64,000 nucleotides of DNA from Metridium senile. Its lineage: Eukaryota; Cnidaria; Anthozoa; Actiniaria; Metridiidae. Below the pieces are notes generated by a model, which saw nothing but the letters and a program-made list of their open reading frames with translations, was not told the origin of the DNA and ran no database searches. This document shows, one piece after another, positions 1 to 64,000 of the stretch. The stretch covers positions 10,775,619 to 10,839,618 of the forward strand of contig OX459097.1 of NCBI GenBank assembly GCA_949775045.1, read 5' to 3'. The stretch's first letter is position 1; the number at the start of each line of letters is the position of its first letter. Both the position numbers and the translations under genes were made by a program.

Positions 1-187
1 AATTTGTCCAACTTGCTCACGAAATATTGCCAAATAGCATGAAAAATGGATAGAACATGAATGAACTAGTGCATGCTGGTATGAGAAATGCACTACTTAT
101 CACGTGAATATAACTATAGCAACGAAATTGCACGTGCCTTACTATGGCAACGAGATCGAATTGCACGTGCCTTTTGTATAGTAGCCA

Positions 188-608
188 AGGAAATAGTTAA
201 TACACACACAAAAAAACAAGCTAACTAACTAACAAACAAACAGACCATCAAACAAACAAACGAACGACCAAACAAACAAGCTAACTAACTAACAAACTAA
301 CAGACCATCAAACAAACAAACGAACGATCAAACAAAAGAACAACAAACGGCTCAAACAAACGATAAACAAGACAACAACAAACAAATCAACAAACAAACA
401 AACAAGCAAGCAAAAAAAAAAAAACAAGCTAACAAACAAACAAGCAAACAAACAAACAAGCTAACAAACAAACAAGCAAGCAAACAAACAAACAAGCTAA
501 CAAACAAACAAGCAAGCAAAAAAACAAGCTAACAAACAAACAAGCAAACAAACAAACAAACAAGCTAACAAATAAACAAGCAAACAAACAAATAAACAAG
601 CAAAGGTG
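188..608. repeat. AAAC-rich simple repeat and minisatellite
   Basis: Runs of aaac and aaacaagctaac units fill the stretch. A longer unit containing cagaccatcaaac occurs twice, at about 241 and 301. The apparent minus-strand peptide of repeated LFVCLFACL type is simply translated repeat. Confidence 0.9.
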
Positions 609-630
609 CAAGCAAGGGTTAATAATCGTT

Positions 631-1001
631 TTAGTATAAATACAAAGGTGATTATTTCAAAAAAGGAAACAGCATTGAAAGTGACAATATTTTATTTTTT
701 AAAAGCGCGACCGTCACGCGATGCCGTAAAACTGTAAACATTGTCTCGCATAATGACAAAAAAAACCTGAAAATTTACTACGATACCTTTTTAAAAATAG
801 CTTGACACCAAACTTTGTAGCTTCTTTAGTCGATTTTGGGACAGCATTTTCTTTAAAGTTTTCATTTTCATCTTCGCTAACAGTGACAAAACGACTACTG
901 GCAACCATTTTGTCCGAAAAGGTGATTATCGGCTGATAATCCGAGATAGCAAACCAATCAGAGCGCGCGATTTTGTATAATCACCTTTGTATTTATACTA
1001 A
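631..1001. mobile_element. Short inverted-repeat element with captured coding fragment
   Basis: The left end (631-655) and right end (977-1001) are perfect 25-base inverted repeats beginning ttagtataaatac. The enclosed 371 bases hold a minus-strand open frame of 64 codons (714-908). Its middle contains the string ATKFGVKLF, which I associate from memory with the N-terminal part of Crypton/QRICH1/KIAA1958-type DUF3504 proteins. The frame is far too short for a recombinase, so this is a non-autonomous element carrying a fragment. A CCAAT-like stretch (accaatcagagcg) lies between the ATG and the right end. Confidence 0.7.
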
Positions 1002-1097
1002 TATTATTATTATTAATTGTTGTTATTTAATATTATTAATTGTTATTATTATTATTGATATTGTGATTATTATAATTAATATTGTTATTGATTTTAG

Positions 1098-5415
<4,318 letters not shown>

Positions 5416-6052
5416 TTCAATGCAGCACACAAGCTGGTTGCTCCAGCTAGCGTTTTAGATCAAGCGTTTCCGTTGTGAATACCTATTTCAAAAATGGATG
5501 TCGGAGTAACCAGCGAATGGCGAATCACGATTGCACGACCGAAAGAAACTGTGGATGTTAATATTGAATAATATGCTTATGCACAATGACCGCCCCATTT
5601 AGTGAAGAAGATGTTTTAATATGAAACTATGCGTAGCAATCCTGAAAAACAAAACAACCATATATATATATCCACAATCCCTTTCGGTCGTGCAATCTCC
5701 ATTCACTCCGTTCACTCATTCTCGCCCCAGACTCTTCTCAGAACAAAGAGTAGGATCTGAGTCTGAGAATGTCCGATAACCGTTTTCGAAACAGGTGATT
5801 ACAGCCAGATCAAACTTCTAGGATTTATCTTTCAATTTAGTGTGATCAAATTAACTTTTCAATAATCTATCGATGATATTCAGTAATAATGGCATCAAAT
5901 CTATGACAAAATAATTGTTTGTTTCACAAATGTCGTAGGTTTGCACCGAGACGTCTTGATTGCCTGCTTTTTATAGTTCTAGAGCGCTCGCACCAATTGC
6001 ACTATCGCTGATATTGCACTCACAATAACGACCATAATGGACATTCAATAGT
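5416..6052. other. 3' flank of the receptor gene
   Basis: Probable 3' untranslated region and downstream DNA. I see no coding exon on either strand and no clear nearby AATAAA. Confidence 0.6.
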
Positions 6053-6266
6053 TCCCCTTCACAGCTCCTTGCGCCATCTTGAAAGGTAGCCGGCCTTTGC
6101 ATTAATATTGAAGCAAGACCAACGTTGAGCTTGAGATGATAGAGACACGTGAATAATTGTCAGGCAAGGTATTAAAAGATCTCTTTCATTGCAAGCTCAA
6201 CGTTGAGCTTGCTTCGACGCAAAGGCCCGGCAACCTTTTGAGATGGCGCAGGGAACCGTGAAGAGG
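6053..6266. mobile_element. Palindromic MITE, GCGCCATCTTGAAAGG family, copy 1
   Basis: The left half (cccttcacagctcc...gcgccatcttgaaagg) is mirrored by the right half (gagatggcgcagggaaccgtgaag). The whole 214-base element can fold on itself. The same family recurs at 10850-11036, 37381-37776 and as a fragment near 58039-58102. The arms contain an AAGATGGCG-like core, also the core of YY1 sites. Confidence 0.85.
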
Positions 6267-7485
6267 AATATTCAAGTTAATTAGATTAAAGAAATAGAAA
6301 ACGCGCGCACGCTGTTTGTAGTTACAAAGTAGGCGGGGATTCTCAGAACAAAACATTGTTAAGAGTGTTAACGGAAAGCAGTTTGTTTCTTAAAACTTGT
6401 CAAGTGTTTTGACAATCCCCGAGTGCTTTATAACTGGACACAGAACAGCAAGCAAGTTTTCTATGTCTTATAATAATACAAATTGACATTTTGCCTCAAC
6501 CAATCAGAATGCGTGGTTTCTAATTGTTGTTTTCTACTTTAATAATCGATAATTTCACAATATCTAGCCAGCATAATGAAAATAAAATTGCGGATGCAAC
6601 TCAGGCTACGTAACATCTATTAATCCATAACATCTAATATTATAATTGAGATATTAATCATTTTTAAAATACCACTGAATAACTGTTATCTATTTAACGA
6701 ATAACGATATATTTAATACTAACTATAAAATAACTACTAATCTACTAATCATTAGTTAATCAACTAATAGCTAATTATAATAAATTAACACCTTGTGCAA
6801 GGACGCCATTAGCCTGCGTAGCCTGGCGGCTCTGGGGGAAAGGGGGAGGCGGAAAGGGGGAGGGGAGGGAAGAGGAGAGGGAAGTTGAACATGCACACTA
6901 AATATATCTATTAATCATAAATTAATCAATTAATAGCTAATTATAATAAATTAACATAATGTGCATGGACGCCATTTTCCAGGACAAAGCATGACGGGAA
7001 ATTGAGCCCTTGCAAAATCTTATGCCTGCTAAAATATAATTCACAAATTAAATTGTTATGGTTTTATTTATCTGTTGATAAAATGCTTGCAAAGTAAACA
7101 GCAAAATTAATTTTAGGATTTATTTTAGCGGGCATAAACAAGTGGAAGTAATCAGTTTCCCATGATGCTTTGTTGTAGAAAATGGCGTTCGCGCACATTG
7201 CCTATTAAACTAATTGTAATGAAAATATATAGTCATTTATTAATCATTAAAAAATAATATTAATCTAATAAATTAACATTTAGCTAGAGCACTTATACAA
7301 TTATTTGATACTATTACGTTATTTTTATCCAAACTCAAAACTTTCTTTTTTCTAATATTTATTTGATTTGTGTAAGAGCATTGAGCTTACTATACTGTGC
7401 TCCTAAAACCTTGTATTATTATTATTATTTGAACAATTCACCAACACATATATATACTAACCATGTACTCAATAACATTAAATTA
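6267..7485. other. AT-rich intergenic DNA
   Basis: Contains repeated taattataataaattaaca blocks (near 6771 and 6941) and a purine-rich run at about 6831-6885. A degenerate inverted pair, ggacgccatt at about 6966 and aatggcgttcgcgca at about 7181, suggests an old element. No exon seen. Confidence 0.6.
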
Positions 7486-7487
7486 TA

Positions 7488-7778
7488 CACCTATTTCAAA
7501 AATCGTTGTCGCAGCCGAAGCTACAGTCCACACTCTGAAGCTTGCAAAGGATGTCGGTTATATAAACATAATTCTGATTTATTACACGTTTTTTTAAAGA
7601 AAAATATTTGTTTTACCATCTACCATTGCCACAACTTGTTATGGTCATATAACACAAACACGTTCAGCCAAAATATGTTATGAATGGATCTATAACATAA
7701 GAAGAAATACCGTCATCCTTTGAATGCTTCATAGTGTGGACCGTAAACTGATCGTGACAACGATTATTGCAATAGGTG
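7488..7778. mobile_element. TA-flanked MITE, CACCTATTTCA ends, core type A
   Basis: Begins cacctatttcaaaaatcg and ends with a decayed copy of the reverse complement (caataggtg), with TA on both sides (7486-7487, 7779-7780). The core has gccgaagctacagtccacac near the left and agtgtggaccgta near the right. A near twin lies at 40853-41081 and a decayed copy at about 54880-55185. Confidence 0.85.
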
Positions 7779-7791
7779 TATAATACTTTAT

Positions 7792-7903
7792 CCTAGTTCA
7801 AACGTTGGATTTCACATGTGCCGAGACTAATCAAATGAAAACCTGTTGTTTGAATTCATTTGCATTATATTAGTCACATGTGAGATGCGACGTTTGAACT
7901 AGG
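7792..7903. mobile_element. Short hairpin MITE
   Basis: The ends cctagttcaaacgt and acgtttgaactagg are inverted repeats that continue inward through cacatgtg. The 112-base unit lies immediately beside the preceding TA-flanked element. Confidence 0.75.
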
Positions 7904-7925
7904 CCTTATTTATATATCTAGGTAT

Positions 7926-8242
7926 GATCCACCGTATCAAAAACGATCGGCGAATCTTGTCGACACGACAATCGACAAAAAATCGAACGTCGTCGAAACA
8001 CTATCAGTACTGCAGTCGATTTAATCGGACGTTGTTGGGACAATATTTGATAAAATCGAAAGTTGTCGAAACAGTATCAGTGCTGCAGTCGATTTAATCG
8101 GACGTTGTCGGGACAATAGTTGATAAAATCGAAAGTTGTCGAAACTATCGAACGTTGTATTTTGATTCGGTCTAACCTCGCAGTAAAACCAAACTTTCTC
8201 GGCTGACGACTGCAGTTATACGTTTTTATGATACGGTGGATT
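7926..8242. mobile_element. MITE with internal tandem units
   Basis: The ends gatccaccgtatcaaaaac and gtttttatgatacggtgga are inverted repeats. Inside, a unit of roughly 70 bases containing ctgcagtcgatttaatcgga occurs about two and a half times. Confidence 0.75.
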
Positions 8243-8510
8243 AGCGTAGCAATACTAACATGCACGTAAAGAAAGCACTTGCAAACATTGTAAAAATACA
8301 GCCGTTTGTATCTACATTATTAGCACAAAAAATAGTGACCACCTAGCAAGGAGGATTGTGGGTAATTGTTTTAAGAAATCACGATCAAGTACTATTTATC
8401 AATTAAGGGCAATTACATACGGCCTGGAGTACCCAATATATCCCATAATCCATTTCACACATTAAAATTAGCTAGGTATACCATTATGTTTCAGACATTT
8501 GTAGAATAGG
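8243..8510. other. Intergenic DNA
   Basis: No exon, RNA gene or clear repeat was seen in this stretch. Confidence 0.5.
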
Positions 8511-8681
8511 CCTCTTTACTTTTGTATACAAATTGCCCATTTTAGACCACGTGCATTCTCTTGAGAATTGTTCTTTTATGATGAACGTGTTATAACATTT
8601 ACATGTGAAAGAATCAACTCCTAAGAGTAGCTTTACGTGATCTGAAATAGGTTAACAGACAAGGAAGGTAAAGAGGTCTAT
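8511..8681. mobile_element. MITE, CCTCTTTAC...GTAAAGAGG family, copy 1
   Basis: Both ends read cctctttac / gtaaagagg. The core (attgttcttttatgatgaacgtgttataac, then gaatcaactcctaagagtagc) recurs in reverse orientation at 37936-38107. Confidence 0.85.
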
Positions 8682-9307
8682 AATAGCCTCTTACACAGAT
8701 GTTCTTAAGGTCGTCACGCAACGCCTTGCTGCATGGAGAGTAAACCGTTGCGTGACAACCATAACATTGTCTGCGAAGGATGCTAGTAGAATCGCTGTAT
8801 AAATTAGAACGCATGAGATTTGTGAATATCTTGGTAGACTGAATCGATCTTCTGAGGACAGACACTTTCATTTTGGACAGAACTAGACGCACTTAGTGCG
8901 TTTACTCAATCTACGCCGGTCATAGAGTAGTTGTGGTTTACCTGTGGCATTACGTCATGTGTAATCTCGACACAACGATAGACCCATAGATAACAAGCAT
9001 TTCCAATGTGAACCCGATATTTCTATCCAAATCAAATTGTGGAAACAGTTAGTCTATAAACCACCTCTGTATAACATTCCAAATATGGGCATGTTTACAA
9101 ATAAGGAAGATCGAGCATTCAGTAACAAACTTCCTAATAAGGGAGTGTTCAAACATTTCTCGAGGTGTCTTAGCAAGATCAATAAAACAATTTCTTTTGC
9201 AATGTTTGCTATGTCTGACTTTATTCTACAATGGTGTACTGTTAAAACATTCTCTTTACAAACAACTACAGCTGTTTCTAAAAAGGTTGCATTGTAAATA
9301 CTGAATG
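8682..9307. other. Intergenic DNA
   Basis: Contains an inverted pair cgtcacgcaacg / cgttgcgtgac at about 8713-8756. The open frames here show no recognisable protein and no splice-consistent exon. Confidence 0.5.
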
Positions 9308-9421
9308 GTGCATTCCAAGACCGAAATGCATTACATCTATTCATCTTATGTAATTGTTGAAAGAATGACATAACATTTTGGATGCATATATAGTTTCAAC
9401 TACGTTTTAATTAAACAAAAC

Positions 9422-9458
9422 GACCAAGCTTTCGGATAAATTGTCCATCTTCAGGGTC
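9422..9458 (-). ncRNA. Hammerhead-ribozyme-like motif
   Basis: Read on the minus strand: stem I GACC, core CTGAAGA (fits CUGANGA), one extra T, a weak stem II opened by GGA and closed by TCC, then GAAA, GCTT, and stem I partner GGTC. Stem III is reduced to the self-complementary AGCT, as in hammerheads of Penelope-like retroelements that work as dimers. The cleavage triplet would be CUU. Stem II is weak, so activity is uncertain. Confidence 0.55.
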
Positions 9459-9520
9459 ACAATGTTTTGTTTAATTAAAACGTAAAAACTTATTTATTTA
9501 TTTTTTTTTTTTTCCACTTT

Positions 9521-9559
9521 ATCTTCTGATGATGTCGGCGTCCGACGAAAGCTCAAGAT
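9521..9559 (+). ncRNA. Hammerhead-ribozyme-like motif
   Basis: Stem I ATCTT (9521-9525) pairs perfectly with AAGAT (9555-9559). The core CTGATGA is at 9526-9532. Stem II GTCGG/CCGAC (9534-9538, 9542-9546) is perfect with a three-base loop. GAAA is at 9547-9550, followed by GCTC with the cleavage triplet CUC. Stem III is only the palindrome AGCT, suggesting dimeric folding. One unpaired T (9533) separates the core from stem II, the same position as in the minus-strand motif nearby. This layout is known from Penelope-like elements. Confidence 0.65.
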
Positions 9560-9725
9560 CAGTAGTACATGGCCTCAAACCTACTCTCATAATTAATTTA
9601 CTATATTTCTAGTGTACATGTTTACTCAACAGAAGACAGTTCAATAGAGAAAACAGATAGACATATTTTGTACTTCTATTTCAAGTTTAACAAACCAACA
9701 ATGCATTTCGGTCTTGGAATGTACT

Positions 9726-10849
9726 ACTCACATTTCAACCTTTTTTGAAACGGCTGTATACTAATACACTGACAGTATTGCAATTTGATGTCACGTGATT
9801 TTGTATGTAAAATGTTACGTGAATTGATAATGTAATGTATGTGATATTAGATCTATGTGGTGTGGTGTGATGTATGTATTTTAATATATTGTTGTGATTT
9901 AATGTAATGTAATGCGATGTAATGTCGTGTGAATTGATGTGATTTAACGTAATACCATGTATAATGTATTCATAGCATCTCAATACGCTTTACAATCAAA
10001 TATCACGTCCGTACTCTACAAATCAACTAATAACCATTCAAATTTACCACTATTAACATCCCTTTTATTCTGTACAACCAACAATCCTGATACAATTGCT
10101 ACAATATATATTCCTACTTTTTACAAATATCTTGTTTATATGTTAGTAAGGCCAATATAGCCACGTCGACTGTTTTTTTTAAGGAGGGTGAGAACCGGAC
10201 GTTCCCCATCGTTAAAAATAAAATCATCGTTATTACTATCATTATCATCTGCATAACTATCTTTTTCGTTATTTTCAAGATCACCATGAAAATTACCTTT
10301 CCCTCTCATGGGATCCCTTTGTCATTTGACCGTGGGGGAATTGGTCCCCGGCAAGAAATGTGGGGCCTCAGTCCCTCCCGGTCACTCGAGACAGGAAGCC
10401 CATTATAAGAAAAAAGAAAACAGACTGGAGTAGTTACATGAAAATCATCATTATTTATATGCAAGGCTAATTATTAAACTTCCTCTAAAAAATTCAGCCT
10501 AGCGGGCCAAACGCCAAGCGATGAAAATGGCGTGACTTTTGTAGTGCATATTGTTTATTTGTGAACCTTTGTAGCATTGTTTGTAGCCTCGCTGAGCACG
10601 GGCACAGATTAATGCTACTCGCGCATGCAACAAATAAACAATATACCCTCCAAAAGTCATGTTATTGACCTAATAACTTTACTGTGATCATCATGATCAT
10701 TACTATTATCATCATTATCATTATTATTATCATCATTATCATCATCAATGTGCATCAGCACCATTCTTAACATCATTAATAAATTCAACATTATCGTTGT
10801 TATCAATCTATTAAAAATCTACAATAGCATTTTTAAAGATTCCAATATT
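9726..10849. other. Intergenic, AT-rich
   Basis: A (taatg)-type degenerate repeat occupies about 9820-9965 and a (TTATCA)-type stretch about 10695-10750. A second inverted pair (cgtgacttttgtagtgcatattgtttatttg near 10530 and its mirror near 10625-10665) marks another small element. No exon seen. Confidence 0.55.
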
Positions 10850-11036
10850 CCCCTTCACAGTTCCCTGCGCCATCTTGAAAGGTAGCCGGGCCTTTGCAGA
10901 CGAACGTTCAGCTTGCAATGATAGAGACACCTGAATGATTGTCGCACAAGGTGTTAAAAGGTCTCAAGCTCAACGTTTGTCTCGCTTCGATGCAAAGGCC
11001 TGGCTTCCTTTCAAATTGGCGCAGGGAACTATGAAT
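10850..11036. mobile_element. Palindromic MITE, GCGCCATCTTGAAAGG family, copy 2
   Basis: Same ends and layout as 6053-6266: cccttcacagttccctgcgc at the left and aaattggcgcagggaact at the right, with the shared ctcaacgtttgtctcgcttc block. Confidence 0.85.
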
Positions 11037-11204
11037 GGGACTAATAGTTATTTCAATGAAAATGGTTTGTAAAATTCCTAAAAACGGTGTTCACACGTGG
11101 AGAGAAATAATCCAACTTTGTTCAAAAAGACTGCTGTGCGTTGTCTTGTTTGTGGCTAATTTACCACCTCATGCTCTATAAAACGTCTAGTTCAGTTATT
11201 AACG

Positions 11205-11540
11205 CTTCGGGATTATACAATACTTCCGGTCAAATACATCAATTCCGGCTTGCCAAAACACTTTGCCAACACTTCCGGTTTTGTACATCACTTCCGGGTT
11301 TGAGCAACTATTCCGGCTTTGAGCAACACTTCCGGCTCCGAGTTTCACTTCCGGAATTGTGCATCACTTTGGATTTGAACAGAACGTCTGGATTTGAGCA
11401 TAACTGCCAGATTTGAGCACCATTTCTGGTTTTGAGGATCACTTCCGGGTTTGTGCATCACTTCCGGTTTTGAGCATCACTTCCGGTTTTGAGCATTACT
11501 TCGGTTTTGAGCATTACTTCGGTTTTGAGTATTACTTCCG
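11205..11540. repeat. Minisatellite of ~18-bp units
   Basis: Around 18 units built on cacttccggttttgagcat, with drifting sequence at the left end. The array starts only about 40 bases beyond the predicted polyadenylation signal of the zinc-finger gene (reading its strand). Confidence 0.9.
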
Positions 11541-11576
11541 AGTAAGTTACTTTAAGGCTGACAAAGGTATAAAGCA

Positions 11577-11582
11577 TTTATT
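11577..11582 (-). terminator. Polyadenylation signal AATAAA
   Basis: On the minus strand AATAAA begins about 20 bases after the stop codon of the zinc-finger gene. This would make an unusually short 3' untranslated region. Confidence 0.5.
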
Positions 11583-11602
11583 TATCATCAGTTTTTATCT
11601 TA

Positions 11603-13418
11603 CTATTTCCCTTGGGTGCTAGCACTTGGACTACCAGTAGTTGGTTGGCTGTCTCCTCCTTCACTACCCTTCGCGTCTCGGCTTCCTTCAACCTTGTCCG
11701 TAGCAGTTGTTTTTTCAGGTGTAGTTAAGTCACTTGGTGCAGCATTCACTGTTTCCAAGGCAACAGAGCCTACTCTCTTGTTAAGCTGTTCCAAGGCAGA
11801 AAGATGTTTTGATTGGACGGTCTTAGGGCCAAGGATTCCGACTTTGGCGGAGAGCTTCTTTAAGGCTGAGATAGCCTGGGAACCGGTCTCTTGTTCTTTG
11901 TCTTTACTGGCTTCTCCAGTACTCGTAACTAAAGATATTGTAAAAAATATTAATTATAATAATGTTTGTAAAGATAGGTAATATAATGAAATGTGTAACA
12001 TGTTAACTCGTAACGTCAGTACAGTTAAATCAACAATATTTTTTACGGTGTTACAATTCCATTTTATACCAAACACCGACCCAGCCTATACTAGTTTACT
12101 CGCTAGTTTTCATTTAGTAAAGTTAAGTTAACATTTTTTACGGTGTTATAAATTTCATTATAGAGAAGATTTCGTATGACTGTGAAAAGTTCAGTGCCGT
12201 GTGCGTGCCTTGCCGCGACCGTGATGTTTCTGAAATTTTGAATGTGCCTTACCGTGCCTTGACCGCGTTCGTGTCGTGAGCTTTTCATAGTCATACGAGA
12301 TCTGCTCTATTACCTATCGTATACATCAAACACAGACGTAGCTTATAGATACTAGTTTAATCGCTAGTTTCCATTTGTAAAGATAGGGTAACTTGTAAAT
12401 TTAACCGTATATAGGATGATAATGATCATGATAGCGATGGCTGTAATCTTTTTGATGATTATGGTAGTCTTAAAGAAAATATTTAATGGCAGTGGTGGTG
12501 ATGATAATGATAATGATCATGATGACGATGACTGTAATATTTTTGATGATTATGGTAGTCTTAAAGAAAATATTTAATGGCAGTGGTGGTGATGATAACG
12601 ATGACTGTAATACTTTTGATTATGGTAGTCTAGAAGAGAATACTTAATGTCAGTGGTGGTGATGATGATAACGATGACAGATAATGATGCTGATGACAAT
12701 AATCTATAAGAATGATGATAACAGCAATGATGATAATGATGATGATCACGATGACGATGACTGTAATCTTTTTTTATGATTGTGGTAGTCTTAAAGAGAA
12801 TATTTTATATCAGTGGTGGTGATGATAACGATGTCAGATAATGATACTGATGACAATAATCTATAAGAATGGTGATAACAGCAATGATGATAATGATGAT
12901 GATAACAATGACTGTAATATTTTTTGATGATGGTAGTCTTGAAGAGAAAATTTTATATCAGTGGTGGTGATGATAATGATGACAGATAATGATGCTGATG
13001 ACAATAATCTATAAGAATGGTGATAACAGCAATGATGATAATGATTATGATAACGATGACTAATATTTTTTGATGATTATGGTAGTCTTAAAGAGAATAC
13101 TTAATGGCTGTGGTGGTGATGATGATTACTGATAATGATGACCATAAAGATACATGTATCTTATGTTAACGACGACAGTGATGATGATGATGGCGGCAAT
13201 GTTGAGAAAGGTGTTAACAATGATGACATGATGATGATCATGATGACAATGGAGAATGTATCAATGTTGATGATGATAATGATGATGATGATGACCAAGA
13301 TAATGACCATGATGACAATGAAGATGGTAACCATGACGATGATGATGGTGATGATGATGATGATGATGATGATGACCAAGATAATGACCATGATGACAAT
13401 GGAGATGGTAACCATGAC

Positions 13419-13472
<54 letters not shown>

Positions 13473-13526
13473 GATGAAGATGACCAAGATAATGACCATG
13501 ATGACAATGGAGATGGTAACCATGAC

Positions 13527-13565
<39 letters not shown>

Positions 13566-16500
13566 GATGACCAAGATAATGATCATGATGACAATGGAGA
13601 TGGTAGCCATGACGATGATGATGATGATGATGATGATCAAGATGACCAAGATAATGACCATGATGACAATGGAGATGGTAACCATGACGATGATGATGAT
13701 GATGATGACGAAGATAATAATGCTGATGATGATCATAATGAATTCCAACTTATACCTGTAGAACTCGAATCCTTGGCATCAGTTGAGGACACTACAGAAT
13801 TCTGTTTGGCAGCAGTTTTGGGTGATTTACTGGGCGATGCTTTAGTGCTGGATGGAACGAAAATGAACGTTATACTTTTCTGCGCTGAGCTTGCTTTGCC
13901 TGTGGGTTGGATATGGATGGTAGGAACAGACTGCACGTCGGTGACTGGAATGACCTCTATTTGTGCGCTTTTAGAAGAGTCTTTTTCAGGCGTCTCTTCA
14001 CTGGTTGAATTCTAAACAAAGAGAGAAATATGTAAGAAATAATTACAGTACGAATCAAAAAATCGTGGGCACCCAGAAATATTTTAGAAATCGTTTATAG
14101 TTTGTTGAAAAACTCAGAAACAACTATATCACCGCAAGAAGTTTGACTGATGTTTAGTATGATAAACCTTTTTGTAGTAAGAGTTGTTTGTGAGTTGTTC
14201 AACGATCAATAAACGATTTCTTAAATACTTCTGGGTGCCCACGGTTTATTGATTCCCACTGTAAGACTACACAAGAATACATAAGTCAGATAAAGAAAAG
14301 ATTGCACAAGAATGAATGACTTTCAGTAATGGTTATAATTGAGCAGATAAATTAATACATAGTTGCTCACTTTCTTGGGCAGAGTTTCTTCTTTCATGAT
14401 GACAATAATATTGATAATGATGATACAGTGGAACCTCGCCTTACGGCCACCCGCTTAATACGGCCACCCGTTATTACGGCCAGTTTTTTAGGTCCCAACG
14501 AAATGCATGCCATACATTTTCTTTAAAATTTACCCGCTTAATACGGCCACCCCGTTAATACGGCCACTTTTGGCTGTCTCTTCAGTAGCCGGATTAATGG
14601 GGTTCCACTGTATTTATAATGATGGTAATGAAAATGATGATGATCATGCTCGTGATCGTGATCGTGATATTGATGATGATGCTGGTAATGAAGTTGATTT
14701 TGAAGGTGGTAATGGAAATGATGATGATGATGGTGATGATGAGGATGAGGATGATGATCACGATTGTAATGTTGAGGACGATAATCATAATTAAGTTGAT
14801 ATCGATGGTGGTAATGAAAATGATGATGATAATGATAACAATGATTGAGTTAATGATAACAATGATGACGGTGATAATAATGACAATGATAATAATAGTG
14901 GTATTGAACTTTCAACATACCGTAGCAGACCGTATGATAACTCGTGAATCCTCACCACTAGTTATCGCAAACGATGAGTCCTTTAGATCACTCGTGGATT
15001 GCATGTTGGCTGGAAGTGTCATCTCAACCCCAGCATGTTTCTTTTGTAAATGTTTCTTCACACAGCTCACATACTGGAACTTCTTCTGACAAATTGGACA
15101 AGAAACATTCTTCTTCGTAGTCTTTCTAGTTGTTTTTGGTTTCTTTGGCTCCTCTGCCCCAGGTACGTGTGCCTTTTTGCAGTGCGTTTCAAAATTGGCG
15201 CGGTATTTAAAGGTCCTTGAGCACGTTTCACATTTGTACTCTTTTCTGGGTTCTTTTGGCGTCTTTGGTTTGCCTTCTTTTGCTTCCATCAGCTTTTTAA
15301 GACACCTGAGAATAATGAAGAAAGAGACATGTTAATAAAATAATAATTCATTGACTAGTGTCTGTAATTTAGAGTACAAACATTAAAAGCGTGCAACATA
15401 AATAGTACTAAATAGTGATATTTTATGCTAATTCTAGAGTGCATTCAGTAAAAGCGTGAAACACTAATTACAAAATTGTGCAAAATAGTGCTAGTTGAAC
15501 AATAGAAAACAATATTAGCATAAAATAGTACAAAATAGTATTACTAGTGTTTCACGCTTTTACTAAATGCACTCTAATGTTTTCTATTGTTTAATTAGCA
15601 CTATTTAGTACTAATTAGTGCTACTTGTTTCACGGGTATAATATTTGTACTCTAATAGTTAGTATTACTAGTAATATCTAAAAATGTAGAGGGCACGTCA
15701 TCGGTATATAGAGCTCAAAGACGTAAGCAAAAAACGTGAATAAAGAGGTAAATGGAAAATAAATTTAGATTCGATGTTATGCTGTTACAGTCTAAGGCCC
15801 AGTTCAGATGACAAATTTTTCCCACGTCAACTCTAAGTGCCTTTGAGGCCAGCGGCTAATAAAAGCATGATAACTACCATATAAGATAGCAGCTCTTTAG
15901 CTTAGTGCCAGGGGATGATGTGTGTTAAGTTTGGTCAACATACTACTTCTTGTTTCAAGGAAAACAGTGCTCACACTTAGAATAGACGCAGCAGAAGTTC
16001 AGCGTCTGAAGTGGGCCTAAAACCATTTGGACTGATCTTAGATTCAGATAATGTTGTGAACTTGTTAGTCTAGCGTTCAGTTCAGATGTCAAATTTTTGC
16101 CACATCGAATCTAATCGCCTTTGAGGCCAGCACCTAATAACAGCACGATAACTTTTGCTTAGTGGCAGGAGACGAAGCAGCGAAAATACAATGTCTGAAC
16201 TGGGTCTAAGACCATTTGGACTGATCATAGCTGCAGTACCTTTGTCTATGTTTTGTAACCCATCGTCTGGACAACAACTCTTTTCCACATAGATCACACT
16301 TCTGTATTCTGAGTTCTTTGTCCTGGTGGGTTAGTAGATGCATACGGTAGTTTGAGCTTTGCACAAAGTCTTTAGAGCAGATATGACACTTGTACGGCCG
16401 TTCCCCACCATGGACTAGGATATGCTGCTTGAGGGTAGAGCGATGCGCAAACCTTTTGTCACATTTTGGACAACTGAAATAGAACAAATGTAATAAGAAC

Positions 16501-19500
16501 ACAAATTTCACAAATTTTATATAGCTGGCTAGTAGATTGAAATAGAACAAATGTAATAAGAACACAAATTTCAATTTATATAGCGGCATTTACAGAAGCT
16601 CAATGGCGCTTTACAAAGTTTGTTAAAAATAACTTAATGTTGTTAATAACTTGGTAATAAATGTAAACTAGCGAGTAAACTGGTGTAGGCTGCGTCGGTG
16701 TATGATATAAACGATAGGTTATATAATGTAATTTATAACACCATAAAAAGTGTTGACTTAACTTTACTGACTGTTCGAGCTTTAGCCCTTCGTCGGAGTT
16801 AAAAAGGGATATGGTATGGTAATAAAATAAATATTTACAAGCTTTTACAATATATAAAACCAGATTAAGAGAGCTTTTTGGGGACAACTGATCTAAACAA
16901 AATAATACTATAAACCATGTAGGGATAATCTCCAGATTCATTTGAATATAAAACTTGTCTAAATGTGTAAAATATGTAATGTACTAGACAACTGTTTGTG
17001 TTATATGACCAAAACAAGTTGTTGCAGTGGTAAATGTTCATCATACGATAAACATTTCTTCTCAAAATCATTAATAATTCATGACCATTTCAGCCAACCA
17101 GATTGTCTAATTTAATTACGTGCATGCAGTACTGGGAAACCCAGTAAAACACTTCAATAATAAACTTGTTAGAGAAGTCATTTAAAACATGTGCTTCACC
17201 GGGTTTCCAAACACTTGAAAACAATAAAAAAGCACAATTTAAATAAAAAAACACAATTTTTTGCAAGCATTCCCGACTTCAAACCTCAACATTGTAAAGA
17301 GGGAGAGAGAGAAAGGCTAATTTAACTATAAAAAAGTATGCAGAATTTTCTGTAAAATCCTAAGGATTTTTGCATATTAGATAGATTTGACTCTCTCTTG
17401 TAAACGACCACTTTCTTCTGGTCCGAGGGTGATCGCTTATGAGAGTCAACTGTAGTAGTTAGCACAAAGTACCTGTATGGTTTTTCACCAGTGTGAATAT
17501 TGTTGTGTTCTCTCAAGTTCAGAGAAAAGCTGAATGTTTTACCACAGATTTCACATTTGTAAGGTTTGATTCCTGTATGCCTCATTTTGTGGTACTGATA
17601 ATGACCTAACATGTAGAATGCTCTGGGACAGAACTCACACTTGTATGGCTTTACACCTGGAAGATAAAAAGGCACTCTTCAACTATTTATTAAATGGAAA
17701 CTAGCGACTAAACTAGTATAGGCTGCGTCGGTGTTTGATAAATGATAGGTAATATAATGAAAGTTGTAACACCGTAAAAAATAGAAATAGAAACTAGCGA
17801 GTAAACTAGTATAGGCTGCATCGGTGTTTGATATAAGCGATAGTAATATAATGAAATTTGTAACACCATAAAAAATAGAAATAGAAACTAGCGAGTAAAC
17901 TAGTATAGGCTGCATCGGTGTTTGATATAAACGATAGGTAATATAATGAAAGTTGTAACACCGTAAAAAATGTTGACTTAACTTTACTGACGTTTCAAGC
18001 TTTAGCCCTTCGTCAGAGTAAAAAATTATTTATTAACTTATGCCTGATGTGTGAGACTTGTAACTCAACACTCTTTTATTATTACTTAAAAATTATGAAT
18101 AATTAATGACAATTTTAAAGAAATCATGTCTGTGATGAGCAATGTAAATCTCATACAGATTCATCATGATTTGGATAGGTTTCAACTTGAAAGTACTATA
18201 TTCGAGTTCGATCTGTAAGGGATATACAGTAGTGGCTCATCTTTGCTTCATCACTGTATATCCCATACAGATCGGCCACTCATACAGTAATAGTAAATAC
18301 AGTGACCTATTTTAAACATTGTTGTCAAAGCTAAAGCCACAGTCAATACTTCTAGGGCTGCAAAGGATGTTGGTATATTGTGTCTTGTTTGCAGGTTCTT
18401 CAAATGATTAGTTAGTTGTGTGTGTTTATAATTATATTTTCAGGTCAAACGGTTGCAGTGGTATATGAAAATGTTTATATAATTTTGCAGCACAATGCTG
18501 TTGTCGGCCAGCTGTCTCTCTCACACACTCCACACTACCTTCTATATTTACAAGCACACTGCATTAAACCTCTTTTCCTGGTCTAGTGTAGATATATATG
18601 TGATACAAACCTGTGTGCTTTCTCATGTGAACTTTCAAGTTTCCTGAAGAAGAGAGCTCATGGTTGCAAACTGAACACTTGTAAAGCTTTTGTCCTGTGA
18701 AAATGACAAACAGTTAAATAAATATAGAATAGAGGTTGTATTTAAAAGAATTAACAACTAAAGTTTGTTTCAAAAAAATTATTTATATTTTACTTACAGC
18801 TATATAAAAAAAATGTTGAATACTAAATAGTGCATTCCAAGACCAAAGGGCATTGTGGGTCTCATTAATTTGAAACAAAAAGCAAATATACAGCGATATA
18901 ACGGGTATTGTATAACAGGGTATATTGTTTTGAATGGAATGCACTAAGAATAAAATAGCTAATTATTACTTATTTTATTCTAAACCTTCTAACCTTCTTC
19001 TTTGCGCAGGCACGCAATAGATTGTCATAGTCTTCGCGCCGATATGCTTGATACACTTTATTTTTTTTCTTTAGTTTATCATGTTTCTTTAGATCTCGTT
19101 CATTTTCTATATGTTTGCATCCTAGTCTTTAGATAGTTATATACTTAGCATTGTAAGAGCCAAATTATGTTTGGATTATGCTAATAAACCATTATTATTA
19201 TTTTACTATTTATTATTATTATTCTAAACAATATTAAATGCCCCAGGATGCATTTCAATTTCAATGTTTTTTTAAATGGCTGTAAACATTATACCAAGCT
19301 TGTGGACTGCTAGCCCATTGGCACATGCTCTAGCTTTCAATATGCCTTACACAGGTGTAACAACAATACCTTAACATTGTTAACCTATATACTACTTATA
19401 CATTGCTTTTGGACTACTTGTCCATTCACACATGCTCTAGCTTTCAATATGCCTTACACAGGTGTAACAACAATACCTTAACATTGTTAACCTATATACT

Positions 19501-22500
19501 ACTTATACATTGCTTTTGGACTACTTGTCCATTCACACATGCTCTAGCTTTCAATATGCCTTACACAGTGTAACAACAGTACCTTAACATTGTTAACCCT
19601 GATGATGGGAAAGGAAAACCTCATTGACTACTGCATTTTCCATACCTGTATGAAGCCAGCCATGACACTTCAATTCCTTTTGTGTATTAAAAGACTTATC
19701 ACAGTGTTGACACTTAAACCTCTTGTTTCCTGTGTGTTTAGTCATGTGTCTCTTAAGATCCCAGTGGAAAGGAAACTTCTTGTCGCATAGCGTGCATTTG
19801 TAAGGCTTGAAGTCAGTATGGAGTATCCAATGTCGTTTTAAATGGCTAGCGCTACAGTAATGCTTGTTGCAGCGGTCACATGGCCAACGCAATCCTGAAT
19901 CTGTTGTGATAGGTGTCACAGACTCTGTAATAAAATTTACAATAAGATTAATTGAACATGTTGATGACATTAAGGGGGCTTTCATTTAATAGTGTATGGG
20001 GGGGGGGGGGTTTGTTTAAATCACTGGTTGTCTTTTCCAAATATTACCCAGCACCCCCTTCCTGGTTGAAAAAAATATCATAACCCCCCTATATTTTTCG
20101 TCCAGATTTTACTAAACCCCTATAAAACAGCATAAAACTTGTAACAACCCCCCTATATAGCTTCTGAAAAGAACATGACCCCCCCCCCCAAAAAAAACAA
20201 ACAATATCCCCCCCCCCCCCCCATACATATGTATAGAACTGGCACTTAGCCATCAGCTCTCCCACGTTAATTTAATATTCATTTGTTAATATTGTGCTTA
20301 TTCTTTTCACTATATAACTGTTCATTGAATCTACAAAATTAAATGTAATTTCTTCTTTACTGACAATGACTGTTGAAAACAAAAAGGTCTGAGTACTATT
20401 AGGTGACTGTAAAATAATTTCAATAGAATACAAGACACTTTGGATTGAATAGCTAAAACTTTTCTAAATTAAAAAGTTGTGTACTCTTTTCACATCAAAA
20501 AAGTTATGAAAAATTAATAAAACTCTTCAAACAAAAAGGAATCTGTTTGGATAGGTTAGGGTAGGTTTTGTTATGTAAATAGATGTATTTTCTTTTATAC
20601 CTAGTCATATATTTTATTCATTTATAACTATATTATTACTTTGTACATGTATTAAACTTAAACATTTGTTTTAAGAAGATTAATAAATATGTTTATTATT
20701 ATTGTTATTATAATTATGAATATACATCTTATTGCAAGAATGTTGTCCTGACTTTTGTAATTTAGTGGGAAAGGAATTAATGAAAAGACAAAAGAAGATC
20801 ACTCAAGCTGAACTTTTTCTTTAAGAAAGAGTTCAGCTTGAGTGATTTTCTTTTGTCTTTTAATAGAGCGGTTTTTGTACGAGTGGGAAACTGACCGTAC
20901 CGTACCGTAGCCGTAACCGTACCGTAAATTCTATAAAAACATTCGAAAATTCTACAGTAACAGTACCGTAACTGTGCGGTAAATATTACGGCCAGTTTCC
21001 CACTCAGACGAAAACCGCTCTAAATTCCTTTCCCACTAAAGTCAGGACGCAATTAGGTGTACACATAAGCATGGTGTACTCACTGATATCAAAGTCAAAC
21101 TGTTCTGGTTCAAAAGGAAACTTTTCCGGCATTTCTGTTGAATCAGGTTCAGGGTTTTCAGGAGGAGGATCATCCCTGAAAGCCATTGTTGGCCTATTAT
21201 CATTAGGCTTCCTTGTATTAGCACGAATACTTCTCTCAGCCTCCATCACTCCTACATCTTGTAGAGTCTGGTTAAGGTGTCTGTTCAGCACCTCATCAAA
21301 ACTGCTTGATGCTGATGTATCAGGTGCTTGACGTGGCCAATCATGACTGGCCGGGGCCGGATGCATGGGTGGGTCCCTTTCAGGGGGGTGACTGTAGGGT
21401 GTGGTTTGGGGGTAGTCATTGGGTGCACCACTTGAATTTGATGCTGGTTCTCCAGGACTTGCTGAGTCTATAAAGACAATGTATACAGTATATTAAGTAA
21501 AAACAAACCACACACAAAAAAATGTTCAAGAAAGAATAGTGATATAATTGTAATACATTTCAACAACAACAACAACAAAAACAACAACAACAAAAACAAC
21601 AAAAATACATAAACAGTTTAGCCTGCTTATCCGAGAAGATGTAAAGGTTTACAGCAAGATGCTCAAGACTGTGACCACTGATAATGTATTCGCCTACTTT
21701 TGTAGCGCCATCCTCCAATTAGCGTTTAGATCAGAGATAAGATAAGACAATCCTGTAATGCTGATAGGATAACAGCATAGACGAAAGTATTCGAATACAT
21801 TAGCGGTGGCCACACTTTTGGGCTCTTTGCTGTAACCATTTGCAGATGTCATTAGTATACACTGTAGCAGCATCCAACAACAACTGAGCCAACTGGTCAG
21901 CAATTTATTGGACTGTGATGTTTTAACTGTTACTGCTAGTCTTTGTTTACATATTTTACCATTTAGGTCATTCGCTCAATGTTCAGCATTTTAGACCACT
22001 CTGAATATATAATAGCCCGTAATTAAGAATCTCAACTGGCAAGTAGGCAAACCAGTTGGCTTTTTACAAGCATGGTCGAGAGACCAAATTTGACCTAATC
22101 AAAATCGGGACAAATACAGTCTCAGCTAATGGTCAGAGCAGGACTTGAACCTGGCACTACCAGATTGCGAGGCAAATGCACTTACATGTACCACTCCACC
22201 ATGCTACATCCATCTGACGATGCATAGTATTAATGTAATAATCATTAGCCACATTATAAAATGTATAAACATGCAATAAAATATAGCAGCTGTAAAATAA
22301 AAATTATAAATATTCATTACGACATGATAAAGATATTTATAAAAAATATCACACCATCAAACCACCATTACCACTGTTAATAGTACATACATATTACTCT
22401 TAGCTATCAAGACATACCATGGACAATAAGATCATATGCATCATGTGTAAGCGTTGTTGAATCAAATGTGATCAGACAAGGGACTTGATCTGGGAGACGA

Positions 22501-23113
22501 GGTCGAACGCCAAGCAAAAGACCTGGATTATTCTCATCTGACGAGTAAATCAACTTAATCAGCCCCAAAGTAACGCCACGTTCAGCTTTCACGACCAAAG
22601 CGTTGTTGTAGTAAAGATAGATCTACAAGAAAACACATCAGCTTTTAAGATTATTTATTCGATAATTGCAGAGGTGGATGGCTGAATTATCTAAAACAGC
22701 GAGATTGTTGTAGTGTTAAAAATACTACTGGCTTTCTCAGCAGGCAAAGTTAGACGACAAAGTGTAGCTATTTATGACCTTGAGTTAATAATACCAGGCT
22801 AAAGTAGTATGTTTTCACAAGAAAGCGAGAAAGATTCTTTAGAAAGGAAAATTAAACCTCGCTCTGTATAAAAACCCGCACATTCTGAATGATACAAAAC
22901 ACTCTGTTTTTGACGAAAATGGGTTTATTTCACACAAAGAAACAACTAAAATCATGATGATAAGTGTATCTAGCGACTTACTTCATTTTGTCTATGCCTG
23001 GGTTCTTTTTCATGGTGTTCAGCGCCATAGTTGTTTCTGTTTACTAAACATCGACCAGAAGACGACGCCATCTTGCTTCGATGTTGCTGATGATGAGGCG
23101 GACTGGGCTCCAT
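11603..23113 (-). CDS. C2H2 zinc-finger protein, 11 fingers
   Basis: Ten coding exons (22982-23113, 22418-22622, 21084-21467, 19646-19924, 18611-18694, 17473-17656, 16240-16473, 14921-15305, 13756-14011, 11603-11928) join without a phase break to 822 residues, probably a nuclear DNA-binding regulator. Residues 1-240 are a non-finger region that I do not recognise, proline-rich in 113-240. Fingers lie at about 256-276, 284-304, 312-332, 340-360, 368-388, 396-416, 424-444, 452-472, 482-502, 526-547 and 570-591. Finger 9 is C2HC (C-x2-C-x12-H-x3-C), its last cysteine supplied by the next exon. Residues 592-822 are Ser/Thr/Lys-rich. TGEKP-like linkers join several fingers. I start at the first ATG of the open exon; a second in-frame ATG, within AAGATGGCG, is codon 15. 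No ortholog is assigned. Confidence 0.9.
12005..12420. mobile_element. Decayed Penelope-like tandem-unit relic, split by a MITE
   Basis: Copies of the unit seen at 17690-18023 (ttacggtgttac, cctatactagtttactcgc, ctagttt) lie here in opposite orientation. A truncated hammerhead-like 3' half (cgtaacgtcagtacagttaa) sits at about 12010. A separate MITE (12160-12309) is inserted in the middle. Confidence 0.6.
12160..12309. mobile_element. MITE, TTTCGTATGACT family
   Basis: The ends tagagaagatttcgtatgac and gtcatacgagatctgctcta are inverted repeats. A single end of the same family is present at about 59342-59372. Confidence 0.8.
12420..13130. repeat. Tandem array of long degenerate units
   Basis: Units of very roughly 120-170 bases recur, each with gattatggtagtcttaaag and cagtggtggtgatgata, in the last intron of the zinc-finger gene. 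Confidence 0.85.
13240..13725. repeat. Minisatellite with (GAT)n cores
   Basis: Five units contain gaccaagataatgacc and gacaatggagatggta, each followed by a variable (gat)n run. It lies immediately 3' (on the gene strand) of exon 13756-14011 and gives meaningless long open frames on both strands. Confidence 0.95.
14044..14268. mobile_element. MITE, GGGCACCCAGAA family
   Basis: The end blocks aatcgtgggcacccagaaat and acttctgggtgcccacggtt are inverted repeats, flanked by cagtacgaatcaa and its mirror ttgattcccactg. It lies 30 bases beyond a splice site of the zinc-finger gene. Confidence 0.8.
14425..14611. mobile_element. TA-flanked pogo/mariner-like MITE
   Basis: TACAGTGGAACCTCG at the left and GGTTCCACTGTA at the right are inverted repeats with TA at both edges. 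Internal copies of ttaatacggccacc are arranged symmetrically. The ends resemble those of pogo-type Tc1/mariner derivatives. Confidence 0.8.
15368..15652. mobile_element. MITE, TTAGAGTACAAA family
   Basis: Ends ttagagtacaaacatt and aatatttgtactctaa are inverted repeats. A second inner pair (gagtgcattcagtaaaagcg near 15440 and cgcttttactaaatgcactc near 15555) shows one related element nested in another. Confidence 0.8.
15795..16232. repeat. Two direct copies of one MITE
   Basis: The stretch 15795-16040 and the stretch 16078-16232 share gttcagatgacaaattttt-like starts, cctttgaggccagc and accatttggactgatc. The second copy ends only about 8 bases from the splice donor of zinc-finger exon 16240-16473. 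Confidence 0.7.
16665..16805 (-). mobile_element. Decayed Penelope-like unit with degenerate hammerhead
   Basis: One copy of the ctagcgagtaaact / ataaacgatagg unit is followed by the sequence that corresponds to the hammerhead at 17983-18022. Here the core is changed (CCGACGA, GAACAGTC), so it should be dead. Confidence 0.6.
17690..18023 (-). mobile_element. Three tandem ~93-bp units ending in a hammerhead-like motif
   Basis: Three units beginning actagcga(g/c)taaact start at about 17700, 17792 and 17886. Each contains taggctgc(g/a)tcggtgttt and acaccgtaaaaaat-like sequence. The last is followed by the hammerhead-like motif at 17983-18022. This resembles non-autonomous Penelope-like or retrozyme-type units. 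Confidence 0.6.
17983..18022 (-). ncRNA. Hammerhead-ribozyme-like motif
   Basis: On the minus strand: stem I TTTACT pairs perfectly with AGTAAA; core CTGACGA fits CUGANGA; stem II GGGC(TAAA)GCTT follows one unpaired A; then GAAAC and GTC, the cleavage triplet. Stem III is only the palindrome ACGT, as expected for dimer-type hammerheads of Penelope-like elements. Stem II contains G-U pairs. Confidence 0.6.
18310..18500. mobile_element. Fragment of the CACCTATTTCA core-A MITE
   Basis: Contains attgttgtcaaagctaaagc and gggctgcaaaggatgttggt, decayed versions of the left part of 40853-41081. The right end is not recognisable. Confidence 0.5.
18828..18947. mobile_element. Short MITE, GTGCATTCCA ends
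   Basis: The ends agtgcattcca and tggaatgcact are inverted. The left block (gtgcattccaagacc) is shared with 9308-9725. Confidence 0.6.
19310..19600. repeat. Tandem ~120-bp units
   Basis: Three units contain acatgctctagctttcaata, ccttacacaggtgtaacaac and accttaacattgttaacc. They abut the 3' edge of zinc-finger exon 19646-19924. Confidence 0.85.
19972..20226. mobile_element. G/C-tract MITE, GGGGGCTTTCATTTA family, copy 1
   Basis: The left edge aagggggctttcatttaata is followed by a run of G; the right side has long C runs, then ccatacat. The same family lies at 23866-24082. The runs make G-quadruplex formation possible. Confidence 0.7.
20746..21049. mobile_element. Nested stack of inverted-repeat elements
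   Basis: Outer arms gtcctgactttt...agtgggaaaggaatt and aattcctttcccactaaagt enclose two units. The first is a hairpin (about 20785-20862, arms tcactcaagctgaact and agttcagcttgagtga). The second is an element with ends tagagcggtttttgt and acgaaaaccgctcta (about 20863-21022) filled with accgtaccgtaacc-like units. The stack ends 35 bases from zinc-finger exon 21084-21467. Confidence 0.8.
22014..22208 (-). mobile_element. tRNA-derived SINE
   Basis: Read on the minus strand, a tRNA-like head has a perfect B box (GGTTCAAGTCC) with a pairing T-stem (CAGG/CCTG) and an A-box-like tggtggagtggt. A body of about 110 bases follows. A full tRNA cloverleaf is not seen. Confidence 0.65.
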
Positions 23114-23865
23114 TTGGGCGTTAAAATGCGAAAGTGAGAAATAAAAGTGAAAGGGGTTTTCTGATCTCCTGTATCAATTAATTTGTCCATATTTTTTCCT
23201 TATATATTTATGTAATTTTATTTTATGTATTAATATATTTGTGCACCTTTATTATTACTTGAATTGTTTAATTATTCATTCAATCATTATTTTTCCATTT
23301 CAAATTAAAATTTAAAACAAGGTTTTTACTCGACGTTTCGACGCCATTTTCAAGAGTGAATATTTATTGCAAGTGAACGATAAATAAGTACAAATTTGAA
23401 TAATAATATTTACTTACTAAATCATGATTTTATTTTCCAATTTTTATAATAATTTGTTCATTGAGTGTATCGAGATCACCCTGATTGATTGATTGATTGA
23501 TAGACTGACTGGTTGATTGACTGCAGATTAACTGATTCAATGATTGACACATTGAATGATTGAGAGAATGGATGGTTGGTTGGCTAATCTAATTCGTTCA
23601 TTATCAATTTTACTGTAGAAATAATAGTTTACAAAAATTAAGATATAGACACAGTGCCTAAGCCTACTGTTCCATAGTGACTAAATCATAAAGCTGTCTG
23701 TGACTAAATGACTTTGGGGGCCTTTTTTGTTGGCTAATTTAATTTGTTCATAATAAATTTCACTGTAGAATAATAGTTTACAAGATATAGACACTGTGTC
23801 TAAGCCTACTGTTCCATAGTGGCTAAATTATAAGGTTGTCTGTGACTAAATGTCTTTGGGGGCCT
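23114..23865. other. Upstream region of the zinc-finger gene
   Basis: Presumed promoter side of the gene starting at 23113, with no TATA box seen. It includes a decayed hammerhead-like sequence on the minus strand at about 23324-23360 (stem I ACTC/GAGT and GAAACGTC kept, CUGANGA core lost). A direct duplication of gttggctaatttaa...cactgtagaaataatag lies near 23578-23640 and 23732-23790. Confidence 0.5.
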
Positions 23866-23874
23866 TCATTTATT

Positions 23875-23906
<32 letters not shown>

Positions 23907-24082
23907 GGTGGGGGTGGTTGATAATATTGAAGGGGGTCATGTTATTTTCAAAAGCTATATAAGATAAGATAAGATAGGGGGTTGTTACTAATTGTATGCA
24001 GCTTTAGTAATAAACTGGGCAAATATTATCTCCCCCCCCCCCCCCTCTGCCCATACACTAAAAAATGAAAGCCCCCTTAATA
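23866..24082. mobile_element. G/C-tract MITE, copy 2
   Basis: Begins ccttcatttattagtgtgtg with a G run of about 18 and ends in a C run followed by cccatacactaaaaaatgaaagccccctt. This mirrors the left edge of 19972-20226. Confidence 0.75.
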
Positions 24083-24542
24083 AAAACGAGATATAGTAAC
24101 ACTCTTTGAAATTATGGTGCATATACACCCTTAATTTCTAGGAATTATTTTTGTCACATGTGCAATAGCTCTGACAGTAGTGCTAGTACATGATGGCCAA
24201 GAGACAACATGTGATTTTGTAAATGTGTGATTCAAAATAACACAATTCACAATATTTCATTAATTTGAGATTCATGATTTGACTAAAATTTATATGTGAT
24301 AGGTGAATATCAAAAATATTGATGCATGAAGCATGATGCCAACCCCCCTAGCCACCCTACTAGTGCCCCATGGGATCATGTGGGTTATTGACAATTTATG
24401 AGGAAATAATTAATAAGTTATTTTATCATATGACCGTATTTCCTGCTCGCCCGCACCTAATAAAAACCATGCAAACAAAGAAAAGACAGTTACCAGTACT
24501 TGAGTAACAGACACTTGGGCAAAACGACTAGTAACAAGTACA

Positions 24543-24548
24543 TTTATT
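24543..24548 (-). terminator. Polyadenylation signal AATAAA
   Basis: On the minus strand AATAAA lies about 80 bases after the stop codon of the ECHDC1-like gene. Confidence 0.45.
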
Positions 24549-24628
24549 TTATATTAATGATCTCAATTTGCAGATAATTTAAAAGTTTTTAAAACCTTTA
24601 TATTATTATTTATCCTCTTTGTGGATTG

Positions 24629-27600
24629 CTAGTCATGCTTTTTAATGTTATTAAAAGCATCTTTCGCTGTCTCACTTCCCCACACAGTACCAAAAATAGA
24701 CCTGAAAACAAACAAACAATGTAAAAAAGTTTACATTACTAACATTACTTTAATGTGAATTTATGATCATTCTGAATAATTGGATTTCATAATATCTGAA
24801 CTTCAGGCTCCCAACTCATGATGATGAAAGGAAAGATGATGAAAGGAACAAGTATAGCTAAGTTGTTTAGTGTGCAGCTTTCGGAGCGAGATGTCATGAG
24901 TTTGATCCTCAGTGGCCACACACTTGTTTCAACTTCTTTCCAATCAGTGTAGCTTTGAGTAGCTTTAAATACATGTAAAATGGAGCACTGATGGAGATAG
25001 GGGGGAAGAGTGCACCGTCAGTTTCCTGGGAGACCATCTTACTTCGACCTGCTGAGGTCAACTAATGAAAATCAAGATAACCATTCAAAGGAAGTCGTTA
25101 AATGAGTTTGAATTTTGACTTCCGGAATAAGCTCCAACAGACTATGTTCCCAGGGGTATTTTTTCTGGGAGCGAGAAACGAGTGACAGAAGATTACCCTT
25201 GGGTTCCCGAGGATGAAGGAACTACCACGCTAGCTTACAATATTTACCTCTCAACTTTTAATGCATCGTCCATCGGCAGGTCATCACCAGCAGCTATAAC
25301 ACCCTTTATTGCTTTGATAACAGTTGCACCACTCTCAAGGTAAGGTTTTAGCCAATCACTTGCTGCTTCTACTGCATCCTAGTAAAACAATCAATCAATA
25401 TAACAGATAATATTTGAAAACAAACACTGAACTACTGCAAAACAGTTTGATATCTAGAGATAATACATATCCTAAATTAATCATTTTGATATCAAACAAA
25501 CAAATGTAACCAATATTTGAAAACATACACTGAACTTAGCCTCCTCCGCAGGCAGAAAAAACGAAGAAAAAGAAGAAAAAAAAACATTGAGTTGTGTAGT
25601 CTTTAGACTGAAGACTTTTGTGTTAGTCTTAAATGGAAGTCAAACAAGTCACTATTATCTGTATCAAGAATTGTTTTAAAATCAGGCAACTCCTTCATGT
25701 ACTGAACACATGTACAGTCACATATGTACATAATTCAGAGGAGCCTAAAATTGTGTGCATGGAAACCTCATGTAAGAGAAAAATACATTATGTACTATTT
25801 AAAAAACGAGCAGCAGTGTTTTATCAGGTATAAAATCCTGAGGGTGAAGCCCAAGGGATTTTATACCTGATAAAACACGTGCTGCGAGTTTTTTTAATGA
25901 CTTAAAAAACTCATTAGTAATTCATGACCATTTTGTCCAATATCGATGAAACAAAAGAAAACGGAAGGTTGTTTGCATTTGGGAATTCATCTAAAGTAAC
26001 AATAGAGGAATGCTAACCAACTTGAATGTTAACAAACTTGATGACATCTTGTTGCAAACTTTTCATCGATTGATTGAGTAGTATAATGGCTTAAAGCGCA
26101 GATACAACATGCAGAAGGTCTCGGTTCGATTCCTGGCATTGGCACTCAAAGTCTTTTTTTCGCCAAAAATCTGATGTTTACTCATCAGTAGAGATGGGGG
26201 ATTGGAGGGGGGAGGGTAATATCTGAATTATGGACATGAAGCATTATATAATGACACATGTGCCATTATATAATGCTTCATGTTCATTTGCATTCAATTG
26301 TTCTTCTATTCTACACTATAATCCCTCCGCGTTTCAAACGTAGATTATGCGATATACAATGCTTTCCTCGTGACCAGAGAGGAGCATCGGATTGGACAAA
26401 ATGGTCATGAATTATTAATGAGTTTTTTAAAAATAAATAAATGCATTCTTATGTTCCACTAATAATTAACGACTAAATGAGAAAATATACCTGAGATCAT
26501 AAGTAAGTGTTATCCTCATTTAAGAGCCCTTAATAGGAAGTGATGTTTGCAAAATATTATAATATATTAACATGTTTTTCAATTTATAATTGCTATAGTA
26601 ATGACTTAATGGGATTAACCTGTGAGTCATCTCTGAAGACCTCTTTTAAGGGTTTAAAATGGATGCTTAAATTGGGATTTGAAATATGAAATTTAAAAGG
26701 ATTTAAAAATGGTGCTTCATGGTTGTAAAACATTAGTGAATTAAAATGTTTGTTTACATTAAAAATTAATGACTTGATGAATTACTAATATATAATCTGC
26801 TGGGTTTAACAAGAAATACCTGGGAATTATCCATGCGTAATTCATCATCAACCAACCCACATTGAAGTGATTCTGTCAAGTTCATTTTCTTGGATTGTAA
26901 TAACATTTCTAGTGCCTTCTGACGGCCAACAAGTTTGACAAGTCTAGCTCCCCCACCCCACCCTGGTGATACATTCATCCTTGCTTGCACAAACCTGATT
27001 TCTAAAAGAATTAAAAGGTTTTACTACATCACTACATCATATGATCTATAGATAAATTTTGTATTGAAATAATGTTGATAAATATAGAGTGATAAGGAAA
27101 AATTTTTGGGGGGGTTCTCCCTTAGAAAATGAATAGGGGTGCTCGACGGACGTTTTAGGGTCAAAAATAAGACCCTCGCATACCTTTTAGGGTCTCAAAC
27201 TGGCACCGTACCTTTTAGGGTCAGTTTTCAAACTTAAGATTATACATAATGAAAAATTTTTAAATGTTGTCGTACCTTTTAGGGTCTGAAATCAGTATCT
27301 GAGTTAATTTATGCGTAACTTTTAGGGTCATTTTCAAAACCATCCGTTGAGCACCCCTATCCATTTTCTAAGGGAGGACCCCCCCCCAGGGGGAAAAATA
27401 TGACTATTTTTAATGTATTTGCATATATATCTGTGCAGAAGCTGTGTAAATGAGCTATCAAACAATTATTATTATTATTATTAATTATATAGATAACAAC
27501 GGTTTACAGGGATTTCTGCCACTGAGAAATATTGTATTTGACCACATGTATGTAAATACAATATCTTTACATGTGAAAATAATCATTTTTATGTACATAT

Positions 27601-28629
27601 GTATTATTCTCTATATTAAACCAGACAGCTTTTAATTGAAATGTATCATACCAAAAGCCTCAAACATGATTATTATATATGCATTTTATTACCTGCACTT
27701 TTGCACATCAGTCTAAAATCACAAGCAGTGGCCAACTAATAAACACAAAAGAAATAAAACATCAACAGAGTAACTGAGCTTAGACAAGACATGCACAACC
27801 TTGGTTATGAGGCCCTGTTAGGGGGGGGGGGGGGGGGGGTCTGAATAGTCCATAATCCTGATTGAAGTTCATAAATAATCGGTAATTCTAAATTGTAAAT
27901 AATGATTTACCAAAAATATATTACAAACGAGTAATCCTAAATCCTCAATTGGTCCTAAATGCTGCAAAAATAATCCATAATCCTTAAACTTTTAGGTCAA
28001 TAATCCATATCCCTGCTCTAAAAACCCCTAATAATCCATAATCCTAAAACCCTAACAGGGCCTCGGTTATCATGACAAAAGCATTGCACAAAACATGAAA
28101 AACAGATTGACCCTTTTTTGCAGTCCTCCTATCTAATTTTCCGTAGCTGTACCTCAGCACCACCTCCAATAGCATGACCCTGTACAACAGCTACACTGAC
28201 CAAAGGCAATCGCCGAAGACGTGTCAATGTCCTATGCATGAAAAAGCACATTTTCGCGCCATCTTCTGGTGAAAGTATATCTTTAACCACACTTATATCC
28301 GCACCAGATGCAAACGTGCCTTTGTCTCCCTGTAACACGACTGCTTTGCCTTCCCTCCAAGGTTCTAGTTCATCGATAATTTCAGCAAGCTGTACCATCA
28401 TATGCCCTGTCATAGCGTTCTTGCGACTCGCGTTAGAAATAGTAATTACGGCGATGTGATTTGAGGGATGATAATTCAGTAGGATTTCTCCTCCCTGACC
28501 TGTCAATGGGCTAAGGTGGGAGCGAATTTCATCTTCGTCAAACAATGGAGGGCTAGTTGAAGCATAAAATGCTCGTCTATGTACTTTAAGAAAGCCTATA
28601 CGTCTGGAAATAGTCAGAAACCGATTCAT
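24629..28629 (-). CDS. ECHDC1: ECHDC1-like ethylmalonyl-CoA decarboxylase
   Basis: Five exons (28153-28629, 27693-27735, 26820-27001, 25248-25378, 24629-24701) join in phase to 301 residues, close to the family's usual size of about 300. The family belongs to the crotonase fold and removes side-product ethylmalonyl- or methylmalonyl-CoA by decarboxylation (metabolite repair). Crotonase features are clear: an oxyanion-hole segment GTFASGADIS at about 104-113, GHAIGGGAE at 151-159, LATACDFRLM at about 160-169 and SPGWGGGARLV at about 185-195. The last carries glycine where true hydratases have the catalytic glutamate region, as in ECHDC1. The N-terminus (residues 1-25) has many Arg/Lys and no acidic residue, looking like a mitochondrial presequence, while the vertebrate enzyme is cytosolic. 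The start is the first ATG of the open exon. Confidence 0.93.
24852..25045 (+). mobile_element. tRNA-derived SINE
   Basis: A-box-like tagctaagttgtttagtg and B-box-like gagtttgatcctc are followed by the body shared with 58967-59165 (tttaaat-catgtaaaa-ggagc-atgatgga, then gagtgcaccgtcagtt). It lies in the last intron of the ECHDC1-like gene. Confidence 0.7.
25799..25896. mobile_element. Hairpin element
   Basis: Arms of about 40 bases (aacgagcagcagtgttttatcaggtataaaatcc and its mirror) are separated by a short loop. This gives a near-perfect cruciform. Confidence 0.85.
25902..26440. mobile_element. MITE with ~45-bp ends, containing a tRNA-like segment
   Basis: The ends (aaactcattagtaattcatgaccattttgtccaat and its mirror near 26393-26437) are inverted repeats. 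Inside are a tRNA-like piece (26075-26150, B box ggttcgattcc) and a hairpin (gaagcattatataatg and mirror, about 26239-26285). Confidence 0.75.
27100..27385. mobile_element. G-tract MITE, ACCTTTTAGGGTC family, copy 1
   Basis: The ends gggttctcccttagaaaatg and attttctaagggaggaccc are inverted. The core repeats acctttttagggtc-like units about six times. A relative lies at 52928-53250. Confidence 0.75.
27810..28068. mobile_element. MITE, GAGGCCCTGTTAGGG family
   Basis: The ends gaggccctgttaggg and ccctaacagggcctc are perfect inverted repeats. A G run of about 19 follows the left end, and the core has repeated aataatccataatcc units. Confidence 0.85.
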
Positions 28630-29353
28630 TTTAAATCCTTCGTCGAGAAATTTGTCGAAGTGGCAATAACCAGCAGTCGTTACTCGCTGAATATGTTAGA
28701 GACTGGGAACGGTATTTTGAACTACACAGGTAGCTCAAAAGTGATTATGATTCAAAGGTGATTCAAAATCATAAAACAATACACATTTAACACATAACCG
28801 CGTATATTTCAATGACTGGTCATTGTGTGTTTGTATAGTATATATCTAATTCAAAAAAGGTTGACGGGGCGAACGGCGAACGGCGATTTCCTTCCGCTTC
28901 TTTTCGGCTTTCCTTTCCTTTCCTTCCGCTTCTTTTCGGATTTCCTTTCCTTTCCTTTCCTTTCCTTTCCTTTCCTTTCCTTTCCTTTCCTTTCCTTTCC
29001 TTCCGCTTATTTTCCTTTCCTTTCTTTCCTTTTCCTTTCCTTTTAAATTCTTTCTATTTTATTGTATTTCTAATTCTACTTCTGCGTGCAAAAACATCAA
29101 TCTGATACCATACTGAATTATTTTATTTATTTTATCTTATTATAACTTACACATATCATCTTAATTATAAGAATCTGATTATAATTCTTCCATAAAATCT
29201 ACATACCTTAAGCTATGTTTGTTTTTTTCAATATCAATTATTCTATATTTTACTGCCAATCGTCATTGTCGACAGAGCATATATAGAAACTTATCTTAAA
29301 TTTTCAATTAATTATCATTAATTCATAGATCATTAATTTGTTGTGTTTGTATG
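28630..29353. other. Intergenic, with (TTTCC)n at 28905-29042
   Basis: Head-side flank of the ECHDC1-like gene. A pure pyrimidine array of tttcc units, interrupted by cttccgcttcttttcgg blocks, runs from about 28890 to 29045. No TATA box was found upstream of the gene. Confidence 0.7.
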
Positions 29354-29829
29354 TCATTCGTTGTAATCTTCCACTGTTTTTTGAAATCTCTCTTCTTTGT
29401 TGTCCCAGTTTGGATTCAAGATTGTTTTGCGGTAGTATCTTTCCATGTTGTCCAACTGATTCTGTGGATTGTTTTCCTGGAAAAAAAATAAAAGTATACT
29501 TAACAAAATATAGTTTTCGGATCTACATTTAGTGATCCCTTTCAAATAGCACAAAAAAGTTCGCATCACGTATTCCACCTTTTCAAAATTCATTCATAAG
29601 TTATCTAGGTATTTCCTCTAACACGTCGTTCTTTCTCTCACCAACGATTCCACAAGAGATTGCCTTGGCATCTAAACACGATTTGTTACTAATACACTGA
29701 TATACATACCTTATTGTGTTGGTAAAAATTTCTCTTTCCTTTTCCATTAGGGAGACTGTTAAAAGCGCCCTGGGAATACAAGATAGTAACGGCGAGTAGA
29801 AGAACAAAGAACTGATGCTTGGCTGCCAT
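29354..29829 (-). CDS. Small secreted peptide precursor (unknown)
   Basis: Two exons (29710-29829 and 29354-29476), each a whole number of codons, encode 80 residues. The first 20-odd residues form a typical signal peptide: basic start, then the hydrophobic run FFVLLLAVTILYS, with likely cleavage after SQG or nearby. The remainder is hydrophilic, with no cysteine after the signal, and contains a dibasic-type GKGKR about ten residues into the mature part, which could be a processing site. A TATA box lies about 60 bases upstream of the ATG. I do not recognise the family. It could be a secreted matrix, gland or signalling peptide. The single intron and correct phase support a real gene, but its small size leaves some doubt. 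Confidence 0.7.
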
Positions 29830-29883
29830 GGTTGGGCCTCTTTAAATGACTGACTGACTGACAGTACAATGTAGTGTATGGGC

Positions 29884-29893
29884 ATATATATAC
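29884..29893 (-). promoter_or_regulatory. TATA box of the small secreted peptide gene
   Basis: On the minus strand gtatatatatgccc precedes the ATG by about 55-65 bases. This leaves room for a start site about 30 bases downstream of the box and a short leader containing a cagtcagtcagtca repeat. Confidence 0.55.
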
Positions 29894-30114
29894 TCTCCCA
29901 ACTAACATGCATATGTATGATGTAGTTTACAGATATTTTAAAACGGTTGCCCACGTACGACAATTGTTCTTTCCGGGGAATTATGGGTATACTTTTTATT
30001 ACGAATAAACTAGGTACTTTAAACAATTCTAAATATTTCAATTTCAATCTTTCTTGTTCTTAAGAAGAATAATGACTGTCACTTGTTTGTGTTTATATAG
30101 AAGTAAAGGAAAAT

Positions 30115-30275
30115 CACTCATGTTTAGCGCTGGTAGTACCTTTTGCTAGAAATAAGCTGGTCTCCAAGGAAACCGACGATGCGCTCTTTTTCCCCCGTCC
30201 TCGCCCTCGTTCCACTATTTTACAGGTAATTGAAGCTACTCCAAGCTACTAAGAATGGAAAGAAGTCGATTGAAC
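30115..30275 (-). mobile_element. SINE copy, body only
   Basis: Matches 3060-3215 and, in reverse, 24852-25045: tgcgctctttttccccc and gctactccaagctact are the shared blocks. Confidence 0.65.
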
Positions 30276-30304
30276 AACTGTGAGGCAACTGGGTGTTTTT
30301 TCAA

Positions 30305-30470
30305 TATCTCATCAATTCTTGGTTTGTAACCATTCCCAGGGCGAATTGAACAAAAGTACCACCAGTCACGGTGATGGTTTTCTTTTGTCAAGACCACCAG
30401 CATGGCTGCCGTTTCTTTTGTTCAATTCACTCTCCTTGGAATGGTTGCAACCCAAGAATAACCCATTTGC
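30305..30470. mobile_element. MITE, CCACCAGTCACGGTGATGG family, copy 1
   Basis: The ends attcttggtttgtaaccatt and aatggttgcaacccaagaat are inverted repeats with inner gcgaattgaacaaaa / ttttgttcaattc. A truncated copy lies at 59450-59575. Confidence 0.85.
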
Positions 30471-33037
30471 TTTTGACGATGATAATGGTGACAATCACCT
30501 CGATTTTTCATGCTTAGATGTATGCCCATAATTCCGTTTTTCATCTACAGGAGGGATAAACAGTAACTTGTAATCACTACTTTATACAACCGTTTTAAAA
30601 TGGTGATGATGATGTAATAGCTGTCGATGACTACGATTGCCAATTAAATACAACACCTTGGGTATCGTGTTGAGAATGCTATCCCTATGGCATTCCTTCG
30701 GCTCCAGATCCTGTTGAGAGTAGCTATCAGACACAGATGGTAGGGCAATTAATAGCACTGTAGGTGATAGGAAGCCTCAAAATGAAGCAGCGAGTTCAAA
30801 TACCATTTGTACTATTGATAACTTTGCCGTTGTGGTTTCTAAACGTTTTACTTTCATGGTTTGTTGTTGTTGTTGTTGTTTTGCTTCTTTTCTCGGTCGT
30901 TTTTGGATCTATGTTTTCTTTTGTTTGTTTACTTTAATGTTTGCTTTTGTTTATAAATTTCCATTTGGTTATCCTTTGTTCAATTTTCATCATGTTTTAC
31001 CTTTTGTGCTTTCTACTTTTATTGTATTTCAAACAAGTTGTTTGGTTTTCCCCATTTAATTTCAAGAATTACTTACTTATTTATTTCGTTTTGTTTGATT
31101 TTGTTTAATTTTGTTTTCACGCTATCTTTAGGTTTTAAAAACTGCTTAATTTGATGTATTATTTCACGTTTGCACAATAATGCTTATTTATTATTTTGAA
31201 ATGAGCTATCCTATAGCTCTTCAATTACTCACATATGCGGCATCTTGCATGGTTCTAAAGCTAATCAATCTTTAGTCATTAAAAAAAGAGAAAAGAAAAA
31301 GATTAAATTAAATAGCATTTTTTACGGCTACTAAAAATAGATATTGCAAAGCCTTGTGGGATGGAAATGCGGACAAATTTTGTAAAAAAGGCTTCGATAA
31401 CCAGGAAAAGAAGATCAATATCAGTCGAAAAACCATAGTTTTTCCATGAATTAGAAACAATAAGACAAAGAAAACATTGTTGCAGCATATTAGTATGTAT
31501 TTTGGGCTTGGCTTGTCCGCATTCAATCCCATAATGCATCATCGAAACGTCATCTGTGGAAAGCGCTATTAAAATTAAGTTTGGAACTGTTTAATGAAGA
31601 AATACGATCACATTATTATATTTACTAGTTATAGTTTACTTCTATTACTAACTGAACATCATTCTGATAGTTACATAAGTATATGCATAATTAGTTTTAT
31701 TGCAAAAAGCGGTACCACTTTTATCTTAAGTTTTATATATAACCTAATACGTAAATAAGTGGATCGAATTCTTAGTTGGAACTCTGTCGTGTTCAAACTA
31801 CGTATACTTAAAAAAAACTATATTACCATATCAAAATGAGGAAGAAAGTAAACTCGATTTCAAATATTTAGGCTCGTTTTTTTTATCGCACTTGCTTTTA
31901 TTCTCCCGACTTCTATCAGTGTTTTTTTTTTCAGTCCATCTTCCAATCCATTTTAACCCTTTTTCCTTCGTCCATGAAAAACATCCGGCAGAGTTTCAAC
32001 TTCCTTACGTTTTATAGAGTATCCTTCCTTCCTTCTTGGAAGTGAAGCTTTGAATGTGTATTTTTTCCGACTGTATGTTTGATTGATCAATTTTAAAGCC
32101 AGAGTTATTTCTCTATATTTTCACCTTTAAGATCATGAAACTGTTAACTTAACCCTATTAATGTAGACATTAATAAGATTTTAACTGTAACGTGGAAGTT
32201 AATACCCGATATCAAGTAAGTGCATGTAAAATGAAGTCCTTCAAAGTGGCTATTATAGTTAATTTAAAATTACACTTTTGTCAATGATCGAGTTCTAAAT
32301 GCGAAACTCTTCAATTTGTAAGTGATTTGTGAGGAGGACGTAAGCGTTTGCGGTATTGCGGTATTGAGTCATTTTTGTTGCGGTATTACGGTAATTTATA
32401 TTTTGACATGCGGTATTGCGGTATTCAAATAATATGCGGTGTGCGGTATTCATACATTTTAGGCCTTGGTATTCGGTGAAAAGAAGAGGAACGACAACAT
32501 TAAGAACTAGATTTGGTCCAACCTCGTTCCCAGGGCCCTCTCCCTTCGCTTTTGGGTGGCGTACGTTTTAATAATCGTCTACTCTACTGACAGATATCCA
32601 CTTAAAGGTCAGAGATACATTACAAACATATTATTTTTTCATGAAAACTTAGTTTTTAATTTAAAACGGTTATTTTTTAATTTTCGTTGCGGTATCGGTA
32701 TTTTGATAAATTTAGTTGCGTTATTCGGTATTTGCCCATTTTTTGTGCGGTATCGATCCAGACCCCCCTTACGCCCCCCTCATTACGCCCCCTCATTTGT
32801 CTATTTTAACATACAATTTGGGGAACATTTATCTGTACATTATTATGTTAAAAGTCGAGATTTCAAAATATGAAACTGTTTCACTATTTTACTGATCATG
32901 ATTTGACCAAGGTATATACTTATCTGAAAATTCATGAATAACTTAAGAGAATTTTTAGTAAAATATGAAAGAATTCGTCCCATCTATATGCGATAAGTGC
33001 GATATAGAGCTGCTCGCCTTCGACTCATCGTTATATA
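30471..33037. other. Intergenic, no gene seen
   Basis: T-rich sequence on the plus strand between about 30830 and 31140, and repeated gcggtattgcggtatt-type units near 32350-32450 and 32690-32750, suggest a further element. None of the open frames resembles a protein or shows consistent splice sites. Confidence 0.6.
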
Positions 33038-33285
33038 CACCTATTTCAATTAAGGTAGTCCATCTGGAATGGTTGATCTGAGACCGATAGGGAGCTCGTT
33101 AAACTGCAAATGCACTATTATAATCACGCTTGAATATTAATATTTACTTCTGAAATACTGTTATCTGTAATTCAGCACCATTCAAGTGTGATGAAAACAA
33201 TGTATTTGAAATTTAATGAGCTTCCACAATTCCTATCGGCCTCAGATCAACCATTCCAGATGGACAACGTTATTTGAAATAGGTG
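33038..33285. mobile_element. TA-flanked MITE, CACCTATTTCA ends, core type B, copy 1
   Basis: Begins cacctatttcaatt and ends gaaataggtg, with TA at 33036-33037 and 33286-33287. The core arms gtccatctggaatggttgat and atcaaccattccagatggac are inverted. The copy at 39552-39806 is about 90 percent identical by eye. Confidence 0.9.
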
Positions 33286-33287
33286 TA

Positions 33288-34068
33288 CACCTATTTCAAA
33301 AAACGTTGTCAGAAGGAGATCTGCAATCTGCAATCTGCAATCTGAGACCAAAATGAATTCAGGAAAATTGCGTTCTGCAAAAACCAGGCCTGGTCCTGTT
33401 TTTTGCGCTTAGCACCTTCAGATTTACATTCAATAATAATAATAGTTGGTTCTTTTATAGCGCACTATACATATGTCTCAGTGCGCTTATGTAAACATGA
33501 CAGTGATAAAATTAATGTGCGTAAATATACGATGAAGACTTAAAATACTTAAATGTCACTAAGAAATAAATGTGTTTTCAATAAAGTTTTAAAACGATCA
33601 AGTGATGGGGCACTTTTTATAGATTCAGGTAAATTGTTCCATAATTTTGGGGCGACAGCAGAAAATGACCTATCCCCATATGTTGTTGTCTTTATTTAGT
33701 AAATTCTTATTTGCCGATCTCAGGGAGCGTGTTGGCGAATAACCTGTCAATAGATCAGAGATATAGGCAGGCGTCATATTGTTCAAGGATTTATAAGTAA
33801 GAAGGAGAATCTTGAATTCAATCCGGCGTTTAACTGGTAACCAGTGAAGATCTTTCAATATTGGTGTTATGCTATCCATTGGTTTGGCCCCAACTAATAA
33901 ACGTGCAGCAGTGTTCTGTATCCTTTGTAGCTTGTGTAGATCAACAGTCGCCATATCCAAAGCCAGAAAGTGCACGCAATGAGAAAAAACTGCCGTACCC
34001 CACAATTCACTTCGGTCTCAGATTGCAGATTGCAGATCTCCTTCTGACAACGTTTTTTGAAATAGGTG
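33288..34068. mobile_element. TA-flanked element, CACCTATTTCA ends, core type C with LINE piece
   Basis: Begins cacctatttcaaaaaacg directly after the TA that also ends the previous element, and finishes cgttttttgaaataggtg at 34068. Inner arms gtcagaaggagatctgcaat and attgcagatctccttctgac are inverted. The middle holds a minus-strand LINE 3' fragment. Confidence 0.9.
33430..34005 (-). pseudogene. LINE (CR1/L2-like) reverse-transcriptase 3' fragment
   Basis: The minus-strand frame 33670-34005 reads LQRIQNTAARLL, then LHWLPVKRRIEFKILLLTY and further residues. These are the conserved C-terminal residues of jockey/CR1/L2-type reverse transcriptases. After a frameshift near 33670 the ending continues as YGDRSFSAVAPKLWNNLP-like sequence to about 33550. 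It is 5' truncated and dead. A gcgcactata / cagtgcgct stretch near 33460 may be its 3' tail. Confidence 0.85.
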
Positions 34069-34310
34069 TATCGCATACAAAGCAATTTGAATTACGATTT
34101 ACAAAAATGGAAAGGTTATGGGTATTATGGGTATTCAGAGTTCACGATTCAAATTCAACCTTTTGGAATATCTTTATACTGTACATATAGATCACTTTGT
34201 CGCTTCTACTCAGTTTCGTGCAAATCACCAGCGCACGCAGTCCACTTGACGCAGTTTACAGGTTTTGCAGCCCACGAGTTACATTAAGAACGTGGTAAAC
34301 TGAAGTGATA

Positions 34311-34416
34311 TTAGTCTCCCCCGCAGCTGTTTTTAGTCTCGTTCCACTCCCCTACGGTCTAGAAGTGGACCGTAGGGGAGTGGAACGAGACTAAAAACGG
34401 CTGCGGGGGAGACTAA
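34311..34416. mobile_element. Ends-only hairpin of the 47798-48785 element family
   Basis: Two arms of about 48 bases (agtctcccccgcagctgttt onward and its mirror) meet with only a few bases between. Their sequence matches the terminal repeats of the 1-kb element at 47798-48785. Confidence 0.9.
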
Positions 34417-34767
34417 AGTGATATCGGTAATTTCGCAAGCAAGTGCGGTAATGTGGCCATAAAATCAATACGTTCTAGTTAAGTATAAATAGGTTATACA
34501 AATGGAAAGCAAATGCAGATTGACCATGAAATAAAATAAAAGTAAACAATAACAATGACAACGTAATGACTATTAGTTGCTTAATAAATCATATCCAGTT
34601 TTTATTTGCGTATACCTCAATTAGACATACAAAAATATCATTTCAAAATCTATAAAAAACATTTACGTAGGAATCAGTAGAAATATAACCAATTCATGAA
34701 ATCCCTTATGGGTGCCCTGTTGTAAGTATTGTCGAGAGAGCCTGGATTGAACCACAGGAATCCCAAT

Positions 34768-35342
34768 CTAGTTATACATTTTTGGATCTTGTAGCTTGCT
34801 CCAATGTGGAAGAGGCCTGTCGGAGTTGTACATACGTTGCCATAGTTTCAATTCGGTGCCCGTGGCGTGCGAACCAATTAGAGCCGATCCAATGACGTCA
34901 TTGCCATGCATGACTGACACTAGTAGGTCTACCGAGTCTAAGAGGTCAGCGTTTATATCATATGAGACAGCCTCGTTATAGGTTGGGTTCAAGTCTCCTT
35001 TTTTGGTAGTAGTCCTTTTCTTCTTGGATCGCTTGCCGTCTTGTAAAAGGGTTATTTTTACATAGGGATCTGGATTTGAAATACAGATCGGGTTATAATA
35101 CGTACGTGCCATCTGATTGTTCATTGATTGACTAATTGACTTACTGATTGAATATTTGATTGATTGATTGATTGTTTTTTATATAGATTGCTTGATTGAT
35201 TGGTTGGTTGATTGATTGATTAATTGATTGGTTGGTTGATTGGTTGATTGATTGGTTGGTTGATTGATTGGTTGTTTAATAATTGGTTGATTGATTGGTT
35301 GGCTGTTATATAGATTGATAAATTGGTTGATTGATTGGTTGG

Positions 35343-35416
<74 letters not shown>

Positions 35417-38332
35417 GGATGGATGGATGGATGGATGGATGGATGGATGGATGGATGGATGGATGGATGGATGGATGGATGGATGGATGGATGGATGGAT
35501 GGATTGATGGATTGATTGGTTGGTTGATTGATTGATTGGTTGTTATATAGATTGTTTGATGGGTTGATTGATTGAGGACTATAGATGATTATAATGACGA
35601 TTTACCTGTGCCTTTGATATTCACTGCTGGTAGATTACGAGCCTTGATTATGACCAATGTCAGTCGTTCAGCGGACTTCAAGTATCCCAATGATATTAGT
35701 ATCTCTCCTAGTTCCACTTCCTGGATTGTACAAAACAAAAATATAAGAACTTGAATTACTTGAGTTGGAGTGCAAAAATGGAAAACGCTAAACAACCCTG
35801 TATCTTTAAAAATTATAAACTCATGATCAAAACACTTTCCAATTTTACGATAAAATTCCAGAAAAGGGTACCCTGGGTTTCATAGGCCCTCTTCTTCCTT
35901 TCCTCTCCCCAATCCCCTCCTGAGCCTCTGGAACTCTGGGTATTTAAGAAAAGGGTTGAAGTTCGACCGAATGGCACTATGGCCGAGAAAGAATGGAGAG
36001 ACGAGACGAACGGCAAGTTGGGACGAGATGAGACGAGACCTAGAAAACACGCCGAAGGATTCCGGCCCAGCGCTGGTGTTCCTACCTCAATATTTTACTT
36101 GTTTACTAAGAGTTTTACATATAAAAATAAATAATGTTTTGCGGTCTAACTAGCTTTACTTACAAACCTTTTTGCTGGGTGTCAATTCTTTTAGAAACAC
36201 GTTGGGTTTCGACGAGTTGATTTCTCGTAGCGGTAAAACAACCTGTCCAATGACGTCATGCTTGGAGAACGTATCAAACGACATCAACGTTATCCATAGC
36301 GACTGCTCCTGAAGATTCTTTGTCTCAATATCAAACTCAAACGTCTCGTCAAATCGCGGATCTGATGTTTTTCTGTGTACGTTTGACTGTAGCTGGTTTT
36401 CAAAGTCGGGCAGTAATTGGATGATAGCGTAGGGGTTGCACGGTTGATCAGGGCCGTCAAAGTCCAACGAGGTGGTAGGCGGGATGACTAGGTTGACGGC
36501 TCGAACTAGACGGACCAACAAGACACGACGGTGATGGTCATACTCGACTATGAATTGTACTCTACCAAGGTTGGACGAGGTTTGTGCCTCTTTCTCGAAA
36601 GGATCTTCGATTTCCTAGTTGAATATAACGTCAAGCATTGAATCTGTCAGTGGGTCAGTTAGTCGGCCAGTCAGTCGATCAGTCAGTGGGTCAGTCAGTC
36701 AGTGGGTCAGTCAGTCAGTGGGTCAGTCAGTCGGTCAGTCAGTCAGTCGGTTAATCAATCAATCAGTCTGCATAGAAGCAAGGAAGCGCTGGTGATTATA
36801 ACAGGTGATATAATGGTTATAATGATGGTGATGGTGATGATGATGACGGTGATGACTATGGCGATGATAATGATGGTGGTGATAATGACGAGAATGATAT
36901 TGGTGGTGACGATGATGATAATGATGATAATAAAAATGGTTATGATGACGATAATGACGGTGACAATTAAGCTAAAAGCACCAGTATTAAATACCTCAAA
37001 TAGGTACATCTCTGGGTCCAGGCTTCCAAGGGGTGTAGCAGGGCCAGATACAGTTGATTCTGATATTGTGCGCGTTCGTTCTCGATTAGAATACTTATGA
37101 TACGGCGGCGTTTCGGAATACTTTCGTAAACGGTCTGGCACCGAGAACCTTCGGACCTTCGGTTGTACATGAACTTCACGAACATCTCCAGCTGGTGGGG
37201 TAATACAGCAACATTAAACTATTAGTCATTCGATGGTCGTTTGCTTTTTCTTTGCTGTTCAATCGTTTTTCTATTTTATTTGAAATGTCCTTATTTCTTC
37301 AGCCTCTTTTCTAGGGCTTTTCTCCTAGTTTTGAGGGGAGTTCTAACTATCGAAGAAATACCCTTGGCCTTGGCAATAGTCCCCTTCACAGTTCCCTGCG
37401 CCATCTTGAAAGGTAGCTGAACCTTTGCACGAAACGAGACGAATGTTAAGCTTGCAATGATAGAGACCTTTTAATTATCACCTTGCTGGACAATCATTCT
37501 CGAGTCTTTAGGGGCGGACCGTTTGACTTTTGAGCTGACGATCAAGCCAGATTTATTTTTTATTTTTTTTGTCACATATTTTTTTCCCCAGAGCCTGTAC
37601 TGTACGTTTTTATTCCTTGCTCAAAGGGCTGCAGGATAAATCTTCCAGCCCCCCCCCCCCCCCTCAAAAGTCAAATGGTCCGCCCCTTATATATCATGGC
37701 AAGCTCAACGTTCATCTCGCTTCGATTGAAAGACCGGCTACCTTTCTTTTTTTTGTAGGAAACTGCATGTGAAGGTAACTATATTTTGACACAACTTCGA
37801 CTTTTCGATCCCCTTCGCTTATGGTGGCCCGCCGCCCCACCCGAGACGCTAGCTCGCACTCCTTTTTGAAATATTACTACAATGTAATAATTAATACAAA
37901 CATTAAAATGATTTTAAATCCATGATTAGTAATAAACCTCTTTACCTTCCTTGTCTGTTTACCAAATTCAGATCACGTAAAGCTACTCTTGGGAGTTGAT
38001 TCTTTCACGTAAATATGTTATAACACGTTCATCATAAAAGAACAATTCTCAAGGAAATGACACGTGGTCTGAAATGGGCAATTTGCATACGGAGGTAAAG
38101 AGGTCTAATGTTAACGTGACTTACATGAAAAAGGAGGAGAACTTGCAAAGGGAAGTTGTAATGATACAGTTCTTTTTCTAGGCTCTTCCTCTTCCTTGGG
38201 GATGTTGCTGCCGTATTTCTCGGTTTTCTTTCGTAAATGATATTTATGCCAAATCACGACCAAATAAACTGTTACAAACAGCAGTATCGCGAAGAAGGCA
38301 GTCAGAGAAATAATCAATGCTGAAGAGGACAT
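34768..38332 (-). CDS. Synaptotagmin-15/17-like tandem C2 protein
   Basis: Five exons (38125-38334, 36995-37191, 36168-36614, 35606-35720, 34768-35069) join in phase; starting at the first ATG (38332) gives 422 residues. One N-terminal membrane segment (about 5-28) is followed by a basic linker, then C2A (about 145-280) and C2B (about 288-415). LDPEMYLFE before C2A and [12 protein letters not shown] between the domains match the synaptotagmin 15/17 branch by recollection. Calcium ligands are poor. In C2A the DPY aspartate is NPY and loop 3 reads [10 protein letters not shown]. In C2B the first ligand is Asn and loop 3 is shortened (VMHGNDVIG). The protein is therefore probably a calcium-independent membrane-trafficking adaptor. 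Two bases precede the ATG in its exon, so an upstream exon exists and may be untranslated or may add a few residues. Confidence 0.88.
35150..35560. repeat. (TTGA)n and (TGGA)n microsatellite
   Basis: Irregular gattgattggttg units are followed by pure (ttga) from about 35350 and (tgga) from about 35415 to 35505. It lies between the last two exons of the synaptotagmin-like gene. Confidence 0.97.
36640..36985. repeat. (TCAG)n-type and (GAT)n-type repeats in intron
   Basis: A gtcagtcagtgg array (about 36645-36770) is followed by gatgat-type triplets (about 36800-36970), between synaptotagmin exons 36168-36614 and 36995-37191. No exon is hidden in it. Confidence 0.85.
37381..37776. mobile_element. 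Palindromic MITE, GCGCCATCTTGAAAGG family, copy 3, with insertion
   Basis: Left half as in copies 1 and 2. The right half (caagctcaacgttcatctcg, then ggctacctttc) is displaced by an insertion of about 170 bases with inverted edges (aggggcggaccgtttgactt and aagtcaaatggtccgcccct) and a poly-C run. Confidence 0.8.
37936..38107. mobile_element. MITE, CCTCTTTAC family, copy 2
   Basis: Inverted orientation relative to 8511-8681. It shares gatcacgtaaagctactctt and cgttcatcataaaagaacaa. It ends 17 bases from synaptotagmin exon 38125-38334. Confidence 0.85.
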
Positions 38333-38398
38333 GTCTGGAAATAAAAAACATATTATAGGATTAAAAAAGGAATTCATACACCGTAAAATGAGTACCAG

Positions 38399-38789
38399 AT
38401 GATTTCGCGCGCGCACTTCCGGCTAGTATTAGCCAATCAGAAGCATCGCCAACGGTTTCAAGATGGCGTCGTTCGCCGGAGAGAGTGGTTTCCCGTGTTA
38501 ATCCTCTATAAATACGTCCTTAACATAGTTTTACATTACAAAATTATATGCAAATTGGACATCAAAAGCTCTTTGCACTCTATCACCAATAAAAAAGAAT
38601 ACAAAACAAAATGCAAATGCCTAAAAGTAACCGAAATCGTTGCTGTCTCGAGGCGCCATTTTGGAACTGTTCGTTTTGACAAACAATCCTTTGCGCGCTT
38701 CGAAGCGAAATCACCTGGTATATCAAAGAGAGCCGGAGAGAGAGCCTTTTGTCTTTCAATAAATTCCTTATAAGATTGACTTTTGATAT
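38399..38789. other. CCAAT- and AAGATGGCG-containing stretch
   Basis: Contains agccaatcagaag and tcaagatggcgtcg near the left and a mirrored ggcgccattttgg near 38650. Weak open frames run on both strands, but no protein family or splice-consistent exon is recognised. It could be a promoter of the synaptotagmin-like gene's first exon or another element. Confidence 0.35.
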
Positions 38790-39149
38790 AATAGAACGAT
38801 TTCACATAAGCGTTTTTAACATGCAGATATGTTTTGTCGAGTATTTAACATGCAAATGAGTTGTCACCTCGACAACTGAGGCAAGCGCACGTGGGCAGCT
38901 TCACGGCTCATTCACTGTGGTATGATTCTCGCTGTAAAAAAAAAATTGAGCAGAAATTGTCACAATTTTATGTCAACTATCTTTTAATAGTGCGAAATTA
39001 CATAGCCGCTAAATAGCCATGAAACTGCCGCCATGCGTATGCCTTGATTAGCAAGGTGACAACTCATCTAAGGTGACAACTCATTTGAATGTTAAATACT
39101 CGACAAAACATATTTGCATGTTCAAAACGCTTATGTGAAATCGTTCTAA
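38790..39149. mobile_element. MITE, AGAACGATTTCACATAAGCG family
   Basis: The ends agaacgatttcacataagcg and cgcttatgtgaaatcgttct are inverted, continuing through acatatttgttttgtcgag-like sequence and atttaacatgcaaatgagtt. Confidence 0.9.
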
Positions 39150-39463
39150 TAGAGCGTATTCGTATAACACACTTTTAAAATGCAAATGAGAATATGTGTG
39201 AAATAACATGTTAATGAGGTGTGCGTGTAGCTATTTGCTCTCATTTTTTTCTTTGAGCCACATACCACTGTGAAAAACATGGATAAAAGTGGTTTCGAGA
39301 AAATCTAGAAACGTTTTCGTTGTCAATCATGTTTTATTTTTATTATTTGAAGCAGAGAGCGCAACTCACTGAAGCATTTTATAACACGCACACCTAATTA
39401 GCATGTTATTTTACACATATTCTCATTTGCATTTTAAAAGTGGGTTATACGAATACGCTCTAA
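39150..39463. mobile_element. MITE, AGAGCGTATTCGTATAAC family
   Basis: Arms of about 70 bases (agagcgtattcgtataacac inward through aatgcaaatgagaatatgtg and mirror) begin directly where the previous MITE ends. Confidence 0.9.
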
Positions 39464-39551
39464 TATTTCAAAGAAAAACCAATTAAAAACCAATAAATTC
39501 TTTTTCCACTAAATTACAAGAGTCAAGACAACGTTCGTGCAATTATGTGTA

Positions 39552-39806
39552 CACCCATTTCAATTAACGTTGTCCATCTGGAATGGTTGATCTGAGACCG
39601 ATAGGAATTGTGGAGCTCGTTAAACTGCAAATTCACTATTATAATCACGCTTGAATATTAATGTTTACTTCTGAAATACTGCTATCTGTAATTCAGCACC
39701 ATTCAAGTGTGATTAAAACAATGTATTTGAAATTTATAGAGATCCCACAATACCTATCGGTCTCAGATCAACCATTCCAGATGGACAACGTTAATTGAAA
39801 TAGGTG
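39552..39806. mobile_element. TA-flanked MITE, core type B, copy 2
   Basis: Same ends and core as 33038-33285, with TA at 39550-39551 and 39807-39808. The left end has one mismatch (caccca). Confidence 0.9.
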
Positions 39807-40045
39807 TATCTCTTTAGGTGATAATGATGTCGTAACGTTAGGCATCAGTGAGTCATTCTCATAACTCTTTATCGCAATCAAAGCTACATTCCACACTTTA
39901 AAACCTGCTAAACACTTCTGCGATATGAAAATCATTAGTTGATCTAGCTATTGAATGTTTTTAAAAGAAATACTTATTTCATCGTCTACGTATAACTGCA
40001 AGAACTTGATTGCGAGAACGATTTTTTTAAATAATTGTATAACCA

Positions 40046-40364
40046 CAGGGAGCCCAAGCTCATCACTTTTACAGTAAATGTATGGAGTCGAGAGATATCC
40101 TTTCGCTGTGCCTCAAATATACAATAATAAAAAAACTTTTTACGTAGATAGTTGTGTATAATTGTTTTCTAGTCTGTGACCGAGTTTTAGCTCAATTTGA
40201 GCGGTATTTTCGTCAAAATCGCTCAAATTGACAACAATTATACACAACTATCTACGTAAAAAAAAAATTTTTATTATTGTATATTTGAGGCACAGCGAAA
40301 GGATATCTCTCGACTCCATACATTTACTGTAAAAGTGATGAGCTTGGGCTCCCTGTGGTATAAC
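40046..40364. mobile_element. Very long hairpin MITE
   Basis: The left arm from about 40046 (cagggagcccaagctcatca) is mirrored by the right arm ending about 40362. Each arm is close to 140 bases and nearly perfect, with roughly 40 bases between, including a smaller inverted pair (ctcaatttgagcg / cgctcaaattga). Confidence 0.92.
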
Positions 40365-40542
40365 CACAACCGGATGATGGCATGCAACTCACCTTATTAT
40401 AACAGCTTATTTTATAAGTCTGAGATCAAACCATTCACTCTTTTGAAAACAGTATACATGTTATATAGAAAGCGTTTGTTGAAGTCTAACCAAAATGATA
40501 CCATATGGATGCCGTTACATCTTCGCTACTAGCAGCTTAAGC

Positions 40543-40800
40543 AAGGCCTCGTCTACACGAATCCGATCCGGCTGAAACCGCATAGAAATATTTGCGTCCA
40601 CACGAATCCGCGTATCCGGAGGATTCAAGCAAAAATATGAGGTTTCGGTGACCGGATTCAATGGATTCGTGTGGACAATAGGCCGATTCGCATCAAAACG
40701 TATGCGGTTTCAAAAGTATCCAGATCCGTTTAGATGGGGTCCAAAAGCAGATTCAACAAAACCATACGTAGACTCTGTTGGCAACTGCTTATAGCAGCCC
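40543..40800. mobile_element. MITE-like, GGCCTCGTCTACACGAATCC start
   Basis: A left edge ggcctcgtctacacgaatcc and several internal cgaatccg/cggattcg pairs suggest an inverted-repeat element. The right edge is not clear. Confidence 0.45.
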
Positions 40801-40852
40801 TCGGTTTTTTTTTCACACCGATATGATTAGTACAATACAAAGTCTACGTATA

Positions 40853-41081
40853 CACCTATTTCAAAAATCATTGTCGCAGCCGAAGCTACAGTCCACACTC
40901 TGAAGCCTGCAAAGGATGTCGGTAATATGAACTGAATGTGTGATTTATTACGTGCTTTTTAATATTTGTTTCATCATCTATCACAGCAAAACTTGTTATG
41001 TTCATTTACCACAAACATCCTTTGCAGGCTTCAGAGTGTGGACTGTAGCTGTGATTACAACTACCATTTTTGAAATAGGTG
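40853..41081. mobile_element. TA-flanked MITE, core type A, copy 2
   Basis: Begins cacctatttcaaaaatcatt and ends atttttgaaataggtg, with TA on both sides. Core arms agctacagtccacactctga and tcagagtgtggactgtagct are inverted. Confidence 0.9.
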
Positions 41082-41165
41082 TATTCTTATTGGAAAATCT
41101 TTTGTTGAAGGCCATCCAAGATGACGGCGATGACGTCACATACAATAGACCAGTCTCATGTCATC

Positions 41166-41363
41166 TAGCACCGCTGTACTATTTGACAAAAGGCGCATTT
41201 GCACAGGGATAGTCTCAATTCAAAGTAAATTCAAATGTCTTTTCTATTGTTAAGCGATAGTATTCTTTCATGCTTTGCTTGGAAATATATGTGAATATTT
41301 TAAAAACAAATCGAGGCTTAGCCCGTGCAAAGGCGCCTTTTGTCAAATAGTACAGCGGTACTA
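41166..41363. mobile_element. MITE, CCGCTGTACTATTTGAC family, intact copy
   Basis: The ends ccgctgtactatttgacaaa and tttgtcaaatagtacagcgg are perfect inverted repeats. It is the intact counterpart of the SINE-split copy at 3008-3352. Confidence 0.88.
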
Positions 41364-42984
41364 TACAATTCATGCACCTTGAGTATGAATCCTGAAAATC
41401 TGTGGGGTTCCTGTATTTAAATGCCAAAACTCAATCTTCCGTAAACTTTCAAAGCATGCACTCATCCATCCAACTAGCTGCATAATAACTGTTCTGCACG
41501 CAACCAAATCTCTATTTTATAAATGACATTAAACATTCTCCCTTTCTACCTACAAGCGTCACTAAATAAATCAGTGATAAGTACTATTATTTCAGCTCAG
41601 TCAAACGTTCTCTTATTTTCCCGCGGGCTTTTAATTTAAGTTTTGGAACCATTTGCTTCGAAAATGATTTTTTGGGATTTTTTTGATTACTATAGCCGAT
41701 AAATAGTTTCTCATCTGTTGTGAAAAGTTGCAAACGTTTTCGACTCGAAGCAGAAACATGTAGAAATTTGCGTGAAACTTGCATAAAGTAAAAGGTTTTC
41801 TCGCTCGAGTAATTTCAATTTTCTTCTCTAAATAAACAACAAGTTTGTTTTTTTAAAAAGAAACATCACAAATCCTGTTCGTAATTACGAACAACAATAG
41901 TCATTGTATATAGTTCAACTTATAAAAACTAGAAAAGAACTAGTTTTTTGTAGTCAAAACTTTGAAGTAAAAGTTTCCGGAATATATAATGAGATTAAAC
42001 AAATTTAAAGTCCTTTACTGTGCCAGCAGAGCTATTGAATAAACACGGACTTAACCAAATGTTTATGTGTTTACGATATAATTTTACTTTAACTAAGATA
42101 AAGTTGTCTAATTAAGCTAGCTAAAAACCATTAAAGCTTCGATTTTCGTCGTAACAAATTCCACGGAAAACATCGATACAAATGATCATCGTCATAGATA
42201 TTTGATTTCAATACTCACCCTAAATTCTCAATTCAAAATATCCAATTTTTGCAATTCAAATAACCAAATGAACTCTGAAAAGTTTCTTGAAACATTGCTT
42301 TCGACTGTATATTCTTTTCTTGCAATTTGAACACCATTAGCAAAGGAAAAACGTCACTTCTTTAAAAGCTATAGACGCCATAGACGCTCCCATCAACTGT
42401 GACCGTTGAAGTAACTTTGTGTTTGAAAAAAATAAAATTTAAATAACAAATGCGTGTGACCGCACTTCAATAGTTTCAACCTTTGACTCTTGGGGCTTAA
42501 AGAAAACAGACCCAACTTTTTCTATTTGCAGAAGAATTGATTATTTGACACCATTTTCTTCGATATTTCTCACTAAAAACAAATCACAATGACACAATGT
42601 TGACTGTTGTACAAAACATTTCGATTTTGTACAAAACATTTCCATTTTAATTATAATCTTTGTTACAAATACTGTTTGTATTTCAGAGTATCAAATAGCG
42701 TCTGTAGTTACAAAAATAACTTAACCTTTCAATTTGTTTTTAATTGTACAAGAGTAATAACGGTCTTTGTGGATTCAAACGTTTGACCAAGTAATACGTG
42801 CTGAAAAGCAAAAAAACAACACTTTGGAGGATTCGCTCTGCTAGTAGCGCATAGCAAATCTATTAGTCTTTCAAAACGAATGAAGTTTTATTTATACATT
42901 AAGACAAAGAATCCGTTGAATACACTCAAAATACCAAATCTCGTTCGTCTTGAGAAGCTGGTTATAAAAAAAATACATAGGGCG
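41364..42984. other. AT-rich intergenic DNA
   Basis: No exon, RNA gene or clear inverted repeat was seen. The first (perhaps non-coding) exon of the synaptotagmin-like gene may lie here or between 38.4 and 40 kb but could not be identified. Confidence 0.5.
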
Positions 42985-43235
42985 AGTTGAGTGTCCGTAT
43001 TTCCGGCGTGTCTGTATTATCGGGGTGTCCGTATTATCGGGGTGTTCGTAGTATCGGGGTGTCCGTATTATCGGGTTGTCCGTATTATCAAGGTGTTCGT
43101 AGTATCGGAGTGTCCGTATTATAGGGGTGTTCGTAGTATCGGGGTGTTCGTAGTACCGGGGTGTCCGTATTATCGGGGTGTCCTTATTATCGGAGCATGG
43201 GCAGCAGAGTATCGTTCGCGTTTGTATTCGCTTGT
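42985..43235. repeat. Tandem ~18-bp array (GTCCGTATTATCGGG)
   Basis: About 13 units of gtgtccgtattatcgggg with variants (gttcgtagtatcgg) on the plus strand. A second block of the same family is at 43450-43705. Confidence 0.95.
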
Positions 43236-43449
43236 AATCTCCGTGTATTTATGTTACCAACGCTCGCTTATTTGCTTGCTTTGTTATTCCATTGACCTTT
43301 CGTCGTCATATTTCTAGCTCCTAGTATTTCAATCTCGTGATGTTAGTCTATCTGGTATTTATAAAAGCGATCGTATGTCACTCGGTTATAAATTGGTAAC
43401 TTCTTTAACGGCCCCCGAAGGTATATAAGATACCAGGGTACGAAGCTCG

Positions 43450-43705
43450 AGTGTATACGTATTATCGGTGTCCGTATTATCGGAGTGTCCGTATTTTCGG
43501 GGTGTCCTTACTATCCGAGTGTCCGTATTATCGGTGTCCGTACTACCAGGTGTCCTTATTATCGGACTGTTCGTATTATTGGAGTGTCCTTATTATACGT
43601 GTGTTTGTGGTATCGGGGTGTCCGTATTATCGGAGTGTCTGCATGTATTTTTGCGGATTGTCCGTATTTAATTATTGGGGTGCCCGTTTTATCGGGGCGT
43701 CTGTC
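43450..43705. repeat. Second block of the ~18-bp array
   Basis: Around 14 more units (tgtccgtattatcggagtg and variants), separated from the first block by 215 bases of non-repetitive sequence. Confidence 0.95.
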
Positions 43706-43749
43706 TTGGCAAAGAAGCCAAATTGACATCGAGGAATATTTCTCTCATC

Positions 43750-44335
43750 CTCTTACAGGAAGAATAACTATCAAGATGTTCGTATTATCTATGAAAGTAG
43801 AATTAATTGTCTGTATTATGAAGGTATCTGTGTCTTTACCGACGGGTACGTATCAGCCCTTTCAAAGTGTCCATAACTATCAAGATGTTTGTATTATCCA
43901 TCAAAGTAGAATGAATTGTCTGTATTATAAAGGTATCTGTGTCTTTACAAGGGACCGACGTATGTATCATCCCTTTCAAAGTGTCCATAACTATCAAAAT
44001 GTTTGTATTATCCATGAAAGTAGAATGAATTGTCTGTATTATGAAGGTATCTGTGTCTTAACAAGGCGGCCGACGGGTACGTATCAGCTTTTTCAAAGTG
44101 TCCATCAAGGTGTTTGTATTAACCATGAAAATAGAATGATGGATTGTCTGTATTATGAAGGTATCTGTGACTTTACCGACGGGTACGTATCAGCCCTTTC
44201 AAAGTGTCCATAACTATCAAGATATTTGTATTATCCATGAAAGTAGAATGAATTGTCTGTATTATGAAGGTATCTGTGTCTTAACAAAGCGGCCGACGGG
44301 TACGTATCAGCTTTTTCAAAGTGTCCATGTTGGCT
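43750..44335. repeat. Tandem ~115-125-bp array
   Basis: About five units contain aactatcaagatgtttgtat, gtagaatgaattgtctgtat and gacgggtacgtatcagc. The open frame of 242 codons over it is repeat translation. Confidence 0.93.
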
Positions 44336-44366
44336 GTCTGTAAAGCATGCAAAATACCATGCATGT

Positions 44367-44727
44367 GGTGTATTTTTGTATCATTTTCGGTTTTACCACC
44401 ACCAGTCAACATACTTCTCTATAGTATACACATCACTAAAAGGTACAATTTCTAGTGAGCCCGATCTTCCTGACACCACGTGACATGGTGTATTTTTGTA
44501 TTATTTTCGGTTTTACCACCACCAGTCAACATACTTCTCTATAGTATACACATCACTAAAAGGTACAATTTCTAGTGAGCCCGATCTTCCTGACACCACG
44601 TGACATGGTGTATTTTTGTATCATTTTCGTGTTTTACCACCTGACCAGTCAACACACTTCTCTATATTATACACATCACTAAAAGGTACAGTTTCTAGTG
44701 AGCCCGATCTTCCTTGCACCACGTGAC
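44367..44727. repeat. Three 120-bp copies of the 3' end of the PG-rich gene
   Basis: Units start near 44367, 44487 and 44607 with period 120. The unit nearest the gene (44607-44727) contains the last 50-odd coding bases, stop codon and start of the 3' untranslated region. The other two are downstream duplicates that still carry cactaaaaggtaca and gcccgatcttcc. Confidence 0.9.
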
Positions 44728-45989
44728 ATGGTGTAGTTTGGCGCGCATCTCTTGGTGCTGCTTGTGTAACTCCGTGGATTGTACGACCCAGGACCTGGAA
44801 CAGGCTCTAGAGAGAGAAAAGCAGAGAACATTCAGTGCATGGGTAAGGTGCTTTTCCCTTTTTTTTTGAAATATTGCCAAAAAAAAAATCTTGAAGGCAA
44901 AGAAGGAAAGAAAGAGTTGACCAAGCAAGAATAGAAGGAACTGGGAATAGAGAAGGGAGGAAAAAACAGATGAGTATAAAAAAAAAAATGAAATTAAAAT
45001 TAAAATGACAAAGAAGACAAGATAAAAGCGAAGGAAAGAAGTGAAAAAAAAAGGCAATAGTGTCGAAATTCAGAAAGAGGAAATGAAAAAAAAAAGAAGA
45101 AAAGGCATAAAAAGAAGAAAGGAATGAATGTGAGCCTCCTTATTTGCCAAAATATTTAACGTAGAGTGTGAGTCTGAGTCTCCTCGATTAGTAGGGTACT
45201 TGTATCTGCATGCTAAATACATTGAGACGTTAAAAAGTTATTTTTGTTAATGAAACAAGGAAGGAAGTGAAGCCAGGGAGAGAAGCAAGGAAGGAATGAC
45301 AGAAAGAAGGACGGATTGAAAGACGAGAAGTGATGAGAAGATGAAACCAAAATTAAATCCAACAGAGTCGATTAAAAATATACTGTAATAAAATATAGAA
45401 GAAAGTTTGACTCAACATTACCTCTAGCTGTCCAAACCATTGTTCCTCCTCTTCGTCCTTCTTGGGCCGAATACGAAGGGAATGTTTTCATTAATCTTAA
45501 TTTGGATTTACCATAATTGTACTGATTGGGTGATGGCTCTGTCTCGGAACCTACAAACAATTAAAGCACAATTCAGTACAATTCATATGATGGGAACTTG
45601 TGTGGTGATGGTGGTGGTGCATTGTGAGTGATAGAAAACTTGTGTGGTGGTGTTGGTGGTAGTGGTACATTGTGAGTGATGGATAACTTGTGCGATGGTG
45701 GTGGTGGTACATTGTGTTGCAATGTGTGTGTTGCCCACAAGACTATTGTCTGTGCTTCAATCTAGATTTGTTTTCATTGTGCCTTAAGGTAAATCAATCA
45801 ATAAAATCAAATGAAAACACTTACCTATTTTGTTGAGAAGAAAAGCCTTTCTCTTGCCCATGGTATGTGAGGGTGATTGAGGAAGGTAAGACAATTCAGA
45901 GCCAATTGTTGGTTTAGAGGTGTAGTGAGCTGGTGAAGGCCAGGGATACTGGATATAACAAACAAATAACAACATCAGTAAACATAGGG

Positions 45990-46069
<80 letters not shown>

Positions 46070-46091
46070 TGATGATGATGATGATGATGCT

Positions 46092-46122
<31 letters not shown>

Positions 46123-49100
46123 ATGATAATAATAAGTTTATTAACACTTATTGCAGTCTTACGACTGAATTACAAGTGGGAATGGTCAGTTTAATTGTTA
46201 CACATATATTTACGCAAATCTAATAAATTTAACTGTTAAAATGTTTTTGCATCTATCAGTTTTGATATTTATACAGTGCCACAGATTTCCTGGTCGTAAA
46301 TCATATGGGCACTCAGTCTTAATGTCTTAATAAGTAGACAATAAGTGTATGATAGCAACCTGAAAATGATTCCTCTACATTTGTAACAAATTTGTTAATA
46401 CTCGCTGAATAGCTCTGGGGGAGTGTCTATATAATAATTTAATATGACAAATCTCTTTATAAGTCTTAGTTTGTGTATAAAACTAATAGTAAATAATACA
46501 AATATATAATAATTACTAACAATAAATTACACTTCAATTTCTGTGGAATATTCTGGTAAAATAAATAATCTGAAAATAGTTGTACCTAAGATATATTTTA
46601 AGAGTTCTTGTGTGCAATAAAATTACTATTTGATAACTCACCCTTTCATCAAAGTGTGCCCGGTATGTCCAGATATCATGACTGGCTATCCACTGTTTAT
46701 TCCATGCCACACGGTCACCTCCTCCCTCTGAAAAATAAATGCAATTGTAACAAAACAATATTCAATATGCTGCAAAGATATCAAACATACATGTACTAGC
46801 TCTCAATGGCTAAAGCAGAATGCAAGTTCCCATACAGATTAGAAAACTAAATTGGGATTTTAAATGCCATATCTTATTAAAAAAATATTTATATTGATTT
46901 AATGGGTTCATCAACACAATTATAGAATACAATACAAAAATAAATAATGGATGCAATAGCACAATAAATAACAAAATATGGTATGTGAAGGAATGAAAAA
47001 CATATCATGCAACTTAATATGTAAATATTAAAATTGTATTGCCTTGGTATGAAGGAATAAGGAATAAACCTGTGTGTCAAGTCACACCAAAATAGCTTCA
47101 AAGTTAGTTGTTGATTTTCTTATTTCAAACTAATCTACACTATGCCGTGTAGAAATATTTGAGCTTATGTCTTTTATTAGAATTTTATCAATAGCTGTTA
47201 AATACGAATGTTACAGCATAATGAATGATTAATTATTATATTACCTTTTTCTGGCTGTGTTTTTGGTCTCATTGTGTAGGAAGGAGATGTTGTTTCCCAT
47301 GGTAGGTAGGTGGGTGGGTCATATGTCGTAGGCTTTGGACCACTTAAGTCTATCTTTAATGGAGGTCTTGATTGTAAGCATTCCTCTAGACTTACATCTG
47401 TATAATAAGTAATAAAGATGTAATGAACATGTTTTCAATTAGACATAATTTATGCTAAAGTATTTGTGTGGCATTGTACATCTTTGTATGAACACTATAG
47501 CTAGAGATTTCATATTCAGTTTTACCAACTGTGACTAGCTTTATTAAAATTCTTGATAATGAACTCAGTATCTACATATTTTAATTAAATAAGTTAGATA
47601 CCATTACTGGGGTGGATATGAGATTTGAGATATATCAACCCAACAAGAAGCTGTGGATTCATATATCTCATGTCCAACGAGGTATAATTAAGGTATATAA
47701 CCACCTTATTATATCATATATTTTTTTAATCTACTTAAAAGTAGATATCAATCTGGATCAGTTCCTTTGTTTAATCAGTTGGGAAAATATCAAGGATAAA
47801 GATAGTCTCCCACAGCCGTTTTTAGTCTCGTTCCACTACCCTACAGTCCACTTCTCTCTCCACAAACAGCTGCTCACTCAAGTGCAACATTCATTTCCCA
47901 TTGCTTTTAAATCCAATTAAATCCAATTTCGTGATTATACACTTGACCAATCACAACGCTCATTAGATAGGTGAGAGTATGCAGCGGAAATATGAGCCGT
48001 GTGTCATTTGTGTGTTTCTAAGGATAGACTATACATATTACAATTTACTTGTCGTGAATGGATGTAACCCCCCAAAAATACAAACTGTATTATCTGCACA
48101 GCCACATTTAATGATTGCAAGAAGCGCATTCACATTTTCAAATCTGGTAATGGTAAAGTTTTTTAAACCTTTGACCTTCAAGGACTCATTCGGTAAAACA
48201 CTTGACAGTTGATGTATCGGTTTACGCTAATTAGCTGCTAATTCTAATCTTGTGATATGTATAAATGTAGAATAAAGACCGTTTTCGATCCTTCAAATCT
48301 CCTCCTCTGTACTAACATCGCTCAAACTAATGGATGCAATACCCATCTGCCTTAAGTTGTATTTGATCTTCAATCAGTGACAATAAAGGCCAGAATATTC
48401 GTCAAAAACTATTGGCAATGCTTCTGAAAATAACAGATTTCCCGAACCCTGTCGGTAAACTGACAAATACATCCTTTTTTTCAAAACTACTTGCTCCATG
48501 GCTTCCTTTTGATGATTATTGAGGTCGTTAGAATCGAATCTTTTACACACTTTGGTAAACACATTTGACAACTCTCAAGCTATTTTGAAATTTTGAAACT
48601 CGAGCTATTTTGCCTATAATAACAAAGAGAGAGTCTGGGGAAAGGTTTCCAGTATATAGAAGCCTGTTTCCTATTAGTCGAGACTCAGAACAGAATGTTG
48701 CACTCGAGTGAGCAGCCATTTGTGGGGAGAGAAGTGGACCGTAGGGGACTGTGGAACGAGACTAAAAATGGCTGCTGGGGAGACTAGGATATAGACCGCC
48801 AGTAAAGAAAAGAAACAGATTCAATAATGATATAACTAACGGTACATGAATCAATCTGTTTAAATTAAGGCATCAAGATAATGGGTCACATTAAACGAAA
48901 TGTTATGAAATGTTTTTTTAAGTCAACTTACTTGCATTATCTTCATTGGTCTGTTTTTCTGGAAGACTTTTAGTAGGTTTGGTTACTTCTCTTCTGCAAA
49001 GAACAAGACAGACAAACACATGTATGTTTGCTTGATCCATTATCAAACTTATCATTTATCTTAGTTACTACTTCAGCCAAACTGCAAAACAGTCCCTAGC

Positions 49101-49413
49101 TATACGTACCTTTATGCGAAAACTTAATGAAAACAATTAACTTGAATTTCAGTCTAACGAAGTTTTGGCTGCAAGTGAGGAGAGACGTGACATATCACAG
49201 ACGTGACATATCACTGAGTTTTTATGCAAAAGTAGGGTCTGTTTGGCAGTCTATACTACAGCTATTTCAGTAACAGCACCAACAAAACAGCTGCAACAAT
49301 AGATGTCATATTACAGTAATATGGAAATGTTTTTAAACAATGCATTCGGCATCATGGCTCTCAGGTAAAAACAAAATCATTTGTATATTACTATTACTAT
49401 TACTATTATTATA

Positions 49414-49455
<42 letters not shown>

Positions 49456-49527
49456 GTATTATATCATTTGTATATTATTATTAAATTATAACAGCTATTT
49501 AGCCAAAGGAGCGGCTTTATCAACAAC

Positions 49528-49558
<31 letters not shown>

Positions 49559-50218
49559 TTTATTAGTGATTAATTCCTTTGTTTTGTCCTCAAGAGTTAT
49601 TTAATGAGTTTGAGAGTGATTGTAATTGATAATCAAATTTAATGATTTATCAATATTTGTTGGGTGATAGTAAATACCAACAAAAACACAACAAACAATA
49701 AGTCCAATAACCAAACTTGTAGAAATATCTTTGAAACAGTTTTACCAAATGTTTCAATTAAAGAAAATATTTATACTATAAGCTTATATATAAACAGCAC
49801 AAGTTTACAAACTTAATGGTTAAGATCTTTCAAATCTTCAGACTCAATCTTCGTCTAAACGTTATTCCAAACGTATTTTAACTGTTTGCATACTTTTGTT
49901 GTCAAATGGTACTTATAGACTTCGATCCAACACACAATTACTGTATATCCAAAGAATGTTACAACTCATTTAACATTTATGAAGTTTCACTAAAAACTAT
50001 TTTATATTAATATGTGTAAATTCAAAGTGTTTTTCTTACTTTCCAACAAGAGAAACAGTCGATAGTTTGGCGAGTGGTCGAAATCTCGTATGAATTCCAT
50101 TGTTATTTGTTTGTGTTCTTGGAAGACGCGAAAGAGCAAGCTGCGAGGGCACAAAAGATCTATCAACTACACCATTAATAGTTCGCTGTTCTTTTACTTG
50201 ACCAGGGATAGACGCCAT
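44679..50218 (-). CDS. Sperm-tail PG-rich repeat (STPG/SHIPPO-like) protein
   Basis: Seven exons (50040-50218, 48932-48993, 47245-47397, 46642-46727, 45825-45948, 45422-45550, 44679-44806) join in phase to a complete 286-residue protein. It carries spaced PG-rich motifs: PSPAHY at 164-169, PSPNQY at 207-212 and PGPGSY at 248-253, roughly one per exon and about 42 apart. Each is followed after about 25 residues by a Y/HTMGKR, GGTMVW or YTMSRG turn. An earlier degenerate unit is GPKPTTY in exon 3. Such proteins decorate ciliary and sperm axonemal microtubules. The W-rich stretch WNKQWIASHDIWTYRAHF (about 140-157) reminds me of STPG3, but that assignment is tentative. The start is the only ATG opening the first exon. 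A RecQ-fragment element sits in intron 2 and a (TAA)n/(GAT)n block in intron 4. Confidence 0.85.
44860..45340. repeat. A/G-rich low-complexity stretch in the last intron of the PG-rich gene
   Basis: Runs of a, aag and gaaaga occupy most of the intron between exons 44679-44806 and 45422-45550. No exon is hidden in it. Confidence 0.7.
46005..46135. repeat. (AAT)n(GAT)n(GCT)n microsatellite
   Basis: About 22 aat triplets are followed by gat and gct triplets, in an intron of the PG-rich gene. It produces poly-Asn/poly-Asp and poly-Leu/poly-Ser shadow frames. Confidence 0.97.
47798..48785. mobile_element. ~1-kb inverted-repeat element with RecQ-like fragment
   Basis: Left end tagtctcccacagccgtttt (47799-) and right end aaaatggctgctggggagac (to about 48784) are inverted. 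They continue inward for about 80 bases with ctcgttccacta, tccacttctctct and gctgctcactc. It lies in intron 2 of the PG-rich gene. A minus-strand frame at 48374-48571 has helicase-like residues. Confidence 0.88.
48374..48571 (-). pseudogene. RecQ-helicase-like N-terminal fragment in the element
   Basis: The 65-codon frame contains LNNHQKEAMEQVV and, further on, GSGNLLFSEALPIVFD. This resembles the Q-motif/Walker A region (PTGSGKSL...LP.VFD) of RecQ-type helicases. The Walker A lysine position is replaced (GSGN), and the frame stops soon after, so it is a non-functional piece. Confidence 0.6.
49390..49560. repeat. (TTA)n and (CAA)n microsatellites
   Basis: About 49390-49455 is (tta)n and about 49520-49555 is (aac)n, both in the first intron of the PG-rich gene. 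Confidence 0.9.
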
Positions 50219-50690
50219 TATTTCTTTATCTTCACATGTTTTAATAATTTATGAAAGTTTTCAAGTATTTTGGTTCGTAAGGAGATTATATATAAATGCC
50301 TTAGTTGACCTTCAGCCGTTTCCATGCCACCCTGCACGTGACTATTTGTTGCCTCCGAGGAATTATAACACAGGAAGCCCATCATCAAAATTTTGCGTTG
50401 TACTCTACGTTATACTTTCGAAACCAATAAATGCCTTGTTTTTGGGTGTGGATATTGTAATTCAAATTTGTTTGAAATGAATTACAGTTTGTTTGATATG
50501 AATTACAGAAGCTATCCCCCCAAAAAAAACAGAAGATATTTTGATTATCGCCGTAGAGAATCATTTGAACAAATTGTATTATTAATTGTATTATTATTAT
50601 TCTATGGGTATGAAAAGAGAAGAAAAAGACAACAGACTAAGACAAAAGAAACATAAGACAGAAAGAAGTAAAGAATAAAACAAATTAAAG
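50219..50690. other. Upstream region of the PG-rich gene
   Basis: Contains X-box-like sequences (gtttccatgccacc at 50318-50331 and gttgcctccgaggaat at 50349-50364), of interest because RFX factors control ciliary genes; neither is a full consensus. No TATA box was identified. No gene is seen to about 50690. Confidence 0.35.
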
Positions 50691-50692
50691 AC

Positions 50693-50752
<60 letters not shown>
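50693..50752. repeat. (ACAG)n microsatellite
   Basis: About 14 uninterrupted cagacagac units. Confidence 0.97.
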
Positions 50753-50754
<2 letters not shown>

Positions 50755-50999
50755 AAACAAAAAACAGTAGAAAACAAAAAATTTCTAAATCCAAAATCAA
50801 TCACAGTTGGCTTTGGAAATACTTTAATATAACACTAAAGTAACACAAAGTATTAACAATAACAATGACGATATAGGGCTAACACTACAAACATAAAATA
50901 ACATTGCTTTTACTAGTGTAGCAGTATATATTCAAGGACAACGTAAAGTTGTAACGAGGTATTGTACCCTTTGCATTTCAAGATACTAGGGTAGTATAG

Positions 51000-51272
51000 T
51001 TACAGTGCGACTACTGAAACCGTCGCCACCCAGACAAATTTCAAAATATATATTTTTTTAGATCAAACAAAAACCTTGTAGAGAGTTCTAACAGGCTAAC
51101 ATGTTTCTTATTCAATCTTAATATATTCCGTTCACATATATAAATGAAAATTATTAGCATTTTAAGGGAAAACAATCAAACATCTGTAGAGATTCTATTG
51201 TTCATATTCTCGATCGTGATTGGATAATTATGTTTTGGTGAAGGCCCCGGTTTCAGTAGTCGCACTGTAAGT
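51000..51272. mobile_element. MITE, CAGTGCGACTACTGAAACC family
   Basis: Ends cagtgcgactactgaaacc and ggtttcagtagtcgcactg are perfect 19-base inverted repeats. Confidence 0.9.
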
Positions 51273-52130
51273 GTTTTCGCTCTAATCTTTTTAAGAAAAA
51301 AATTGACAAAATATTGCACAATAAAACAGAAAAACGTCAGAAAACTTAACAAATTTCCGATCGTTTAACGTGGTATGTCATCTGATTTACCATGTTATTT
51401 TGTCAACAGTTGCCCAAATTGTCATGCACCTAAGGATATCATCTAAGGATAAGCGATTTATACAACTAAACACAAATAGTTGAGGTCTTTAAAATGTTTT
51501 CATGGACTACAAACAACATGGAATATCTCAACACTAGCCTCCATCAGTGTTCTTGGGGAAAATAAGAAGCAGAAGCACGTTATTCCAGCTATTCTTCGAT
51601 ATTGTTATGACCTATTTCCTATCGCCGTAGGTGTATACCCACAATTCTTAGCTGAGAAGGGGTACATGACTAATTTTGACCAACTGTTGACGTCATATAT
51701 AAAATATGTAAATCAGAGGTCCTACCACAATAAAGCAACACTGTTAATTCTACAACAAAATCTAAGCAAATTTTTTTTTTAACACTTAATATAGCCTCTC
51801 GACCAATCAGCACGCGAGAAAATCTTCAGTTGGGGTAAAACCACCCTCTTTCTACGTATATCATATCATAGTTGATAGTTATTAACTATAATCATACGAC
51901 CTGGGCATCTGACCTAGGTGGGAGTTTTCTATTGGATTACCAAAGGCAAATTATACACTATATCAACATTAGACAAAAACTATTAGCTTTTTCTCTGACA
52001 ACGTTCGTCCGAAACATTCGTCAGTTTTACGGCATGTTTCATATGGTGTACATTAGACCTACTTGTTATTGGCACTTTCTGGTTTTAAAATCTTTACTTG
52101 ATAATCTCTGTTATCAGTGATTATTATTAT
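51273..52130. other. Intergenic; one unexplained open frame
   Basis: A 100-codon plus-strand frame (51480-51782) has ordinary amino-acid composition but matches nothing I know and lacks an obvious splice partner. It could be a decayed transposon gene. Confidence 0.35.
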
Positions 52131-52313
52131 TACAGTGGTACCTCTATTAAGAGGTCACACATTTAAGCAGTCACCCTCTATTAGGCGGCCACAATCAAAA
52201 GTCCCAAATCTACTCCTATACCTATTCTATACATCTATTCAGCGGCCAACCTCTATTAAGCGGCCACTTTGGAAAGTCCTGAGGGTGACTGCTTAATAGA
52301 GGTACCACTGTAG
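52131..52313. mobile_element. TA-flanked pogo/mariner-like MITE
   Basis: TACAGTGGTACCTCTATTAA at the left and its mirror ending GGTACCACTGTA at the right are inverted, with TA at both edges. Internal ctattaagcggccac units parallel those of 14425-14611. Confidence 0.88.
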
Positions 52314-52927
52314 TTATTATTGTCTATAGAATCTGATTGGCTAAAAGTATGCAAATTATTTTCACAATCAAACAACCTACAGATTTGTGAAAAATAATTG
52401 GCTAGCCAGTTTACGCCTGCATTATTCGCCAAAATATCAATTTATTGTCCACTTTTGTTGTGTTCATGCTTGAAAAAACGTTCGTTCAACGTGAAAAAAC
52501 TTTAGTTAATTATTTTTCTTTAAAACAATGTATAATAAAACAATGTTTGAATTCGTTTTTTTATGATATCGGAATATTCAATGTCTCGGCAAGTATAATC
52601 AGACTCGTCCTCCGACATTGGCTGATTTGTAATAACCACCACTTTTTTGTGTCTTTTTTTCCTTTAAATTTAGTTTTATTCTTACTTATTGATCATCTCT
52701 AGTTTATTTTTCTCGTTGTTCTATTTAGTTTCAGTTGTCGAGTAACGGAGACTTTTTATCGGTATTATAACCGTGTAATCTTCAGTTGATTACAATCGAT
52801 CAGAGTTAATACTCTGAATCTATAAATCTATAAATTTGACAATTACAACGAGATTTCATTTGTTTAACAACCGTTATCCATATACAAAATAAAAAATCAA
52901 CATCAAACCTATTTATTGATTTCAGAT
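52314..52927. other. AT-rich intergenic DNA
   Basis: No exon, RNA gene or clear repeat seen. Confidence 0.5.
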
Positions 52928-53250
52928 CTCAAGGGGGGGGGGGGGGGTACTCCCTTTGTCCAAGGGAGGGGGGTTTACTCCCTTTGTTCAAGTGGTAAGG
53001 GTGATCAGCGTACCTTTTAGGGTTAAAAATATTTCCTGTGCGTAACGTTTAGGGTCCCTTCAGTTACGTGACATGATTCTGTACCGGTAACGGTCGTTTT
53101 TACTCTGCTTTGTTGATAAAAATAAGCTTGGCTGGCAAGAACATCGCACAGCCGTACCTTTTAGAGCTTTAACAGTTATTTCCATCTGTGGGTACCTTCA
53201 AAACCTCCGCCGATCACCACTTGGACAAAGGGAGTACCCCCCGGGAATCT
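52928..53250. mobile_element. G-tract MITE, ACCTTTTAGGGTC family, copy 2
   Basis: Left gggggggtactccctttgtc and right gacaaagggagtacccccc are inverted. The core has gtaccttttagggt units and gtgatcagcg / cgccgatcacc as inner arms. Confidence 0.85.
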
Positions 53251-53289
53251 ACTACTGAATCATATACGGCTTTGATTGATAACCGTAAT

Positions 53290-53640
53290 AACCCTAGTGA
53301 CTAATAGTTCACATGTGATCACAGGCGATCGTACTGGATTGCTTACTGGATGGCTTACAAGTGAAGGCTTGTTTACATATGATCACAGGCAATCGTACTG
53401 GATCGCTTACTGGATCGCTTACAAGTAAAGGCTTGTTTACATATGATCATAGGTGATCGTACTGGATCGCTTAATAGATCAAGACGCATAGGCTTGCTGT
53501 TCACATGTTCACTAGGATCGCAATACAAGTCAATTCTTGTACTGAATTAAATGATCGTAATGGATCGCTTACTGGAACGCGTGCCGACATTCTTACAAGG
53601 CTTGTTTGCATATCTTAATAGAAGCAAAGGCCTGTTCACA
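53290..53640. repeat. Degenerate leading part of the 55-bp satellite
   Basis: Spaced atcgtactggatcgctta and cttgtttacatatgatcaca blocks recur irregularly, grading into the regular array that follows. Confidence 0.8.
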
Positions 53641-54815
53641 TATGATCACTGGCGATCGTACTGGATCGCATATTGCAAGTAAAGACTTACTCACATAACA
53701 TCGCAGGCGATCGTACTGGATCGCATATTGCAAGTAAAGACTTGCTTACATAACATCGCAGGCGATCGTACTGGATCGCATATTGCAAGTAAAGACTTGC
53801 TTACATAACACGATCGTACTGGATCGCATATTGCAAGTAAAGACTTGCCTACATAACACGATCGTACTGGATCGCATATTGCAAGTAAAGACTTGCTCAC
53901 ATAACATCGCAGGCGATCGTATTTGATCGCATATTGCAAGTAAAGATTTGCTCACACAACATCACAGGCGATCGTACCTGATCGCATATTGCAACTAAAG
54001 ACTTCCTCACATAACATCGCAGGCGATCGTACTTGATCGCATATTGCAAGTAAAGACTTGCTTACATAAAATCACAGGCGATCGTACTTGATCGCATATT
54101 GCAAGTAAAGACCTGCTTACATAACACGATCGTACTGGATCGCATATTGCAAGTAAAGATTTGCTCACATAACATCGCAGGCGATCGTACTTGATCGCAT
54201 ATTGCAAGTAAAGATTTGCTCACATAACATCGCAGGCGATCGTACTTGAACGCATATTGCAAGTAAAGATTTGCTCACATAACATCGCAGGCGATCGTAC
54301 TTGATCGCATATTGCAAGTAAAGATTTGCTCACATAACATCGCAGGCGATCGTACTTGATAGCATATTGCAAGTAAAGATTTGCTCACATAACATCGCTG
54401 GCGATCGTACTTGACAGCATATTGCAAGTAAAGATTTGCTCACATAACATCGCAGGCGATCGTACCTGATCGCATATTGCAAGTAAAGATTTGCTCACAT
54501 AACATCGCAGGCGATCAGAATGGATCGCATATTGCAAGTAAAGATTTGCTCACATAACATCGCAGGCGATTGTACTTGATCGCATATTGCAAGTAAAGAT
54601 TTGCTCACATAACATCGCAGGCGATCGTACTTGATCGCATATTGCAAGTAAAGATTTGCTCACATAACATCGCAGGCGATCGTAATTGATCGCATACTGC
54701 AAGTAAAGATTTGCTCACATAACATCGCAGGCGATCGTACTTGATCGCATATTGCAAGTAAAGACTTGCTCACATAAATTCGCAGGCGATCGTACTTGAT
54801 AGCATATTAGGGAGA
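53640..54815. repeat. Satellite of ~55-bp units
   Basis: About 21 units contain gatcgcatattgcaagtaaa, gatttgctcacataacatcg and caggcgatcgtactt. Some early units are shortened by about 10 bases (acacgatcgtactgg). The unit contains the partly palindromic gcgatcgtacttgatcgc. Uniformity increases towards the right. Confidence 0.97.
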
Positions 54816-54879
54816 AAGGGATGGGGAGAGGTGATGGGGATGGGGGGAGGTGTCAATTGCAGTTAAAAGCCTATAGCTA

Positions 54880-55185
54880 CACCTATTTGAAAATCATTGT
54901 CGTAGCCGGTTCTACAGTCACACTCTAAGACTACAAAGGCTGCCGGTACAATTGTCATCATTTGTTGCATATGCTCGAGCTGTTCGTTGTTGTTGGATAT
55001 TTTCAAATCAAAAGAAAAATAATATAACCAAGATAATATTAATGCTAAGTAAACTTAATATTCTCTTGACATAACTAACGATGAAGCTAAGGCTGTCCTT
55101 TTGAAACCTGGTGTGGACCGCTATTTGCTAACACAAGTACTTGTGTTGAACGCTAGTTCTGGTGTGACAACGATTTTGAAATAGC
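54880..55185. mobile_element. Decayed CACCTATTTCA core-A element
   Basis: The left cacctatttgaaaatcattg and right gtgtgacaacgattttgaaatag are recognisable. The middle has diverged. Confidence 0.65.
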
Positions 55186-55468
55186 TATTTATGTAAATTA
55201 GCTGTAGGACTTTTAAACTTAAGATATATGGTCACTTACTAGCATACACGTGAAAGACTGAATTTATGAAAATCGCACATTCAGACATTTTGATATCTTT
55301 TACGTGAGTGGGCATCTATGCTCTTACTAAATCATTAAGCGTTTAGCTAAATTTCTCTTCTCGTAATACGATTGAATGCGAATGAATTATAACACTGACT
55401 CAAATTAAAATAAGCAACGCAAATCATGCTGGTAAGTGGCCATGGGTCTTTAATAAAGAACGGTTACC
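55186..55468. other. 3' flank of the PARP gene
   Basis: Read on the gene strand, an ATTAAA variant signal (about 20 bases after the stop) could serve polyadenylation. Nothing else is seen. Confidence 0.4.
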
Positions 55469-58400
55469 CTACATAACCGCACAGTTGTCAACCTTCTTTG
55501 GTCGGTTGTCAGGGACATTGACAGCCCTGGAACTCCACAAGTCTACCGTGTGCCTGGCAACGTCTTGAGCAATGGGAGGCAAATTGCTTAAGGACACATC
55601 TACTGACGTAGATGAAGCATTGGAAGACAAATGGTGTGAGGAAACATTGGATGACGTAGATGTTGGCATGGAGGCACTCCTGGAATAGACTCCCTGTGAT
55701 GTTGGCCTGGAAACTGTTTGACCAATAGTAGAGGGGCTTGGAGAGTAACGAACAGAGTTATGTGACGCCATGGCAGCTGCTTGACCACTATGGTACGGGT
55801 CTGGATATGGGCCATAATTAGGTGATGGCGTTGTCATAGAAACGTTTGGACCAATGGTTGCTGGGTATGATGCCAAATTGGAAGACGAAGGATTATTGGC
55901 GTGATCCATACCTTGACATGCGTATTCGATGACATATTCTGGGTAAAACTGATCGACGTCAAACATTGCAAACACCTGAGGGTTGTCTACACGGTCAACA
56001 CACGAATCGTAGCGATCACTATCTGGGTCATCGGGATTCTTAGGGGGAGGGCGACGATAGTTTTTCTCTCCCTTCGTGTACGAACCAACGAGTACTTTGG
56101 CTATAAACACATAGCGGATACCATCTTCATCATCATTGCAGTAACAATGACTGAACGAAGCGTCTCGTGCGAAGTACGCCCCCTCGCCATACTTGTTACC
56201 AGTTACATCACCGTACAAGCGCCAATCGAAGTTTTCTTTACATATCGATCGTATGTTTGTGTGAGAGGTGCCGTGGAATAGTTGGCGTTCGTCGAGGTTT
56301 TTGGACTCGGAGCGTTTGAGCATTTGGTCTTTTTTCCTTTAAGGTAAAGCAATAGAAGAGTTAGTCAATAATGTTGATGATGATGGCGACGTACACGGCT
56401 ATGATGATGGCAAAGACGACGATGATGATGATGATGATGATAATGACTATTATATCAAACTTTGTGGTAGAAACTTCGAGAACAAAAGACACTCAAAATA
56501 TAGTCAAGATCGATTAAACCTTTATGGGTTGAAACAAAAGACCCTAAACAATAGATCATTCCCGAGCGGGAAATTTGAATATGATGATATATGATGATCA
56601 GTGATGATGGTGACAATGTCATGATGTAACTAATAATTTGAAAAGCCCACTGAGAAATCTTAATAAAGTATGTATAATGTTGGTGATGATGATGGTAACA
56701 ACGATGATCATGATGATGGTGATGATAATGACTATCAGTGATGATGGTGACAATGTTAATTAATGGTAGTCACGATGTATCTAATAATGTGGCTGAGAAA
56801 GATGATGATACTGACAATAATGAAGATGATGGTGATGATAATGACTATCAGTGATGATGGTGACAATGTTAATTAATGGTAGTCACGATGTATCTAATAA
56901 TGTGGCTGAGAAAAATGATGATACTGACAATAATGAAGATGATGATGATGATAATGACAAAAAGAAGTAAATGATGATGTAACAATGTTTGATCATAATG
57001 ACAATTTTCACGTTAAACATAAATATCAAAATATTATTAATGTCATGACGACGATAATGTTAATAACAATGATGTTTGATAATGATCTTGATAATGATGA
57101 CGACGATAATGTTAATAACAATGATGTTTGATAATGATCTTGATAATGATGACGACGATAATGTTAATAGCAATGATGTTTGATAATGATCTTGATAATG
57201 ATGACGACGATAATGTTAATAACAATGATGTTTGATAATGATCTTGATAATGATGACGACGATAATGTTAATAACAATGATGTTTGATAATGATCTTGAT
57301 AATGATGACGACGATAATGTTGGTGATGTTGGTGTTGGTGATGTTGGACGATAAATAACGATAATGTTAATAACAATAATGTTTGATAATGATCTTGATA
57401 ATTATGATGACAATAAGAATACCTTTTGTACTTTTCCCACATGAACGGGTTTTGTACTCTATTAACGGAATTAATAGTGACTTCACGGCCACCCATGGAA
57501 TTGACAAACAGTGATTCAATGTTCTTGAATTCCTTAGATTTAGTGTTCAATTTCTTGAGAAGAAACGTTTGGCTTTCTGTCATCTTTTTCCAGTTGCTGG
57601 GGATTTGACTTGCTGACATCTCAGGCATTTTGAAAGTCCTGTTATAATAATTGAATACTTAAATTAAACACTGATGCTTTATGATCTAGTTCTAATGATA
57701 AAAAATATTAAATACTACACTGCAAAAACGGCTGAGTATAGATACAACTCAAAATATTGAGTAAATCATGCATTCCGGATGACACTTTATAGTGAGTAAA
57801 CCCAACTCTAGTGAGTAATAGTGAAACAATGAGTATATTGTACTCAATGGCACATCTACATTTATGTTTACTCTTGGTTTTACTCACTATAAAGTGTCAT
57901 CCTGAATGCATGACTTACTCAATATTTTGAGTTATATCTACTCAGCCGTTTTTGCAATGTAACTATTTTGAAGCCAACATAACTCTACCCAGGGGGGAGG
58001 GGGGGGGATATTGGGTATGGTCATCTTATCTCTTTTTTAGAGACCTTTTAACGCCTTGTCGGACAATTATTCACGTGTCATTGCAATCGTCTCGCTTTGA
58101 TTTTGTTTTTATGTGATATTTATTCAATAGGACTTCTGTTATTTTTGTTCACCTAACCAACCCCCCCCCCCCCCCCCCCCCGATACTCTCACCCCTCAGT
58201 CCACATAGTCCCAAAGCAACTGGAGATAATCCCAAAACAACTGGAGAGAGTCCCAAAGCAACTGAAGATAATCCCAAAACAACTGGAGATAGTCCCAAAG
58301 CAACTGGAATTAGTCCCAAAGCAACTGGAATTAGTCCCAAAGCAACTGGAAATAGTCCCAAAGAAACTGGAATTAGTCCCAAAGCAACTGGAAATAGTCC

Positions 58401-61400
58401 CAAAGAAACTGGAACTAGTCCCAAAGAAACTGGAAATAGTCCCAAAGAAACTGGAAATATAGTCCCAAAGAAACTGGAGATAGTCCCAAAGAAACTGGAG
58501 ATAGTCCCAAAGAAACTGGAGATAATCCCAAAGAAACTGGAAATAGTCTCAAAGCAACTGGAAATAGTCCCAAAGCAACTGGAAATAGTCCCAAAATTGG
58601 AAATTACCTTTTCAGTTGATTGAAGTCCTTACGACTAACAAACTGAGGTCTTCTTATAACTTCTCGCTTAGTAAGGAACTGGACATCCATATTCTTTTGA
58701 CACATGTCATTGAAGTACAACCTGTAGTCATTTCTACCAACAGAGAAATTGTAGCGACTCATTCCTTCTTGGTAGAAGCGCTCAATGGCCTTGGACGTGG
58801 GTTCCTTTGAGCCCTGAGTTACAAACAAAATAAGAATAACTTCATATGTAAGGCTATCTTTGTCATTATCACTATAAACATTATCAAATGAAAATAATCA
58901 TCATTGGCATAATCATTATCAATATCGTTGTTGTCATTGATATTATCCCTATCAAGTCATCAATTAAGAAGTAAGGATGGCACAGTTGGTTAGTGCATGG
59001 CATTCTGTGTGAGAGGTCCCGAGTTCAATTTCCAGTGACCATCCTTGTTTCGACTTCTCTTCTTTCCGTGTTGCTTTAAATAGATGTAAAACGGAGCAAT
59101 GATGGAGAGAGGGAAGTAAAATGAGTGCACCATCAGTTCTCTGGAAGATCAGCTTCGGCTGAAGGGACTTCCGACATAAAATACTATTCTTTATTTTTAT
59201 CACCATCACCATTCCTGACACTTTTATATTTGTCATCACCATTAACACCACCTCACCATTACCACAAACATCACCATGACCATCACCATGACCACCATCA
59301 CCATGACCACCATCACTATCCCTACCAAATTCATAACCCATAGAGCAGATTTCGTATGACTATGAAAAACGTATGGCATGAACACAGTCAAGGCAAGGCA
59401 AGACATATTTCTACAACCATCATCACTACATGACAGACTAAGCACCACAATTCTTGGTTTGCTACCATGCTTTCTCAGGAGAGCAAATTGAACGAAATTA
59501 CCACCAGTCACGTTGATGGTTTTCTTTTGTCAAGACCACCAGCATGGCTGCTGTTTCTTTTGTTCAATTCACCTATTCATGCCAGAAAATTCCTTATAAA
59601 CCTCGTATTTAATAATTTATGAGAAATTTACAAAAGTTATCCTAAAGGTGATGAGTGTTGTAAATCTTGATACAAAATCGTTCTGCTTTCCAAAAGTTTT
59701 AACTTGCAATTTCTCTTTGAAATTTACTTCTATCTTGACAATATAAGTAAAATATAAAAGAAATGACCTAGACATTTGAAAGATCATTTACAACATTCAC
59801 TCCAATACATGGCTGCTCATATTGTAAACATTACTTACTTTTCTGGGTTGGTATTCAACATATAGATCATGTTCATTCTTCCAGTACCAACACCAAGTGG
59901 TTGCCAAAGAACACTCAGGGATGAGCACATCAGAGGGGGTAGACAGTCTCTTTAATGGTATATTAAGCTCTTCATTATCAAGTGAACCAATATGCATGGT
60001 TTTAAAATCTATGTTGTAGATGTATGGTACATTGTGCATATGAGACCTAAATTGAAATAAATAGATAAGAAGATAAATAAACAAATGAAAATATAAATAG
60101 TAAAAAAAAAAAAACCATGCAGACAGACATATAAAAAACAAATAAACAAACAAATGGGCAAACAGACAGACAGATAAAAAAAAAATGAACAAACAAATAG
60201 GCAAACAAACATACAGACAGACAGACATATAAAAAACAAATGGGCAAACAGACAGACAGATAAAAAAACCCAAATGAACAAACAAATGGGCAAACAGACA
60301 GACAGATAAAAAAAAAATGAACAAACAAATAGGCATACAAACATACATACAGACAGACATATAAAAAACAAATAAACAAACAAATGGGCAAACACACAGA
60401 CAGATAAAAAAAATGAACAAACAAATAGGCATACAAACATACAGACAGACAGACATATAAAAAACAAATAAACAAACAAATGAGCAAACAGACAGACAAA
60501 TAAAAAAAAATGAACAAAAAAAAAAAGAATGATCATAGTGAAAATGGTATGCAGTGTAAGGAAAAGGAAGAGAAAAGGAACATGAAAAATGGGGAGGGAA
60601 GAAAGGAGAGGGAAGAAAATGGAAGGGAATAAAATGGAAGGAAATAAAATGGAAGGGAATAAAAGATGGAAAAGAAAGGTAATGAAAAGGAAGGAAAAGG
60701 AAGGGAAGGGAACATGAAAAATGGGGAGGGAAGAAAGGAGAGGGAAGAAAATGAAAGGGAATAAAATGGAAGGAAATAAAATGGAAGGGAATAAAAGATG
60801 GAAAAGAAAGGGAATGAAAAGGAAGGAAAAGGAAGGGAAGGGAACATGAAAAATGGGGAGGGAAGAAAGGAGAGGGGAGAAAATGAAAGGGAATAAAATG
60901 GAAGGAAATAAAATGGAAGGGAATAAAAGATGGAAAAGAAAGGGAATGAAAAGGAAGGAAAAGGAAGGAAAAGGAAGGGAAGGGAACATGAAAAATGGGG
61001 AGGGAAGAAAGGAGAGGGAAGAAAATGAAAGGGAATAAAATGGAAGGAAATAAAATGGAAGGGAATAAAAGATGGAAAAGAAAGGGAATGAAAAGGAAGG
61101 AAAAGGAAGGGAAGGGAACATGAAAAATGGGGAGGGAAGAAAGGAGAGAGAAGAAAACGAAAGGGAATAAAATGGAAGGGAATAAAAGATAGAAAAGAAA
61201 GTGAATGAAAAGGAAGGGAACATGAAAAATGGGGAGGGAAGAAAATGGAAGGGTGAGATGGAAAGGAAAGGGAATGGAAAGGAAAAGGAAGGGGAGGAAA
61301 AGGTGGTAGAAAAGAGAGACAAGAGAGTTCAACAAGAATATTGGGAAGGAGAGATTGAATAAAATAGCACAAAATAGACTCACAAAATAATTATAAACTA

Positions 61401-64000
61401 AACACGAATTACATCTTGGTACAACTTACAACTCGGGCTTTGATGATAAATCCAATTTCATAGATATCACTCCAGCCATGTCACTGATGTTATCTTCACA
61501 GTACAATTTCTCAATATCTCCATTTTCTTTTGGGTCAACCATTTTCCAATCATTACTGCCTGACATGTAAACCCACTGATAGGGCAATGAACAGTGATGG
61601 TCATGACATTTGCTTCCTTGATCACATTGACCCATAAGAAATGCAAGACAAATAGGATTAGTGAGATCTGCAGCAGTCTTGACATGGTCTGAAAGACAAA
61701 AATACAAAGAGTAAGCCAATAGTCATGGCTTTTGTTGTGAAACAAATACATGTCTAACAATTGAAAACTGAACAGGAAACATGCATAGGTGATGTGTGCA
61801 GTTATAAATTACCAGGGATACCAGAGTGGTTTTCATAAACCTGGGAAACACACTTTAGTGTATTTAGTACTACATGTATATTGCACTTGTTTTGTTAATT
61901 AAAAAAGAATACCAGGTAAATGGATTCATGAATTAATAAAAGAATGAGGGAAAGAAAGAGTTAATAAATCAATTAACTTAAAATGAATGAATGAATGAAT
62001 GAAGGAATGAATGAATGAATGGATGGATGGATGGATGGATGAATGAATGAATGAATGAATGAATGAATGAATGAATGAATGAATGAATGAATGAATGAAT
62101 GAATGAATGAATGAATGAATGAATGAATGAATGAAAAGATGGATGTTTGGATGGAAGGATAAACAAACCAACTAATAGCATGTGTTATAATTATCAAACT
62201 TACATTTGGTAGAGTCAGTTTTGGGGACCTTTGTCTCAGTTTTCTTGCTTTCCTTTTCCACGACCTCAGTAGATTTGCCAACAGCAGCATTGGAATTCCT
62301 ACCTTCAATCTCAACAAGAAGTGTCTTAGCAAACATATATGGCTTAATTTTAGGATTAAGATGAATCCTAAATCTTGCTAACAAGTCTTTGGTGAATTGT
62401 TGTTTAAGAGCATTTTCATGCGCCAGTTTACACTGATTGGGGCATCTTCTGTGGCCATAATTCTTGCAAATATGTACTTTAGTACATCGCTTTCCTCGGT
62501 AACAACAGCGATTGTTGTAGTCCATGCAGACTTGAGGGGTGGATGACAAGATCTGTGAAGACAAACAATAATCATGATAAATTATTCAAATTAACACACA
62601 ATTAAATCCTCAGTTGTAGTTTATACCCGATAATATAGAGACCTTTTCATGGTTTTCATCAATCAACCTCCGAATTGATGTAATAAATTGTGTTGTGTAA
62701 TAAATTGTTTATAATTTGACTACAGCTTTTGGTAATTTAAGGAATGTTTACAATATCAAACAATTGAAAGACTTACAAATTTCACGGGTTGTGGTCAAAT
62801 TCTAAAGAATATATCACATGCTATTGAGACAAAGGTTGATCGATGAGAACCGTGAAAAGTGCTATTGAATGATTGGCATGGAAATACAATGAGATGTCCA
62901 TAGCCATGCTGGCTAAACGTGCATCTGGTTAATTTTGGAGTGGTTTTTAGGTAACCATAGTGATGTATTTGTTATAACACCATTTCTTTTAGTAAATCCT
63001 TTTTTTCTAAGTTTTCTCAAATTAACTCAATTGCCATTAGAATTTTCATTAATGCACATTATGATTTATGAATATTAATACTTAACAAAAAAATGATTCA
63101 ATAAGAAAATTACAGCGCCATGCACCTTACCATGGCTACCTAATTAAAGTTTTGTACAAGTTAACCAATCAGAATTTGACCTTGATATAAAAGACATGCT
63201 GAGTGTCAAACAGTAAACACTTTGAAATGTTCAAAGCGAAGACAAGAGTGAAGTTTACAAGTACCTGAAAAACCTCCCAGGATGTTTAAATTTGAAAAGG
63301 TGTAGCAAATAATTTGAAAAGAGAAACTTTTGAACGCTAAGCTAACTTGTACAAAACTTTAATTGGGTGGCCACAGTAAGGCATGTTATGCTGTAACGTA
63401 TATGGAAGTGAAATTTATGGATGGAAAAGTTGAAAACTATTTATGTTGATGGATAAATGGGAGAAAGAATTATGACTTACCAACTGCCGCAGTTGTCTGT
63501 TGTCAAACTGATTTTCAGGGAAAATCCTTGAGGCAACTTCTTGGTTGTGGCTATCTTTGAAAGTATGATACTTATTACAAGAACCATGATAATTACTACA
63601 CCTTCCATTAATAATATACTCCTTACATACATGGAAATACGAACAGTTCTCCTGAGTACAAGGCGTATTCCCATTATACTTGAAACACATTCTGGCTTGA
63701 TGTGAAACAGCCTTGACTTCTTCAATATTCCCACTGGAATCCTCCACCAATAGGAAACTTGCCTTATGACTCCGAAACCAGTGCCCTTGCTCCTTGAAAC
63801 GAGGATCCCACAGATTGACATTGGTAGAAATGTCAGAAAACGTGGCTGTTCCACCATATTCCATAATTAGACAGTTGAAGATTCCTTTTTGGGAGGCATT
63901 TTTTATTTGGTCTGGTTGAGTGGCATCATCTGTCTCTTGAAGGGGGTCTGGTAAGGAGAAAGCTTCGGCTGGTTGGGATAGGCTGTTATCACCAAGACTG
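55469..64000 (-). CDS. PARP12/ZAP-like CCCH zinc-finger mono-ADP-ribosyltransferase (5' end outside window)
   Basis: Seven exons (63481-64000 open at the window edge, 62204-62552, 61430-61688, 59839-60046, 58608-58813, 57423-57638, 55469-56336) join in phase to 874 residues. Numbering from the first whole codon: a GG-containing winged-helix-like segment (about 40-100), CCCH fingers at 105-123, 125-145, 182-200, 202-218 and 303-321, two WWE-type units (about 325-520) and a PARP catalytic domain (about 590-730). The ADP-ribosyltransferase motifs are H607 in HGTS and Y640 in GAYFARD. YPEYVIEY carries a hydrophobic residue at the place of the polymerase glutamate, implying mono-ADP-ribosylation. 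The five-finger-WWE-PARP order is that of PARP12 and ZAP (PARP13), RNA-binding antiviral proteins of vertebrates. Unusually, about 140 Ser/Pro/Thr-rich residues follow, ending in CAVM, a CaaX prenylation box. Finger 4 has a short C-x3-C spacing. Confidence 0.93.
56390..57000. repeat. (GAT)n-rich intron with a ~125-bp duplication
   Basis: Irregular gat triplets fill the intron. A block containing atgatggtgacaatgttaat and gtcacgatgtatctaataat is directly repeated at about 56730 and 56850. Confidence 0.85.
57030..57335. repeat. Tandem ~58-bp units
   Basis: About five units contain tgatgacgacgataatgtta and caatgatgtttgataatgat, in the last intron of the PARP gene. Confidence 0.95.
57717..57962. 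mobile_element. MITE, CACTGCAAAAACGGCTGAG family
   Basis: The ends acactgcaaaaacggctgag and ctcagccgtttttgcaatgt are inverted, with arms extending about 75 bases (atgacactttatagtgagta and mirror). It starts about 80 bases past PARP exon 57423-57638. Confidence 0.92.
58039..58102. mobile_element. Fragment of the GCGCCATCTTGAAAGG MITE family
   Basis: Only the middle of the family (agagaccttttaacgccttg to caatcgtctcgcttt) remains; both ends are missing. Confidence 0.6.
58195..58600. repeat. Minisatellite of 21-bp units beside a PARP exon
   Basis: About 19 units of agtcccaaagcaactggaaat with variants. On the gene strand each unit supplies a tttccag, and the array starts less than 10 bases after the splice donor of exon 58608-58813. 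Confidence 0.97.
58967..59165 (+). mobile_element. tRNA-derived SINE, best copy
   Basis: A-box tggcacagttggttagtgc and B-box gagttcaatttcc, 30-odd bases apart, begin a tRNA-like head. The body (gttgctttaaatagatgtaa, then gagtgcaccatcagtt) is shared with 24852-25045 and, reversed, with 3060-3215 and 30115-30275. Confidence 0.8.
59450..59575. mobile_element. MITE, CCACCAGTCACGTTGATGG family, copy 2 (right end lost)
   Basis: Matches 30305-30470 from the left end to ttttgttcaattcacc; the last part is missing. Confidence 0.8.
60055..60530. repeat. Minisatellite of CAAA/CAGA-rich units
   Basis: Longer units built from acaaacaaatgggcaaacag, acagacagataaaaaa and atgaacaaacaaataggc recur about five times, starting a few bases past PARP exon 59839-60046. 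The 528-codon minus frame through this region is an artefact joining the exon to repeats. Confidence 0.95.
60555..61265. repeat. Purine-only minisatellite, ~125-bp units
   Basis: Five units contain aagggaacatgaaaaatgg, ggaagaaaggagag and gaataaaatggaaggaaa on the plus strand. Almost every base is A or G apart from scattered T. Confidence 0.96.
61978..62134. repeat. (GAAT)n/(GGAT)n microsatellite
   Basis: About 38 gaat units with a short ggat block, between PARP exons 61430-61688 and 62204-62552. Confidence 0.97.
62553..63480. other. PARP intron with an inverted pair
   Basis: The large intron before exon 62204-62552. A block ending accatggctacctaattaaagttttgtacaag (about 63130) is mirrored near 63345-63380 (cttgtacaaaactttaattgggtggccacagtaaggca), so a MITE of about 260 bases (63120-63385) is present. 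Confidence 0.6.

What the first reader, a model, noticed from the sequence alone, without database searches (positions are those of the whole stretch)
55469..56336. PARP12/ZAP-like protein ends in a CaaX prenylation box
The sequence shows the PARP domain followed by about 140 low-complexity Ser/Pro/Thr residues and then Cys-Ala-Val-Met before the stop. In vertebrates the long isoform of ZAP (PARP13) ends in a CaaX box whose farnesylation targets it to endomembranes. I know of no general rule that PARP12-type proteins outside vertebrates carry one. If real, a membrane-anchored CCCH-WWE-PARP protein may be ancestral or convergent. Here H607 and Y640 are both present, unlike inactive ZAP, so an active mono-ART with a lipid anchor is predicted.
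Basis: partly seen in the sequence, partly recalled or inferred. Interest (0 to 1): 0.8.

Follow-up and report, generated by a model that had tools for sequence, protein, structure and literature searches.

The report
Sea anemone PARP with lipid-anchor tail
A sea-anemone relative of the human antiviral protein ZAP ends in a signal for attaching a fatty membrane anchor, and the same ending turns up in relatives from corals, molluscs, starfish and fish, so the anchor looks far older than a recent published account says.

Summary
A minus-strand gene encodes finger regions, WWE, a PARP domain and a 148-residue tail ending Cys-Ala-Val-Met at the stop; the catalytic triad is H-Y-I. The nearest protein by identity and tree is from the sea anemone Actinostola. 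The box is no chance ending: of 295 relatives with a complete PARP end, 114 end in a strict CaaX, while the motif slid inward 1-15 residues occurs at most once per position. Owners: Cnidaria 9 of 17, Mollusca 7 of 27, Echinodermata 4 of 4, Hemichordata 1 of 2, Cephalochordata 2 of 7, a ray-finned fish clade 58 of 77, tetrapod ZAP clade 29 of 34, but vertebrate PARP12 clade only 2 of 119. All 49 CaaX rows aligned keep catalytic His and Tyr. Best reading: an ancestral, active, farnesylated RNA-binding mono-ART, its anchor kept in ZAP and lost in PARP12. This conflicts with a 2025 paper placing CaaX gain in early tetrapods. One origin is favoured, not proven: three of twelve ancestral-state runs oppose it for vertebrates. 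Prenylation, localisation and antiviral function are untested.

The parts
63481..63999 (-). coding exon: segment before and including CCCH-type fingers; frame continues upstream beyond the window
   Evidence: open frame, GTAAGT donor; 38% identical to Acropora P0019 over 63894..63478
62204..62552 (-). coding exon: CCCH-type finger region
   Evidence: AG/GTAAGT sites in phase; match to coral proteins P0019 and P0003
61430..61688 (-). coding exon: further CCCH-type finger (by eye), possible first WWE (inferred)
   Evidence: 65% identical to Actinostola P0002
59839..60046 (-). coding exon: residues 377-445, including start of the best WWE match
   Evidence: 69% identical to P0002; WWE from residue 427
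58608..58813 (-). coding exon: WWE domain
   Evidence: Pfam WWE at residues 427-498
57423..57638 (-). coding exon: 5' part of PARP domain
   Evidence: Pfam PARP starts at residue 548
55469..56336 (-). last coding exon: 3' part of PARP domain with H607, Y640 and third triad residue Ile, Ser/Thr/Pro-rich tail, CaaX box, TAG stop
55916..56336 (-). PARP part of the last exon, up to residue 726
   Evidence: match to human PARP12 2pqf ends at residue 726
55472..55915 (-). 148-residue tail after the PARP domain
55472..55483 (-). CaaX box Cys-Ala-Val-Met, preceded by RPKKVDN
   Evidence: read in the sequence
55449..55454 (-). possible ATTAAA polyadenylation signal just after the stop (unproven)

Best explanation
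The gene encodes a PARP12/ZAP-family mono-ADP-ribosyltransferase whose C-terminal CAVM is a farnesylation signal. Shown here: domain order, the intact H-Y-I triad, the box at the exact C-terminus, its recurrence in relatives from five other animal groups (molluscs, echinoderms, hemichordate, cephalochordates, vertebrates), and a farnesyltransferase beta subunit gene in the same genome. Inferred: the cysteine is farnesylated; with nearby basic residues as a second contact and the long flexible tail as a tether, the protein sits on the cytosolic face of endomembranes; its fingers hold RNA and its PARP domain ADP-ribosylates targets there, in an antiviral or stress response. The anchor is best read as an old feature of the family, kept in ZAP and lost in canonical vertebrate PARP12.
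For: Strict CaaX at the end of 114 of 295 relatives, against 0 or 1 at each of 15 slid positions. Cys at -4 in 90 of 133 tails of 15 residues or more; at -2, -3 and -5 to -20 never more than 3; 11 at -1, the X position. The searches drew their words from regions that exclude the box (the first reached 34 residues into the tail), so the box did not select the hits. Tails are Cys-poor: 30 Cys in 12,509 residues before the last four, in 88 long-tailed CaaX rows. X is S, M, Q, A or C in 105 of 114. Lys/Arg averages 2.62 in the ten residues before the Cys, against 0.88 and 0.83 in the two preceding tens; Asp/Glu also rises, 1.24 against 0.40 and 0.42. Of all collected rows with a named source: Cnidaria 9 of 17 (window included), Mollusca 7 of 27, Echinodermata 4 of 4, Hemichordata 1 of 2, Cephalochordata 2 of 7, Arthropoda 0 of 1; in a fast tree of all 295 rows the smallest clade holding 13 chosen ray-finned rows has 58 of 77, that holding 11 ZAP rows 29 of 34, and the PARP12 clade 2 of 119; the two are lungfish rows. 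All 49 CaaX rows of the 87-row set keep H and Y. On the careful 80-row tree the vertebrates are one clade (100/100) with the fish CaaX group (100/98), ZAP (100/98) and PARP12 (99/96) inside it. The genome holds a farnesyltransferase beta subunit gene (E 5e-165 to solved structures) and alpha-repeat loci. Farnesylation of the ZAP-L CaaX box and its antiviral role are reported in PMC8568172 (passages).
Against: No lipidation or localisation data for an invertebrate member were seen. The tree's deep order is weak (28/37 at the midpoint root) and the root is not inferred. A single gain needs 11-12 losses. Two-state models give the vertebrate ancestor CaaX at 0.84-0.99 in nine of twelve runs, but 0.0, 0.0 and 0.23 in the three that set six doubtful rows to unknown and let gain and loss rates differ. 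Tails are not alignable: 23 identical positions between 148 and 83 residues in window and Actinostola, and that alignment does not even pair the boxes. Of 133 rows with a tail, 43 lack Cys at -4, 17 of them in the fish clade, some perhaps from faulty gene models. Most molluscan and cephalochordate rows lack the box.
Confidence: 0.7

Rival explanations
1. Convergence: an unstructured Ser/Pro/Thr tail repeatedly evolved a CaaX box because membrane tethering of an RNA-binding ART is useful against viruses. The box works the same way but was not inherited from one ancestor.
For: The tails cannot be aligned. Tail-less and CaaX rows are mixed over the tree; the fewest changes are 10 on 80 rows. Models with six rows unknown and unequal rates prefer gains, with loss rate 0.0 in two of three rootings.
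Against: Gain-only needs 19 gains, against 11-12 losses after one gain. A box needs a Cys at exactly -4 plus fitting neighbours in tails with 0.24% Cys, whereas a stop or a point change removes it. Holding nine tail-less invertebrate rows together, which fits one gain, is not rejected (AU p 0.253; the group was named after seeing the tree).
Confidence: 0.2
2. The box is chance or a gene-model artefact in this window; the protein is not prenylated.
For: No transcript was seen; a four-residue motif alone is weak evidence.
Against: The exon is open to a clear stop, and the nearest relative, 63% identical over the search region, ends in CVVM. The positional controls speak against chance for the family.
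Confidence: 0.05
3. The box is real but read by another route, for instance geranylgeranylation, or an unprenylated Cys used for palmitoylation.
For: Seven of 114 strict boxes end in Leu, which, as recalled, favours geranylgeranyltransferase I; the genome has further loci matching the prenyltransferase beta family on C15 and C3.
Against: The window's X is Met, and 105 of 114 end in S, M, Q, A or C, which as recalled suit farnesyltransferase; a farnesyltransferase beta subunit gene is present.
Confidence: 0.1

Closest known systems
ZAP-L (PARP13, ZC3HAV1), tetrapods
   Same: CCCH fingers, WWE, PARP domain, C-terminal CaaX; farnesylation of ZAP-L is described in PMC8568172 (passages)
   Different: Window protein lies outside the vertebrate clade, has a 148-residue tail where 9 of 11 aligned ZAP-group rows have 7-10 residues, and keeps H-Y-I; human ZAP is described as catalytically deviant
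PARP12, vertebrates
   Same: domain order; best solved-structure match is human PARP12 2pqf, E 4.2e-44; H-Y-I triad
   Different: 117 of 119 rows of the PARP12 clade lack CaaX and 106 of 119 have fewer than 15 residues after the PARP domain; PMC8568172 states that PARP12 lacks the motif
Ray-finned fish PARP12-like genes (some labelled si:ch73-252i11.1)
   Same: long tail (75 of 77 rows with 15 residues or more) and terminal CaaX in 58 of 77 rows; H and Y in the 13 rows aligned
   Different: vertebrate lineage; the window's X is Met
Tail-less anthozoan PARP12 (Nematostella P0129, Porites P0158, two copies on C9 of this genome)
   Same: PARP domain with H and Y in the two rows aligned
   Different: stop directly after the PARP domain, no CaaX; C9 copies are 61-63% identical to Nematostella but 45-46% to the window protein in the PARP part

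Membership tests
PARP12/ZAP family (CCCH-WWE-PARP) | PARP catalytic domain | tested here: met
   Pfam PF00644, 90.5 bits against cut-off 26.7
PARP12/ZAP family (CCCH-WWE-PARP) | WWE domain | tested here: met
   Pfam PF02825, 48.9 bits against 21.1
PARP12/ZAP family (CCCH-WWE-PARP) | CCCH zinc fingers | tested here: inconclusive
   zf-CCCH_PARP12 at 16 bits, below its cut-off of 27; Torus at 17, below 29. Cys/His spacing by eye and matches to coral members fit
PARP12/ZAP family (CCCH-WWE-PARP) | groups with family members in a tree | tested here: met
   with Actinostola 100/100, with corals 96/81 on an 80-row tree; no outgroup was included
ZAP (orthologue) | lies in the vertebrate ZAP clade | tested here: not met
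   outside the vertebrate clade, support 100/100
ZAP (orthologue) | CpG-RNA binding by N-terminal fingers | not tested
   the likely N-terminal exon lies outside the window in L009; binding residues were not compared
active mono-ART (H-Y-hydrophobic triad) | His, Tyr and third residue Ile | tested here: met
   H607, Y640, Ile in the third column; that this triad marks mono-ARTs is recalled
active mono-ART (H-Y-hydrophobic triad) | transferase activity | not testable with these tools
   needs an assay
CaaX-prenylated protein | Cys at -4, aliphatic at -2, fitting X | tested here: met
   CAVM
CaaX-prenylated protein | farnesyltransferase in the organism | tested here: met
   beta subunit gene on C2; alpha-repeat loci, not assigned to a particular enzyme
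CaaX-prenylated protein | RCE1 and ICMT processing enzymes in the organism | not tested
   family searches not answered
CaaX-prenylated protein | lipid attached in vivo | not testable with these tools
   needs labelling or mass spectrometry

The most novel reading that the evidence does not exclude
The lipid anchor is an ancestral feature of the animal PARP12/ZAP family, present before cnidarians and bilaterians split, on an enzyme with an intact triad. ZAP inherited the anchor and, in the human lineage, dropped catalysis; canonical PARP12 kept catalysis and dropped the anchor. Ray-finned fish retain a CaaX form that may be a co-orthologue of ZAP (one clade with ZAP is not rejected, AU p 0.364).
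Probability: 0.65. Interest if true: 0.72.

Novelty: new variant of a known kind. Interest (0 to 1): 0.62.

Why it matters
PMC12204182 (section 5 read whole, other passages seen) places the gain of the CaaX box in an early tetrapod and treats membrane anchoring as a late step in the making of ZAP. The box in cnidarians, molluscs, echinoderms, a hemichordate, amphioxus, ray-finned fish and lungfish turns that order round: anchoring would be the old state, and its loss in PARP12 the change. It also predicts a catalytically intact, membrane-tethered ART that can be tested in anemones, corals, oysters or zebrafish, and offers a natural experiment on splitting two functions between duplicate genes. 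In eight searches of the open-access library, whose listings I saw, and in the passages I opened from six of those papers, nothing described CaaX boxes in fish or invertebrate members; the other listed papers were not opened and subscription papers are mostly not held.

Tried and rejected
Chance ending: rejected by the positional and slid-motif controls. ZAP orthologue: rejected by the tree. No prenylation predictor was available; composition, X residue and upstream residues were used instead. The 87 tree rows were chosen by hand from 298 sequences, with their endings already seen, so the 13 of 13 and 11 of 11 of the fish and ZAP groups are partly by construction; a fast tree of all 295 rows gave the fairer 58 of 77 and 29 of 34. 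The quick 87-row tree had very long branches; seven rows were dropped for the careful tree: Biomphalaria P0281, Meganyctiphanes P0290 and Ptychodera P0001 (long), Liolophura P0292 (33% filled), Montipora P0023 (doubtful model), Montipora P0026 and Acropora P0027 (near copies). Three of the 298 had no complete PARP end and were left out of counts, though one of them, P0289, is among the 27 molluscan rows. Each protein search listed only the best 120 of 1454, 959 and 352 hits; the rest were not seen. Three of 117 C-at-minus-4 endings, all Biomphalaria CTSI, are not strict CaaX and look like chance; Pelmatolapia P0217 CSFS and P0271 CHVN were counted but may be chance too. Ancestral-state modelling proved sensitive to rates and doubtful rows and is not leaned on. 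The splice between the N-terminal open frame in L009 and the next exon was not settled. Structure prediction was not run. No outgroup was used: no PARP11 or TIPARP sequences were at hand.

Full report
What is there. The finding's coordinates match the last coding exon of a minus-strand gene exactly. Seven exons with GT-AG sites and consistent phases give 874 residues; the frame is open to the window's end, so the start lies beyond it. The window is contig C3:10775619-10839618 of a 389 Mb assembly. Just upstream, in L009, the same strand carries a segment matching the start of the Actinostola protein and an open frame with finger-like sequence that starts MEFCPSSGR. I take these as the 5' part of the gene, by analogy with coral proteins of 1,388 and 1,395 residues, but the joining splice was not settled.

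Domains. Pfam gives PARP and WWE above cut-off; two finger families score below theirs. The best solved structure is the human PARP12 catalytic domain. His607, Tyr640 and a third-position Ile are in place; that this pattern marks mono-ART activity is recalled knowledge.

The tail. After the PARP end come 148 residues, rich in Ser, Thr and Pro, of which the last four are CAVM, then the stop. The nearest protein by identity and by tree, from the sea anemone Actinostola, is 63% identical over the search region and ends CVVM; the best E-value went to a Ptychodera protein with repeated modules and no box. The two anemone tails share little else.

The family survey. Three protein searches used words from WWE-PARP regions and not the box. 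Each listed the best 120 of 1454, 959 and 352 hits; 297 different proteins were collected. With the window protein that is 298 sequences, 295 with a complete PARP end. Of these, 117 have Cys at -4 and 114 a strict CaaX. Moved inward by one to fifteen residues the motif appears 0 or 1 times per position. Of the 133 with a tail of at least 15 residues, 90 have Cys at -4; of the 162 shorter ones, 27 do, 24 of them strict. The sequences are related to each other, so these are not independent trials, but the sharp peak at one position points to selection.

Who has it. Named rows: Cnidaria 9 of 17 with the window, Mollusca 7 of 27, Echinodermata 4 of 4, Hemichordata 1 of 2, Cephalochordata 2 of 7, Arthropoda 0 of 1. 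In a fast tree of all 295 rows, the smallest clade holding 13 chosen ray-finned CaaX rows has 58 of 77, the one holding 11 chosen ZAP rows 29 of 34, and the PARP12 clade 2 of 119; those two are lungfish. All 49 CaaX rows in the 87-row set keep H and Y.

The tree. Rows were cut at the PARP end, so the tail did not shape the tree. On 80 hand-chosen rows the vertebrates form one clade (100/100), with the fish CaaX group (100/98), ZAP (100/98) and PARP12 (99/96) inside it; deep branches are weak. The label needs 10 changes, against 25 on average in shuffles. One gain implies 11-12 losses, gain-only 19 gains. Holding nine tail-less invertebrate rows together is not rejected (AU p 0.253), nor is a clade of fish CaaX plus ZAP (AU p 0.364); both groups were named after seeing the tree. 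Two-state models favour CaaX in the vertebrate ancestor in nine of twelve runs (0.84-0.99) and oppose it in three (0.0, 0.0, 0.23).

Two forms in one genome. The genome also holds two PARP12-like genes on C9 whose frame stops directly after the PARP domain; of the six named proteins compared, tail-less Nematostella and Porites proteins are nearest. Anthozoans thus have an anchored and a plain form side by side.

Machinery. The genome encodes a farnesyltransferase beta subunit (E 5e-165 against solved structures) and loci with alpha-type repeats. RCE1 and ICMT searches did not complete.

Mechanism. Most likely the Cys is farnesylated, the last three residues are removed and the end methylated (recalled pathway). 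Basic residues are enriched just before the Cys across the family, with a smaller rise of acidic ones, and may help membrane contact. The long tail would work as a tether that lets the RNA-binding and catalytic parts reach targets on endomembranes. For ZAP-L, PMC8568172 reports that farnesylation is needed for activity against several viruses (passages). PMC12582503 finds the motif needed against one retrovirus, but also that adding it to ZAP-S abolished restriction of a CpG-enriched influenza virus (passages), so the anchor's effect depends on the virus. Carrying any of this over to cnidarians is inference.

Against print. PMC12204182 concludes that the box was acquired in early tetrapods (section 5 read; its supplementary tables were not seen, and its survey covers vertebrates). 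PMC8568172 notes that PARP12 lacks the box. PMC8102003 traces the family to before the cnidarian split; the words CaaX, prenyl and farnesyl do not occur in its main text. The sequences here agree with the age of the family and with the lack of a box in PARP12, and disagree with a tetrapod origin of the box.

Noticed in passing
53636-54808: Minisatellite of 55 bases, about 22 copies, 91% matches, downstream of the gene.
   Followed up: no
56712-56958, 57045-57416, 58205-58595, 60120-60522, 60558-61187: Introns of the gene hold different tandem arrays (periods 113, 52, 21, 43-132 and 132 bases).
   Followed up: no
G000 contig C10, 6.19-6.85 Mb: A cluster of PARP-domain exons: 16 of the 24 matches lie here, 7 of them with a stop inside the match; looks like a lineage expansion of another PARP type.
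   Followed up: no
G000 C9:3569930-3570349 and C9:3580032-3580451: Two tail-less PARP12-like genes about 10 kb apart, near to Nematostella P0129 and Porites P0158.
   Followed up: partly
P0260 (Alosa) PARP domain: Third triad position is Glu rather than Ile/Val/Leu in the alignment, the residue that (recalled) goes with polymer formation; may be an alignment slip.
   Followed up: no
P0003 (Oculina): Predicted protein carries two WWE-PARP modules, the second followed by the CaaX tail; may be a gene fusion or a model error.
   Followed up: no
14915-19985: Minus-strand open frames that look by eye like C2H2 zinc fingers.
   Followed up: no
28132-28695: Minus-strand open frame that looks by eye like a crotonase/enoyl-CoA hydratase.
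   Followed up: no
34771-36614: Minus-strand open frames that look by eye like C2 domains of a synaptotagmin type.
   Followed up: no
57721-57959: Long inverted repeat with ends reading TGCAAAAACGGCTGAGTA, inside an intron, resembling a small foldback transposon (seen by eye).
   Followed up: no
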